From Sulfuricaulis sp. (GTDB taxonomy: Bacteria; Pseudomonadota; Gammaproteobacteria; Acidiferrobacterales; Sulfurifustaceae): DNA of 45,429 nt. Made by a program: the position numbers and the translations under genes. The notes under the pieces are model-generated. The model was not told where the DNA came from, searched no databases, and saw only the letters and a list, made by a program, of their open reading frames with translations. Where the stretch lies: positions 1 to 45,429 of the forward strand of contig JAUSDQ010000119.1 in assembly GCA_030650525.1 (NCBI GenBank), written 5' to 3'. Below, piece by piece: positions 1 through 45,429 of this stretch (position 1 is the first letter of the stretch; every line of letters starts with the position of its first letter).

Positions 1-302
1 TCTTTGTCGGAGAGTTCCGCCGGCAACTCGACCTGGATCTTGAATATCTGCTGGTAGCGGTTTTCCGGATCCACAATATTGTTCTGCGACAGGCGGATGT
101 TGTCGGTCGGAATATTGCGCGTGTCGCAGTACAACTTCACACAGTAAGCCGCACACAAGGCCGATGAAGCCAGAAAGTAGTCGAACGGCCCCGGCGCCGA
201 GCCATCGCCCTTGTAGCGGATAGGCTGGTCGGCCACCACCGTGAAATCATCAAACTTGGCTTCAAGACGAAGCTTGTCGAGAAAGTTGACTTTAATTTCC
301 AT
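1..302 (-). CDS. OsmC-domain N-terminus of OsmC/YcaO fusion protein (partial, runs off window)
   Basis: The minus frame from the ATG at 302 runs open to the window edge, giving about 100 residues that start MEIKVNFLDKLRLEAKF. It contains the OsmC-fold pattern: an antiparallel sheet start, then GDGSAPGPFDYFLASSALC with the first redox-type Cys region. From memory of the family, this N-terminus belongs to betaproteobacterial proteins in which an OsmC domain is fused to a YcaO domain; only the OsmC part lies here. OsmC proteins reduce organic peroxides through paired cysteines, but the role of the YcaO fusion is not established. The gene is separated from ilvD by about 600 bases of non-coding DNA and looks like core chromosome. 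Confidence 0.75.
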   Translation of the reverse strand, partial: MEIKVNFLDKLRLEAKFDDFTVVADQPIRYKGDGSAPGPFDYFLASSALCAAYCVKLYCDTRNIPTDNIRLSQNNIVDPENRYQQIFKIQVELPAELSDK

Positions 303-909
303 GTGGGAATTCCAAAATAGTGCTCAAGAGGATTGGCCTTGCGTTTCAGTGCCATCGTCTTTGTCATGAAACCTGACTGCCTGCGCTGATCAACATGGTG
401 GCTGCGGGCAGGACGCTGCGGACAATTGGTCGTTTAACCTAGGTGCGCACGGTGAAATGTCGGGGCTGAGGCGACTATAGACGAGGGTCGGCCGGGATTC
501 ATGTAATTCGCGGCAAAAACGAGTTTAGCAAGCATTTCGGCAAGGACAAAGCACACCGGGCACTCGTGATGGTCGGCTCCCGCTGCACACCTGTCTCAGA
601 CTTCACTGCTGCCAATGTCGGCAAGGCAAATCTGGCGAAGTCAATTGAAGGGCCGCTTTTTTGGAACCTCGACAGTGAAATTTTTCTGCCTCCGGTAAGC
701 TGCGGCCCACCGATGAGCACCCGGTACTGGTCGTCAGGAGCGGGTATTGGGGGTTGGGTCGTGTCCCAACCCGTGGTGTACGCACCCGGCTGTACCCCAA
801 CCGGGTCGAGATTGCCAGCGACGAGGCCAGCTTACAGCGCCGGGCGATATTCAAGGTGTCGCCCAGGAAGCGCAATCAATTGTTGCGAGTCAACTGCGCG
901 CCATACCCG
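303..909. other. Intergenic region, no supported gene
   Basis: No reading frame here has recognisable protein similarity. An 8-bp perfect inverted repeat with a 6-base loop lies at 751-772. A plus-strand stretch around 766-880 reads RTRLYPNRVEIASDEASLQ, which faintly recalls IS21-type transposases, but it is too short to call. Confidence 0.4.
751..772. repeat. Inverted repeat (8-bp stem, 6-base loop)
   Basis: GGGTTGGG at 751-758 pairs perfectly with CCCAACCC at 765-772 across the loop TCGTGT. No T-tract follows on either strand, so it is not a convincing intrinsic terminator. It lies downstream of ilvD (minus strand) and could be a transcript-end hairpin or a remnant of a mobile element. Confidence 0.4.
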
Positions 910-2769
910 TCAGTCCTCCAGCAGCGAGAGGTCGCGCACCGCGCCCTTGTCGGCCGACATCACCAGCTTGGCGTAGGCCTTCAGCGCGGCCGAGACCTTG
1001 CGCGGACGCGGCTGGGCCGGCTTCCAACCCCGGGCGTCCTGTTCGGCGCGGCGCTGGCTCAGCTCGTCCGCGCTGAGCAGCACGTCAATTGAGCGATTCG
1101 GAATGTCGATGCGGATGCGGTCACCGGTGCGCACCAGGCCGATGGCGCCGCCAGCGGCAGCCTCGGGCGAGCAGTGGCCGATGGACAGGCCGGAGGTGCC
1201 GCCCGAGAAGCGGCCGTCGGTCAGCAGGGCGCAGGCCTTGCCCAGGCCCTTGGACTTGATGTAGCTCGTGGGGTAGAGCATTTCCTGCATGCCGGGGCCG
1301 CCCTTGGGGCCTTCGTAGCGCACGATGACGACGTCGCCGGCCTTGACCTGGTCGTTCAGGATGTGCTCCACCGCCTCGTCCTGGCTCTCCACCACATGGG
1401 CTGGGCCCTCAAACACCATCAGGCTGTCGTCCACGCCGGCGGTCTTGACCACGCAGCCGTTCAGGGCGATGTTGCCGGTCAGCACCGCCAGGCCACCCTC
1501 TTGCGAGAAAGCATGGTCGCCGGAGCGGATGCAGCCCTCGGCGCGGTCCACATCCAGGCTGGGCCAGCGGGCGTTCTGGCTGAAGGCCACCTGGGTCGGA
1601 ATGCCGCCGGGGCCGGCCATGTAAAAAGTCTTGACGGCGTCGGACGGCTTGCGGGCAATATCCCACTGGTCGAGCGCGTCCTTGAAAGTCTTGCTGTGCA
1701 CCGTGGGCACATCGGTGTGCAGCTTGCCGGCGCGGTCGAGTTCGCCCAGGATGCCGTAAATGCCGCCGGCGCGGTGCACGTCCTCGATGTGGTACTTGTT
1801 GGTGTTGGGCGCCACCTTGCAGAGCTGGGGCACCACGCGCGAGAGGCGGTCGATGTCGGCCATGGTGAAGTCGATTTCCGCCTCCTGCGCGATCGCCAGG
1901 ATGTGCAGAATGGTGTTGGTCGATCCGCCCATGGCGATGTCCAGCGTCATCGCGTTCTCGAAGGCCTTGAAGCCCATGGAGCGCGGCAGGATGCTGCTGT
2001 CGTCCTGCTCGTAATAACGTTGGCACAGCTCGACGGCCAGGTGGCCGGCGCGTTTGAACAGCTGCTCGCGGTCGGCGTGGGTGGCCACCACCGTGCCGTT
2101 GCCGGGCAGGGCGAGGCCCAGCGCCTCGGTCAGGCAGTTCATGGAGTTGGCGGTGAACATGCCCGAGCAGGAGCCGCAGGTCGGGCAGGCCGAGCGTTCC
2201 ACCTCGGCCACGTCGGCGTCGCTCACGCTGGCGTCGGCCGCCATTACCATGGCGTCGATCAGGTCGAGCTTCTTGAATTCCATGGTGTGCGTGGTCGGGT
2301 TGGCTAATCTGACCTTGCCGGCTTCCATCGGGCCACCCGAGACGAACACCGCCGGGATGTTCAGGCGCATCGCCGCCATCAGCATGCCGGGCGTGATCTT
2401 GTCGCAGTTGGAGATGCAGACCATGGCGTCGGCGCAGTGGGCGTTGACCATGTATTCCACGCTGTCGGCGATGATGTCGCGGCTGGGCAGCGAATACAGC
2501 ATGCCGTCGTGGCCCATGGCGATGCCGTCGTCCACGGCAATGGTGTTGAACTCCTTGGCCACGCCGCCGGCGGCCTCGATCTCGCGGGCGACGAGTTGGC
2601 CCAGGTCCTTCAGGTGCACATGGCCCGGCACGAACTGCGTGAAGGAGTTGACCACGGCGATGATGGGCTTGGAAAAGTCAGCGTCCTTCATGCCGGTGGC
2701 GCGCCACAGCGAGCGGGCACCGGCCATGTTGCGGCCGGCGGTGGAGGTTTTGGAGCGGTATTGAGGCAT
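910..2769 (-). CDS. ilvD: Dihydroxy-acid dehydratase
   Basis: IlvD converts 2,3-dihydroxy-3-methyl(iso)valerate to the 2-keto acids of valine, isoleucine and leucine synthesis, using a cytosolic iron-sulfur cluster. The 619-residue product matches the usual length of about 615. Cluster-ligand motifs are visible: [12 protein letters not shown] near residue 120 and [18 protein letters not shown] near residue 195. The C-terminal [15 protein letters not shown] carries the serine thought to act as base. The start at 2769 ([17 protein letters not shown]) is chosen because homologues begin here; an in-frame upstream ATG would add 22 unrelated residues. The gene is monocistronic, with non-coding DNA on both sides. 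It is a housekeeping gene with no evident link to the catabolic block. Confidence 0.96.
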
Positions 2770-3251
2770 GCGGAAAGCTTTCGGGCTGATGGGAACGTGG
2801 GACAAGGACGTCGTTTCTTTTGCGAGAACCGGCAATTTTATGACGCTGCCATCAACACAAAGGTGCTCGGAGGATTTGTGTTTCTTTTGTCAAACTCAGA
2901 TTGGGTAACCTGGCGCTACATGCCCAACAAGGCAACAAGCTTTCGCAGTGCCTTCGAAGCCGGGCACAAACATTCTTTACCTGTCATTGCGGAATTCTTG
3001 AAACAGGTCGGTGACTTTGAAGAACGCCACCCCCTCCCAACAGAGGATGAAGCGGCGCCCACAGCCAGGCCCTTGCGAGACCGCCATTGCCCAGTCCAAT
3101 GGCGTCCATACCGAGGCCACCGATGGTTTCATCCAGCCCGAAATACTGGGCCTACGATTTCCAGGTCAGGTAAAAGAGTCCGGCAAAAGCGCCAGCGAGA
3201 TACGTGACTTCAATAGTTTCCGCAGTTTCATGGCATTCTCCTTAAGTTCCT
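2770..3251. other. Intergenic region with a possible decayed minus-strand frame
   Basis: No intact gene is supported. On the minus strand, about 3220 down to 3050, one frame reads TIEVTYLAGAFAGLFYLTW, then a stop, then AQYFGLDETIGGLGMDAIG. This resembles a small membrane protein interrupted by a stop codon, but I do not recognise the family. The ilvD promoter should lie in 2770-2880. Confidence 0.3.
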
Positions 3252-3878
3252 TTAGTGCTGATGGGCCGAGGCAGCGCCTTCCTGAGCGTCACCGTGCGCG
3301 AGAACTTCAGTGGTTTTGTAAATCCGTTCAACTGAATGGATATAGCCGACATACGCTTTCACATACGCTTGTCCGGCGGCAACGTCGTCAACCTTGAAAT
3401 CCTTCTTGGCGATGACGTCCTTGAATTGCCCCCCGACGCTTTTGTGTACCGCCTGCGTGAGCAGGTTCGCCAACGGTTGGACAGCGCCGGTTTCAAGCGC
3501 CTTGTCGCCGGCTACCACGGCTGGGCCAAGGTCGCGGCCCGCCGGCTGGATCCCGGTGTAAGGTGCCCCTTCTCCGGCACGGTGCACACGCACCAGGGTT
3601 TCGAAGAAGGAATAGTCAGCCAGCTTCTTGGCAGCAGCGTTCAACTGCCTGACCTCGAGCGTCTTGCGAAACGCGTCCTTGATCTGCGCCTGGTCAGAAG
3701 CTTGCACCCAGATCAACACGCGGTTGACGTTCCCCGTGTCGAGCGCCTGTTGCGCTGCTTTAATGACCGGGCCATCCACGCCATCGCAATGCGCGGAGGC
3801 AGGCGCCGCAGCAAGCAGCAGTGCCGCCGAGAGGGTCGCCAGGACGTAAGCCTTGACTGTGATTTGATTGAATCTCAT
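3252..3878 (-). CDS. Secreted DUF6448-family protein
   Basis: This 208-residue protein has a clear signal peptide (MRFNQITVKAYVLATL, a hydrophobic run, then APASA) and a mature N-terminus HCDGVDGPVIKAAQQAL. The HCDxxDGPV start is what I remember of DUF6448, whose function is unknown. The C-terminus is His-containing (HGDAQEGAASAHQH), so metal binding is possible but unproven. The start at 3878 is preferred over an ATG 14 codons upstream because it is preceded by GGAG at good spacing and places the signal peptide at the terminus. It lies about 110 bases downstream of the sensor/anti-sigma/sigma trio on the same strand and may be a target or partner of that envelope-stress system. Confidence 0.72.
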   Translation of the reverse strand: MRFNQITVKAYVLATLSAALLLAAAPASAHCDGVDGPVIKAAQQALDTGNVNRVLIWVQASDQAQIKDAFRKTLEVRQLNAAAKKLADYSFFETLVRVHRAGEGAPYTGIQPAGRDLGPAVVAGDKALETGAVQPLANLLTQAVHKSVGGQFKDVIAKKDFKVDDVAAGQAYVKAYVGYIHSVERIYKTTEVLAHGDAQEGAASAHQH

Positions 3879-3987
3879 GATGGGTAATTCTCCAGTGGTG
3901 GTTACAGACTTCGTTCTCATACGGGACCGGTCTTCATTCGACCGGGCCTTACTTGGATAAACGAAGCAGTTGGAGATTTGTTCCAGA

Positions 3988-4449
3988 TTATTTTCGGACC
4001 GCGGTGCCGCGCGGATCCTTCTTGAGAAGCAGGTCGGCCAAGGCGAGCCGCTGTTTTGCGTTCAACATCTCGCGCTCCTTGAGCAGTTGCTCAATGACGC
4101 TGCGCTGCTGCGCCTCCTGCAGCGTGAAGATTGCAGCGCGCTCGCGCTCGATGATTGACGTGTCGGGCTGAGCGGAGAATATCTCGCGCACCAGACGCTC
4201 GCGGTGAATCTGGATTTTGCCTCCAACATCATTGAGGATCTTCACGAAGTCCTTCTCCAACGCATGCCAGCGCTCGATTTGCGTGCCATCGAGCTTCAAA
4301 TAGTCCGGAACGCGTTCGTGACCCATCCCGAAGAGGGCCAGCTCGGTCGCGCCTTGCGCGCGCCAGACCTGAAACCACGCGCCGGCGGCCACGCCCACAT
4401 TGACCATCAGCGAGACCGCGAGCAGCAGATAGATCCAGTAGCGTTTCAT
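3988..4449 (-). CDS. Periplasmic heavy-metal-sensor-like (CnrX/CpxP-type) protein
   Basis: The 153-residue protein has one N-terminal membrane segment (about residues 4-25) and a helical, charged periplasmic domain with QIHRERLVREIF and LLKEREMLNAKQRLALADLLL. This resembles the all-helical hooks of CnrX, CpxP and Spy proteins that hold metals or unfolded proteins. It is encoded directly downstream of an anti-sigma factor (one base gap), matching the gene order of CnrYXH/ZraP-like systems. The likely role is sensing a periplasmic signal and controlling release of the ECF sigma factor. Metal specificity cannot be read from sequence; no obvious Cys or His cluster is present apart from scattered residues. 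Confidence 0.65.
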   Translation of the reverse strand: MKRYWIYLLLAVSLMVNVGVAAGAWFQVWRAQGATELALFGMGHERVPDYLKLDGTQIERWHALEKDFVKILNDVGGKIQIHRERLVREIFSAQPDTSIIERERAAIFTLQEAQQRSVIEQLLKEREMLNAKQRLALADLLLKKDPRGTAVRK

Positions 4450-4450
4450 G

Positions 4451-4909
4451 TCAGCGACCCATTGAATTGCAGGCTTGCAGGGCCGGGCACAGGGCGCCCG
4501 GAGGAATGGCGGTAAAGGCGGCCATCTGCAGGGCCGCCGGCTGCGCCGTGATCTGCGACCCCAGCATCAGAGTGCCGCCCAAGTAGACGCCGAGCGAAAG
4601 CGACAGGGCGCCGCCGAGCGTCGCCGGTGCGAATTGCCACCAACGCCAGCGTTGCGGCTTTGATTTGGGCCTTGTAACTCCCGCAGCCGCGATGCGGCGA
4701 TCCACGAGCAAGGCGAAATCGACGTCGGGCGTCACGTCGGGCAAGGCGGTAAAGGCAGTCCGCAACTGCCTGAACTCGGCCAGCACTGGCGTACAGATCG
4801 CGCAGCCCTTGAGATGGACATCGAGTGCAGTGCGAGCGGGCTCGGCCAGTTCATCGTCGACCAAGGCCGATATCGCCTCAGTTCTTGGACACTTCTCGGC
4901 AGAGCTCAT
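4451..4909 (-). CDS. Zinc-finger-type transmembrane anti-sigma factor
   Basis: The 152-residue protein carries the anti-sigma zinc-binding signature H32-x3-C36-x2-C39 (HLKGCAIC) in its cytoplasmic N-terminus. A single membrane segment lies at about residues 92-117 (ATLGGALSLSLGVYLGGTLM), followed by a short periplasmic tail. Such proteins bind and inhibit the partner ECF sigma factor until a signal triggers release. The start codon at 4909 overlaps the stop of the sigma gene by 4 bases (ATGA-type), indicating translational coupling. The protein downstream is probably the periplasmic sensor. Confidence 0.85.
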   Translation of the reverse strand: MSSAEKCPRTEAISALVDDELAEPARTALDVHLKGCAICTPVLAEFRQLRTAFTALPDVTPDVDFALLVDRRIAAAGVTRPKSKPQRWRWWQFAPATLGGALSLSLGVYLGGTLMLGSQITAQPAALQMAAFTAIPPGALCPALQACNSMGR

Positions 4910-5469
4910 GAGCGACTCCTTGCGCGAATCTCGATCAGGGCGGCTCGCGCGCGCGCCAGCCGCGACTTCACCGTCCCCTCGTTGAGGGACAACACACTTG
5001 CAATTTCTTCGTAAGACATTTCTTCCACCTCTCGCAACAGTAGTATTTGCCGGTGTTCCGGCATCAGCTTCTTCAAGCTCGCATCCAGTTGCCTCACCTC
5101 CTGCGTTACCTGCGCCTGATGCGCTGGATCGGGCTCCGAACCGGGCGCGTCAAACGAGTCCTCCAGCGGCACGAATTCGATCAACTTGCGGTGCCGCAAG
5201 ACATCGAGCGCTGCGTTGTTCGCGATCCGGAACAGCCAGGTGCGAAATTGAGCCTCGGGCCGCCACTGCGGCAGCGCCTGCCAAGCCTTGATAAACGCTT
5301 CCTGCGTCAACTCCATCGCATCGTCGTGTGACCCCAGCATGCGCAGCAGATAGCGGTGCACCGGTTTCTGATGACGCCGCACCAGTTCGGAAAATGCTTT
5401 CCGGTCGCCCGCTTGTGCACGGCTTACCCATTCATCTTCGGAACCATCGGAGGTCAGCATATCAATCAT
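4906..5469 (-). CDS. ECF-type RNA polymerase sigma factor
   Basis: The 187-residue protein has sigma region 2 (about residues 20-90, with HDDAMELTQEAFIKAWQ and FRTWLFRIANNAALDVLRHR) and region 4 (about 125-180, LLREVEEMSYEEIASVLSLNEGTVKSRLARAR cut here into its key helix-turn-helix parts). There is no region 1.1 or 3, as expected for the RpoE/ECF class. It heads a three-gene unit with its anti-sigma factor and a periplasmic sensor-like protein. A second in-frame ATG lies three codons downstream (5460); the first start is kept because GGA sits six bases upstream. The signal it responds to is unknown. It is a chromosomal neighbour, not evidently part of the catabolic regulon. Confidence 0.9.
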   Translation of the reverse strand: MIDMLTSDGSEDEWVSRAQAGDRKAFSELVRRHQKPVHRYLLRMLGSHDDAMELTQEAFIKAWQALPQWRPEAQFRTWLFRIANNAALDVLRHRKLIEFVPLEDSFDAPGSEPDPAHQAQVTQEVRQLDASLKKLMPEHRQILLLREVEEMSYEEIASVLSLNEGTVKSRLARARAALIEIRARSRS

Positions 5470-5601
5470 TCAATTCCATCAACGTATGGCGTCAGAAAAA
5501 GTTCCTTGAAATGACCGAGCGTTTATCCATCAATGCGGCAGGGGCCAGGGAATTGGTGTTCATCGTAAGAAGATCGACTTCGCCCGTCTTTGAGGAACTT
5601 C

Positions 5602-6016
5602 ATGAATTCCCCTGATTTTTTTCGATCAGGTGCCGCGCATCACTCTGCGCGATCCGCTGGCTGATCTACTCGGATCCGTCACTGGCGGGCCAATGAGCCA
5701 TGGCGACGCAGATGCGGTGCGGCTAGCCGGCCATTCTTGCCCGACGGTTGCCTCGGCCTACTGGCTCGGCGTTCGCGCCATCAAGACCTTGTACGGCGAC
5801 GACATGCCCGCACGCGGGGACATCCAGATGAGCTTGCGCGACCCACTTGAGACCGGCACCGCCGGTGTGGTCGCCAATGTGCTGGGCTTGCTCACCGGGG
5901 CCGCCAGCGACGGCGGCTTTGCCGACATCGCTGGCCAGTTTGTGCGGCGCGGTTTGCTACAGTTCAACGTGGATATCGTGGTCAGTATTCAATCGGCGCC
6001 AACATTGCATGGATAA
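5602..6016 (+). pseudogene. FmdE-like domain protein, frameshifted and C-terminally decayed
   Basis: After a GAGG site, the frame opens MNSPDFF at 5602 and then loses register at a run of seven T residues (5616-5622). With six T residues it would continue DFFDQVPRITLRDPLADLLG into the downstream open frame (5630-6016). That frame contains VRLAGHSCPTVASAYWLG and LETGTAGVVANVLGLLTGAASDGGF, which I recognise as the FmdE (formylmethanofuran dehydrogenase subunit E-like) fold with its HxC metal motif. The natural protein is about 190-200 residues; here the end (VVSIQSAPTLHG) looks out of frame. Either it is a pseudogene or the T run is a sequencing error. It is divergent from the sigma gene. Confidence 0.6.
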
Positions 6017-6112
6017 CACTCCAGATTCCCCAGCAAAAGTGCCGGATGGTTGCACAACCCGGGGTGGAAAGTTTTGCACGCTGTTTAGCCAGGCAGTCTC
6101 CAGAGCACAGGT

Positions 6113-7108
6113 TCAGGCCACGTCAGTGGCGGTTCGAATCAGGTCCAGCGCGAGGCCGGGGTGATCCACCAGCATGGCTCCTACCACGCTGTGCCAGTAC
6201 GATTCCGATCCGCCCGCCAGGCGCCAAGCGTGGAGCCGGCGCGTGAACAGCTGCAGGTCGAATTCCGCGGTGAAGCCGATGGCGCCGTGGATCGAATGAC
6301 TCAACGCCGCCACCTCGACCACGGCTTCGCTGGTGCGGGCCTTCGCCACGGCCACGCGCAGACGGTCAGGCCGGCCGGTGGCGGAGCGGCAGCCGATCTG
6401 CGCCGCCATGCGCGACGCGAAGGCCTGCTCGGCCATGACGCTGAGCTGGTGCTGTATCGCCTGGAACTTGCCGATCGGGCGGCCGAACTGGTTGCGGTCG
6501 TTGGCGTATTGCAGCGTGCGATTGAACACCGCCTGCATGGCTCCAGCCAGTTGAGCCGCGTTCAGGCAGGCCAGCAGCAATTGCGCCTCGGGCGCGTCGG
6601 GCAGCGTCGTGGCGGCCGCCACGGCGCCCGCGGTCCAGCTCAGGCCCGCGTCCAGCACAAAACCGGACCTGGTCTGGACGGCCTGCGCCGCCGGCAGCAG
6701 CACGCCTTGCGCGCCAGTGTCCACCAGCACCCAGTCGGTGACGCGGGCGCCCTGCACACAAGCGCAGACCAGACTGCCGTCCTCGCTGGCACGACCCTGG
6801 GCGATGGCGATGCTGCCCTTGGGAATGGCAATGCCGGCGCTGGCCAGCGCGGCGCGCGCCAACACGGTTTCAGCCAGCGGCACCGCCACGGCATGGCTGC
6901 CGCACAGTTCCAGCACCGGGTAAACCTCGGTCAGGCTCAACCCGGCCCCGCCCCGGTCTTCCGGGACCAGCGCGTCGGCAAAACCGGCCTCTTCGATGTG
7001 CCGCCACAGCGCGGCGGGTGAAGCGCCAGCCTCGATCTGGCGCACCACCGCGGGGGTGCACTGGTTGCCCAGCAGTTGCCTGACGGCATCGGAAAAAAGA
7101 TCATCCAT
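6113..7108 (-). CDS. Acyl-CoA dehydrogenase-family subunit lacking the catalytic glutamate
   Basis: The 331-residue protein has the ACAD fold: an N-terminal helical domain (VPEDRGGAGLSLTEVYPVLELCG), a shortened beta domain, and a C-terminal helical domain with YANDRNQFGRPIGKFQAIQHQLSVMAEQ and IHGAIGFTAEFDLQLFTRRLHAWRLAGGSESYW. Neither usual catalytic base is visible. The helix-G position has Asn/Ala instead of Glu, and the terminal YEGT-like motif is absent. It is shorter than the typical 380-400. It follows its full-length partner at 7118-8275 by 9 bases. This pattern matches the non-catalytic subunit of alpha2-beta2 dehydrogenases known from steroid side-chain degradation. It is the last gene of unit B. 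Confidence 0.85.
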   Translation of the reverse strand: MDDLFSDAVRQLLGNQCTPAVVRQIEAGASPAALWRHIEEAGFADALVPEDRGGAGLSLTEVYPVLELCGSHAVAVPLAETVLARAALASAGIAIPKGSIAIAQGRASEDGSLVCACVQGARVTDWVLVDTGAQGVLLPAAQAVQTRSGFVLDAGLSWTAGAVAAATTLPDAPEAQLLLACLNAAQLAGAMQAVFNRTLQYANDRNQFGRPIGKFQAIQHQLSVMAEQAFASRMAAQIGCRSATGRPDRLRVAVAKARTSEAVVEVAALSHSIHGAIGFTAEFDLQLFTRRLHAWRLAGGSESYWHSVVGAMLVDHPGLALDLIRTATDVA

Positions 7109-7117
7109 GTCCAGCTC

Positions 7118-8275
7118 CTACCTGAGTCCCAAACCGCGCGCGATCATGCCGCGCAGGATATCGCGGGTACCGCCGCGCAACGAATACGAAGGGGCAACCT
7201 GCGTGATGTAGTTCAGGGTCTGCAGCAGCTCCAGCGGCACGCTGGCGCCCTCGCGAGAGAACAGGTCGTCGGCGATGGCCGCCGGAATCATCTGCTCCAC
7301 GCCCGTGCCCTGGTCCTTGACCAGCGCGGCCTCGACCACCGGGCTCTCGCCCCGGGCCAGCCGCTGCGTCACCGCCACCGACATCGCGCGCAGCGGCGCC
7401 AGCTGGCAGAGAACCTTGCCGGCCAGGCGCACTGATTCGGGCGTGCGCCCGGCGGGGGTGCGGACATAGGCCAGCCACTCCTGGAATAGCACAATGGAAG
7501 AAAACAGGCGCTCGGGCCCGCTGCGTTCAAACGCCAGCTCGGCCGTCACCTGCTCCCAGCCCTTGCCTTCCGCGCCGATCAGCGCATCGTCCTGAAGCTG
7601 CACGTTGTCGAAGAACACTTCACAGAAATGGCTGTCGCCCGACAGATCGGTGATCGGGCGCACCGTCACACCCGGAAGGGACAGGTCCACGATCAGTTGG
7701 GACAGACCCTTCTGCCGGTCCGCCGACTCGCCCGAAGTTCGCACCAGCGCGATCATGTAGTGGCAGGCATCGGCGTTGGTGGTCCAGATCTTCTGGCCGT
7801 TCAGTGTCCAGCCCTTTTCGGTCTTGGTGGCTCGCGTCTTCACGCTCGCCAGGTCAGAGCCTGCGTTGGGCTCGCTCATGCCGATGCAGAAGAACGATTC
7901 ACCGCGGCACACCGGCGGCAGGTAGAACTGCTTCTGCGCCTCGGTGCCGTACTTGAGGATCAGCGGGGCGCTCTGTCGGTCCGCGATCCAGTGCGAGCCC
8001 ACCGGGGCGCCGAAGTTGAGAAACTCCTCCACCAGGACGTAGCGCGCAAACGGGCTGCGCCCGCCGCCGCCGTAGGCCTTGGGCAAGGTGATGCCGACCC
8101 AGCCACGCCGACCCAGCTCGCGGCTGAAGGCCGCGTCGTAGCCGGCCCAAGAGCGGGCACGGACCACGGCCGGAACATCCTTCAGCGCCTCCGTCAAAAA
8201 AGCCCGAACTTCGGCGCGCAGCGCCTCGTCCTCGCGCGGAATGCCCGTCAGGGCCAGGGAATCCAGTGCACTCAT
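7118..8275 (-). CDS. Acyl-CoA dehydrogenase, catalytic partner subunit
   Basis: The 385-residue ACAD has the FAD/substrate motifs CIGMSEPNAGSDLASVKTRA and LNGQKIWTTNADACHYM, the helix-G glutamate in ELAFERSGPERLF, and a C-terminus SLRGGTRDILRGMIARGLGL. In that motif the position of the MCAD base is Gly, so the base is more likely the helix-G Glu, as in long-chain and isovaleryl enzymes. The start at 8275 (MSALDSLALTG) is preceded by AAAGGAG; an upstream ATG adds 19 unlikely residues. It probably forms a heteromer with the product of the next gene (6113-7108), oxidising an acyl-CoA to the 2-enoyl-CoA. The substrate is unknown. Confidence 0.88.
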   Translation of the reverse strand: MSALDSLALTGIPREDEALRAEVRAFLTEALKDVPAVVRARSWAGYDAAFSRELGRRGWVGITLPKAYGGGGRSPFARYVLVEEFLNFGAPVGSHWIADRQSAPLILKYGTEAQKQFYLPPVCRGESFFCIGMSEPNAGSDLASVKTRATKTEKGWTLNGQKIWTTNADACHYMIALVRTSGESADRQKGLSQLIVDLSLPGVTVRPITDLSGDSHFCEVFFDNVQLQDDALIGAEGKGWEQVTAELAFERSGPERLFSSIVLFQEWLAYVRTPAGRTPESVRLAGKVLCQLAPLRAMSVAVTQRLARGESPVVEAALVKDQGTGVEQMIPAAIADDLFSREGASVPLELLQTLNYITQVAPSYSLRGGTRDILRGMIARGLGLR

Positions 8276-8335
8276 CCGAGTCACTCCTTTCTGGGTCAAT
8301 TCTTCAAAGGCGCAAGGGGCAAGTCCCGGCACCTG

Positions 8336-9466
8336 CTAGGCGTTTTCCATCAGTCGGCTGTAGCGCGTCAGGTGGAAATCAGTGTCACCAAACAGCACGT
8401 CCAGCATGGTCATATGCTTGAAGTAGTCGCCGACTTCGAGCTCGTCCGTCATGCCCATGCCGCCATGAAGCTGAACCGCCTGCTGTCCAATGAATCGTCC
8501 CGCGTTGGCGCACATGATTTTCGCGGCGGACAACATCTTTTGCGCCTGCTCTGTCTCGCCAACCGACACAGCATCGGCGGCGACGTAGGCCATGCTCAGT
8601 GCCAGTTCCTTCTGCACGAGCATGTCGGCAATGCGATGCTGCAAGGCCTGGAACGACGCCAATGGCTTCTTGAACTGATGTCGATTTTTGATAAATTCGA
8701 TGGTGATTTCAATCAAGCGCTCCATGGCACCCACGGCATGGGCACACAAGGGAGCAATGCCCTGATCAATGGCGTATTGCAGCCACTCAAGCGCGCCCGG
8801 GCCGCTGCGGATCATGCTCGACCGTGGAAGCCTGACAGATTCGAGTCGGATGTCCGCCGCCCCGTCTCCATTCATCGTAGGGTAGTCCACGACATGGACT
8901 CCTGCCCGGTCGCGCTCAACCAGGAACAATCCGAACTGTTCGCTGCCAGCCATCCTGGCTGAAACAATGAACGCATGCGCCGCACCGCCTGCCCAAACCA
9001 GCTGCTTGGCCCCGCAGATCTCGACACCGGTCTCGCTGACCATGGCACGGGTCTGGACTTGATCGAGGTTGTAACGACCTCGCACCTCTTGGTAGGCAGG
9101 CACCACAATTTTCTGTCCGCTGGCCATGCCTGGCAGCCAGACTTCCTTGGTCTCGCCGTTGTCGCATGCCTGGAGCAAGGTGGCAGCCATGACAGCTGAT
9201 GGAATCAGCGGGCCAGTCACCAAGCCCCGGCCGAGTTCCTTGTAAACGAGCAGTTGGCTGTGTGCATTTTCGCCAAAGCCACCGTATTCAGCTGGCAATG
9301 TCAGCCCCTGAATGCCCATGTCCGCGAGCGCGGACCACACGTCCTGATCAAAGCCCGACTGCTTGCGAGCCACCACACGGCGATTGGCAAAGGTGTATCT
9401 TGACTCGATGAACTTGCGCAGGCTGTCGACCAGCAGCTGCTGTTCCTCACGAATTAAAAAGTCCAT
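8336..9466 (-). CDS. Acyl-CoA dehydrogenase-family subunit lacking the catalytic base
   Basis: This 376-residue ACAD-like protein starts at MDFLIREEQQLLVDSLRKF. The frame runs open 62 codons further upstream, but those residues are not ACAD-like and would overlap the preceding gene. It has LPAEYGGFGENAHSQLLVY, IKNRHQFKKPLASFQALQHR and LHGGMGMTDELEVGDYFKH. At the helix-G position it reads YAIDQGIAPL, without Glu, and the C-terminus (FGDTDFHLTRYSRLMENA) lacks a YEGT motif. It therefore looks like the structural partner of the preceding ACAD (9481-10677), 14 bases upstream. This is the second catalytic/non-catalytic pair of unit B. Confidence 0.87.
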   Translation of the reverse strand: MDFLIREEQQLLVDSLRKFIESRYTFANRRVVARKQSGFDQDVWSALADMGIQGLTLPAEYGGFGENAHSQLLVYKELGRGLVTGPLIPSAVMAATLLQACDNGETKEVWLPGMASGQKIVVPAYQEVRGRYNLDQVQTRAMVSETGVEICGAKQLVWAGGAAHAFIVSARMAGSEQFGLFLVERDRAGVHVVDYPTMNGDGAADIRLESVRLPRSSMIRSGPGALEWLQYAIDQGIAPLCAHAVGAMERLIEITIEFIKNRHQFKKPLASFQALQHRIADMLVQKELALSMAYVAADAVSVGETEQAQKMLSAAKIMCANAGRFIGQQAVQLHGGMGMTDELEVGDYFKHMTMLDVLFGDTDFHLTRYSRLMENA

Positions 9467-9480
9467 GGTGTGCTCCCGTG

Positions 9481-10677
9481 TCAAAGTCCGAGGACTATTT
9501 TTGAGATGATGTTCTTCTGGACTTCCGTGGTGCCCCCGTAGATACTCGCCTTTCTCATGTCGAAATAGGCCGCTGCCGCCGGCGCCGCCCATTGCGGGCC
9601 GCTGACCGGCTGCACCACGCCGGGTTGAAGCCAGGCAGGCGAAAAGGGCCACGCGTCGGGACCGATGACTTCCAGCTGCACCATGGCAATCTGCTGCTGC
9701 AGCTCCGAACCCCGGATCTTGAGAACGGATACCTCGGGGCCCTGCTTCTCTCCGGCATCCTGACGAATTGTCTTTAGCAGCATCATCTCCAACGCCATCA
9801 GCTCCATCTCCAGTTGTGCAACCTTGTCCCTGATGCGCCCAGATTGAAGCAAGGACTGGCCGTATCCATCCATGGTTTGGGATGCGTAATGCTTGAGTTG
9901 CCGTAGCTCGCGCCGGCAGTGCCCCACACCCACAATTCCTGTTCGTTCATGCCCGAGAAGGTACTTGGCATAGGTCCACCCCTTGTTTTCGACCCCCACC
10001 AAGTTCTCCAAGGGTACTTCCACGCCATCGAGGAAGACCTCGTTGATATCCGAGCCTCCATCCAGGGTCACGATTGGCTGGACGCGAATACCCGGCGACT
10101 TCATATCGATGAGGAGCATCGATATGCTTTCCTGTGCCTTGGCATCGGGGTCGGTGCACACCAGGCAAAACATCCAGTCCGCCCAGTGGGCAAAGGTCGT
10201 CCAGATCTTCTGACCGGTTACGACGTATTTGTCACCAACCCGGATCGCCCGGGTCTTGAGCGCCGCCAGATCCGATCCCGCGCCAGGCTCTGAGTACCCT
10301 TGGCACCAAAAATCCTCCATTGGCGCAATACGGGGCAGGAACCTTGCCTTTTGCGCCTCTGATCCATACTTCATCAGTACCGGGCCGATCATGTTCAGCC
10401 CGAACAACACCGGACGCGGTGCGCCAGCTCTGAAGCACTCAATCTCGAAGATGAGCCTTTGAATCGGGCTCCAGCCGGTGCCCCCATGGGCCTTGGGCCA
10501 AATTGGAGCACCCCAACCCTTTTGATACAGGATGCGTTGCCAACGAACGTAGTCGTCGCGTATCAGATGCCTGTGGCCAAGCACCTTGCTGCTGATATCG
10601 GCGGGCAGATGGCCTTCGACAAAAGCCCTGACTTCGTCACGAAACTCAGTTTCTTCGGCGTGATGGAGGATGTTCAA
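9481..10677 (-). CDS. Acyl-CoA dehydrogenase, catalytic partner subunit (TTG start)
   Basis: The 398-residue ACAD has FWCQGYSEPGAGSDLAALKTRA, TGQKIWTTFAHWADW, helix-G LLGHERTGIVGVGHCRRELRQLK cut here to its key HERTG, and the C-terminal ASIYGGTTEVQKNIISK. Gly sits where MCAD has its Glu, so Glu in HERTG is the probable base. The start is assigned to TTG at 10677 (NILHHAEETEFRDEVRAF follows) because AAGGA lies six bases upstream. The frame also extends to an ATG at 10791, but that part overlaps the preceding CoA-transferase and is not ACAD-like. It is paired with the non-catalytic subunit at 8336-9466. The length and W-rich middle resemble steroid and terpenoid ACADs. Confidence 0.87.
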   Translation of the reverse strand: MNILHHAEETEFRDEVRAFVEGHLPADISSKVLGHRHLIRDDYVRWQRILYQKGWGAPIWPKAHGGTGWSPIQRLIFEIECFRAGAPRPVLFGLNMIGPVLMKYGSEAQKARFLPRIAPMEDFWCQGYSEPGAGSDLAALKTRAIRVGDKYVVTGQKIWTTFAHWADWMFCLVCTDPDAKAQESISMLLIDMKSPGIRVQPIVTLDGGSDINEVFLDGVEVPLENLVGVENKGWTYAKYLLGHERTGIVGVGHCRRELRQLKHYASQTMDGYGQSLLQSGRIRDKVAQLEMELMALEMMLLKTIRQDAGEKQGPEVSVLKIRGSELQQQIAMVQLEVIGPDAWPFSPAWLQPGVVQPVSGPQWAAPAAAAYFDMRKASIYGGTTEVQKNIISKIVLGL

Positions 10678-10744
10678 GGGAGTTCCTTCAGGAGACCTGC
10701 ACCATGGCAGGTGAATGGAAAGGCAAGACGGCAGGCGCGAACAC

Positions 10745-11968
10745 TCATAAGACCCCGTCCTTTCTAAGAGCGGCGATGCGGTCCGCACCAAGCCCGAGCT
10801 TCTTGCTCAGCACGTCATCGGTGTGCTCGCCCAAGCCGGGCGCGGAACGCTCGTAATGAATGGGCGTTTCCGAGAAATGGATGGGGTTGGCCACACCGGG
10901 CGCCTGGACACCGGCCGCATGCGGCAAGGACAGTCGCATGTGACGGTGCCGCACCTGAGCGTCCTCGAAGACCTGCTGCAGGTCGTAGATCGGCCCACAA
11001 GGCACGTTGGCGGCCCGTAGCAATTCGATCCATTGCGCCATGGTGCGGGTCTTCATGGCCTGCGCGATCTGGGGTATCAGTTCGACGCGGTTGCGGTTTC
11101 TCTCCCCCGCCGTGCTGAAGCGCGCATCGGTTCCCAGCGCGTCGCACCCAAGCGCCTTGCAGAAGGACCGGTATTGTGAGTCGTTGCCCACGGCAACGAT
11201 GATGTCGCCCTCCTTGCAGCGAAACACCTGGTAGGGCACCATGTTCAAATGGGCATTGCCCATCCGCCGGGGGACATTGCCGGAGAGAAAATAGTTGATG
11301 GCTTGGTAGGAGGTGATGCTCACCATGCAGTCGAGCAGGGAGATGTCGATGTACTGACCTTCGCCGCTGACGTTGCGATGCTCCAGCGCGGCCAGGATGG
11401 CGGTGGTGGCATACATGCCGGTCATCAAATCGCTCAGGCCGATACCCACCTTCATCGGCTCGTCACCGGGCTGGCCTTCGGGCTGCCCGGTCATGCTCAT
11501 GATTCCACCCATGCCCTGGAACACAAAGTCGTAACCCGGCAGATCGGCGCAGGGACCGTTCTGTCCGTAGCCGGTGATTGAGCAATAGACGATGCGCGGG
11601 TTGATTTTTCTGAGATCCTCGAAGGCCAGTCCGTAGCGCGCCAGCGCGCCCACCTTGTAGTTCTCGACCAGCACATCGGTGTCCCGCGCCAAGTCCCGGA
11701 TGATGCGTTGACCCTCGGGCGTCGCAATGTCAACGGTGATCGACTTCTTGCCCCGGTTCGCGCTGAGGAAGTAGGACGACGCGGTCGTTTCTTGCCCATG
11801 CACGTCCTTGAGGAACGGCGGCCCCCAGGCGCGGGTGTCATCCCCCCCTTGCGGACGCTCCACCTTGATCACCTCGGCGCCCATGTCAGCGAGATTCTGA
11901 GTAGCCCAAGGGCCTGCGAGGACGCGCGTGAGGTCCAATACCTTGATATGCCCGAGTGCGGTTTTCAT
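10745..11968 (-). CDS. CaiB/BaiF-family (type III) CoA-transferase
   Basis: The 407-residue protein shows the family pattern: LDLTRVLAGPWATQNLADMGAEVIKVE cut to its conserved core LAGPW at about residue 18, then ANRGKKSITVD (70-80), SITGYGQNGP (130-139) and GIGLSDLMTGMYA with the predicted nucleophile Asp180. These enzymes move CoA between an acyl-CoA and a free carboxylic acid through an aspartyl-CoA anhydride. Here it could activate the growth substrate or an intermediate with succinyl- or acetyl-CoA as donor, complementing the AMP-forming ligase of unit A. It precedes the two ACAD pairs. CoA donor and acceptor are not predictable from sequence. Confidence 0.9.
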   Translation of the reverse strand: MKTALGHIKVLDLTRVLAGPWATQNLADMGAEVIKVERPQGGDDTRAWGPPFLKDVHGQETTASSYFLSANRGKKSITVDIATPEGQRIIRDLARDTDVLVENYKVGALARYGLAFEDLRKINPRIVYCSITGYGQNGPCADLPGYDFVFQGMGGIMSMTGQPEGQPGDEPMKVGIGLSDLMTGMYATTAILAALEHRNVSGEGQYIDISLLDCMVSITSYQAINYFLSGNVPRRMGNAHLNMVPYQVFRCKEGDIIVAVGNDSQYRSFCKALGCDALGTDARFSTAGERNRNRVELIPQIAQAMKTRTMAQWIELLRAANVPCGPIYDLQQVFEDAQVRHRHMRLSLPHAAGVQAPGVANPIHFSETPIHYERSAPGLGEHTDDVLSKKLGLGADRIAALRKDGVL

Positions 11969-12017
11969 GCTTTGATTTCTTGTGTGCTGCTATGGAAGGT
12001 CTGGCGGCGTCGATGCA

Positions 12018-13301
12018 TCAGGCGGACGACGTCACCACGGCGCATGAGAATTCGCGCTGAAGGGCTTCACGATGGCGCGGATGAGCCACCGCGATCAGAC
12101 CCGCGGCGCGTTGTCGAGGGGACGCCGTGCGCACCGCTGCCACACCGTATTCCGTGACGACGAAATCCACATGAGACGAATCTATCGTCACGAGCTTGCC
12201 GGCGCCCAAATCCGACACGACGTTGCTGGCACCGTCCCTACCGTAGGTCGAGCGCAACGCGACAATGCTCACGCCCCCCTTGGCATGAACGGCACCGGCG
12301 GCAAAGTCGGGCAGCCCACCGGGTAGTGAGACGCGCCGACCATTGACCGACTCGGCGTTGACTTGAGCGGCGAGATCGACCTGCAGTGCGCTGTTGATGG
12401 CGCACAGACCGTCAATGCTGGCCAGTACGCTGGCATCGTGCGTCAGGGAGCAGGGGTGAAACTCAATCGCGGCGTTACGGTGCAGGAAGTCATAGAACGA
12501 CTGGCTGCCGCCGGCCATCGTGGTCACGCTGACGCCAGGCAAGTGGCGCTTCGTGCTGTTGTCGATCACGCCGGATTCGATCAGCGGGCGCACCGCGTCG
12601 GTCACGATGCCGGAATGCAGGCCCAGATGCGACAGGTGCCCAAGCTGGGCGAGCACCCGGTCAGGAAGCGAGCCTATACCAACCTGCAACACCGCGCCGT
12701 CGCGGACCAGGCCCGCGACATGGCGCGCGATCTGCTCGTCCACCTGGTCTGCTGGCGCGGGCGAAAGTTCCTGGGGCGGGCGATCCGCATCCACAAACCA
12801 GTCGATCAGCGAGATCGGCAAACGGGTGTCACCGCAGGTGTGGGGCATGTGGGGATTGATTTCGGCAACGATCAGCGGTGACTGCGCGAGCACGGCCCGC
12901 ATGTAATCCACGGAAACGCCGAGCGAGACCTGCCCCGCCTCGTCGGGGCTGGACACCTGAAGCAGCACCAGGTCCGCGCGCAACGCGCCGCTGTCAAACA
13001 GCTTGGGAATTGCCGACAGCGGATATCGCAGCGCCCGCGCCCTGTCGTCATTCAACGCGGAACGAAGCCCGCGGCCAGGGAAAAAGGTGGCGACATCGAG
13101 TTGCGCCGCGGGTCCTGCCTCGGCATAGGGTGAGTCGCCCATTGGCATGAGCGTGAGCAAATGCGCGCCACTGATGGCGCTGGCGTGTTCGGCCAGTTGC
13201 CGCGCCAGCCACCGTGGTTCGGCAAAACCGGAGTGCAGAACCACCGTGGTGTCCGCCCCCAATCGCGCCAACAAAGCGCCAACGTCGTACAGTCGTTTCA
13301 T
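12018..13301 (-). CDS. Acetyl-CoA hydrolase/transferase (family I CoA-transferase) homologue
   Basis: The 427-residue protein aligns by eye with 4-hydroxybutyrate CoA-transferase-type enzymes: VVLHSGFAEPRWLAR (residue 20), LQVGIGSLPDRVL (205), CAINSALQVDLAAQVNAES and the conserved FVVTEYGVAAVR near the end. The catalytic Glu expected in the motif GIHSEMISDGV appears as Gly231 here (LGLHSGIVTDAV). It may therefore use another nucleophile, act as a thioester hydrolase, or belong to a divergent subgroup. It lies between the 3-hydroxyacyl-CoA dehydrogenase (12-base gap) and CaiB gene. The biochemical assignment to CoA transfer is therefore tentative; the fold assignment is secure. Confidence 0.82.
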   Translation of the reverse strand: MKRLYDVGALLARLGADTTVVLHSGFAEPRWLARQLAEHASAISGAHLLTLMPMGDSPYAEAGPAAQLDVATFFPGRGLRSALNDDRARALRYPLSAIPKLFDSGALRADLVLLQVSSPDEAGQVSLGVSVDYMRAVLAQSPLIVAEINPHMPHTCGDTRLPISLIDWFVDADRPPQELSPAPADQVDEQIARHVAGLVRDGAVLQVGIGSLPDRVLAQLGHLSHLGLHSGIVTDAVRPLIESGVIDNSTKRHLPGVSVTTMAGGSQSFYDFLHRNAAIEFHPCSLTHDASVLASIDGLCAINSALQVDLAAQVNAESVNGRRVSLPGGLPDFAAGAVHAKGGVSIVALRSTYGRDGASNVVSDLGAGKLVTIDSSHVDFVVTEYGVAAVRTASPRQRAAGLIAVAHPRHREALQREFSCAVVTSSA

Positions 13302-13313
13302 GAATCGACCGGC

Positions 13314-14174
13314 TCAGTCCTTGGGCGCGTAGTCGTAAAAGCCCCTGCCCGACTTCTTGCCCCACGAGCCGCTTTCATACATCTGCTTCAACAAGTCGTT
13401 AGGTTTGGCGGCCTCGACACCGGTCTCCAGGTACTCGTCCATGCGGGCCAGGTAGGAAACATCGATGCCTGTGCTGTCGAGCAGACGCAGCGGCCCCATT
13501 GGATGGCCCAGGCCTTTCATCACCGCGAGGTCGATGTCCTCGGCCGTGGCATAGCCACCCTCCAGCAGGTTGACGGCCTCCTTGGTCAGGGCACGGAAAA
13601 TTCGATTGACGATGAAGCCCGGTACTTCCTTGCGCATCAGTACCGGCGTCTTGCCGATGCGGCGGCAGAAGTCCATCGCACGCGCGATGACCGCCTCGGG
13701 CACCGCCGGGTGCACAACGACCTCGACCAGCTCCATCACCAGCGCCGGGTTGAAGAAATGCAGATTGAGCACCTGACCAGGTCGCGTGGTGGCTTCGGCC
13801 AGTCGTGAACCTCGGATGTTCGAGCTGTTGGTGGTCAGCAGCGTATCAGCGGGACACAGCACGTCAAGCTGGCGAAAGAGCTCGGCCTTGGGCTCGAACT
13901 GTTCGATGATGGCTTCAATGACGATGGCAGCACCTTTGACGGCATCGGCCAGTGCGTTGTCCATGCGCAAGCGGCCCAGGGCCGCGTCGTGGTCGCCCGC
14001 GCTGAGCTTGCCCTTGGCGATGCGTCCGTCCAGATACTCTCGATAAAATGACATCGCCTGACCCAGTGATTCGGCTCGGCTGTCGTGCAGCACGACAGTG
14101 AAGCCTCGCAAGGCGCACTGCAACGCAATCTGGCGCCCCATTGCGCCCGCGCCAATGACGGCAACTTGTTCCAT
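13314..14174 (-). CDS. 3-Hydroxyacyl-CoA dehydrogenase, NAD-dependent
   Basis: The 286-residue protein has the Rossmann signature VAVIGAGAMGRQIALQ at its start and the catalytic His with surrounding residues in LNLHFFNPALVMELVEVV. The C-terminal domain signature is GHPMGPLRLLDSTGIDVSYL, ending with SGRGFYDYAPKD. This is the single-function HBDH/PaaH type, without a hydratase domain. It oxidises 3-hydroxyacyl-CoA to 3-ketoacyl-CoA with NAD. The start at 14174 follows AGAAGGA; an ATG six codons upstream is less well placed. It sits between a crotonase and the CoA-transferase homologue, and together with the thiolase makes a complete lower beta-oxidation set. Confidence 0.93.
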   Translation of the reverse strand: MEQVAVIGAGAMGRQIALQCALRGFTVVLHDSRAESLGQAMSFYREYLDGRIAKGKLSAGDHDAALGRLRMDNALADAVKGAAIVIEAIIEQFEPKAELFRQLDVLCPADTLLTTNSSNIRGSRLAEATTRPGQVLNLHFFNPALVMELVEVVVHPAVPEAVIARAMDFCRRIGKTPVLMRKEVPGFIVNRIFRALTKEAVNLLEGGYATAEDIDLAVMKGLGHPMGPLRLLDSTGIDVSYLARMDEYLETGVEAAKPNDLLKQMYESGSWGKKSGRGFYDYAPKD

Positions 14175-14192
14175 GATGAATCCTTCTGTCAA

Positions 14193-14951
14193 TCAGTTGT
14201 TCGCGGCGAAAGTCGCGATACCCGCCTTGCGCTCCTTCGATGCGTAGCAGGCGTTCGCGACCTCCATGTCGAAGCGGCAGGCGGCCCATGCGTTGACGCC
14301 GTCGTCGATGGCACGCTTGGCACCGCGCACGGCGGGCTGCATGTTGGCTGCAATCTCTTTAGCGAGTGACAGCGCCACTGCCAATTCCTCGCCGCGCGGT
14401 ACAACACGGTTGATGGCGCCCAGGCGCAGCATCTCTTGGGCTGGCAAGGTCTTCGCGGTCAGGATCAATTCCTTGGCGCGCGCAGGCCCGATCAACGCTG
14501 GCAGCTTGCGGCAACCACCAGCGGCAGGAATCAAACCCCACTTCACCTCCGGCAAACCGAAGCTCGCACCTTCCGCGGCAACGACAAGATCACACGACAG
14601 TGCCAGCTCAAAGCCACCAGCCAGCGTGTGGCCAAACACCGCAGCCACGGCGGGTTTGCCACGACCGTCGAGCTCGCGGTACATCGGGAACAGATCGCCG
14701 GCTCGGAAGGCCTCGGCCTCGCTGTCCGTGAAGGTCTGACGCTCCTTCAGGTCCACTCCGGTACTAAAGGCTCGCTCGCCCGCGGCGGCAAGCACGATGA
14801 CGTCAATACTGTCATCAGCCTCAAGATCGGCAATCGCCGCGCGCAACGCACGCGTCATCGCGCGGTTGATCGAGTTCAGTGCCTCGGGCCGATTCAGCGT
14901 CAGCACGGCAATGTGGTCGTCTCGCCGTTCAATTAGGATTTCGTCTGACAT
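14193..14951 (-). CDS. Enoyl-CoA hydratase (crotonase) with both catalytic glutamates
   Basis: The 252-residue crotonase has the oxyanion-hole loop AFSTGVDL near residue 60, the Glu144-type motif HTLAGGFELALSCDL, and the Glu164-type motif FGLPEVKWGLIPAAGG. Both acidic residues needed for water addition are therefore present, and a true 2-enoyl-CoA hydratase is likely. The order thiolase, hydratase, 3-hydroxyacyl-CoA dehydrogenase (gaps 12 and 18 bases) gives a coherent beta-oxidation cassette. Chain length and branching preference are unknown. Confidence 0.92.
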   Translation of the reverse strand: MSDEILIERRDDHIAVLTLNRPEALNSINRAMTRALRAAIADLEADDSIDVIVLAAAGERAFSTGVDLKERQTFTDSEAEAFRAGDLFPMYRELDGRGKPAVAAVFGHTLAGGFELALSCDLVVAAEGASFGLPEVKWGLIPAAGGCRKLPALIGPARAKELILTAKTLPAQEMLRLGAINRVVPRGEELAVALSLAKEIAANMQPAVRGAKRAIDDGVNAWAACRFDMEVANACYASKERKAGIATFAANN

Positions 14952-14963
14952 GCCTGGCTCCCT

Positions 14964-16154
14964 TCAGGACTCACGCCGGATCACCATGGCCGTGGTCACG
15001 CCACCCCCGCCGCAGATGCTGGCCACACCAAGTTCCTTGTCGTTGCGACGCAGGATGGACGCCAGAGTTATCAGTAAACGCCCGCCCGTGAAGCCGGTGG
15101 GATGCCCCAAGGCGATACCGCCGCCCCAAATATTGAGTCGCTCGCGATTCCAGCCCAGCTCCTTTTCGTTGGCCAGGATCTGGGCCGCGAAGGCTTCGTT
15201 GACTTCGATGAAGTCCATGTCGTTCAGGCTCATGCCGGCCTGCTTGAGCGCCAGCGGAATCGCTGCGCCAGGGCCGTCGCCCATCAGGGACGGCGCCACC
15301 GCCGTTTCCGCGAAAGACACCACGGAGAACAGTGGCGTGAGTCCCTGTGCCCTGGCGCGATCGCGCGTCGTCAGAACGATGGCGCAGGCCGCATCGCCCA
15401 TGGTGCAGGCATTGCCCGCGGTCACGGTGCCGTCTTTCTTGAACACGCTACGCAGCTTGGCCAACTTGTCCAGCGTGCTGTCGGGGCGCCAGCCTTCGTC
15501 TTGCGCGAACAACTCACCCGCGGGATGCTTCTTGCTGGGCTCCAGGCGAAAAGGCACGATTTCGTCGGCAAACCAACCTGCCGCTTGCGCCTTGGCGGCG
15601 CGCTGCTGGGATTGCAGCGCGAATGCGTCCTGGGCCTCGCGGCTCAGACCGTACTTGTCGGCCAGGTTCTCCGCGGTCAGGCCCATGCCGTAGCCACACA
15701 GGGGATCGATCGTGTCCGACCAGCTGTCAAGCAGTGTCTTGTCACCGGATTTGAAGCCTTCCCAGCGCGCGCCCTTGAGCAGGTAAGGCATGGTGCTCAT
15801 GGATTCCATGCCGCCGGCCATGACAAAGTCAGCGCCCGCCGCCTGCAACTCGCGCGCCGCCAGCATCACCGTCTTCATGCCCGACGGGCAGGCCATGTTG
15901 ACGGTCATCACCGGCGAGCTAACCGGCAAGCCCCCGCGTATCGCCGCCGTGCGCGCCGGATTCGGCCCATTGCCGGCCTGACGGCAGTTGGCGTAGATCA
16001 GCTTGTCGATCAGGCTGGCGTCCAGGCCACCGGCTGCCAGCGTGCCGCGAATCGCCGCCGCACCCAGGTCGTAGGCGGACACATCACGCAGCGTGCCGCC
16101 GAAGCTGCCGATCGGCGTGCGCCTGGCCGCCACCGCGACGATGTCCTTGTCCAT
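14964..16154 (-). CDS. Acetyl-CoA C-acyltransferase (thiolase)
   Basis: The 396-residue thiolase starts at MDKDIVAVAARRTPIGSFGG (16154). The open frame extends well upstream, but that portion is a shadow of the amidohydrolase gene. The acylated Cys is Cys89 in VNMACPSGMKTV. The second active-site set is ALGHPTGFTGGRLLI (His) and SICGGGGVTTAMVI (Cys). It cleaves 3-ketoacyl-CoA to acetyl-CoA or propionyl-CoA plus a shorter acyl-CoA, and with acetoacetyl-CoA synthetase it could convert acetoacetate to two acetyl-CoA. The gap to the amidohydrolase gene is 11 bases. Confidence 0.94.
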   Translation of the reverse strand: MDKDIVAVAARRTPIGSFGGTLRDVSAYDLGAAAIRGTLAAGGLDASLIDKLIYANCRQAGNGPNPARTAAIRGGLPVSSPVMTVNMACPSGMKTVMLAARELQAAGADFVMAGGMESMSTMPYLLKGARWEGFKSGDKTLLDSWSDTIDPLCGYGMGLTAENLADKYGLSREAQDAFALQSQQRAAKAQAAGWFADEIVPFRLEPSKKHPAGELFAQDEGWRPDSTLDKLAKLRSVFKKDGTVTAGNACTMGDAACAIVLTTRDRARAQGLTPLFSVVSFAETAVAPSLMGDGPGAAIPLALKQAGMSLNDMDFIEVNEAFAAQILANEKELGWNRERLNIWGGGIALGHPTGFTGGRLLITLASILRRNDKELGVASICGGGGVTTAMVIRRES

Positions 16155-16165
16155 GGCAGCGGCCT

Positions 16166-17008
16166 TCACAGCTTGTAAACCCGAGCAGCGTTGCCGTGCA
16201 GGATCTTGTCCGCGATTTTTTCGGTCAGGCCCAGTTCGTTGCGGATGATCTGGATCGCCTCCTTGTGCATCACGGCCGGATAGTTCGTGCCCCAGATGAC
16301 CTTGTTCTGCCCGCGTGTCTTCATGAACTGGATCAGCGTGGGCTCCAGGTACTTGGGGTTGTGGGCGTCGATGCCGAGATAGACGTTCTCGTGCTTCCAG
16401 GCCAGCGAGATCATCTCCTCGGTCCAAGGCCAGCCGGTGTGGGCGCCAATGATGGTGAGCTCGGGGAAGTCGAGCGCGATGTCGTCCATGTGGATGGGGC
16501 GGCCAAACTCGTTGGGCATGTGCTCGGCCGAATGACCGACCTGCATCGACACCGGAACGCCGAGCTCGGCGCACTTGGCGTAAAGCGGGTAGAACTGGCG
16601 GTGATTGAGCGGAATGCCCCAGCCATAGGGATGAATGTAAACGCCCTTGAATCCGTACTCTTTCACGGCCTTCTCGACCTGGCGAACACTCTCCATTCCC
16701 TTGAGCGGATTGAAGCCAGCCAGCCCGACAATACGGCCATTCGACTGCTTAACGGCCTCGTACACTTCTTCCTCTGTGATGTCCCACAGCAGCGTCTTCT
16801 TCTTGTAGGAGAACATTCGGATCGCCGGCACCAGCACCTTGGAACAACCGGCCTCATCCATCATGGCGACGAACTCTTCGACGGTCTTGCCTTTGACCCG
16901 ATCCTCCATCTTCCACCACTTGATGAGACGGTACATCTCGGGTGCGTCGAACCAATTTTTCTGGATCGATTCGGGCGTAAACAGATTGCAGTGAAAGTCG
17001 ATAGGCAT
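16166..17008 (-). CDS. Amidohydrolase-2 (ACMSD-like) TIM-barrel protein with altered metal ligands
   Basis: The 280-residue protein has the amidohydrolase_2 layout: an N-terminal MPIDFHCNLF, central MQVGHSAEHM and TIIGAHTGWPW, and IWGTNYPAVMHKEA near the end. Family members normally have HxH at the first strand and a GSDYP/GTDYP Asp. Here these are H6-C-N8 and N242 (GTNYP). Two metal ligands are therefore replaced by Asn, while the other two His are kept. The start at 17008 follows GGAG; an earlier TTG-started METT version would put the start inside that ribosome binding site. It lies between acetoacetyl-CoA synthetase and thiolase genes. It may hydrolyse or decarboxylate a pathway intermediate, or bind one; its role is unknown. 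Confidence 0.8.
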   Translation of the reverse strand: MPIDFHCNLFTPESIQKNWFDAPEMYRLIKWWKMEDRVKGKTVEEFVAMMDEAGCSKVLVPAIRMFSYKKKTLLWDITEEEVYEAVKQSNGRIVGLAGFNPLKGMESVRQVEKAVKEYGFKGVYIHPYGWGIPLNHRQFYPLYAKCAELGVPVSMQVGHSAEHMPNEFGRPIHMDDIALDFPELTIIGAHTGWPWTEEMISLAWKHENVYLGIDAHNPKYLEPTLIQFMKTRGQNKVIWGTNYPAVMHKEAIQIIRNELGLTEKIADKILHGNAARVYKL

Positions 17009-17059
17009 GGTTGTCTCCAATAAACTAGGGTGAAAGGAAATGGGTGAATGAGAAGGAAA

Positions 17060-19072
17060 TCAATGCGTCAATTGGGGGCGCGGGTAGTCGCGCGACTCCC
17101 GTGCAAAGCGGATGAAATACTCGATGGCAGACTGGTTGGCCATGGCGTCCCGGCTGGCTGCCTTCTCCATCGGCCAGCCCAGCAGCAGCTTGCGCACCGG
17201 TACTTCCATCTTCTTGCCGGTGAGGGTGTAGGGCACGGCATCAATCGCATAGATCTTGTCCGGTACATGGCGCGGGCTGGCCGCATCACGCAACTGGGCG
17301 TTGATACGCGACCTGAGCGCGTCGTCCAGCACAATGCCCGGCTTGAGCACGACAAACAGCGGCATGAAGAACTGCCCGCCATCGAGCTCACAACACACGA
17401 CCAGGCTGTCGGAAAGTTCGGGCACGCCTTCGAGAGCCTGATAGACCTCGGCCGTGCCGATGCGCACACCGAAGCGGTTGAGCGTCGAGTCGGACCGGCC
17501 ATAGATAAGGCACCCACCCCGAGCATTGATTTTGATGAAGTCACCGTGACGCCATGCGCCCGGAAAAACGTCAAAGTAGGATTCGTGGTACCTGCGCCCG
17601 CCGACGTCATTCCAGAAGTACAGTGGCATGGAAGGGAACGGACCCGTCAGCACCAGTTCACCGACCTCATCGGTCAGCTCACGTCCGTCATCACTCCAGG
17701 CGTGTAGGTCAATGCCCAGCGCCCGCGCCTGAATCTCGCCCGCATGGACCGGCAAGAGTGGCACGGCGCTAACCAGGCAGCTGCAGGTCTCCGTGCCGCC
17801 CGACTGGGAGCTGAACCAGCAGTCTTGTTCGACGTTTTCATAGAACCATTCGAACAGGTCAGGCCCCACGGGCGAGCCCCCCGTGAGGGTGGCTTCAATC
17901 TTCAGCTTGTACCTGTCCTTGGGGACCAGGCCGCTGCGGCGCATCAACTGCAGATAGGACGCGCTGGCGCCGAAGTAGGTGACGCCCGCATCCTGCGAAA
18001 GCTGCCATAACCTTCCGTTGTCCGGATGAACCGGGCTGCCGTCGTAAAGCACCACGGCCGCACCCGACAGCAGCGATGACACGACAACATTCCACATCAT
18101 CCAGCCCGTCGTGCTGTAGAAGAACATCACCGAGTCAGGCCGCAGGCCCATGTGCAGGCACACGAGCTTGTAGTGCTCCATGATGATGCCCACATGGCTT
18201 TGGGCAATGGCCTTGGGCAGGCCGGTCGTACCCGACGAGAACAGCACCCAGAGCGGGTGGTCATACGGCACATGCTCGTAGGGAAAATCATCCCGCGCGA
18301 TATCGGGGCCCTTCATCAAGGCACTCCACAGCATGCCCTGGTTCACGATGGCGTCTTGCCGGTCGGCTTTCAGGACCGGTACGCAGACCACATGACGCAG
18401 TGTCGGGAGCTGCTCCGTCAGTGCACGTACCTCGTCCTCGCGGGAGAAGGCCTTGCCATTGAAGTGGTAGCCATCGCAGACAAACATCAGTTGGGGCTGA
18501 ATTTGCGCGAACCGGTCAATCACGGTCTTGACGCCAAACTCCGGCGCCGACGATGACCAGATCGCTCCAATGGACGCGCAGGCCAGAAAGGCCACCACGG
18601 TCTCGGGAATATTGGGCAGGTAGGAGACGACGCAGTCACCTGGCTTGAGGCCCATTTTGCGAAGCTCGGTGGCCACGATGCGCACGCGACGGCCCAGTTC
18701 GTGCCATGAAATCGTGGCCAGCGGCGATTGCTCGTTCGCGTAATGAATGGCCACCTGCCCCGGAGCCGCCTCGGCCTCTTGGCGCAGAACGTGTTCCGCA
18801 TAGTTGACCCGCGAACCCTCGAACCACTTGCAGCCGGGCATGCTGCGCGTGTCAAGCACCTGCTTGTAAGGGCTTGCTGACTTCACGCCAAAGTAGTCCC
18901 ACAAGCTGCCCCAGAAGTCCTCCATGTGGTCCACCGACCAGCGGCGTAAAGATTCGTAGTCGCCGAAATCCAGCGAACGGGTCTCGCGCAGCCACGCCAT
19001 GTACCGCGCCATGCGTGAGCCCTGCACGAACGCCGCGGACGGTGTCCAGATCAGGTCGCCTTCATTGAGCAT
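17060..19072 (-). CDS. aacS: Acetoacetyl-CoA synthetase
   Basis: The 670-residue AMP-forming ligase has the acyl-CoA synthetase N-terminal region (FGDYESLRRWSVDHMEDFW), the P-loop VLFSSGTTGLPKAIAQSH, the adenine motif QSGGTETCSCL and a C-terminal KMEVPVRKLLLG with the catalytic Lys region. Length and the LDFGDYESL start match acetoacetate:CoA ligases rather than acetyl-CoA synthetases. It activates acetoacetate made by the HMG-CoA-lyase-like enzyme to acetoacetyl-CoA, which thiolase then splits. The start at 19072 (MLNEGDLIWTPS) is chosen; the open frame further upstream overlaps the biotin carrier region and is not conserved. The gene follows the carrier gene by 28 bases. Confidence 0.92.
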   Translation of the reverse strand: MLNEGDLIWTPSAAFVQGSRMARYMAWLRETRSLDFGDYESLRRWSVDHMEDFWGSLWDYFGVKSASPYKQVLDTRSMPGCKWFEGSRVNYAEHVLRQEAEAAPGQVAIHYANEQSPLATISWHELGRRVRIVATELRKMGLKPGDCVVSYLPNIPETVVAFLACASIGAIWSSSAPEFGVKTVIDRFAQIQPQLMFVCDGYHFNGKAFSREDEVRALTEQLPTLRHVVCVPVLKADRQDAIVNQGMLWSALMKGPDIARDDFPYEHVPYDHPLWVLFSSGTTGLPKAIAQSHVGIIMEHYKLVCLHMGLRPDSVMFFYSTTGWMMWNVVVSSLLSGAAVVLYDGSPVHPDNGRLWQLSQDAGVTYFGASASYLQLMRRSGLVPKDRYKLKIEATLTGGSPVGPDLFEWFYENVEQDCWFSSQSGGTETCSCLVSAVPLLPVHAGEIQARALGIDLHAWSDDGRELTDEVGELVLTGPFPSMPLYFWNDVGGRRYHESYFDVFPGAWRHGDFIKINARGGCLIYGRSDSTLNRFGVRIGTAEVYQALEGVPELSDSLVVCCELDGGQFFMPLFVVLKPGIVLDDALRSRINAQLRDAASPRHVPDKIYAIDAVPYTLTGKKMEVPVRKLLLGWPMEKAASRDAMANQSAIEYFIRFARESRDYPRPQLTH

Positions 19073-19100
19073 CGTATTCCCCTTCGAAGGATCCGGGGGT

Positions 19101-19316
19101 TCAGCGCAGGGTGATGACGGCGGAGCCGTCATCCAGAACAGTTCCTTCCGGCGCGACGATGGCGTCCACCGTGCCATCGATCTCGGCCTCGATCGGGATC
19201 TCCATCTTCATCGACTCAAGAATGGCCACGGTGTCGCCGGCTGCCACGGCGTCGCCGGGCTGCACGAGGATTTTCCAGATCGTGCCGGCCATGGGAGAAG
19301 AAATCTGCTTGCTCAT
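19101..19316 (-). CDS. Free-standing biotin carboxyl carrier protein
   Basis: This 71-residue protein is a single biotinyl domain: ISSPMAGTIWKILVQPGDAV, the biotinylation motif AILESMKMEIPIEAE with Lys37, and a closing DGTVDAIVAPEGTVLDDGSAV half. It has no Pro/Ala-rich N-terminal arm, unlike AccB. It would carry CO2 from the biotin carboxylase (22682-24043) to a carboxyltransferase. In MCC and PCC this domain is normally fused to the biotin carboxylase; here it is a separate gene between carboxyltransferase 3 and acetoacetyl-CoA synthetase. As the only carrier visible in the window, it may serve all three carboxyltransferases. Confidence 0.95.
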   Translation of the reverse strand: MSKQISSPMAGTIWKILVQPGDAVAAGDTVAILESMKMEIPIEAEIDGTVDAIVAPEGTVLDDGSAVITLR

Positions 19317-19350
19317 TGGAGTGTTCCTTGGGAGTTGGGGAAGGGGGGAA

Positions 19351-20886
19351 TCAAACTTGGTGGACCGCCGAGCGGCGCGGGATGACCCGGCTCTCGCGGC
19401 GACTGTAAATGCGAAAGCGCGCGATTAGTTCGTCGCGCAGGTGCGAGGGCTCAACAATGGCTTCCACATGGAAACGGTCGGCCGCCATGCCCATGACATC
19501 AATGTCGCGTGCATATTCCTCGCGCTTCTGCTTCACAAATGCGTCGCGCTGGTCCTCTGGCAGTTCCGCGACCTGCCGCGCATAGAGCGCATTGACGGCG
19601 GCCTCGGGGCCGACCAGACCGGCCATTCCACTCGGCAGCGCCAACAGGGCGTCAGGATGGGTGGAGGCACCCGACATCGCCACGTAACCACCGCCATAAC
19701 CCTTGCGGACCACGACTGAGATGCGCGGCACGGTGGACTCGCAAACCGCCGACAGCAGCTTGGCGCCATGTCGGATGATGCCCGCGCGTTCCATCTTGCT
19801 GCCGATCATGTAGCCGCTAACGTCCTGCAGGAACAGCAGCGGCACGTTGAAGGCATTACACATCCAGATGAAGCGCGTGGCCTTGTCGGAAGAATCCACA
19901 AACAGCACACCGCCCTTGACCTTGGAGTTATTGGCCAGAATACCGACGGACATGCCGCCCAAGCGGGCAAAGCCGGTCACGATCTCGGGCGCGAAAAGGG
20001 CCTTGACTTCATAAAAACTGCCCTCGTCCACCAAGCCGTCGATGAGCAGCTTGACGTCATAAGGCATGTTCTGGTTGGCCGGTATGATCTCCGCCAGCGG
20101 CTTGGGCGGCATCTTTGGTGCCCTGGCTTCAATCGCGGGTGGCTTCCCGTCCCATTTTGATGGCAGATACGACAGATAATCGCGCACCTTCGCAATGGCC
20201 TCGGCATCAGACTTGACCAGCACGTCTCCCAGGCCGCTCACCGTGCAGTGCATCAACGCGCCGCCGAGTTCCTCGTCGGAGATATCCTCGCCAATCGTCA
20301 TCTTGGCCATGCGGGGCGAACCCAGCATGGCCGTGGCCTGTTTGTCAACCATGATGGTCAGGTCACACAACGCTGGAATGTAGGCCGCGCCCGCGGGCGA
20401 GGGGCCAAACAATGCGCACACCTGGGGCACAATGCCCGAGATGACGACCTGGTTGTAGAAGATGTTCCCCCAGGCCCTGCGGCCAAGGTAAGTGTCGGCC
20501 TGCTCGTCCACCCGGGCACCGGCCGAGTCCACCAGGTAAACCAACGGAATGCCGGCCTCCTTGGCCATTTCCTGCATCCGTGTGATTTTTAGCATGCTGG
20601 TGTGACCCCAGGATCCGGCCTTGACCGTCATGTCATTGGCGATCACGGCCACATCGCGGCCCTGTATCCGCCCGATGCAGGTCACGACCGCATCAGCAGG
20701 CAAGTCGCGATGGATGCCGGCCAGCAGGCCGTCCTCGAAATCGAAGTCGCCGTCAAAAAGCAGCTGGAGGCGGTCACGCACCAGCATTTTCCCGGACTCG
20801 ATGTACTTCTCCCTGGCCTTGCCCTGGCCACCCGCGCGGGCTTTGTCCGCCCTCTGGCGCAGGTCTTCACTTTTACTTTGTGCCAT
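19351..20886 (-). CDS. Acyl-CoA carboxylase, carboxyltransferase subunit (paralogue 3)
   Basis: The 511-residue carboxyltransferase has the N-lobe VDSAGARVDEQADTYLGRR and FGPSPAGAAYIPALCDLTIMV (acyl-CoA binding), and the C-lobe GGVLFVDSSDKATRFIW with VSGYMIGSKMERAGIIRHGAK (biotin side). It is of the methylcrotonyl/propionyl type, transferring CO2 from carboxybiotin to an acyl-CoA. It is closely similar throughout to the protein at 28959-30497; both end in RR(S/A)AVH(Q/P)V. The start at 20886 follows a GGGGGAGA stretch. It lies between LiuC-like hydratase and the biotin carrier, the best candidate for the MCC-like step that feeds the HMG-CoA-lyase-like enzyme. Confidence 0.93.
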   Translation of the reverse strand: MAQSKSEDLRQRADKARAGGQGKAREKYIESGKMLVRDRLQLLFDGDFDFEDGLLAGIHRDLPADAVVTCIGRIQGRDVAVIANDMTVKAGSWGHTSMLKITRMQEMAKEAGIPLVYLVDSAGARVDEQADTYLGRRAWGNIFYNQVVISGIVPQVCALFGPSPAGAAYIPALCDLTIMVDKQATAMLGSPRMAKMTIGEDISDEELGGALMHCTVSGLGDVLVKSDAEAIAKVRDYLSYLPSKWDGKPPAIEARAPKMPPKPLAEIIPANQNMPYDVKLLIDGLVDEGSFYEVKALFAPEIVTGFARLGGMSVGILANNSKVKGGVLFVDSSDKATRFIWMCNAFNVPLLFLQDVSGYMIGSKMERAGIIRHGAKLLSAVCESTVPRISVVVRKGYGGGYVAMSGASTHPDALLALPSGMAGLVGPEAAVNALYARQVAELPEDQRDAFVKQKREEYARDIDVMGMAADRFHVEAIVEPSHLRDELIARFRIYSRRESRVIPRRSAVHQV

Positions 20887-20900
20887 GCCGTTCTCCCCCT

Positions 20901-21692
20901 TCAGGCCTTTCGGACCCACGACGGTTTGCGCTTCTCGGCGAAGCTGGCAAGGCCTTCTTTCGCCTCGGCGTCGTCCCACATGTCGGCGATGCGGTCCACC
21001 GTGTACATGCAGTTATCCTCGAAATCGTGTCGGTCCACATAGTCAATCAGCCGCTTGATGGTGCGCACCGCGCCCGGCGCGCACTGCAGCACGAGGTCAA
21101 TTTCCTCCCGCACCGCGGCGTCCAGGTCCCGCGGCGCCACAACCCGGTCCAACAAGCCCAGCGACACGGCTTCGGCGGCGCTGAAGGAGCGCGCATTCAG
21201 GAAGTAGCGGCGCGCCTTGGCCACGCCAAGGCGACGGATCACATAGGGCGAGATCATCGCGGGGATGAGGCCCAGGCGCGCCTCGGTGATCGAGTAGCTT
21301 GAGGGTTCCACGCCGATGGCGATATCACAGACCGACACCAGGCCGAGGCCGCCCGCATAGGCGGGCCCCTGAATACGGCCGATCAGCGGCTTGCTCAGCA
21401 AGTCGAGGTCACGCAACCAAAGCGCCAGCTTGCGAGCCTCGAGGATCTTCACGTCGCGCGTCGCCCCGCGTTGGGATTGCTGGTATTTCAGGTCGCCGCC
21501 CGAGCAAAAGGACTTGCCCTCGCCCGTCAGCACCACCAAACGCACGGCGGGATCGCTGTCGAAGCGGCGCACGGCGTCGCGGCCTTCGTCCCACATGAGG
21601 CTGTTCATGGCGTTGTGCACGTCGGGACGGTTCAGCGTCAGGGTCGCCACACCGCTGGGGTCAACATTGGCCTTGATGGTCTCGTAATTCAT
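20901..21692 (-). CDS. Methylglutaconyl-CoA hydratase-like crotonase (LiuC type)
   Basis: The 263-residue crotonase has the oxyanion loop FCSGGDLKYQQ, then GPAYAGGLGLVSVCDIAIG and SITEARLGLIPAMISPYVIRRLG. The first catalytic Glu position is Gly (GGLGL) while the second Glu (TEARLG) is present. That combination, and the IPAxISPYV stretch, is what I recall for LiuC-type 3-methylglutaconyl-CoA hydratases of leucine and isoprenoid degradation. It sits 14 bases upstream of carboxyltransferase 3 and 14 bases after the HMG-CoA-lyase-like gene, in the canonical carboxylase/hydratase/lyase grouping. Confidence 0.88.
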   Translation of the reverse strand: MNYETIKANVDPSGVATLTLNRPDVHNAMNSLMWDEGRDAVRRFDSDPAVRLVVLTGEGKSFCSGGDLKYQQSQRGATRDVKILEARKLALWLRDLDLLSKPLIGRIQGPAYAGGLGLVSVCDIAIGVEPSSYSITEARLGLIPAMISPYVIRRLGVAKARRYFLNARSFSAAEAVSLGLLDRVVAPRDLDAAVREEIDLVLQCAPGAVRTIKRLIDYVDRHDFEDNCMYTVDRIADMWDDAEAKEGLASFAEKRKPSWVRKA

Positions 21693-21706
21693 GACTTTGG
21701 ACTTTC

Positions 21707-22663
21707 TTAATGCGTTGATTTGTTGCGCATGCGCATGAGGCTGCCGCCCTTCATGACTTTGCCCGGAAGCGGGTGGCCGACGATCTCTTCAGCCATCAGG
21801 GCGCACTCGATCATTCGGTCGAGATCAATGCCGGTTTCAATCCCCATCTCGTGGCACATGAAGACAAAATCCTCCGTGCAGATGTTGCCGGCCGCGCCCT
21901 TGTGGGCCGCGAACGGGCAGCCCCCCAAGCCCGCGCAGGAGCTGTCGAACTGGTCCACGCCCATTTGCAGGGCCGCCAGCGCATTGGGCAGGCCGGTGCC
22001 GCGGGTATCGTGCAGATGCAGGCCGATGCGCATGTCGGGCCAGCGCTCCCGCAGTGCGCCCACGCGCTGCTGGATGGCGTTGGGGTTTGCCCAGCCCACC
22101 GTGTCCGCGAGATAGAGGCCCTGGATCTTCACACCCTGATCCTTGGCGATGTCCAGCAGTCGGGTGCAGCGGTCCACCACGGTGGACAGGGCGATCTCGC
22201 CTTCATAGTTGCAGCCGAAGGCGGTGAAGACCGTCGCCCAGCGTACGTCCACCTTGTTGTCCCTGTAGAGGTGCAGCGTGGCCGCCTGGTCCTCGAAGGC
22301 CTCCTCGATGGTCTTGCCGACGTTCTTGAGGTTGAAGGTTTCCGAGCATGGCACGATCAGCGAGCCGATCAGGTCCAGCGGCTGCTTGAGTGCCCGCCTG
22401 AAGCCGGCCGCGTTGAGCCACAGCCCGGTATAGGCCACCCCCGGCTTGCGACGGATGGCGCGCGCGACCTCTTCCGCGTCCGCCATGCCCGGCACACGCG
22501 CCGGGTTGACCCAGGACACGCAGTCGATCTTCTTGAGTCCGGTTTCGGCCAGCGCCTCGATCAAGCGCACTTTGTCGGCAGTGGAAATCGGCCCGCTTTC
22601 GATCTGAAAACCTTCTCGAGGTCCCTCTTCCTGGATGGTGACAAATTTGGGCAGATCGGACAT
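21707..22663 (-). CDS. Hydroxymethylglutaryl-CoA lyase-like protein
   Basis: The 318-residue TIM-barrel protein has the DRE-metallolyase signature as QEEGPREGFQIES, the metal-binding HLHDTRGTGLPNALAAL, and the HMG-CoA-lyase loop AGLGGCPFAAHKGAAGNICTEDFVFM with its catalytic Cys in GGCPFA. HMG-CoA lyase splits 3-hydroxy-3-methylglutaryl-CoA into acetoacetate and acetyl-CoA in Leu/Atu-type pathways. The usual EVGPRDGLQNE is here EEGPREGFQIE (Asp to Glu, Leu to Phe), so a different 3-hydroxyglutaryl-CoA homologue may be its substrate. It lies 18 bases after the biotin carboxylase gene and before the LiuC-like hydratase. Confidence 0.88.
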   Translation of the reverse strand: MSDLPKFVTIQEEGPREGFQIESGPISTADKVRLIEALAETGLKKIDCVSWVNPARVPGMADAEEVARAIRRKPGVAYTGLWLNAAGFRRALKQPLDLIGSLIVPCSETFNLKNVGKTIEEAFEDQAATLHLYRDNKVDVRWATVFTAFGCNYEGEIALSTVVDRCTRLLDIAKDQGVKIQGLYLADTVGWANPNAIQQRVGALRERWPDMRIGLHLHDTRGTGLPNALAALQMGVDQFDSSCAGLGGCPFAAHKGAAGNICTEDFVFMCHEMGIETGIDLDRMIECALMAEEIVGHPLPGKVMKGGSLMRMRNKSTH

Positions 22664-22681
22664 GGGTGTCTCCGCGTTTGT

Positions 22682-24043
22682 TTATTGAATGAGGGCAGCC
22701 AGGTTGTCCCCCAGCCAGGTGGTGTGGACACGGCCCGCTGCGAAGTCCGGATGGACCAGCAGCTTGCGCAGGAAGTCGCGGTTGGTCTCGATGCCCTCCA
22801 CAACCAGGCTGCCAAGCGCAGCGTCCAGCCGCGCAATGGCATCGGCGCGGTTGTCACCGTGCGCGATGATCTTCATCAGCATCGGGTCATAGTGGGGCGT
22901 GACCTTCATACCCTGCCGGTAACCCGTGTCGATCCGAAGGCCGGGGCCATCGGGCAAGCGCAGCACGTTCAAGGGCCCGGGCGAGGGAATGAAATTGCGG
23001 GCCGGCCGCTCAGCGTACAAACGCGCCTCGACGGCCCAGCCACGCGTGGAAATGTTGTCTTGGCGCATCTCGCGGGCCAGGTCTTCTCCCATGGCCTGGC
23101 GGATCTGGGCCATGACAAGGTCCACACCGGTCACCATCTCCGTCACCGGGTGCTCGACCTGGATGCGCGTGTTCATCTCCAGAAAGAAATAACGGCCGGT
23201 TTCCTCGTCGTACAGGAACTCGACGGTGCCCGCACCTTCATAACGGCAGGCCTCGGCCAGTTTGACCGCAACCTCGGCAATGTCGCGCCGCGTCTTGTCG
23301 TCGAGCGCTGGCGACATGGCCTCCTCCACCACTTTCTGGTGGCGGCGCTGCACCGAGCAGTCTCGCTCCATCAGGTGCACGGCGCGGCCGTCGCCAAAGC
23401 CGAACACCTGCACTTCGATATGGCGCGCACAGCGGATGAAATGCTCCAGGTAAACACCGCCATCACCGAAGGCCCGCTCGGCCAGCGAACGCGTTGTGGC
23501 GACCGCCTCCAGAAGCGCTTCGGGTGAGTCGACCCGGCGCATGCCGATGCCACCACCACCGGCCGCCGCCTTGACGAGCAGCGGATAGCCAACCGCCGCG
23601 GCCTGGGCGCGGATGGTGTCGTCGCCGCCATCGAGCCGGGTCGTGCCCGGCGACACCGGTACACCGGCCTCAATGGCGATGCGCCTGGCCTGGTCCTTGT
23701 CGCCCATGGCCTGGATGACCTGCGGCGAAGGTCCGATGAAGCGCAGACCGGCGTCGCTGCAACGCTGCGCGAAGCCGCTGTTTTCGGCGAGAAAGCCGTA
23801 GCCCGGATGCAGCAAGGTGGCACCAGTCTGGCGAGCCGCATCGATCAGCACGTCCTGTCGCAGGTAGCTTTGCGCCGCGGCCGCCGGCCCTATGGCCACA
23901 GTCTCATCGGCTGCCTCGACGTGAGGTGCGCCCGCGTCGGCCTCGGAATACACCGCAACAGTGCGCAGTCCAAGCGCCTTGGCCGCACGGATGACCCGGC
24001 AGGCGATTTCTCCGCGGTTCGCAATGATCAGCTTTTTATGCAC
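22682..24043 (-). CDS. Biotin carboxylase subunit (no carrier domain)
   Basis: The 453-residue protein is a complete ATP-grasp biotin carboxylase: N-domain LIIANRGEIACRVIRAAKAL, glycine loop LLVKAAAGGGGIGM (about 155-168), MERDCSVQRRHQKVVEEAMS, and active-site FLEMNTRIQVEHPVTEM with the catalytic Arg. It ends at ETNRDFLRKLLVHPDF. It therefore lacks the BT and BCCP domains of the 650-residue MccA/PccA alpha subunits and needs the free carrier at 19101. It is the first gene of unit B, 27 to 33 bases downstream of a predicted -10 overlapped by operator 1. It is the only intact biotin carboxylase in the window, against three carboxyltransferases. Confidence 0.95.
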   Translation of the reverse strand: MHKKLIIANRGEIACRVIRAAKALGLRTVAVYSEADAGAPHVEAADETVAIGPAAAAQSYLRQDVLIDAARQTGATLLHPGYGFLAENSGFAQRCSDAGLRFIGPSPQVIQAMGDKDQARRIAIEAGVPVSPGTTRLDGGDDTIRAQAAAVGYPLLVKAAAGGGGIGMRRVDSPEALLEAVATTRSLAERAFGDGGVYLEHFIRCARHIEVQVFGFGDGRAVHLMERDCSVQRRHQKVVEEAMSPALDDKTRRDIAEVAVKLAEACRYEGAGTVEFLYDEETGRYFFLEMNTRIQVEHPVTEMVTGVDLVMAQIRQAMGEDLAREMRQDNISTRGWAVEARLYAERPARNFIPSPGPLNVLRLPDGPGLRIDTGYRQGMKVTPHYDPMLMKIIAHGDNRADAIARLDAALGSLVVEGIETNRDFLRKLLVHPDFAAGRVHTTWLGDNLAALIQ

Positions 24044-24074
24044 AACGGATGACTCCTCGATATCTGCTTTGACA

Positions 24075-24106
24075 CTATTATAGTCCGACGTGTCGGTTTT
24101 AATATA
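24075..24106 (-). promoter_or_regulatory. Operator/promoter 1 for unit B
   Basis: The core CCGACGTGTCGG lies at 24085-24096 (5-bp inverted repeat around GT). On the minus strand it is followed, after 2 bases, by a perfect TATAAT at 24082-24077. The 35 region is AT-rich and poor. The same core is found at 37281, 40219 and 44706. The operator fills the -35/-10 spacer, so a bound repressor would block polymerase. The likely ligand-binding repressor is the TetR at 40357-40953 (inference). Confidence 0.75.
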
Positions 24107-24139
24107 AGAAAAAATTCACGACAATTCTGGTTGGATGTT

Positions 24140-25300
24140 TCAAAGGCGCTTGGCAATCTCGTCGAGCATGACCTCGGTCGCGCCGCCGCCGATGGTCATC
24201 AAGCCCGCATCGCGGCCAATCCGCTCGATCGCCGTGCCATGGTGGTAGCCCACGCCGCCATGCAACTGCAGGCAAGCGCGCGTCACGTCCTGCAGCGTCT
24301 CGCCGGCCAGCGCCTTGATCATCGACACCTCGCGCACGCACTCCTCGCCGCGGGCACCGCGGCGCGCCGTGTCGTACACCAGCGTCTCCACGGCCTTCAT
24401 GCGCGCCGACAGGAATGCGATGCGGTGGCGGTTGGCCTGCAGGTCCCACAAGGTGCCGCCAAAGGCCTTTCTGCTGCGCAGCCAGCCCAGCGTCAGGTCC
24501 AGCGCGGCCCGGCCCATGCCCAGTGACATGGCGCCAAGAATCAGGCGCTCGTTCTGGAAGTTCTCCATCACGCCGTAAAAGCCCTTGTTTTCCTCGCCCA
24601 CCAACGCATTGCCCGGCAACAAGGCGTCCTCAAAAACCAAGTCTGCTATATCAGACGACAGCATTCCGTGCTTTTTCGGCATGGGGCGAATGCGCAGGCC
24701 AGGCGTGTTGCGCTCCACGGCAAACAGCGAGATCGCCCGGCTGCTCTTGGCATGCGGGTCAGTGCGCGCCGCGACGATGAAGACATCGCCGTACAACGCG
24801 TTGGTCACATAGGTCTTGGTGCCGTTGAGTAGCCAGCCCTCCCCCTGGCGGCGGGCCGTCGTGGCCAGTGCCGCCACATCGGAGCCGGCCTGCGGCTCGG
24901 TGATTGCCACGGCGCAGATCATGTCGCCGCGGTTCATCGCTGACAGGTAACGTCGCTTTTGCTCGGGCGTGCCGCGATGCAGGATGTGGGTGGACGACAT
25001 CTCGGTGTGGATCAGCACTGCTTCTGGCAGGCCGCCATAGGTGCTGCGACCCAGCTCCTCGGCAAAGACCACCGACGCCACGGGCCCCATGTCCGCGCCG
25101 CCGTACTCCACCGGATGACTCAGGCCCAGCAGACCGAGATCGCCTAAACGGCGGAAGTCTTCATGCGGGATCGTGCCTTCGAGTTCCCACTGATCGCCCT
25201 TGAGCAGGGCTTCGTTGCGCACATAGTCAGCAGTCTTTCGCCGCACCGCCAGGATGCGTTCGTCGTCGAAGTCGTCCGGAATGGAAGATGTTGCAGTCAT
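24140..25300 (-). CDS. Acyl-CoA dehydrogenase, isovaleryl/long-chain type
   Basis: The 386-residue ACAD has TEPQAGSDVAAL (134-145), LNGTKTYVTNALYGD, helix-G NFQNERLILGAM with Glu251, RSRKAFGGTLWDLQANRHR, LHGGVGYHHGTAIERIGRDA, and the C-terminal TIGGGATEVMLDEIAKRL. Gly replaces the MCAD glutamate, so Glu251 is the predicted base, as in isovaleryl-CoA and long-chain dehydrogenases. The start at 25300 (MTATSSIPDDF) is chosen; the open frame continues upstream into carboxyltransferase 2 sequence. It is the last gene of unit A and a paralogue of the ACADs at 27759 and 39001. It probably prepares a 2-enoyl-CoA for carboxylation. Confidence 0.9.
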   Translation of the reverse strand: MTATSSIPDDFDDERILAVRRKTADYVRNEALLKGDQWELEGTIPHEDFRRLGDLGLLGLSHPVEYGGADMGPVASVVFAEELGRSTYGGLPEAVLIHTEMSSTHILHRGTPEQKRRYLSAMNRGDMICAVAITEPQAGSDVAALATTARRQGEGWLLNGTKTYVTNALYGDVFIVAARTDPHAKSSRAISLFAVERNTPGLRIRPMPKKHGMLSSDIADLVFEDALLPGNALVGEENKGFYGVMENFQNERLILGAMSLGMGRAALDLTLGWLRSRKAFGGTLWDLQANRHRIAFLSARMKAVETLVYDTARRGARGEECVREVSMIKALAGETLQDVTRACLQLHGGVGYHHGTAIERIGRDAGLMTIGGGATEVMLDEIAKRL

Positions 25301-25335
25301 GGCTATTGATGAAGTTTCAGGGTTGATCGAAAGCC

Positions 25336-26916
25336 TCAGTGCTGGCCAACCTTGCGCGCCCGGTATCCCTCGGCGAGGAACAGGCCGTCCAGAATCGCCT
25401 GACGGGTTTCCTCGGGCTTGATGATGTTGTGGATGTAACCCATGCCGGCAGCCTTCCACGGCGCGTTGCCGCGGGTCAGCTCAGCTTCGAGCACGGCCGC
25501 CAGTTCCACGACGGCCTGCTCCCCCTCCTTCTCGCGCACTTCCGCCAGGCGCTTTCGGTGCACCACTTGGACCGCGTTGCTTGCGGCCATGAAGCCGATC
25601 TGCGCGATGGGCCAGGCACAGATGTAGTCCATGCCCATGGGCGCGCCGCCCATGACGACCCAACCAAAGCCATAGGCCTTGCGCAACACGATGCTGATCT
25701 TGGGAACCGTCACCTTGGACAGCCGCTTGTAAAACTCCATCAAGCGCACGGCCACACCGCTTCGCTCAGCGGCCGAGCCAATCAGCACGCCGGGCAAGTC
25801 CTGCAGGAAGACCAGCGGCAAACCGAAATCGTCGCAAAGATCGACGAGTTTGCGCGCCTTGACCAGCGACGCTGCATCAAACACGCCAGCCTGGTACATG
25901 GACTGGTTGGCCAGAACACCCACCGGCTTGCCCTCGATGCGCGCCAGACCGATGACGAGACTGCGGCCATAGCTACCATGAAGCTCGAAAAAGCTGGCCT
26001 CATCCACAATGGCGTCGATGACCTTGCGCACGTCATAGGCGCGATTGGTCTGCTCGGGCACGATGTCGCGCAGCAGGGCCGGCGAGGTGCGGGGTAGCCG
26101 CGGGGGTGCCACCGGCGGCTTTTGCGCCGTGTTGGACGGCAGGTAACCCAGAAAACGCCGCAGCGCGTCGATGCAGGCTGCCTCGGTCTCGGCCACCTGG
26201 CTCACGAGACCCGAGACCTTGAGTACCACGTCAGGCCCTGCAAGCTCCTCATGCGTGAGGTTCTCGCCCACCGATGCCGCCACCAGCGAAGGACCGGACA
26301 GTCCCACGGTGCCGTCCTTCACCATCACCACGAAGTCTGACACGGCCGACCACAGAGCCGGGTCGCCATAGGCGTTCCCCAGAATCGCGGTAACGCGAGG
26401 CACCCGGTCTTCTTCCAGGCGAAAGCCCAGAAAATCCTCGCCTTCATGGTCGCCGATGGCACCTGCAAAACCCGACCCCAGCATGTCGGGTATGCGCCCG
26501 CCATTGGAGTCCCCCAGGCAGACCAGCGGATAGCCCTTGCGCACCGCCAGCGTCACGAGTTGCGCCTGTTTTCGAGCACCCACCCAACCCGTGGTACCGG
26601 CCATCACGGTGGAGTCCACGGCCACGACGGCGACCTTGCGCCCATCGACAAGACCCACGCCGGTGATCAACGCATCGGCCGCCGCCGCCTCCCCCACCTC
26701 GGGCCGGTCTGAATGGGCCAACTGGCCGTATTCGACGAAGCTGCCGGGTTCGACCAACAGAGCAACCCTTTCGCGGGCTGTGAGGCGTCCCTTGGCATGC
26801 TGGGTTGCCACGCGCACCGGCCCACCCTGGGCAAGCGCCAGCGCACGGCGCCGGTCGAGTTCGTCGATGGCGCCGTCGAGCTGCGTGTGTGTATGTGACG
26901 GTTTTGCTTTGGTCAT
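25336..26916 (-). CDS. Acyl-CoA carboxylase, carboxyltransferase subunit (divergent, paralogue 2)
   Basis: The 526-residue carboxyltransferase has AKGRLTARERVALLVEPGSF at the start, LGDSNGGRIPDMLGSGFAGA and GLSGPSLVAASVGENLTHEELAG in the N-lobe, and FLQDLPGVLIGSAAERSGVAVRL with AYGFGWVVMGG in the C-lobe. It is of the PccB superfamily but clearly unlike the other two. DSNGGRIPD replaces DSAGARVDEQ, and the AGAAY acyl-CoA loop is changed. A different acyl-CoA specificity is inferred. It is coupled with a crotonase (30 bases upstream) and an ACAD (35 bases downstream). It would depend on the shared biotin carboxylase and carrier of unit B. Confidence 0.9.
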   Translation of the reverse strand: MTKAKPSHTHTQLDGAIDELDRRRALALAQGGPVRVATQHAKGRLTARERVALLVEPGSFVEYGQLAHSDRPEVGEAAAADALITGVGLVDGRKVAVVAVDSTVMAGTTGWVGARKQAQLVTLAVRKGYPLVCLGDSNGGRIPDMLGSGFAGAIGDHEGEDFLGFRLEEDRVPRVTAILGNAYGDPALWSAVSDFVVMVKDGTVGLSGPSLVAASVGENLTHEELAGPDVVLKVSGLVSQVAETEAACIDALRRFLGYLPSNTAQKPPVAPPRLPRTSPALLRDIVPEQTNRAYDVRKVIDAIVDEASFFELHGSYGRSLVIGLARIEGKPVGVLANQSMYQAGVFDAASLVKARKLVDLCDDFGLPLVFLQDLPGVLIGSAAERSGVAVRLMEFYKRLSKVTVPKISIVLRKAYGFGWVVMGGAPMGMDYICAWPIAQIGFMAASNAVQVVHRKRLAEVREKEGEQAVVELAAVLEAELTRGNAPWKAAGMGYIHNIIKPEETRQAILDGLFLAEGYRARKVGQH

Positions 26917-26946
26917 GGGTGTTGCTTCGGGATTTGGGGAAATATT

Positions 26947-27747
26947 TCAGTCGATGAAGACGGCCTTGCGCTTCTCGCGGTCAGCGATGACCGTCTCCAT
27001 CTGATTGCGACTGCCCACAAGGGCCTGCTGCTCAACGGTCTCGGCAATCAGACCTGCCTCCGGGAGCGACACCACGGCCTCGTTGAACAGGCGTTTGAGC
27101 GCCCGAACCGCGTCCGGGCTCTTGTCGGCAATCTCGCGCGCCATCTCCACGGCCATCTGAATCGGGTCGTCTGACAGGCGCGTGGCCAACCCGTGGCTCA
27201 GCGCCTCGGCGCCGTTAAAGATACGGCCGGTATAGCTGAGCTCTCGCACCACGTCTTCGCGTGCCAGGTGGCGCATCAACTGGGTTGCTCCCATGTCAGG
27301 CACCAGGCCCCAACGGACCTCCATGACGGAAAGTTTTGCCTCTGGCGTCATGTAACGCATGTCCGCGCCCAGCGCGACCTCAAAGCCGCCGCCCAGCGCA
27401 AAACCGTGAATCGCGGCAATAACTGGCACCGGCAGCTCGCGCCAGACCCAGGCCGCGTACTGAAAGCGATTGCTAATGCCATGTGTACGTGGCACCAGGT
27501 CGCGCACCCCGGCAATCGAGCCCTGCGCCATGTCGGCCAGCACGCCCATGTCGATGCCGGCACAAAAACCGCGCCCCTCACCGGACAAGACCACGGCCCG
27601 CACACCCTTGGTTCCGGACAGTTGCCGGCCAGCATCAATCAGGGCGTCAAACATCGCGCCGTCCAGCGCATTGGATTTGTCCGGACGCGTCATGCGCACA
27701 TGCGCCACACCGTCCTGAATGTTGTATTGAACTCTCTTCTTGCTCAT
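26947..27747 (-). CDS. Enoyl-CoA hydratase/isomerase-family protein
   Basis: The 266-residue crotonase has the oxyanion loop FCAGIDMGVLADM, the motif FALGGGFEVALGADMRY with the first catalytic Glu, and LSVMEVRWGLVPDMGATQLM with the second. It retains both acidic residues, so hydratase activity is plausible. The long insertion after FCAGIDM (GVRDLVPRTHGISNRFQYAAWVWRE in parts) is typical of a crotonase subgroup often annotated as EchA-like. The start at 27747 follows GGAG; an ATG five codons earlier overlaps the ACAD stop. It lies between the ACAD at 27759 and carboxyltransferase 2. Confidence 0.88.
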   Translation of the reverse strand: MSKKRVQYNIQDGVAHVRMTRPDKSNALDGAMFDALIDAGRQLSGTKGVRAVVLSGEGRGFCAGIDMGVLADMAQGSIAGVRDLVPRTHGISNRFQYAAWVWRELPVPVIAAIHGFALGGGFEVALGADMRYMTPEAKLSVMEVRWGLVPDMGATQLMRHLAREDVVRELSYTGRIFNGAEALSHGLATRLSDDPIQMAVEMAREIADKSPDAVRALKRLFNEAVVSLPEAGLIAETVEQQALVGSRNQMETVIADREKRKAVFID

Positions 27748-27758
27748 GGTGCTCTCCA

Positions 27759-28904
27759 TCACATCCGCTTGGCGACTTCCTCGAGCATCACCTCGGTGGC
27801 GCCGCCACCGATGGTCTGGATGCGCGCGTCACGCGTCATGCGCTCAATGGGCGTGCCGCGAATGAAGCCGCTGCCGCCATGCAGTTGCAGACAGGCATTA
27901 ACCACTTCCACGTGCACCTCGCAGGCCAGCACCTTGGCCATCGAGATCTCGCGCACGCAGTCGATGCCACGGGTCTCGAGCTCCGCGCAGCTGTAGGTCA
28001 GCGCGCGCGCCGCGGAGACCTTCGTGGCCAGCATGCCCAGGCGCTGGCGCGTGGCCTGCAGGTCCCAGAGGGTTGCGCCAAAAGCCTGTCGATTGCGTAC
28101 ATGGTCAAGCGTCAACTCGATGGCCTTGGCACTGGCGCCAATGCTGCTGCCAGCCAGCACGAGACGCTCGTTCTGGAAGTTGTCCATGATGGCGTAGAAG
28201 CCCTTGTGCTCATCACCAAGCAGGTTGGCGGCCGGAATTCGCATGTCGTCGAAGAACAGCTCGGCGGTGTCGGAAGACAGGTCGCCGTGCTTGTCCATCT
28301 CGCGCGCAATGATCAGGCCGGGCGTGCCCTTCTCGACCAGGAACAGCGAGATGCCCCGGCTACCCTTGGCCGTCGGATCGGTGCGCGCGGCCACGATGAT
28401 GAGGTCACCGTGCACGCCGTTGGTGATGTAGATCTTGGAGCCGTTGATGACGTACTCGCCGCCCTCGCGCACCGCTTTCGTGCGCATGCCGGCCACGTCG
28501 GAGCCCGCGCCGGGCTCTGTCACGGCAATGGCGACGATGGTATCGCCACTGATGATGCCCGGCAGGTACTTGCGCTTTTGCTCATCCGTGCCTCGACGGC
28601 TGATATGCGTGGAAGACATGTCGGTGTGGACCAGCACGGACGCCGGCAAGCCCCCGTAGGAGCTGCGCGCCAGCTCCTCGGCAAACAGTACCGACGCCAC
28701 GGGCCCCATGTCCGTGCCACCGTACGCCACCGGATGGCGCATGCCGAGCAGTCCCATGTCGCCCATGAGCTTATAGATCGAGCGCGGAATGCGGCCTTCA
28801 CGCTCCCAGGCGTCACCGTGGGGCATTACCTCTTCAGCCACGAAGCGGCGGAGCTGTTCGCGCAGAAGGCGCAATTCCTCGGTGATGCAGGCCGGATCGG
28901 CCAT
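27759..28904 (-). CDS. Acyl-CoA dehydrogenase, isovaleryl/long-chain type
   Basis: This ACAD of 381 residues (386 if the earlier in-frame ATG at 28919 is used) has VTEPGAGSDVAGMRTKAV, INGSKIYITNGVHGD, helix-G DNFQNERLVLAGSS, NRQAFGATLWDLQATRQR and the C-terminal TIGGGATEVMLEEVAKRM. As in its paralogues at 24140 and 39001, Gly replaces the MCAD base and the Glu in FQNERL is the predicted base. The start at 28904 (MADPACITEEL) follows AAGGA and matches the paralogue start at 40161. It follows carboxyltransferase 1 and precedes a crotonase, forming a CT-ACAD-crotonase module. Confidence 0.9.
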   Translation of the reverse strand: MADPACITEELRLLREQLRRFVAEEVMPHGDAWEREGRIPRSIYKLMGDMGLLGMRHPVAYGGTDMGPVASVLFAEELARSSYGGLPASVLVHTDMSSTHISRRGTDEQKRKYLPGIISGDTIVAIAVTEPGAGSDVAGMRTKAVREGGEYVINGSKIYITNGVHGDLIIVAARTDPTAKGSRGISLFLVEKGTPGLIIAREMDKHGDLSSDTAELFFDDMRIPAANLLGDEHKGFYAIMDNFQNERLVLAGSSIGASAKAIELTLDHVRNRQAFGATLWDLQATRQRLGMLATKVSAARALTYSCAELETRGIDCVREISMAKVLACEVHVEVVNACLQLHGGSGFIRGTPIERMTRDARIQTIGGGATEVMLEEVAKRM

Positions 28905-28958
28905 TTCGAATTCCTTCATGAAAATTTCTCTTTCTGTACTCTGTAATGGGTTGGCGTG

Positions 28959-30497
28959 TCAGACCGGATGCACGGCCGCGCGCCGTTCGATCACGGCGTA
29001 CTTGCGCCGGGTGTAAACACGGAAGCGCTTGATCAGCTCGTTCCGCAAATCGGATGCATCGACCACGGCCTCGACGTGGAATTCGTCGGCAGCCTTGCGG
29101 AAGACATCGATGTCACGCGAATATTCCTCGCGCTTTTCCTTGATGAACGTCGCGCGCTCGGCCTCGGGCAGCGACTGAATCTCGTTGTAATGCACGGCAT
29201 TGATGGCCGCCTCGGGGCCGACCAGCGCCGGCATGGCGGTGGGCAAGGCCAAGACTGCATCCGGATGGGTGCCGCTGCCCGACATGGCAAGGTAACCACC
29301 GCTGTAGGCCTTGCGCACCAGCACCGTGATGCGCGAGACGCGGCTGGCCGAGACCGCCTGAACGAACTTCGCGCCATGGCGGATGATGCCGGCGCGCTCC
29401 GCCGAGCTGCCGATCATGTAACCACTGATGTCCATGAGGAACAGCAACGGGATGTTGAAGGCATCGCACATCCAGGTAAAGCGGGCTGCCTTGTCGGCGC
29501 TGTCAACAAACAGCACACCGCCCTTGTGGCGCGAATTGTTGGCGATGATGCCCACGGTCATGCCGCCCAGGCGCGCGAAACCGGTGGCCATTTCCTTGGC
29601 GAAGAGATCCTTCACGCCGAAGTAACTGCCTTCGTCCACCACGCCGTGAATCAGGTCATGGATATCGAACGGGACATTTTGCTCCAGCGGAACCACTTCG
29701 TTGATCGGCTTGGCTCCGACGCGTGGCGGCCGGGCGGGTTGCTCTGGCACGCGCTCACGCCAGTTCTGCGGCATGCAGGCCACATAGTGGCGCACCTTCG
29801 CGATCGCCTCGGTCTCGTTGGCCACCAGCACGTCACCGACGCCGCTGACCGTGCAATGCATGCGTGCGCCCCCAAGCTGTTCGTCGGTGGTATCTTCGCC
29901 AATCGTCATTTTGGCCATGCGCGACGAGCCCATCATCATGCTGGACTGTTTGTCCACCATGATGACCACGTCGCACAGCGCGGGAATATAGGCAGCGCCT
30001 GCCGGCGAGGGGCCGAACATCGCGGCCACCTGAGGAATCACGCCCGAGCTGTTGGACAGGTTGTAGAAGATATTCGGCCAGGACCTGCGTCCCAGAAAGC
30101 AGTCGCGCTGATCATCCACGCGGGCACCGGCCGAGTCGATCAGATAGACGATGGGAATGCCCGCTTCCAGCGCGACTTTCTGCATGCGGGTGATCTTGAG
30201 CAAGGTGGCCAGGCCCCAGCTTCCGCCCTTGACCGTCATGTCATTGGCGACCACGGCCACATCGCGTCCGTGAATCTTGCCGACGCAAGTGACGACGGCG
30301 TCGGCGGGCAGGCCGCGCTCGGTGCCTGCCAGCAAGCCATCCTCGAAATCGAAGCCATCGTCGAACAGGGACGCCAGCCGATCACGCACGAGCTGCTTTC
30401 CGGCCGCCAGATGCCGTTCGCGCGCGCTGCCAAGGCCGCCGGCCAGGGCGATGTCCTGGCGCTTGCGCAGTTCTTCGGTTTTCGATGTTGTCGTCAT
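28959..30497 (-). CDS. Acyl-CoA carboxylase, carboxyltransferase subunit (paralogue 1)
   Basis: The 512-residue carboxyltransferase has IDSAGARVDDQRDCFLGRR, FGPSPAGAAYIPALCDVVIMV, GGVLFVDSADKAARFTW and DISGYMIGSSAERAGIIRHG. It is a close paralogue of the protein at 19351-20886, with the same domain spacing and an equivalent C-terminus. It transfers CO2 from carboxybiotin to an acyl-CoA, with the specificity unknown. The start at 30497 (MTTTSKTEEL) is selected over an ATG 11 codons upstream by alignment with the paralogue. It follows the ABC-transporter binding protein gene by about 80 bases and is first of the catabolic genes in unit A. Confidence 0.92.
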   Translation of the reverse strand: MTTTSKTEELRKRQDIALAGGLGSARERHLAAGKQLVRDRLASLFDDGFDFEDGLLAGTERGLPADAVVTCVGKIHGRDVAVVANDMTVKGGSWGLATLLKITRMQKVALEAGIPIVYLIDSAGARVDDQRDCFLGRRSWPNIFYNLSNSSGVIPQVAAMFGPSPAGAAYIPALCDVVIMVDKQSSMMMGSSRMAKMTIGEDTTDEQLGGARMHCTVSGVGDVLVANETEAIAKVRHYVACMPQNWRERVPEQPARPPRVGAKPINEVVPLEQNVPFDIHDLIHGVVDEGSYFGVKDLFAKEMATGFARLGGMTVGIIANNSRHKGGVLFVDSADKAARFTWMCDAFNIPLLFLMDISGYMIGSSAERAGIIRHGAKFVQAVSASRVSRITVLVRKAYSGGYLAMSGSGTHPDAVLALPTAMPALVGPEAAINAVHYNEIQSLPEAERATFIKEKREEYSRDIDVFRKAADEFHVEAVVDASDLRNELIKRFRVYTRRKYAVIERRAAVHPV

Positions 30498-30575
30498 TGC
30501 TTTTGTCTGCTGTGTTTTGAAATGACCCATGCTGCGGGATTCGGATTCACGGAATGCGCCGCGGCGTCGGTGCTC

Positions 30576-31739
30576 TTAGTCGATCGGGCTGAAGCTGAGC
30601 GTTTGTGGGCTCGCCTTGAGCAACTGCAGTTTTTGCAGTGAAAGATGGTTGGTCGCGCTGAAGCTGATGGAGGGCACAACGACTGCGTCAAGGTTCTTCG
30701 TGGCTTCGAGCTGGGTGATCGTACAGGCCCAGGTCGGCGCCTTGCCGCAGCGTTTGATCGCTTCGAACAGCGTAATGGCACCGGTGTATCCGACAAAGGT
30801 GTAGCGGTTGATGCGCTTCATGTCGTCTTCAGAAACCAGCTTGGCGGCCCGCACCATGAACGCCTTGCCCCTTGCGCTGTCTTCACCAGCGATGTAGTCG
30901 GCCGAATAGACGTTTTCGCCGGCGGAGCCCATGAGCTGCAGCATGGCGGGCACGCGACTCACGTGCGCCACGCCCATCGGGATCTTGTGGTTGATTCGCT
31001 CCAACTCCTTGGCCATGGCCGAGTTTTCCCTCACCAGTCCGCCGGCGTACAAGACTTCGGCACCCTGGGCCTTGGCCTTGAGCATTTCCGCGGAGAAGTC
31101 GGTCTGACCTTTCTTGTAGATTTCGTTCATCACGACGTTGAGCTTCAACTCTCGCTGCACGGCCTCAAAACCGGCACGGGTCAGCTCGCCATATTCGTCG
31201 TCCTGGCTGACGATCGCCCACTTCTTGTTCGGGAATTTCTTGGCCATCTCGCGCGTCACGGTCGCCGCCACCTCCGAATATTGCGTGCCGATCGTAAATA
31301 CGTTCTTGATCATCGGTTTGAACAGATCGTCATGAAAGACGTCGGCCGAGACCACCGGGATACCGCTTTCCTTGATTAGCGGCAATGCCGCCTGACCCTG
31401 GCTGGAGCCCGAAAGCGTGGCCATGGCGAACACCTTGTCAGTGTGGATGAGCTTGCGCACACCCTGCACGGTGCGCATCGGTACATAGCCGTCGTCTTCG
31501 GCGATCACCTTGATCTGGCGGCCGTTGATGCCACCCTGGGCATTGATTTCCGCGGCGGCAATCCTTGTTCCAACCAGGATCGCCAGCCCCAGGCTGGCGG
31601 GCGGTCCGGACAGCGGCATGATGTAGCCGATCTTGATTTCCTTGTCGGTAAGGCCTTGCTGCTCTTGGGCTGCACCCGTGACACCCGTCGCGATTGCAGC
31701 GACAAGCGCCAGCACGCTCCGTTTGACTTTTGTACTCAT
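30576..31739 (-). CDS. ABC transporter substrate-binding protein (Leu/Ile/Val-binding family)
   Basis: The 387-residue protein starts with a signal peptide (MSTKVKRSVLALVAAIATGV, likely cleaved near GAA/QEQ). It continues with IKIGYIMPLSGPPASLGLA, the periplasmic-binding-protein type I fold of the HAAT family (LivK-like), with GQAALPLIKESGIPVV and KKWAIVSQDDEYGELTRAGF. It would capture the substrate in the periplasm for LivHM/LivGF. In clusters of this type such proteins often bind aromatic or other carboxylates rather than amino acids; the ligand here is unknown. It lies 90 bases after LivM in the same unit. Confidence 0.88.
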   Translation of the reverse strand: MSTKVKRSVLALVAAIATGVTGAAQEQQGLTDKEIKIGYIMPLSGPPASLGLAILVGTRIAAAEINAQGGINGRQIKVIAEDDGYVPMRTVQGVRKLIHTDKVFAMATLSGSSQGQAALPLIKESGIPVVSADVFHDDLFKPMIKNVFTIGTQYSEVAATVTREMAKKFPNKKWAIVSQDDEYGELTRAGFEAVQRELKLNVVMNEIYKKGQTDFSAEMLKAKAQGAEVLYAGGLVRENSAMAKELERINHKIPMGVAHVSRVPAMLQLMGSAGENVYSADYIAGEDSARGKAFMVRAAKLVSEDDMKRINRYTFVGYTGAITLFEAIKRCGKAPTWACTITQLEATKNLDAVVVPSISFSATNHLSLQKLQLLKASPQTLSFSPID

Positions 31740-31829
31740 AAACTGTCTCCTGTTAAAGTTGAATGCGTTATCAGTAGTGAAACGCGTTTTTCCCGGATAC
31801 CCCACCTCCTCTTCGCGTCTGGCGCGCGA

Positions 31830-32876
31830 TCAATAACGTAACGGCCAGTTGACCCACAGTTGCCGGATGTCCTTCCAGATGCCCAGCAGACCTCGCGGAT
31901 CGAATCGGAGGAAGGCGATGATGGCAACGCCATACAACATGCTCTTGACCTCGTGCATGCGGGTTGCCATGGCATCAACCCAGCTTCCGCCGACCAGCTC
32001 GAACCCGACCGACACCAGCTCGGGCAGGGAGACGATGAAGACAGTGCCGAACACCACGCCCAGGATCGAACCCATGCCGCCCACGATCAGGATCGCCAGG
32101 GCCTCGATACTCAGCAGGAAGGGAAAACCTTCGACCGAGACGATCCCGATATAGAACGCCAGCAAGGCCCCGGCAAGGCCAGTGATGAAGGCGCTGATCA
32201 TGAAGGCGGTCAGCTTGTAGCGCATCAGGTTGATACCCATCGAACGCGCGGCAATGTCGTTGTCGCGTATGGCCATCATGGCGCGGCCCGCATAGGTGCG
32301 GCGCAGGTTAAGGCAGGCGCCCAGGACGAACACGCCAACCAGCAGGCAAAACCAGTAAAGAGAGCTGTCGGGGTTCAGATCCCAACCGAAAATCACCGGC
32401 CTTGAAATCGGTAGACCTTTCGAGCCCCCCGTAAAATCCCCCCCAGCCAGAATCACCGCATTGGTGATGAAGACAAACGCCAGTGTCGTGATGGCCAGAT
32501 ACAGGCCCTTAAGACGCAGCGAAGGCACGCCCACGAGCAATCCGGCCAGCGCGGGTACCACACCCGCCAAACCCAGGGCCAGGAGGGGCGCAAGGCCAAA
32601 ACGGTTGGCTCCGATGGCATAGGAATAGGCGCCGATCATCAGGAATGCCACGTGCCCCAGCGAGATCAGCCCGGTCATCCCGGTCAGCACATTGAGCCCC
32701 AGCGCACCGATCATGATGATCAGGATGGTGGTCATGTGCGCCAGCAGGAATGGGCCGGCGACAGCGGGTAGCAGACACAAGGCCACGAAAAGTGCCGCCG
32801 ACCAGGCCTTGACAGGCACCGAGTCCGTGAGGACAACCAGGTCCTCGAATTTCTGTTTGAAGTGACCGCTGCGCAT
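31830..32876 (-). CDS. livM: Branched-chain amino acid-type ABC transporter permease (LivM)
   Basis: The 348-residue protein has eight to ten hydrophobic segments and LivM motifs: GALGLNVLTGMTGLISLGHV (about 55-75), LAITTLAFVFITNAVI, and the cytoplasmic EAA-type AIRDNDIAARSMGINLMRYK. Glycine-rich FPFLLSIEALAILIVGGMGS closes the domain. With LivH it makes the inner-membrane channel of the importer. Its ATG overlaps the livH stop by one base (TGATG), so translation is coupled. Confidence 0.92.
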   Translation of the reverse strand: MRSGHFKQKFEDLVVLTDSVPVKAWSAALFVALCLLPAVAGPFLLAHMTTILIIMIGALGLNVLTGMTGLISLGHVAFLMIGAYSYAIGANRFGLAPLLALGLAGVVPALAGLLVGVPSLRLKGLYLAITTLAFVFITNAVILAGGDFTGGSKGLPISRPVIFGWDLNPDSSLYWFCLLVGVFVLGACLNLRRTYAGRAMMAIRDNDIAARSMGINLMRYKLTAFMISAFITGLAGALLAFYIGIVSVEGFPFLLSIEALAILIVGGMGSILGVVFGTVFIVSLPELVSVGFELVGGSWVDAMATRMHEVKSMLYGVAIIAFLRFDPRGLLGIWKDIRQLWVNWPLRY

Positions 32877-33742
32877 CAGACCCTCTCAATCTCACGTTCG
32901 CCGAACATGCCGAACGGCCGTACCATCAAGACCACCAGGATCAGAAGGAAGCCGATCACCTCTTTCAAGGTGGAACCAAAATATCCGCCCGTCAGGTTTT
33001 CGATCACACCGATGATCAGGCCGCTGAAGCCCGAACCGATGACCGCGTCGAGCCCGCCCAGCACCGTGGCCGGAAATGCCTTCAACCCGATGGCCGAAAG
33101 TGCCGGTGACAGGTCGTAGATGACGGCAAAGAACAGCCCGGCCAGGCCCGCCAGAACCGACGAGGCCACCCAGGCGACGGACTGCACCCGGGCGGTGGAC
33201 ACGCCCATCAGGCGTGCGGTCTTCTCGTCAGCCGCCACCGCGCGCATCGCAATGCCGAAGCGGCCGTGCTTGAAGAACAACCAGGCTCCCAGCATCGCCA
33301 GCAAAAGCGTCGCAATGACACCCAGTTGACTCAGTCGCAGGCCGATCTCACCGACGTGGACCACCGCGCCGCCTCCTTCCACACGATGTGGCTCCGCGCC
33401 CCAGATGAGCTGGATGATGGAACGCAGGACCACCGCCAGGCCAATCGTCACCATCACGCCGGAAAATACCGGCTCGCCGAGCATGGGACGCATCACCAGG
33501 CGCTCGATCAGCAAGCCCGTCAGGACCCCGACGATCAACGCGGCCACAATCACCCCCCAGGTGCCGGTGCCCAGAGTGGTGCTGATGCTCCAAGAGGCGT
33601 AGGCGACCATCATTCCCACCTCGCCCTGGGCGAAGTTGACCAGTCCCGTTGATTTGTAGATCACGGCATAGGCCATGCCGATGAGCCCGTAGATCGCGCC
33701 CACGGCAAGGCCCGACACGATGAGTTCAATGAGGTAACGCAC
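32876..33742 (-). CDS. livH: Branched-chain amino acid-type ABC transporter permease (LivH), GTG start
   Basis: The 288-residue membrane protein starts at GTG 33742, overlapping the last base of the acyl-CoA synthetase stop (TAGTG). LivH motifs are present: GAIYGLIGMAYAVIYKSTGLVNFAQGEV in pieces (GLVNFAQGE near residue 35), RAVAADEKTARLMGVS facing the ATPases, and ALSAIGLKAFPATVLGGLDA. It has about eight membrane segments. It pairs with LivM; unlike standard liv operons, the acyl-CoA synthetase gene is placed between livGF and livHM. Confidence 0.92.
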   Translation of the reverse strand: MRYLIELIVSGLAVGAIYGLIGMAYAVIYKSTGLVNFAQGEVGMMVAYASWSISTTLGTGTWGVIVAALIVGVLTGLLIERLVMRPMLGEPVFSGVMVTIGLAVVLRSIIQLIWGAEPHRVEGGGAVVHVGEIGLRLSQLGVIATLLLAMLGAWLFFKHGRFGIAMRAVAADEKTARLMGVSTARVQSVAWVASSVLAGLAGLFFAVIYDLSPALSAIGLKAFPATVLGGLDAVIGSGFSGLIIGVIENLTGGYFGSTLKEVIGFLLILVVLMVRPFGMFGEREIERV

Positions 33743-35601
33743 TATTCTTCCCCGTAAATGATCTTCAGTTCGCGGGCGAACTTCTTGTTGATCAGGCCGC
33801 GCCTGACTTTCTGGGTTGCGGTGAGCTCTCCGTCATCGTGGTCCAGCTCTTTCTCCAGGATCACGAACCGGCGAATGTTCTCGACGCGCGCAAAGCGGCC
33901 GTTGACGTCGTCAACGATCTGCTGCATGAGTTCCTGCACATCGGGCAACTGCGTCAGCGACCGGTAGGTCGTGTACGGCAGGTCACGTTCTCCAGCCCAG
34001 CGGCCCACCGTGTCGAAGTCGATCTGGATCAGTCCACCGAGGAATTTTTTACCTTCACCGACGACGATGGCTTCACGCACAAACGGGCTGTCCTTCAACG
34101 CGTTCTCGATCTCCGAGGGGGCAATGTTCTTGCCGCCGCTGGTGATGATGATGGCCTTCTTGCGGTCCACCACGGCAATCTCATCGCCGTCGCGACGCTC
34201 GACGATGTCGCCCGTGGCCAGCCATCCATCGGGCAGCAATACATCGCGGCTGCCGGCCTCGTCCATCAGGTAGCCCTTGAAGATGCCGGGTGATCGAAGC
34301 TGGATTTCACCGTCTTCGGCCATGCGCCATTCCGTTCCGGGCAAGGCCGGGCCGCAGCTGCCCACGACGTTGGGTCTGTCGTTCTTCTGGGCGAAGGCAA
34401 GACCCGCGCTCTCCGTCAGTCCGTAGCCCTGCCCCGCCGACAAGCCAATAATGTCGAAAAATCGCAGCGTTTCTGGCGACACCGAGGCGCCGCCGCACAA
34501 GCGGGTGTGCGAGCGGTTCAAGCCCATGTAGCGCTGCATGTTTCGAAACAGCAGCACGTACAGCAGACCGAATTCAAGCGATTCAATGAAGGATCGTTTG
34601 CCGTTGCGCTCCTGCCGGCGATCCGACAAGACACGCCCCCGGCGCATGCCCCAGGCATAAATTTGACGTTGAAGCAAGCCGCTATCCTTCATGCGGAAAT
34701 TGAAACCCTGCTGAAGCTTCTCCCAGATCCGCGGCACACCGAGGAAGAAGGTGGGTGCGATTTCGCGGATATTGAGCGCCACCGTGTCAATCGATTCGGC
34801 GAAGGCGACCGTGCCGCCAAGCACCAGATGCTGCACGAAGGCATAGCAGCGCTCGGCCGCGTGGCACAAGGGCAGATAGCAAACCACTTCGAAGGGTTTG
34901 CCGATCATGCCCGTCGTCTCGGCATAGGCTCGCGTCGAGTAGATGAAATTGCGGTGCGTGAGCATGGCGCCCTTGGGCGCGCCTGTGGTGCCCGAGGTAT
35001 AAATGAGCACATTCGTGTCATCGGGTTTGCCCTGGTCGATGATGGCGTCCAGGCGCTGGGCGGCCGAGCTGTCTTGCGCCAGCATCGCACTGCCCATTTC
35101 CATCAGCGACGCAAAGCTGGCCGGCATGCCGGGTTCATAGCGCCGCAGGCCCTTCATATCGATGCAAAAAACATTCTCCAGAGAGGGCAGACCGTCGCCC
35201 TTGCTCATGGCGTCGATCACCTTGTCGGTTTGCTCCTGGTCGCCGCAGATCGCCACCTTGGCGCCGCAGTGGCGCGCGATGTATTGCAGCTCGACCCAAG
35301 GGTTGGTCGGGTAGATGCCCACCACCTGGACGCCGATCATCTGCGCGCCTAGATCCGAGAAAAACCACTCCGGCACGTTCTCCGCCGCGACGATGATGCG
35401 GTCGCCTGCCTTCAGGCCCAGGCTGAGCAGACCAAGCGCCACCAGCCTGGTGCTTCGCTCATATTCGCGCCAAGTCGTACCCTGCCAGATGCCGTGTTTC
35501 TTCTCGCGCAGCGCGACCTGATCGCCATGCAGTTGGGCGCGTTCGCGCAACAACTGGGGAAGCGTGTAGTCGCCAGCTTCCATTCTTTTGGAATCAAGCA
35601 T
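33742..35601 (-). CDS. AMP-binding acyl-CoA synthetase (long-chain FadD15-like)
   Basis: The 619-residue AMP-forming ligase has the P-loop LIYTSGTTGAPKGAMLTH (about 200), SAGQGYGLTESAGLAFAQ, the hinge region WLATGDIVERRDGDEIAVVDRKKA, and IITSGGKNIAPSEIENALK, all typical of the long-chain/FadD15 class. The length of about 600 with a C-terminal VRRGLINKKFARELKIIY fits this group. It sits inside the transporter cluster, overlapping livG by 8 bases and livH by 1, so the imported acid is probably activated immediately (vectorial acylation-like, inference). The substrate is not predictable; a fatty, isoprenoid or alicyclic acid is suggested by context. Confidence 0.9.
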   Translation of the reverse strand: MLDSKRMEAGDYTLPQLLRERAQLHGDQVALREKKHGIWQGTTWREYERSTRLVALGLLSLGLKAGDRIIVAAENVPEWFFSDLGAQMIGVQVVGIYPTNPWVELQYIARHCGAKVAICGDQEQTDKVIDAMSKGDGLPSLENVFCIDMKGLRRYEPGMPASFASLMEMGSAMLAQDSSAAQRLDAIIDQGKPDDTNVLIYTSGTTGAPKGAMLTHRNFIYSTRAYAETTGMIGKPFEVVCYLPLCHAAERCYAFVQHLVLGGTVAFAESIDTVALNIREIAPTFFLGVPRIWEKLQQGFNFRMKDSGLLQRQIYAWGMRRGRVLSDRRQERNGKRSFIESLEFGLLYVLLFRNMQRYMGLNRSHTRLCGGASVSPETLRFFDIIGLSAGQGYGLTESAGLAFAQKNDRPNVVGSCGPALPGTEWRMAEDGEIQLRSPGIFKGYLMDEAGSRDVLLPDGWLATGDIVERRDGDEIAVVDRKKAIIITSGGKNIAPSEIENALKDSPFVREAIVVGEGKKFLGGLIQIDFDTVGRWAGERDLPYTTYRSLTQLPDVQELMQQIVDDVNGRFARVENIRRFVILEKELDHDDGELTATQKVRRGLINKKFARELKIIYGEE

Positions 35602-36373
35602 TTTTTGCCTCCTCGTCGCCCAGATAGGCCTTGTGCACTTCGGGGTTGGCCGCGACTTCCGGTGGCGTGCCCTGCGCGATCAGGCATCCGAAATTCAAGA
35701 CATAAATACGGTCAGAGAGATCCATCACCACCTGCATGTCATGTTCAATCATCAGCACCGAAATACCGAATTCGTCACGTATGTCCAGGGTGAAACGCGC
35801 GAGGTCTTCCTTTTCCTCGCGATTCATGCCCGCCACGATCTCGTCGAGCAAAAGCAGCTTCGGCTCACTGGCCAACGCACGGCCGAGTTCCACGCGCTTT
35901 TGCTGGCCATAGGAGAGGGTCGCCACCACCTTGTCGCGCAGGTCTTCGATTTCCAGGAATTCGATGATCTGTTCAACCTTCTGACGCGCGGCGATCTCTT
36001 CCGCGCGAGGTCGGCCCCAGAACAAGAGGGACTCCAGGATCGTGCTGCGGAAGTGCACATGCCGCCCCACCAGCAGGTTCTCCACCACCGTGCCATGCCG
36101 GAACAAGGCCAGGTTCTGGAAAGTCCGGCCAATGCCTGCCGAGGCGAAATCAGATGATTTCAGCCTGGCCGTGTCGGCGCCCTCCAGAAAGATCTGGCCT
36201 TCGCTCAGCGGCAGCACGCCACTGATCAGGTTGAACAGCGTGGTCTTGCCAGCGCCGTTGGGACCAATCACGCTGACGATCTCGCCGGGCATCACTTTGA
36301 GACTCACGCCCGCCACGGCGCGCAGTCCACCGAAGGTCTTTGACGCATTTCTCACATCGAGCATCGGTGTCAT
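35594..36373 (-). CDS. livG: Branched-chain amino acid-type ABC transporter ATPase (LivG)
   Basis: The 259-residue ATPase has Walker A GPNGAGKTTLFNLISG, the signature LSYGQQKRVELGRALA, Walker B LLLLDEIVAGM followed by the NREE region, and the LivG-specific C-terminus DRIYVLNFGCLIAQGTPPEV. The start is put at 36373 (MTPMLDVRNASKTFGG), where ATGA overlaps the livF stop and AGAGGTGG precedes it; a GTG three codons upstream is less likely. It energises import with LivF. Confidence 0.93.
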   Translation of the reverse strand: MTPMLDVRNASKTFGGLRAVAGVSLKVMPGEIVSVIGPNGAGKTTLFNLISGVLPLSEGQIFLEGADTARLKSSDFASAGIGRTFQNLALFRHGTVVENLLVGRHVHFRSTILESLLFWGRPRAEEIAARQKVEQIIEFLEIEDLRDKVVATLSYGQQKRVELGRALASEPKLLLLDEIVAGMNREEKEDLARFTLDIRDEFGISVLMIEHDMQVVMDLSDRIYVLNFGCLIAQGTPPEVAANPEVHKAYLGDEEAKNA

Positions 36374-37227
36374 GACAGCCACCTCTTGCGACGCTTGTAA
36401 TGCTTCACATCCCGCATGCTAGTTCCTTCCTTGTTACTGGCTCCGAGCCCGAGATAGAACTCGCGGACGTCGGCGTTCTTGGACAGTGCCTGGGGCGTGC
36501 CATCAAGCACGACGCGGCCGTTTTCCATGATGTAGGCGTAGTCCGCAACCGCCAATGCGCGGGTTGCGTTCTGTTCGACCAACAGAATCGTCATGCCGGA
36601 ATCCCGTCGCAGCTTGGCGATGGCCTCGAAGATCTCCGCCACGATGAGCGGGGCCAGGCCCAGCGACGGCTCGTCCAGCGCGAGCAGGCGAGGCCGACTC
36701 ATCAAGGCGCGGGCGATGGCCACCATCTGCTGCTCGCCACCAGACAGATAGCCGGCTATCTGGGTGCGCCGGTCCGCCAATCGCGGAAAGAGTTCGTACA
36801 TGGCCCGCCGGGTCTCATTGAGCTCGATGCCTGACTTTAAATGGGCACCGACGGTGAGGTTTTCCTCGACCGTGAGCGACGCAAACAACCGGCGACCTTC
36901 GGGCACCTGCACCAGGCCCTGGGCCACGATGTGATCGGACTTCCAGGATTCGATTGCGTGGCGATCAAACAGAATGGCGCCTTTTTCAACCTCGCCGTCT
37001 TCGGCGTCCAGCACGGCGGAGATGGCCTTGAGCACGGTCGATTTGCCGGCGCCGTTCGATCCGAGCAGCGCCACGATGGTGCCGGCATGGACTTCCAGCG
37101 ACACATCGCGGACGGCCTCGATGGCGCCACCATAAACCACCTGCAGGTTCTGGACGGCCAGAAGCGCAATCCGCGCGCCGGAGTCATCCGTGCGTGGCGC
37201 CTCAAGGGTGGGAAGTTTCATCGTCAT
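36370..37227 (-). CDS. livF: Branched-chain amino acid-type ABC transporter ATPase (LivF)
   Basis: The 285-residue ATPase has Walker A GSNGAGKSTVLKAI, signature LSGGEQQMVAIARALM, Walker B LLALDEPSLGLAPLIV and the LivF ending DYAYIMENGRVVLDGTPQAL. The C-terminus carries an extra 30 residues (ASNKEGTSMRDVKHYKRRKR), longer than typical LivF of about 235-245, mostly basic. It is the first gene of unit A, about 45 bases below operator/promoter 2. An alternative start two codons downstream exists. Confidence 0.92.
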   Translation of the reverse strand: MTMKLPTLEAPRTDDSGARIALLAVQNLQVVYGGAIEAVRDVSLEVHAGTIVALLGSNGAGKSTVLKAISAVLDAEDGEVEKGAILFDRHAIESWKSDHIVAQGLVQVPEGRRLFASLTVEENLTVGAHLKSGIELNETRRAMYELFPRLADRRTQIAGYLSGGEQQMVAIARALMSRPRLLALDEPSLGLAPLIVAEIFEAIAKLRRDSGMTILLVEQNATRALAVADYAYIMENGRVVLDGTPQALSKNADVREFYLGLGASNKEGTSMRDVKHYKRRKRWLS

Positions 37228-37270
37228 GTGTTCAATGCCTCAACAAAAGGTATTTTTTTCATCTGCATCC

Positions 37271-37300
37271 TGCAAATAGTCCGACGCGTCGGTTTATATG
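37271..37300 (-). promoter_or_regulatory. Operator/promoter 2 for unit A
   Basis: The perfect 12-bp palindrome CCGACGCGTCGG lies at 37281-37292 with the conserved flanks TAGT and TTTATA. In the direction of livF a poor -10 candidate (TATTTG) starts 2 bases beyond the core. The site is 54 bases upstream of livF. It is the best match to the shared operator. The 160 bases from 37228 to 37390 otherwise hold no gene. Confidence 0.72.
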
Positions 37301-37390
37301 GATGGGATATTGCCACAATTGATTTTTAAGTTGACTAGTAATTACCCTTGCTTCCGCGAAAAAACTCCGCGGTGCCCGGACTTTAGTCAA

Positions 37391-38074
37391 TCATTCCGGG
37401 TCCGAGAAGATCGTCGGCGGGTAGTAGCCGCGGAAGTCGTCACAGATGCGGCCGAACGGCAAGTCTGACCAGTACCCGTGATCCTTCAGGTAGCTCATGT
37501 GACGCGTGCCTTCCTTGTTGAATTGCTGGAGTAGCGCGTGGTCCGAGCCGTCAAACTCGGTGGGCGGAACACCCATGTGCGCGCACAACTCGCGGTTGAA
37601 GGCGGGCGCAAGCTTGAGCCAGCGCCCTTCCAAGTACAGCGCAGCATAGCCATGGTGCAGGAAGACCTCGCGCCCACCCATGGCCTTGCGCAGCTTGGGC
37701 GTTGAAAAATGATTGACCACGTCGCTCAGGCCGATGGCGCTCGGAATGCCGTGAAAGCGCGCCACCGCGGCCAGCACGGCCGCCTTGTGAACACAAAAGC
37801 CCTGCCCCGCGGCGACGATCGTACTGACCGTGAAGTTGGACTTGACCAGCCGGGCTGCGAACGGGTCGTAACGCAGACCGTCACGCACAGCGTAATACAG
37901 GCTAATCGCCTTTTCAACCGGTGTTTTCGCCTTGCCTGCCGCCTGTTCAGCAAAGTCCCGCACGCGCGTCCGGTCGAAATCCAGAAAGGATGTTGGTTCC
38001 AGATAGGCCGGCCCCGGCTCGGGCGTGGCATAGGGCGTGAACACCATTGGGTGAGATGAGCCGGATGTGGGCAT
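37391..38074 (-). CDS. Transglutaminase-like protein of acyl-CoA catabolic cluster
   Basis: The 227-residue protein has a transglutaminase-core layout: [20 protein letters not shown], then [20 protein letters not shown] with the presumed Cys nucleophile, and [21 protein letters not shown] with the His. The third-position Asp expected after the Trp appears replaced (KLAPAFN). The start at 38074 ([10 protein letters not shown]) follows AAAGGAG; a start 16 codons upstream overlaps the crotonase gene. I recall such proteins in proteobacterial acyl-CoA clusters but know of no assigned function. It is the last gene of unit C. Confidence 0.72.
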
Positions 38075-38118
38075 TGAGGTCTCCTTTTGTGCTGCGGGAT
38101 TTGCGGCTCGGCCTGCGC

Positions 38119-38922
38119 TCAATCGGACGCGCCGACCTGGCCGCGCCCGCGACCCATGACAGTCTTGCGCTGTTTGCCGAAGTTGGTCGCATCGAAACGC
38201 GCCAGCCCGGCCTTGCCCAGACTGCTCTCCAGCTTCAGGCCCTGCTCCACCGTGGTGTCGAGACCTTCGCGAATGATATTGCGGTAGTCGCGCAGCGTGT
38301 CGCGGTCCACACTCAGGATGTCCTGCGCCATCTTGCGGCAGTAGGGCAACAACTGATCCGGCTCGACCACCTCCAGCACAAGCCCCCAGTCCTTCGCGGT
38401 CTGCGCATCGAGGTAGTTGCCGGTGAAGCTGAGATAGCGCGTGCGCACCGGCCCGATCATCCGCACCAGATACTGGGAGAGGCCCCAGCCCGGTAGCACG
38501 CCGACCCGCACGTGCGTGTCGGCAAATCGGGCATTGGTGGACGCCACCAAAATGTCGCAGTTGGCCACGATCTCGAAGCCACCCGTAACGGTATAGCCGT
38601 TGACAGCCGCGATCGTCGGTTTTTGTAGCGCCGCGAATGCACGCATGAAACGCGACTCGACACCCATTTCCTCGGGCGTGAGCGGCGCGGTCTCGAACTC
38701 CTTGAGGTCGGCGCCGGCCGAGAACGCCTTGTCGCCCGCGCCTGTGATGATGATGACGCCCACGTCATCATCGGCCTGCACCGATTCGATCGCGATGGCC
38801 ATGTTGGTGCGCAACTCGCGCGACAGCGCGTTGTGCGCGTGAGGCCGGTTGAGTGTGACCGTGGCAATTCCCTCGGATACATTGATCAGCAGGCTGTCGC
38901 CCAGCAGGGGATATTTCTTCAT
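38119..38922 (-). CDS. Enoyl-CoA hydratase/isomerase-family protein with altered second acid
   Basis: The 267-residue crotonase has the oxyanion loop [31 protein letters not shown] with the first Glu, and [22 protein letters not shown] where the second catalytic Glu is replaced (DTHVRVG). Such DTH-type crotonases are common and their reaction is often not known; isomerase or another thioester chemistry is possible. The start at 38922 ([11 protein letters not shown]) follows GAGGAAG; an upstream ATG adds 26 unconserved residues. It sits 78 bases after the ACAD and 44 bases before the transglutaminase-like gene. Confidence 0.86.
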
Positions 38923-39000
38923 GTCGTCTTCCTCTTTCAGTACGGCTCTTTCCCAAGCCATTGATGAAACCCGCTCATTCGACGCGGACGTGTGTGGCAA

Positions 39001-40161
39001 TTAAAGCCGTTTGGCGACTTCCTCAAGCATGACCTCGGTGGCGCCGCCTCCGATGGTCAGGATCCGCGCATCGCGGGCCATTCTTTCAATCGGCGTGCCG
39101 GTAATGAAGCCGGTCCCGCCATGCAATTGCAGACAGCCATGAACGACCTCCTGCAGCGTCTCGCAGGCAAAAGCCTTGAGCATGGAGACTTCGCGCACCA
39201 CGTCCTTGCCCTCTTCCGCCATTTGCGCGCACGAATAGGTGAACGCGCGCGCGGCCGCCGTCTTGGAGGCCAACCACGACAGCTTGTTACGCACAACCGG
39301 CTGGTCCCACAGCGTCTTGCCGAAGGCCTGACGCTGCCGCATATAGTCGGCGGTCAGCTCGATGGCCTTGGCGCAGGCTCCCGTGCTGAGGGCAGCCGCC
39401 ACCAGCCGCTCGTTCTGGAAGGTGCTCATGATGTAGTAGAAGCCCTTGCCCTCTTCGCCCAGCAGCCCGTCGGCCGGCAGATGCAGATCGTCAAAGAACA
39501 GCTCGGCTGTGTCGGATGAGCGCCAGCCGTGCTTGTCAAACTTGCGGGCGATCTTCAGGCCAGGATTGCCTTTCTCGACGATGAACAGCGAGATGCCCCG
39601 ACTGCCCTTGGCTTGCGGATCAGTGCGCGCGGCCACGATGTAAATGTCTGCATTCACACCATTGGTGATGAAGGTCTTGGAGCCGTTGATTAACCACCCA
39701 TCGCCGTCACGCAGGGCGCGAGTCTTCAGGCCCGCGACATCCGAACCGGCTTGCGTTTCGGTCACGCAAATGGCGCCGACCTTCTCGCCCGTGCAGGCGA
39801 GGGGCAGGTAGCGCCGCTTTTGTGCGTCGGTGCCCCTGTGCGCAATGTGGGCGATGGACATGTCGCTGTGCACCGTGAGCCCAGCCGCCACGCCGCCGAA
39901 AGTCGAGCGCGCGAGCTCCTCGCCCAACACCACCGAAGACAGCTGACCGAGTCCCGCACCGCCGTACTCCACGGAATGGCGCATGCCGAGGAACCCGAGA
40001 CGGCCAAGCTCACGAAAGACTTCACGAGGGAATTCTCCGGCCTTCTCCCAGGCCTCACCATTGGGAACAATCACATCGTTCACAAAGCGACGCAATTGCC
40101 CGCGGATCATGCGGAGGTCTTCGCCGAGGATGTCGGGCTCGCTGAAATCAAAGTCTGCCAT
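39001..40161 (-). CDS. Acyl-CoA dehydrogenase, isovaleryl/long-chain type (unit C)
   Basis: The 386-residue ACAD has VTETQAGSDVAGLKTRAL, INGSKTFITNGVNAD, helix-G STFQNERLVAAALST, RQAFGKTLWDQPVVRNK and the C-terminal TIGGGATEVMLEEVAKRL. Gly replaces the MCAD base, so the Glu in FQNERL is the predicted base, as in the two paralogues of unit A. The start at 40161 (MADFDFSEPDILG) follows AAGG. It is the first gene of unit C, divergent from the tetR gene across operator 3. Confidence 0.9.
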   Translation of the reverse strand: MADFDFSEPDILGEDLRMIRGQLRRFVNDVIVPNGEAWEKAGEFPREVFRELGRLGFLGMRHSVEYGGAGLGQLSSVVLGEELARSTFGGVAAGLTVHSDMSIAHIAHRGTDAQKRRYLPLACTGEKVGAICVTETQAGSDVAGLKTRALRDGDGWLINGSKTFITNGVNADIYIVAARTDPQAKGSRGISLFIVEKGNPGLKIARKFDKHGWRSSDTAELFFDDLHLPADGLLGEEGKGFYYIMSTFQNERLVAAALSTGACAKAIELTADYMRQRQAFGKTLWDQPVVRNKLSWLASKTAAARAFTYSCAQMAEEGKDVVREVSMLKAFACETLQEVVHGCLQLHGGTGFITGTPIERMARDARILTIGGGATEVMLEEVAKRL

Positions 40162-40208
40162 GCCTGCCTTCACTGTAAGTAGTACATCAATAAACCATAA
40201 ACATAATG

Positions 40209-40240
40209 TTATAATAACCCGCCGCGTCGGACTATAAAAG
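40209..40240. promoter_or_regulatory. Operator 3 in the divergent ACAD/tetR promoter region
   Basis: The core CCGCCGCGTCGG at 40219-40230 differs from the consensus at one base. A TATAAA starts 2 bases to the right (40233-40238) for the tetR direction. A TATTAT (minus strand, 40216-40211) starts 2 bases to the left for the ACAD direction. One operator could therefore control both divergent promoters, including tetR autoregulation. Confidence 0.72.
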
Positions 40241-40356
40241 AAGGGGAATACCCTTAGTCACCGCGGTCACTGAAAGTACAACGTGTACCATTACCGCTTG
40301 TGCTGGCAGCAGTTTGCGCCGCCAGCGTGTAACCCAGAAGCCGGAGAAAGAATTCC

Positions 40357-40953
40357 ATGTCGCGTGTGCGTTCAGACAACTACGAAGTCAAAAGACAGGC
40401 GATTCTCGACGCCGCCGCCGTGCTTTTTGCGAAGGCGGGGTTTCCCAATGCCAAGATGGAGCAGATCGGACAGGCCTGCGGCGCAACGAAGTCCATGCTC
40501 TATCACTACTTCCCGACCAAGGAAGATCTGCTCTTCTCGATGCTGGACGAGCATCTCGACCGCGTCTTGAACGCGGTCGATCAGGTGATGACCCGCAAAA
40601 ACTTGGACCCGCAGGTCCGTTTTGCCGATTTCGTGCAGATCTACACCCAAAAATCCACACAATCGAGGCAACGCCACATCATCGCAATGAATGATGCGAA
40701 ATTCCTGCCGCGTGAGCTACAGGTCCGCCTGATCGAGCGTGAAGTACGCGTGACCAACATGGTGGCGGCCCTGCTGCGCGAGCTGAACCCCAATATCGAC
40801 GAAATCTTCTACAAGCCCTATACCCTGCTGCTTATCGGGATGCTGAACTGGACTGACACCTGGTACAAGCCCTCCAACAAAATCACCCCGCAGGGGCTTT
40901 GCGACCTGACATCACGTCTATTCCTTCGGGGCTTTCTGGCCGAAAAGTCCTGA
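40357..40953 (+). CDS. TetR/AcrR-family transcriptional regulator
   Basis: The 198-residue protein has the TetR N-terminal helix-turn-helix: QAILDAAAVLFAKAGFPNAK, MEQIGQACGATKSMLYHYF (about 34-52), then PTKEDLLFSMLDEH. The C-terminal ligand-binding region ends with LLIGMLNWTDTWYKPSNKI and TSRLFLRGFL, resembling regulators of fatty-acid and acyl-CoA catabolism. It is the only regulator of this kind in the window and lies beside operator 3. The shared 12-bp palindrome before units A-D is the natural binding-site candidate; binding is inferred, not shown. The start at 40357 follows GGAG. A ligand such as a pathway acyl-CoA is likely. Confidence 0.92.
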   Translation: MSRVRSDNYEVKRQAILDAAAVLFAKAGFPNAKMEQIGQACGATKSMLYHYFPTKEDLLFSMLDEHLDRVLNAVDQVMTRKNLDPQVRFADFVQIYTQKSTQSRQRHIIAMNDAKFLPRELQVRLIEREVRVTNMVAALLRELNPNIDEIFYKPYTLLLIGMLNWTDTWYKPSNKITPQGLCDLTSRLFLRGFLAEKS

Positions 40954-40958
40954 TGTCA

Positions 40959-40995
40959 GCGCGGGCACGCCGCGGACATTTTCTTCCCGCGTTTT
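40959..40995 (+). terminator. Possible rho-independent terminator after tetR
   Basis: CGCGGG at 40960-40965 pairs with CCCGCG at 40986-40991, followed by TTTT. The loop is long (20 bases) and contains its own GC-rich palindrome, so strength is uncertain. It sits just beyond the tetR stop, between convergent genes. Confidence 0.3.
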
Positions 40996-40997
40996 CG

Positions 40998-41888
40998 TCA
41001 GGCGTAGGCCATGAGGCATTCCTGCGTGACCGACGCGACCAGTTGTCCTGACTGGTCGTAAATGCTGGCCTGCGAGAGGCCGCGGCCACCCGCGCTACGC
41101 GGGCTATGGCAGTCACAGTACATCCACTCGTCGGCACGAAACGCGCGGTGAAGCCAGACGCTGTGGTTCAGGCTTGCAATATAGAGCCTACGATCGGGTT
41201 CGAGGTCGCGCACATGCGCACTCAGACTGCTGAAGTTAACCCACCAGTCCGACAGATACGCGAAGGCCGCGGCATGGAGCGCGCGATCATCGGACAAACG
41301 ATTGCGCGTCTTGAGCCAAAACGAGATCCGCGATTGCGCGGTTTGCGGCGCGAGTTGGGCCATCGCATCGGGAATGCGGAAATCGATGCCGGACTTCATC
41401 AAGGTATAGCCGCCTAGGCGTCGTATCCCCTCCGCCCACGCCTGCGGAATCCCGCTAAGGTCGGGCAGGTTCTGCGGCACACACGGCACGGCGGTGGACG
41501 CCGTGGTGTGCTCGGGCGCGGCCACAGGAATTGAAAACGTTGCATGGGCATCAATCACAATGCGCCCGCCGGCTTGCCGGCCCCGGATGTGACGTGATGA
41601 AAACCGCTTGCCATCCTGCAGCGTCGTGACCTCGAAATCCACCGCCTCATCAGGCTGCGTTCCCTGCAGAAACAAAAGCTGCAGCGTTGTCGCATCACGC
41701 TGTGGGTCCACGGTGCGCGAGGCCGCCATCAGGGCTTGCCCCATCACCTGGCCTCCGTAGGCGCGTCCGTTGGGATTCGGGTCGCCATGGCGGTTGCGGT
41801 AATGACCTGGCCCCGCTTCGTCGAGTGTAAGAATCTGGGTCAGATCCGATCCGTCCCAGGGCTGGCATGTCAGACGTGCTTCATTCAC
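40998..41888 (-). CDS. Acyl-CoA thioesterase II (TesB family)
   Basis: The 296-residue protein has two hot-dog halves: an N-half with NGRAYGGQVMGQALMAASRTV and LQLLFLQGTQPDEAVDFEVT, and a C-half with AYLSDWWVNFSSLSAHV, SLNHSVWLHRAFRADEWMYC and GGRGLSQASIYDQSGQLVASVTQE in pieces. This matches TesB/YbaW-type thioesterases that hydrolyse acyl-CoA to free acid and CoA. It may relieve dead-end acyl-CoA or release a product. It overlaps the upstream NAD(P)H-quinone reductase gene by 8 bases and is the last gene of unit D, convergent with tetR. Confidence 0.88.
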   Translation of the reverse strand: MNEARLTCQPWDGSDLTQILTLDEAGPGHYRNRHGDPNPNGRAYGGQVMGQALMAASRTVDPQRDATTLQLLFLQGTQPDEAVDFEVTTLQDGKRFSSRHIRGRQAGGRIVIDAHATFSIPVAAPEHTTASTAVPCVPQNLPDLSGIPQAWAEGIRRLGGYTLMKSGIDFRIPDAMAQLAPQTAQSRISFWLKTRNRLSDDRALHAAAFAYLSDWWVNFSSLSAHVRDLEPDRRLYIASLNHSVWLHRAFRADEWMYCDCHSPRSAGGRGLSQASIYDQSGQLVASVTQECLMAYA

Positions 41889-42633
41889 AAAGGGAATCTT
41901 TCTTGTGTTGGCCTACGGTACGTGGCGCGACATCAGGCTTGAGCCGCCAGTCGCTGCCGAAATCGGCGAGTGGGTGGAAGAACATCGGCTCAGCCGTCTC
42001 GAGTTGCTCAAGGCGCACGGCATATTCCTCGAGATACCGCGTGCGTCGTTCGTGGTCCGTGTAGTGGATCGACCACGCCGTGAATGGCGCAAGCACCTTG
42101 AATCCAGCATATGCGAGCGTTCCGCTGTTCAGGTGCCAGAGATTCACATCAAGGTCGCCGAGGAGACCGTCCGGTCCGACCATCTCGGGATAGCACCCCG
42201 TGGTGATCGTCATCATCGCCTTGCGCCCCTTCAACCCCCCAGCATCCATGCGGCGACCTGTGCCATAGACCACGCCATTGACGAATACACGGTCGATCCA
42301 GCCCTTCATGATTGCGGGCACGGAAAACCACCACAATGGGAACTGCAGAATCAGGAAATCACACCAAACCAGTTTGTCCAGTTCAGCCTGTATGTCATCC
42401 GCAAAGGCATCGTGCGTGTGGGCGTATTTCTGCTCTCGGTCGTATTGCAACGCATCCGGAAAGCGCCGCGCTTTGAAGTCGTCTTTACCCGCGACCGGGT
42501 TAAAGTTCATGGCGTGGAGGTCTGAGACCTTGACCTCGTGACCGAGGCGGCTCAGTGTCTTCAACGATCGCTCTAGCAGGGCGGCATTGAATGACTTCGG
42601 TTCGTGATGGGCATAGACAATAAGAATTTTCAT
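41881..42633 (-). CDS. NAD(P)H dehydrogenase (quinone), flavodoxin-like fold
   Basis: The 250-residue protein has the NQO1/MdaB-type flavodoxin-2 pattern: ILIVYAHHEPKSFNAALL (phosphate loop), DFLILQFPLWWFSVPAIMKGW (flavin-binding), and LKGRKAMMTITTGCYPEM. Such enzymes transfer two electrons from NAD(P)H to quinones. Its location between two thioesterase genes, behind a crotonase, is unusual; it may reduce a pathway quinone or enone or be a protection enzyme. The start at 42633 is the first ATG. Confidence 0.9.
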   Translation of the reverse strand: MKILIVYAHHEPKSFNAALLERSLKTLSRLGHEVKVSDLHAMNFNPVAGKDDFKARRFPDALQYDREQKYAHTHDAFADDIQAELDKLVWCDFLILQFPLWWFSVPAIMKGWIDRVFVNGVVYGTGRRMDAGGLKGRKAMMTITTGCYPEMVGPDGLLGDLDVNLWHLNSGTLAYAGFKVLAPFTAWSIHYTDHERRTRYLEEYAVRLEQLETAEPMFFHPLADFGSDWRLKPDVAPRTVGQHKKDSLCE

Positions 42634-42706
42634 GGTGACAAATGATGTTAATCAGTTAATCAGTTGAGCGATGCACTACCGCTGCAAGATGGGGATTCGC
42701 GGACAG

Positions 42707-43602
42707 TTACGGCCGATAGACACACTCCTGCGACGTGACCGCCACGACGCGTCCTTGGCCATCGTAGATTTTCGCGGTCGCAAGCCCACGCCCCGACGCG
42801 GCCACCGGACAAGACACCTCCACAAGAAACCAATCGTCGGCTTTGACGTGCCCGTAGAACCACAGCGCGTGGTTGACTGAAGCCGCCAGCATTCTCCCGG
42901 TCTCGGGGTAGGGCATAACCTGCAACAGCGGCACATGGGCCAGCACATAGTCGGTAAGGTAGGCAACCCGCATTGATGCACGACAGGGTCGTCAGGCAAT
43001 GGCTTCGGTGAGCGCACCCAGAAAGACACTGGCCCGGCGCCACCGAGTTGCGTCGATGCCCCGAAGTAGCGCGGTGCATCGACGAGGCGCATCTGGATCG
43101 AACTCTTGCGTGCGATGAAATCAAGCGGATGGTCAGCCAGTGCCTCGCGATTCCGCGCGACGAGCGTGCGTACGTCGAATTGCGTCATTGGGTCTGCCGC
43201 CACCTCAGCCCGTGCATCGTTGTGCTCGAAAGCGGAACCTGGCGGCCGACACGACGCCGTCGCGATGCAGAGAGTTCGATCGCCCTGCGTGGCATGCAGG
43301 CTTCGAACCGAGGTCGTCGCGCCGTCGCTGACCGCCTCCACTTTGTAGCGCACCGGTTGAGCCGGGTGTCCCGAACTACAGAACATGAGTTGCAGAGCGT
43401 GTACCGGTCGGTCGGACTCGACGGTGCGCGCGATGGCTGAGAGCACTTGACCCAGTATCTGACCACCGAAGATGCGCCCGGCCCCGTTATCCTCGTTGTG
43501 ACGGCTTACGAAGCAGCTGTCGGTTTCGGCTCCGAGCATCATCAAGCGCGCGATGTCGAGCTGCGCCCAATCCACGACTTCCACTTTCGCCATATGTTGC
43601 AT
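42707..43602 (-). pseudogene. TesB-family thioesterase with a frameshift
   Basis: From 43602 the frame reads a normal TesB N-half (GRIFGGQILGQVLSAIARTV, HALQLMFCSSGHPAQPVRY) to LPDDPVVHQC. It then loses register near 42970-42980, after which it gives Cys/Arg-rich nonsense. The missing half continues in another frame as RVAYLTDYVLAHVPLLQVM, SVNHALWFYGHVKADDWFLV and GRGLATAKIYDGQGRVVAV, ending at 42707. A single-base deletion joins the two. Either the gene is inactivated or the base is a sequence error. The frame could produce a 308-residue chimeric product, but it would lack the second hot-dog half. Confidence 0.78.
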
Positions 43603-43608
43603 ATTGTG

Positions 43609-44400
43609 TCAGTCGAATCGCGGCGCCCTCTTCTCGATGAATGCAGCGATGGCTTCTTCATGATCCGATGTCTTGTGGGCCAGAGCCTGAAATGCCGCCG
43701 ACAACTCAAGCAGGGTGTCCAAACGGACATGTTGCGATTCACGGAGTAGCTTCTTTGTCAGACGCAGAGTCGGCCCGGGGTTCACGGCGATCCGACGCGC
43801 CAGCGCGTAGGCGGTTTCCATGAGTTGCTCCGCAGGAACGATGCGACTGACAAGTCCACAGTTCAGCGCCTCCTCTGCATCGATAGCATCACCAGTGAAA
43901 GACATTTCAGCCGCCTTCGACATCCCCACGGCCCGCGGTAACAACCATGCCCCCCCGTCACCCGGCACGAGTCCTACTTTGATAAAACTTTCCGCGAACT
44001 TCGCGGCATGCGATGCGATTCGGATATCGCACATACAGGCCAAATCACAGCCAGCACCAATCGCCGCTCCATTCACCGCTGCGATGGTTGGGACATCAAG
44101 TTGGTACAACGCGAGTGGCAGCCGCTGGATGCCACGCTGATACTCGTCGCGGATTGACATGGGCGGAATGGACTCCACGCGATAACGCTGCATGTCTTTG
44201 ACATTCCCCCCCGAGCAAAATGCACTGCCGGCACCGGTCAGGACAACGACCTTGACGCTCGGATCAGCGGATACCCGTGCACACGCATCCGCGAATTCCG
44301 TGACTGCGGTATTGCCGGTCAAGGCATTTCGTGTATCTGGCTGGTTCATCGTGAGCGTCACGATGCCGCCGTCTTGTTTGTACAGGAGAAAATCAGCCAT
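43609..44400 (-). CDS. Enoyl-CoA hydratase-family protein (unit D)
   Basis: The 263-residue crotonase starts at MADFLLYKQDGGIVTLTM (44400); 19 residues upstream are not conserved. It has the oxyanion loop FCSGGNVKDMQRY, AIGAGCDLACMCDIRIAS (Asp in place of the first Glu), and KFAESFIKVGLVPGDGGAWLLPRAVG with Glu near the second position. This GAGCDLACMCD/GDGGAWLLPRAVG pattern is a known crotonase subgroup. The chemistry is uncertain given the Glu-to-Asp change. It is upstream of the broken TesB gene by 6 bases and downstream of the biotin-carboxylase remnant and operator 4. Confidence 0.88.
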   Translation of the reverse strand: MADFLLYKQDGGIVTLTMNQPDTRNALTGNTAVTEFADACARVSADPSVKVVVLTGAGSAFCSGGNVKDMQRYRVESIPPMSIRDEYQRGIQRLPLALYQLDVPTIAAVNGAAIGAGCDLACMCDIRIASHAAKFAESFIKVGLVPGDGGAWLLPRAVGMSKAAEMSFTGDAIDAEEALNCGLVSRIVPAEQLMETAYALARRIAVNPGPTLRLTKKLLRESQHVRLDTLLELSAAFQALAHKTSDHEEAIAAFIEKRAPRFD

Positions 44401-44549
44401 GGGTGTCTCGCTTTCAAATGGGTCAGGCCGGATTGGCCAGTTCTTGCACAAATTCAAGTGGCGCTACCATGTCTTGGAAAAGCGCCATGCCCAAGCGCTG
44501 GTGCCAATAGGTTTCTTCGCCCTGTTGGCCGCGCGCATTGAATGAACCA

Positions 44550-44662
44550 ATGTACCCGCCTCCGAGTGCATCGTAACGGTGCCGAGACCGAGCTTTTTGG
44601 CGGCGTCGAACCCGACAGTCAATCTCATCGCGAATTGCAATGACCAATTTCTTGAACACGTC
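44550..44662 (-). pseudogene. Remnant of a biotin carboxylase N-terminus
   Basis: Reading the minus strand from about 44659, one frame gives VFKKLVIAIRDEIDCRVR and, after a one-base shift, DAAKKLGLGTVTMHSEAG. Together they match the start of biotin carboxylases (compare KKLIIANRGEIACRV and AAKALGLRTVAVYSEAD in the intact gene at 22682-24043). The conserved NRGEIA has become IRDEID. The rest is lost; further frame leading to LANPA at 44424 is unassignable. It lies immediately behind operator 4, so unit D once probably began with a biotin carboxylase gene. Confidence 0.6.
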
Positions 44663-44695
44663 GAGCTGCTCTTTGCCATGGATCGAATTATTACG

Positions 44696-44722
44696 CAATT
44701 ATAAACCGACGTGACGGACTTT
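44696..44722 (-). promoter_or_regulatory. Operator/promoter 4 for unit D
   Basis: The core CCGACGTGACGG at 44706-44717 differs by one base in the right half-site from the inverted repeat. On the minus strand a perfect TATAAT (44703-44698) begins 2 bases after the core, the same spacing as at the other three sites. The transcript would enter the biotin-carboxylase remnant and then the unit D genes. Confidence 0.68.
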
Positions 44723-45186
44723 TAATAAAAAATACTCCGTCGCATGCCTGCCGATGAACATGCTTCCACCCATGATGAATGGCAAGCCCTAAGACCAGCA
44801 GTCATTGCCGGCCGACAACAACTGGTCGGGTACCGGGATCAATTTCAAATTGCATGCACGGCGTTGGCGCTGCCATCGGCTTATGGCGGGAGCGAACGCC
44901 GCACAGAGCGTAACGAGGACGTTCCAGCAGCCTAGTAGGCATCTCCATACAAATCACCGGTCGCGATAAACCGGAATGGCTGAACACAATTACCCCGAAT
45001 ACCGAGCTTGGCTTAGTCGTGACCCTGGGACGGTACGCTATCGATTGCGGCCCTCATGATCGGTTCGATTGGCGAGACCCGCAAACTTGTTGTACCTGAA
45101 ATCAGCTCGATAAATACGGTCACGACCCCAATGGTCGGAATTGAGTGAAGTGAAATCTGTGACGACACAGACCTCGTCACAAAGCA
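44723..45186. other. Gene-poor region without supported genes
   Basis: Only short frames are present and none resembles a known protein. A plus-strand frame at about 45030-45150 reads GTLSIAALMIGSIGETRKL up to a stop; I cannot assign it. The region lies between the last regulated unit and the tRNA/IS debris and looks like decayed DNA. Confidence 0.4.
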
Positions 45187-45212
45187 AAACGCCAACTAAA
45201 ACGTTGGCGTTT
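45187..45212 (-). terminator. Rho-independent terminator-like hairpin
   Basis: AAACGCCAAC (45187-45196) pairs perfectly with GTTGGCGTTT (45203-45212) around a 6-base loop. On the minus strand the stem is followed by TTTTGCTTTG. It stands about 27 bases downstream of the tRNA fragment on the same strand and is probably the original tRNA terminator. Confidence 0.62.
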
Positions 45213-45238
45213 ACTTACGTGGAAAGCTCGGTATCTAT

Positions 45239-45281
45239 TGGTTACGCGAGTAGGATTTTAACCTACGACCTGGGTTATGAG
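45239..45281 (-). tRNA. 3' fragment of an initiator tRNA-fMet (CAU), decayed
   Basis: On the minus strand the sequence contains anticodon loop CTCATAA (CAT at 45279-45277), a CCCAGGTC variable-region stretch, a T-arm with perfect GTAGG/CCTAC stem (45266-45250), an acceptor strand TCGCGTA, a discriminator A, and encoded CCA ending at 45239. These match the 3' half of bacterial initiator tRNA from memory. The 5' half is missing, two bases are lost near the anticodon stem, and the T loop is TTAAAAT rather than TTCAAAT. It is therefore not functional. Such 3' tRNA fragments are typical att-site leftovers. Confidence 0.6.
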
Positions 45282-45290
45282 CGTAAATAG

Positions 45291-45422
45291 GCCAAGGACG
45301 AAACTATTGCCTGGCTGCTTTGGTATAACCGGACTCGGCTGCATTCGACGCTGGCCTATATCAGCCCGATGCAGTTCGAGCAAAACTGGCTTGCAACTCA
45401 ACCCAAGCAAGCCAATTCATGA
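45291..45422 (+). mobile_element. 3' end of an IS3-family transposase (OrfB) gene, truncated
   Basis: The plus frame gives AKDETIAWLLWYNRTRLHS then TLAYISPMQFEQNW and ends at a TGA (45420-45422). The WYNxxRxHSxLxYxSPxxFE pattern is the C-terminus of IS3-family DDE transposases. The 5' part of the gene is absent; instead the tRNA fragment abuts it on the left, so this is an IS remnant joined to other DNA. Confidence 0.85.
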
Positions 45423-45429
45423 TCTCGGT

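Follow-up and report, generated by a model that had tools for sequence, protein, structure and literature searches.

The window analysed here (the whole 45,429-nucleotide stretch of a Sulfuricaulis sp. contig) encodes, within a cluster of acyl-CoA genes, a member of a normally zinc-dependent enzyme family whose metal site appears to have been largely replaced, and this raises the question of what such a protein does in the cluster. The protein, hereafter AMH, has 280 residues and is encoded at 16166-17008 on the minus strand (ATG at 17008, TGA at 16168-16166, alternative TTG start at 17020), and an ORF check upheld the coordinates given in a first-pass annotation of the sequence. AMH is a TIM-barrel Amidohydro_2 protein that matches PF04909 over the entire profile (E = 1.4e-42; 146.9 bits against a cut-off of 26.4), and no family was assigned to it by NCBIfam or PHROGs. 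Pairwise dN/dS values of AMH against five relatives lie between 0.03 and 0.15, which rules out a pseudogene and identifies AMH as a working gene that is under purifying selection and not in decay.

Replacement of the metal ligands

To AMH we aligned homologues from genome contigs together with 23 PF04909 members of six genomes (two of these 23 belong to AMH's own HxH-less family). Two metal-complete relatives, G101:C56:37565-38383 and G103:C24:338514-339344, fall into one large clade with AMH and carry the canonical set, namely HxH on strand 1, the strand-5 His (FHTG), the strand-6 His (AHPGWPW or AHPSFPW) and the strand-8 Asp (GSDFP or GSDYP). BLASTP alignments pair Q156 of AMH (16541-16543, minus strand) with the strand-5 His, placing SMQVGH of AMH opposite LFHTGQ of a metal-complete relative, N242 (16283-16285, minus) with the strand-8 Asp, and H190 (16439-16441, minus) with the strand-6 His. 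At strand 1, H6-C7-N8 (HCN; 16985-16993, minus) takes the place of the HxH motif, and the strand-8 motif reads GTNYP (residues 240-244) with N242 in the Asp position. By this alignment the ligands H8, H156 and D242 of the metal-complete relatives correspond to N8, Q156 and N242, such that three of the four predicted zinc ligands are replaced by Asn, Gln and Asn, and the first His is the sole one remaining. In actinobacterial members the motif is LCN instead of HCN, and these proteins therefore keep none of the four.

The first-pass annotation had recognised HCN in place of HxH and Asn in place of the terminal Asp, both of which align as it proposed with the HxH and Asp of metal-complete members, but it counted two replaced ligands and overlooked the third at Q156. 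It had also taken the His of VGHSAEHM for a retained barrel His; H159 of this motif lies three residues past the strand-5 ligand position, and a role as the strand-5 ligand is ruled out by the alignment because Q156 occupies that position. The His of IGAHTGW (H190) is indeed present, but its equivalent in ACMSD, His228, is the acid/base residue and does not belong to the set of four zinc ligands. A search against the metal-complete relatives for ordinary ligands in shifted positions found none at or beside the lost positions. Ligand variation is not confined to AMH in PF04909, as ExH and FCH variants also occur among the background members surveyed. Compared with metal-dependent ACMSD-type decarboxylases, AMH lacks the strand-1 HxH (or ExH), the strand-5 His and the strand-8 Asp and has the strand-6 His. 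Taken at the level of sequence, AMH is apparently metal-free.

Conservation, phylogeny and distribution

N8, Q156 and N242 are invariant in all 17 close homologues (66-91% identity; Proteobacteria and Actinobacteria). As 132 of the 280 columns are invariant within the same set, this invariance is best read as meaningful, not extreme. Neither HxH nor the strand-5 His occurs in any of the 69 homologues compared, and H190 as well as E197-E198 of GWPWTEEM (16415-16420, minus) are present in 69/69. In the tree, which includes long-branched background rows, the Asn242 group forms a single clade (97/91) that is accounted for by one D to N change, and its sister groups keep Asp242 although HxH and H156 are already gone, implying that the metal site was lost stepwise. 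Together, the sequences indicate that the replacement amides are maintained by selection.

Four other histidines offer a different explanation, in which H126 (at the end of strand 4), H159, H190 and H216 bind metal at a relocated site and AMH is still a metallo-enzyme. None of the four varies among the 17 close homologues, and loci L018 and L019 have them as well. In more distant relatives, by contrast, position 126 holds Tyr or Glu in two of three groups and position 216 Tyr or Trp, likewise in two of three groups, and many rows have Gly, Thr or Arg at 159. We therefore regard a relocated site as unlikely.

The close clade looks rare. It accounts for 16 of the 70 loci returned by a pattern scan of 84,980 species genomes, a scan that finds close relatives only, and for 2 of 121 sampled Aromatoleum-family, 3 of 55 Magnetospirillum-family and 1 of 294 Janthinobacterium-family genomes; the AMH gene is absent from all 95 relatives of the window's source genome. 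A contig assigned to Tepidamorphus by binning contains a 91% match, and Janthinobacterium has one of 90%. This distribution may fit either horizontal spread or a mis-binned source contig. More distant homologues (45-46% identity) are found on haloarchaeal plasmids (L072, 12001-12828; L126, 7001-7828), where nearby genes encode a thiolase, an acyl-CoA dehydrogenase and a zinc-ribbon partner, and the L072 protein keeps GTD while having WCN at strand 1 and Gln at the strand-5 position.

Structure and nearest known proteins

An AlphaFold2 model of AMH built on a 28-row alignment (pLDDT 93.2) gave as its top VIA-align match PDB 3irs (Z 29.6, 2.6 A over 269 residues), followed by metal-dependent ACMSD-type decarboxylases (Z 20-24), and COG3618 structures were also among the fold matches. 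The 3irs/3k4w protein is BB4693 of Bordetella bronchiseptica, which is uncharacterised and is the closest match to AMH in both sequence (~25% identity) and fold. Over the aligned region, which excludes its N-terminus, BB4693 resembles AMH in keeping the strand-6 His and WPW and in lacking the strand-5 His (Met at this position) and the strand-8 Asp (GTAYP); it differs in having Ala at 242 and Glu at 126. With the ACMSD, gamma-resorcylate and 5-carboxyvanillate decarboxylases of PF04909, AMH shares the fold, the strand-6 His and the loop order, but three of the four metal ligands are replaced and the substrate-binding Arg (R239 of ACMSD) is not conserved, its position being apparently occupied by Met199 in a hand alignment. 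Diiron oxygenases of AMH-like fold (PtmU3, SfbO and TruffO) were also considered and set aside, as they hold metal and AMH is found in anaerobic operons.

LigI, the 2-pyrone-4,6-dicarboxylate lactonase of COG3618, is a metal-independent member of the superfamily that keeps its strand-8 Asp as a base. This precedent for metal-free lactone hydrolysis, along with the COG3618 fold matches, could favour a LigI-like lactonase, or a thioesterase, with a role in recycling dicarboxylyl-CoA that has reached a dead end, or the lactones formed from it. However, LigI belongs to another subfamily, the residue corresponding to its base is Asn in AMH, and the window already encodes dedicated TesB-type thioesterases, making metal-free ester hydrolysis a rather improbable function for AMH.

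Gene neighbourhood in the window

A gap of 11 nt separates the AMH stop codon from the ATG of a thiolase gene of the acetyl-CoA acyltransferase type (14964-16154), and further genes follow on the same minus strand: a short-chain enoyl-CoA hydratase, ECH1 (14193-14951), a 3-hydroxyacyl-/3-hydroxybutyryl-CoA dehydrogenase, HBD (13314-14192), an acetyl-CoA hydrolase/transferase family protein, AcHyd (12018-13301), a family III CoA-transferase of the CaiB type (10745-11968), two acyl-CoA dehydrogenases resembling the large (PimC-like, 9481-10791; 460 bits, cut-off 624) and small (PimD-like, 8336-9652; 281 bits, cut-off 653) subunits of pimeloyl-CoA dehydrogenase, the acyl-CoA dehydrogenase ACD1 (7118-8332) and an acyl-CoA dehydrogenase-like partner, A5 (6113-7108). 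Short-chain models of the crotonyl/hydroxybutyryl/acetoacetyl type give good scores for thiolase, ECH1 and HBD, none of them above an equivalog cut-off. Upstream of AMH are an acetoacetate-CoA ligase (17060-19177, minus; 783.6 bits, cut-off 520.9) and a leucine-type arm (19351-24043, minus) of carboxyltransferase, enoyl-CoA hydratase, HMG-CoA lyase (above its subfamily cut-off) and biotin carboxylase, and farther upstream come more acyl-CoA genes together with an ABC transporter of the branched-chain type. Among the cluster genes that were scanned with Pfam, no further decarboxylase was recognised. The first-pass view of AMH as an ACMSD-like, metal-poor or repurposed protein in an acyl-CoA cluster agrees with the fold, the ligand loss and these neighbours.

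Two further features of the window are worth recording. A TesB-type acyl-CoA thioesterase gene (42676-43602, minus) appears frameshifted, with its C-terminal half in another frame of the same strand, which would reflect an assembly error or a broken gene. The interval 19351-30530 (minus) encodes three different biotin-dependent carboxyltransferase subunits and one recognised biotin carboxylase, a gene set that, with its leucine-type HMG-CoA lyase arm, points to the breakdown of a compound that is methyl-branched or a terpenoid; papers on limonene pathways in Castellaniella and in a methanogenic enrichment make no mention of an amidohydrolase.

Recurrence of the neighbourhood and its presence in the mbd cluster

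In two phyla, the amidohydrolase genes of the close homologues recur beside thiolase and ECH1, in most cases with HBD as well. A corresponding run, with biotin carboxylase and HMG-CoA lyase at one end, the crotonase B12 at the other and the amidohydrolase in between, is present in Janthinobacterium sp. PC23-8; most of its genes are 63-90% identical, and the CaiB and PimC/PimD-like genes are missing from it. The Aromatoleum homologues lie beside genes for class I benzoyl-CoA reductase subunits and Had, Oah and Dch-like proteins, and a Paramagnetospirillum locus is similar. In a Betaproteobacterial MAG (L004, 10667-13769), two decarboxylases of the UbiD family come after the amidohydrolase-thiolase-ECH set. 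The recurring neighbourhood, the tight coupling to thiolase and the lost metal ligands would also be expected of a non-catalytic pseudoenzyme that acts as a CoA-ester-binding partner or scaffold of the thiolase, but the invariance of H190, E197 and E198 in every homologue is what catalysis would predict, and we consider such a role very unlikely.

One Aromatoleum-family genome (G147) carries an AMH copy with 75% identity in a cluster that contains reductase subunits, the AMH orthologue, thiolase, ECH, HBD and Had, Oah and Dch homologues and continues, after further genes, with AcHyd (57% identical to the window copy), ACD1 (69%), A5 (47%) and B12 (69%); it also holds a divergent ABC transporter, a CoA ligase and a TetR regulator. 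This regulator is identical over 214/214 residues to PDB 4uds ('MBDR REGULATOR'), which identifies the genome as that of Azoarcus sp. CIB or of a strain sharing this regulator. Judged by this identity, the cluster is the mbd (3-methylbenzoyl-CoA) cluster, in which the mbdO-orf9 operon is described as taking 3-methylbenzoyl-CoA via hydroxymethylpimelyl-CoA to central metabolism and as including some genes of unknown function (PMC4424350). The mbd cluster of Azoarcus sp. CIB and the window thus have in common the amidohydrolase, thiolase, ECH1, HBD, AcHyd, ACD1/A5 and B12, the last of which (43609-44457, minus) is ~36 kb from A5 in the window whereas its mbd counterpart adjoins A5. By contrast, benzoyl-CoA reductase, Had, Oah and Dch are absent among the window's annotated genes, and the window has its own PimCD-like dehydrogenases, CaiB transferase and leucine-type HMG-CoA arm. 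The first-pass annotation had suggested a potentially new reaction; this context places it in the lower pathway by which branched dicarboxylyl-CoA (substituted pimelyl-/glutaryl-CoA) is degraded, and AMH probably performs a real step in the breakdown of branched dicarboxylic CoA esters.

Candidate reactions

According to the literature, two amidohydrolases have an operon context of the same kind as that of AMH: ThnN of naphthalene degradation and BamU of Geobacter benzoate degradation (PMC12016498, PMC1924859). A 2025 review names ThnN as the best remaining candidate for the first ring opening of naphthalene and describes BamU as a relative of ThnN whose function is unknown (PMC12016498). AMH could by analogy be a metal-free C-C hydrolase (ring-opening or retro-Claisen) whose substrate is a 3-oxoacyl-CoA, either cyclic or linear, in line with what has been suggested for ThnN, and the C-C hydrolase LigY shares its fold. 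On the other hand, LigY depends on a metal, as does the mechanism put forward for ThnN, and Aromatoleum and CIB already have a gene for an Oah-type ring hydrolase in the vicinity. We consider C-C hydrolysis rather unlikely and rank it next after decarboxylation.

We favour a function as an alkyl-glutaconyl-CoA decarboxylase, and give a chance of about one in three to AMH being an ACMSD-derived, metal-free enzyme of this kind in which a cage of three amides (N8, Q156 and N242) replaces zinc. The short-chain model scores of the downstream enzymes suggest that a C4-C5 enoyl-CoA probably enters them. In the lower benzoyl-CoA pathway, glutaryl-type intermediates lose CO2 on or after dehydrogenation. 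Decarboxylation is ranked first on the basis of this C4-C5 entry, the CO2 loss, the decarboxylase kin of AMH and the lack of another recognised decarboxylase in the cluster; the PimC/PimD-like dehydrogenases of the window and the AcHyd, ACD1, A5 and B12 genes shared with mbd also count in its favour. Counting against it, known decarboxylases of the family use a divalent metal, Met199 appears at the position of the ACMSD substrate-binding Arg, the wider HxH-less family occurs in varied acyl-CoA contexts that do not all need a decarboxylase, the four clade-specific histidines could hold metal elsewhere, and in mbd a glutaryl-CoA-type dehydrogenase could itself decarboxylate.

The conversion of three ligands to carboxamides suggests that the former metal pocket offers neutral hydrogen bonds, which could be directed, for example, at the carbonyl of a thioester or at an enolate, H190 serving as the acid/base residue. 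From these features we infer the absence of metal, the role of the amides, the substrate and the decarboxylation itself, in the following scheme. An acyl-CoA dehydrogenase would produce alkyl-glutaconyl-CoA, which AMH would decarboxylate without a metal; in place of the zinc site, a neutral cage of the N8, Q156 and N242 carboxamides would bind the carbonyl of the thioester and take over from the metal the stabilisation of the dienolate. The retained His190/Glu197-198 would supply the proton, and the short enoyl-CoA product would pass to ECH1, HBD and thiolase, the products of the three genes downstream of AMH.

Implications

The analysis places a metal-poor amidohydrolase in mbd, a genetically tractable operon that has been characterised in the literature. 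Tentatively, AMH may represent a new class of cofactor-free enzymes that decarboxylate CoA esters or cleave C-C bonds, in which an amidohydrolase barrel would rely on an oxyanion cage of three amides instead of zinc; such a class would serve in both anaerobic and aerobic degradation of alkyl-substituted rings and might include ThnN and BamU. AMH would also be a clear case of a metal site replaced stepwise by amides. If ThnN and BamU do belong to the AMH clade, the opening of the naphthalene ring, for which a metal-water mechanism is assumed, would have to be reconsidered.
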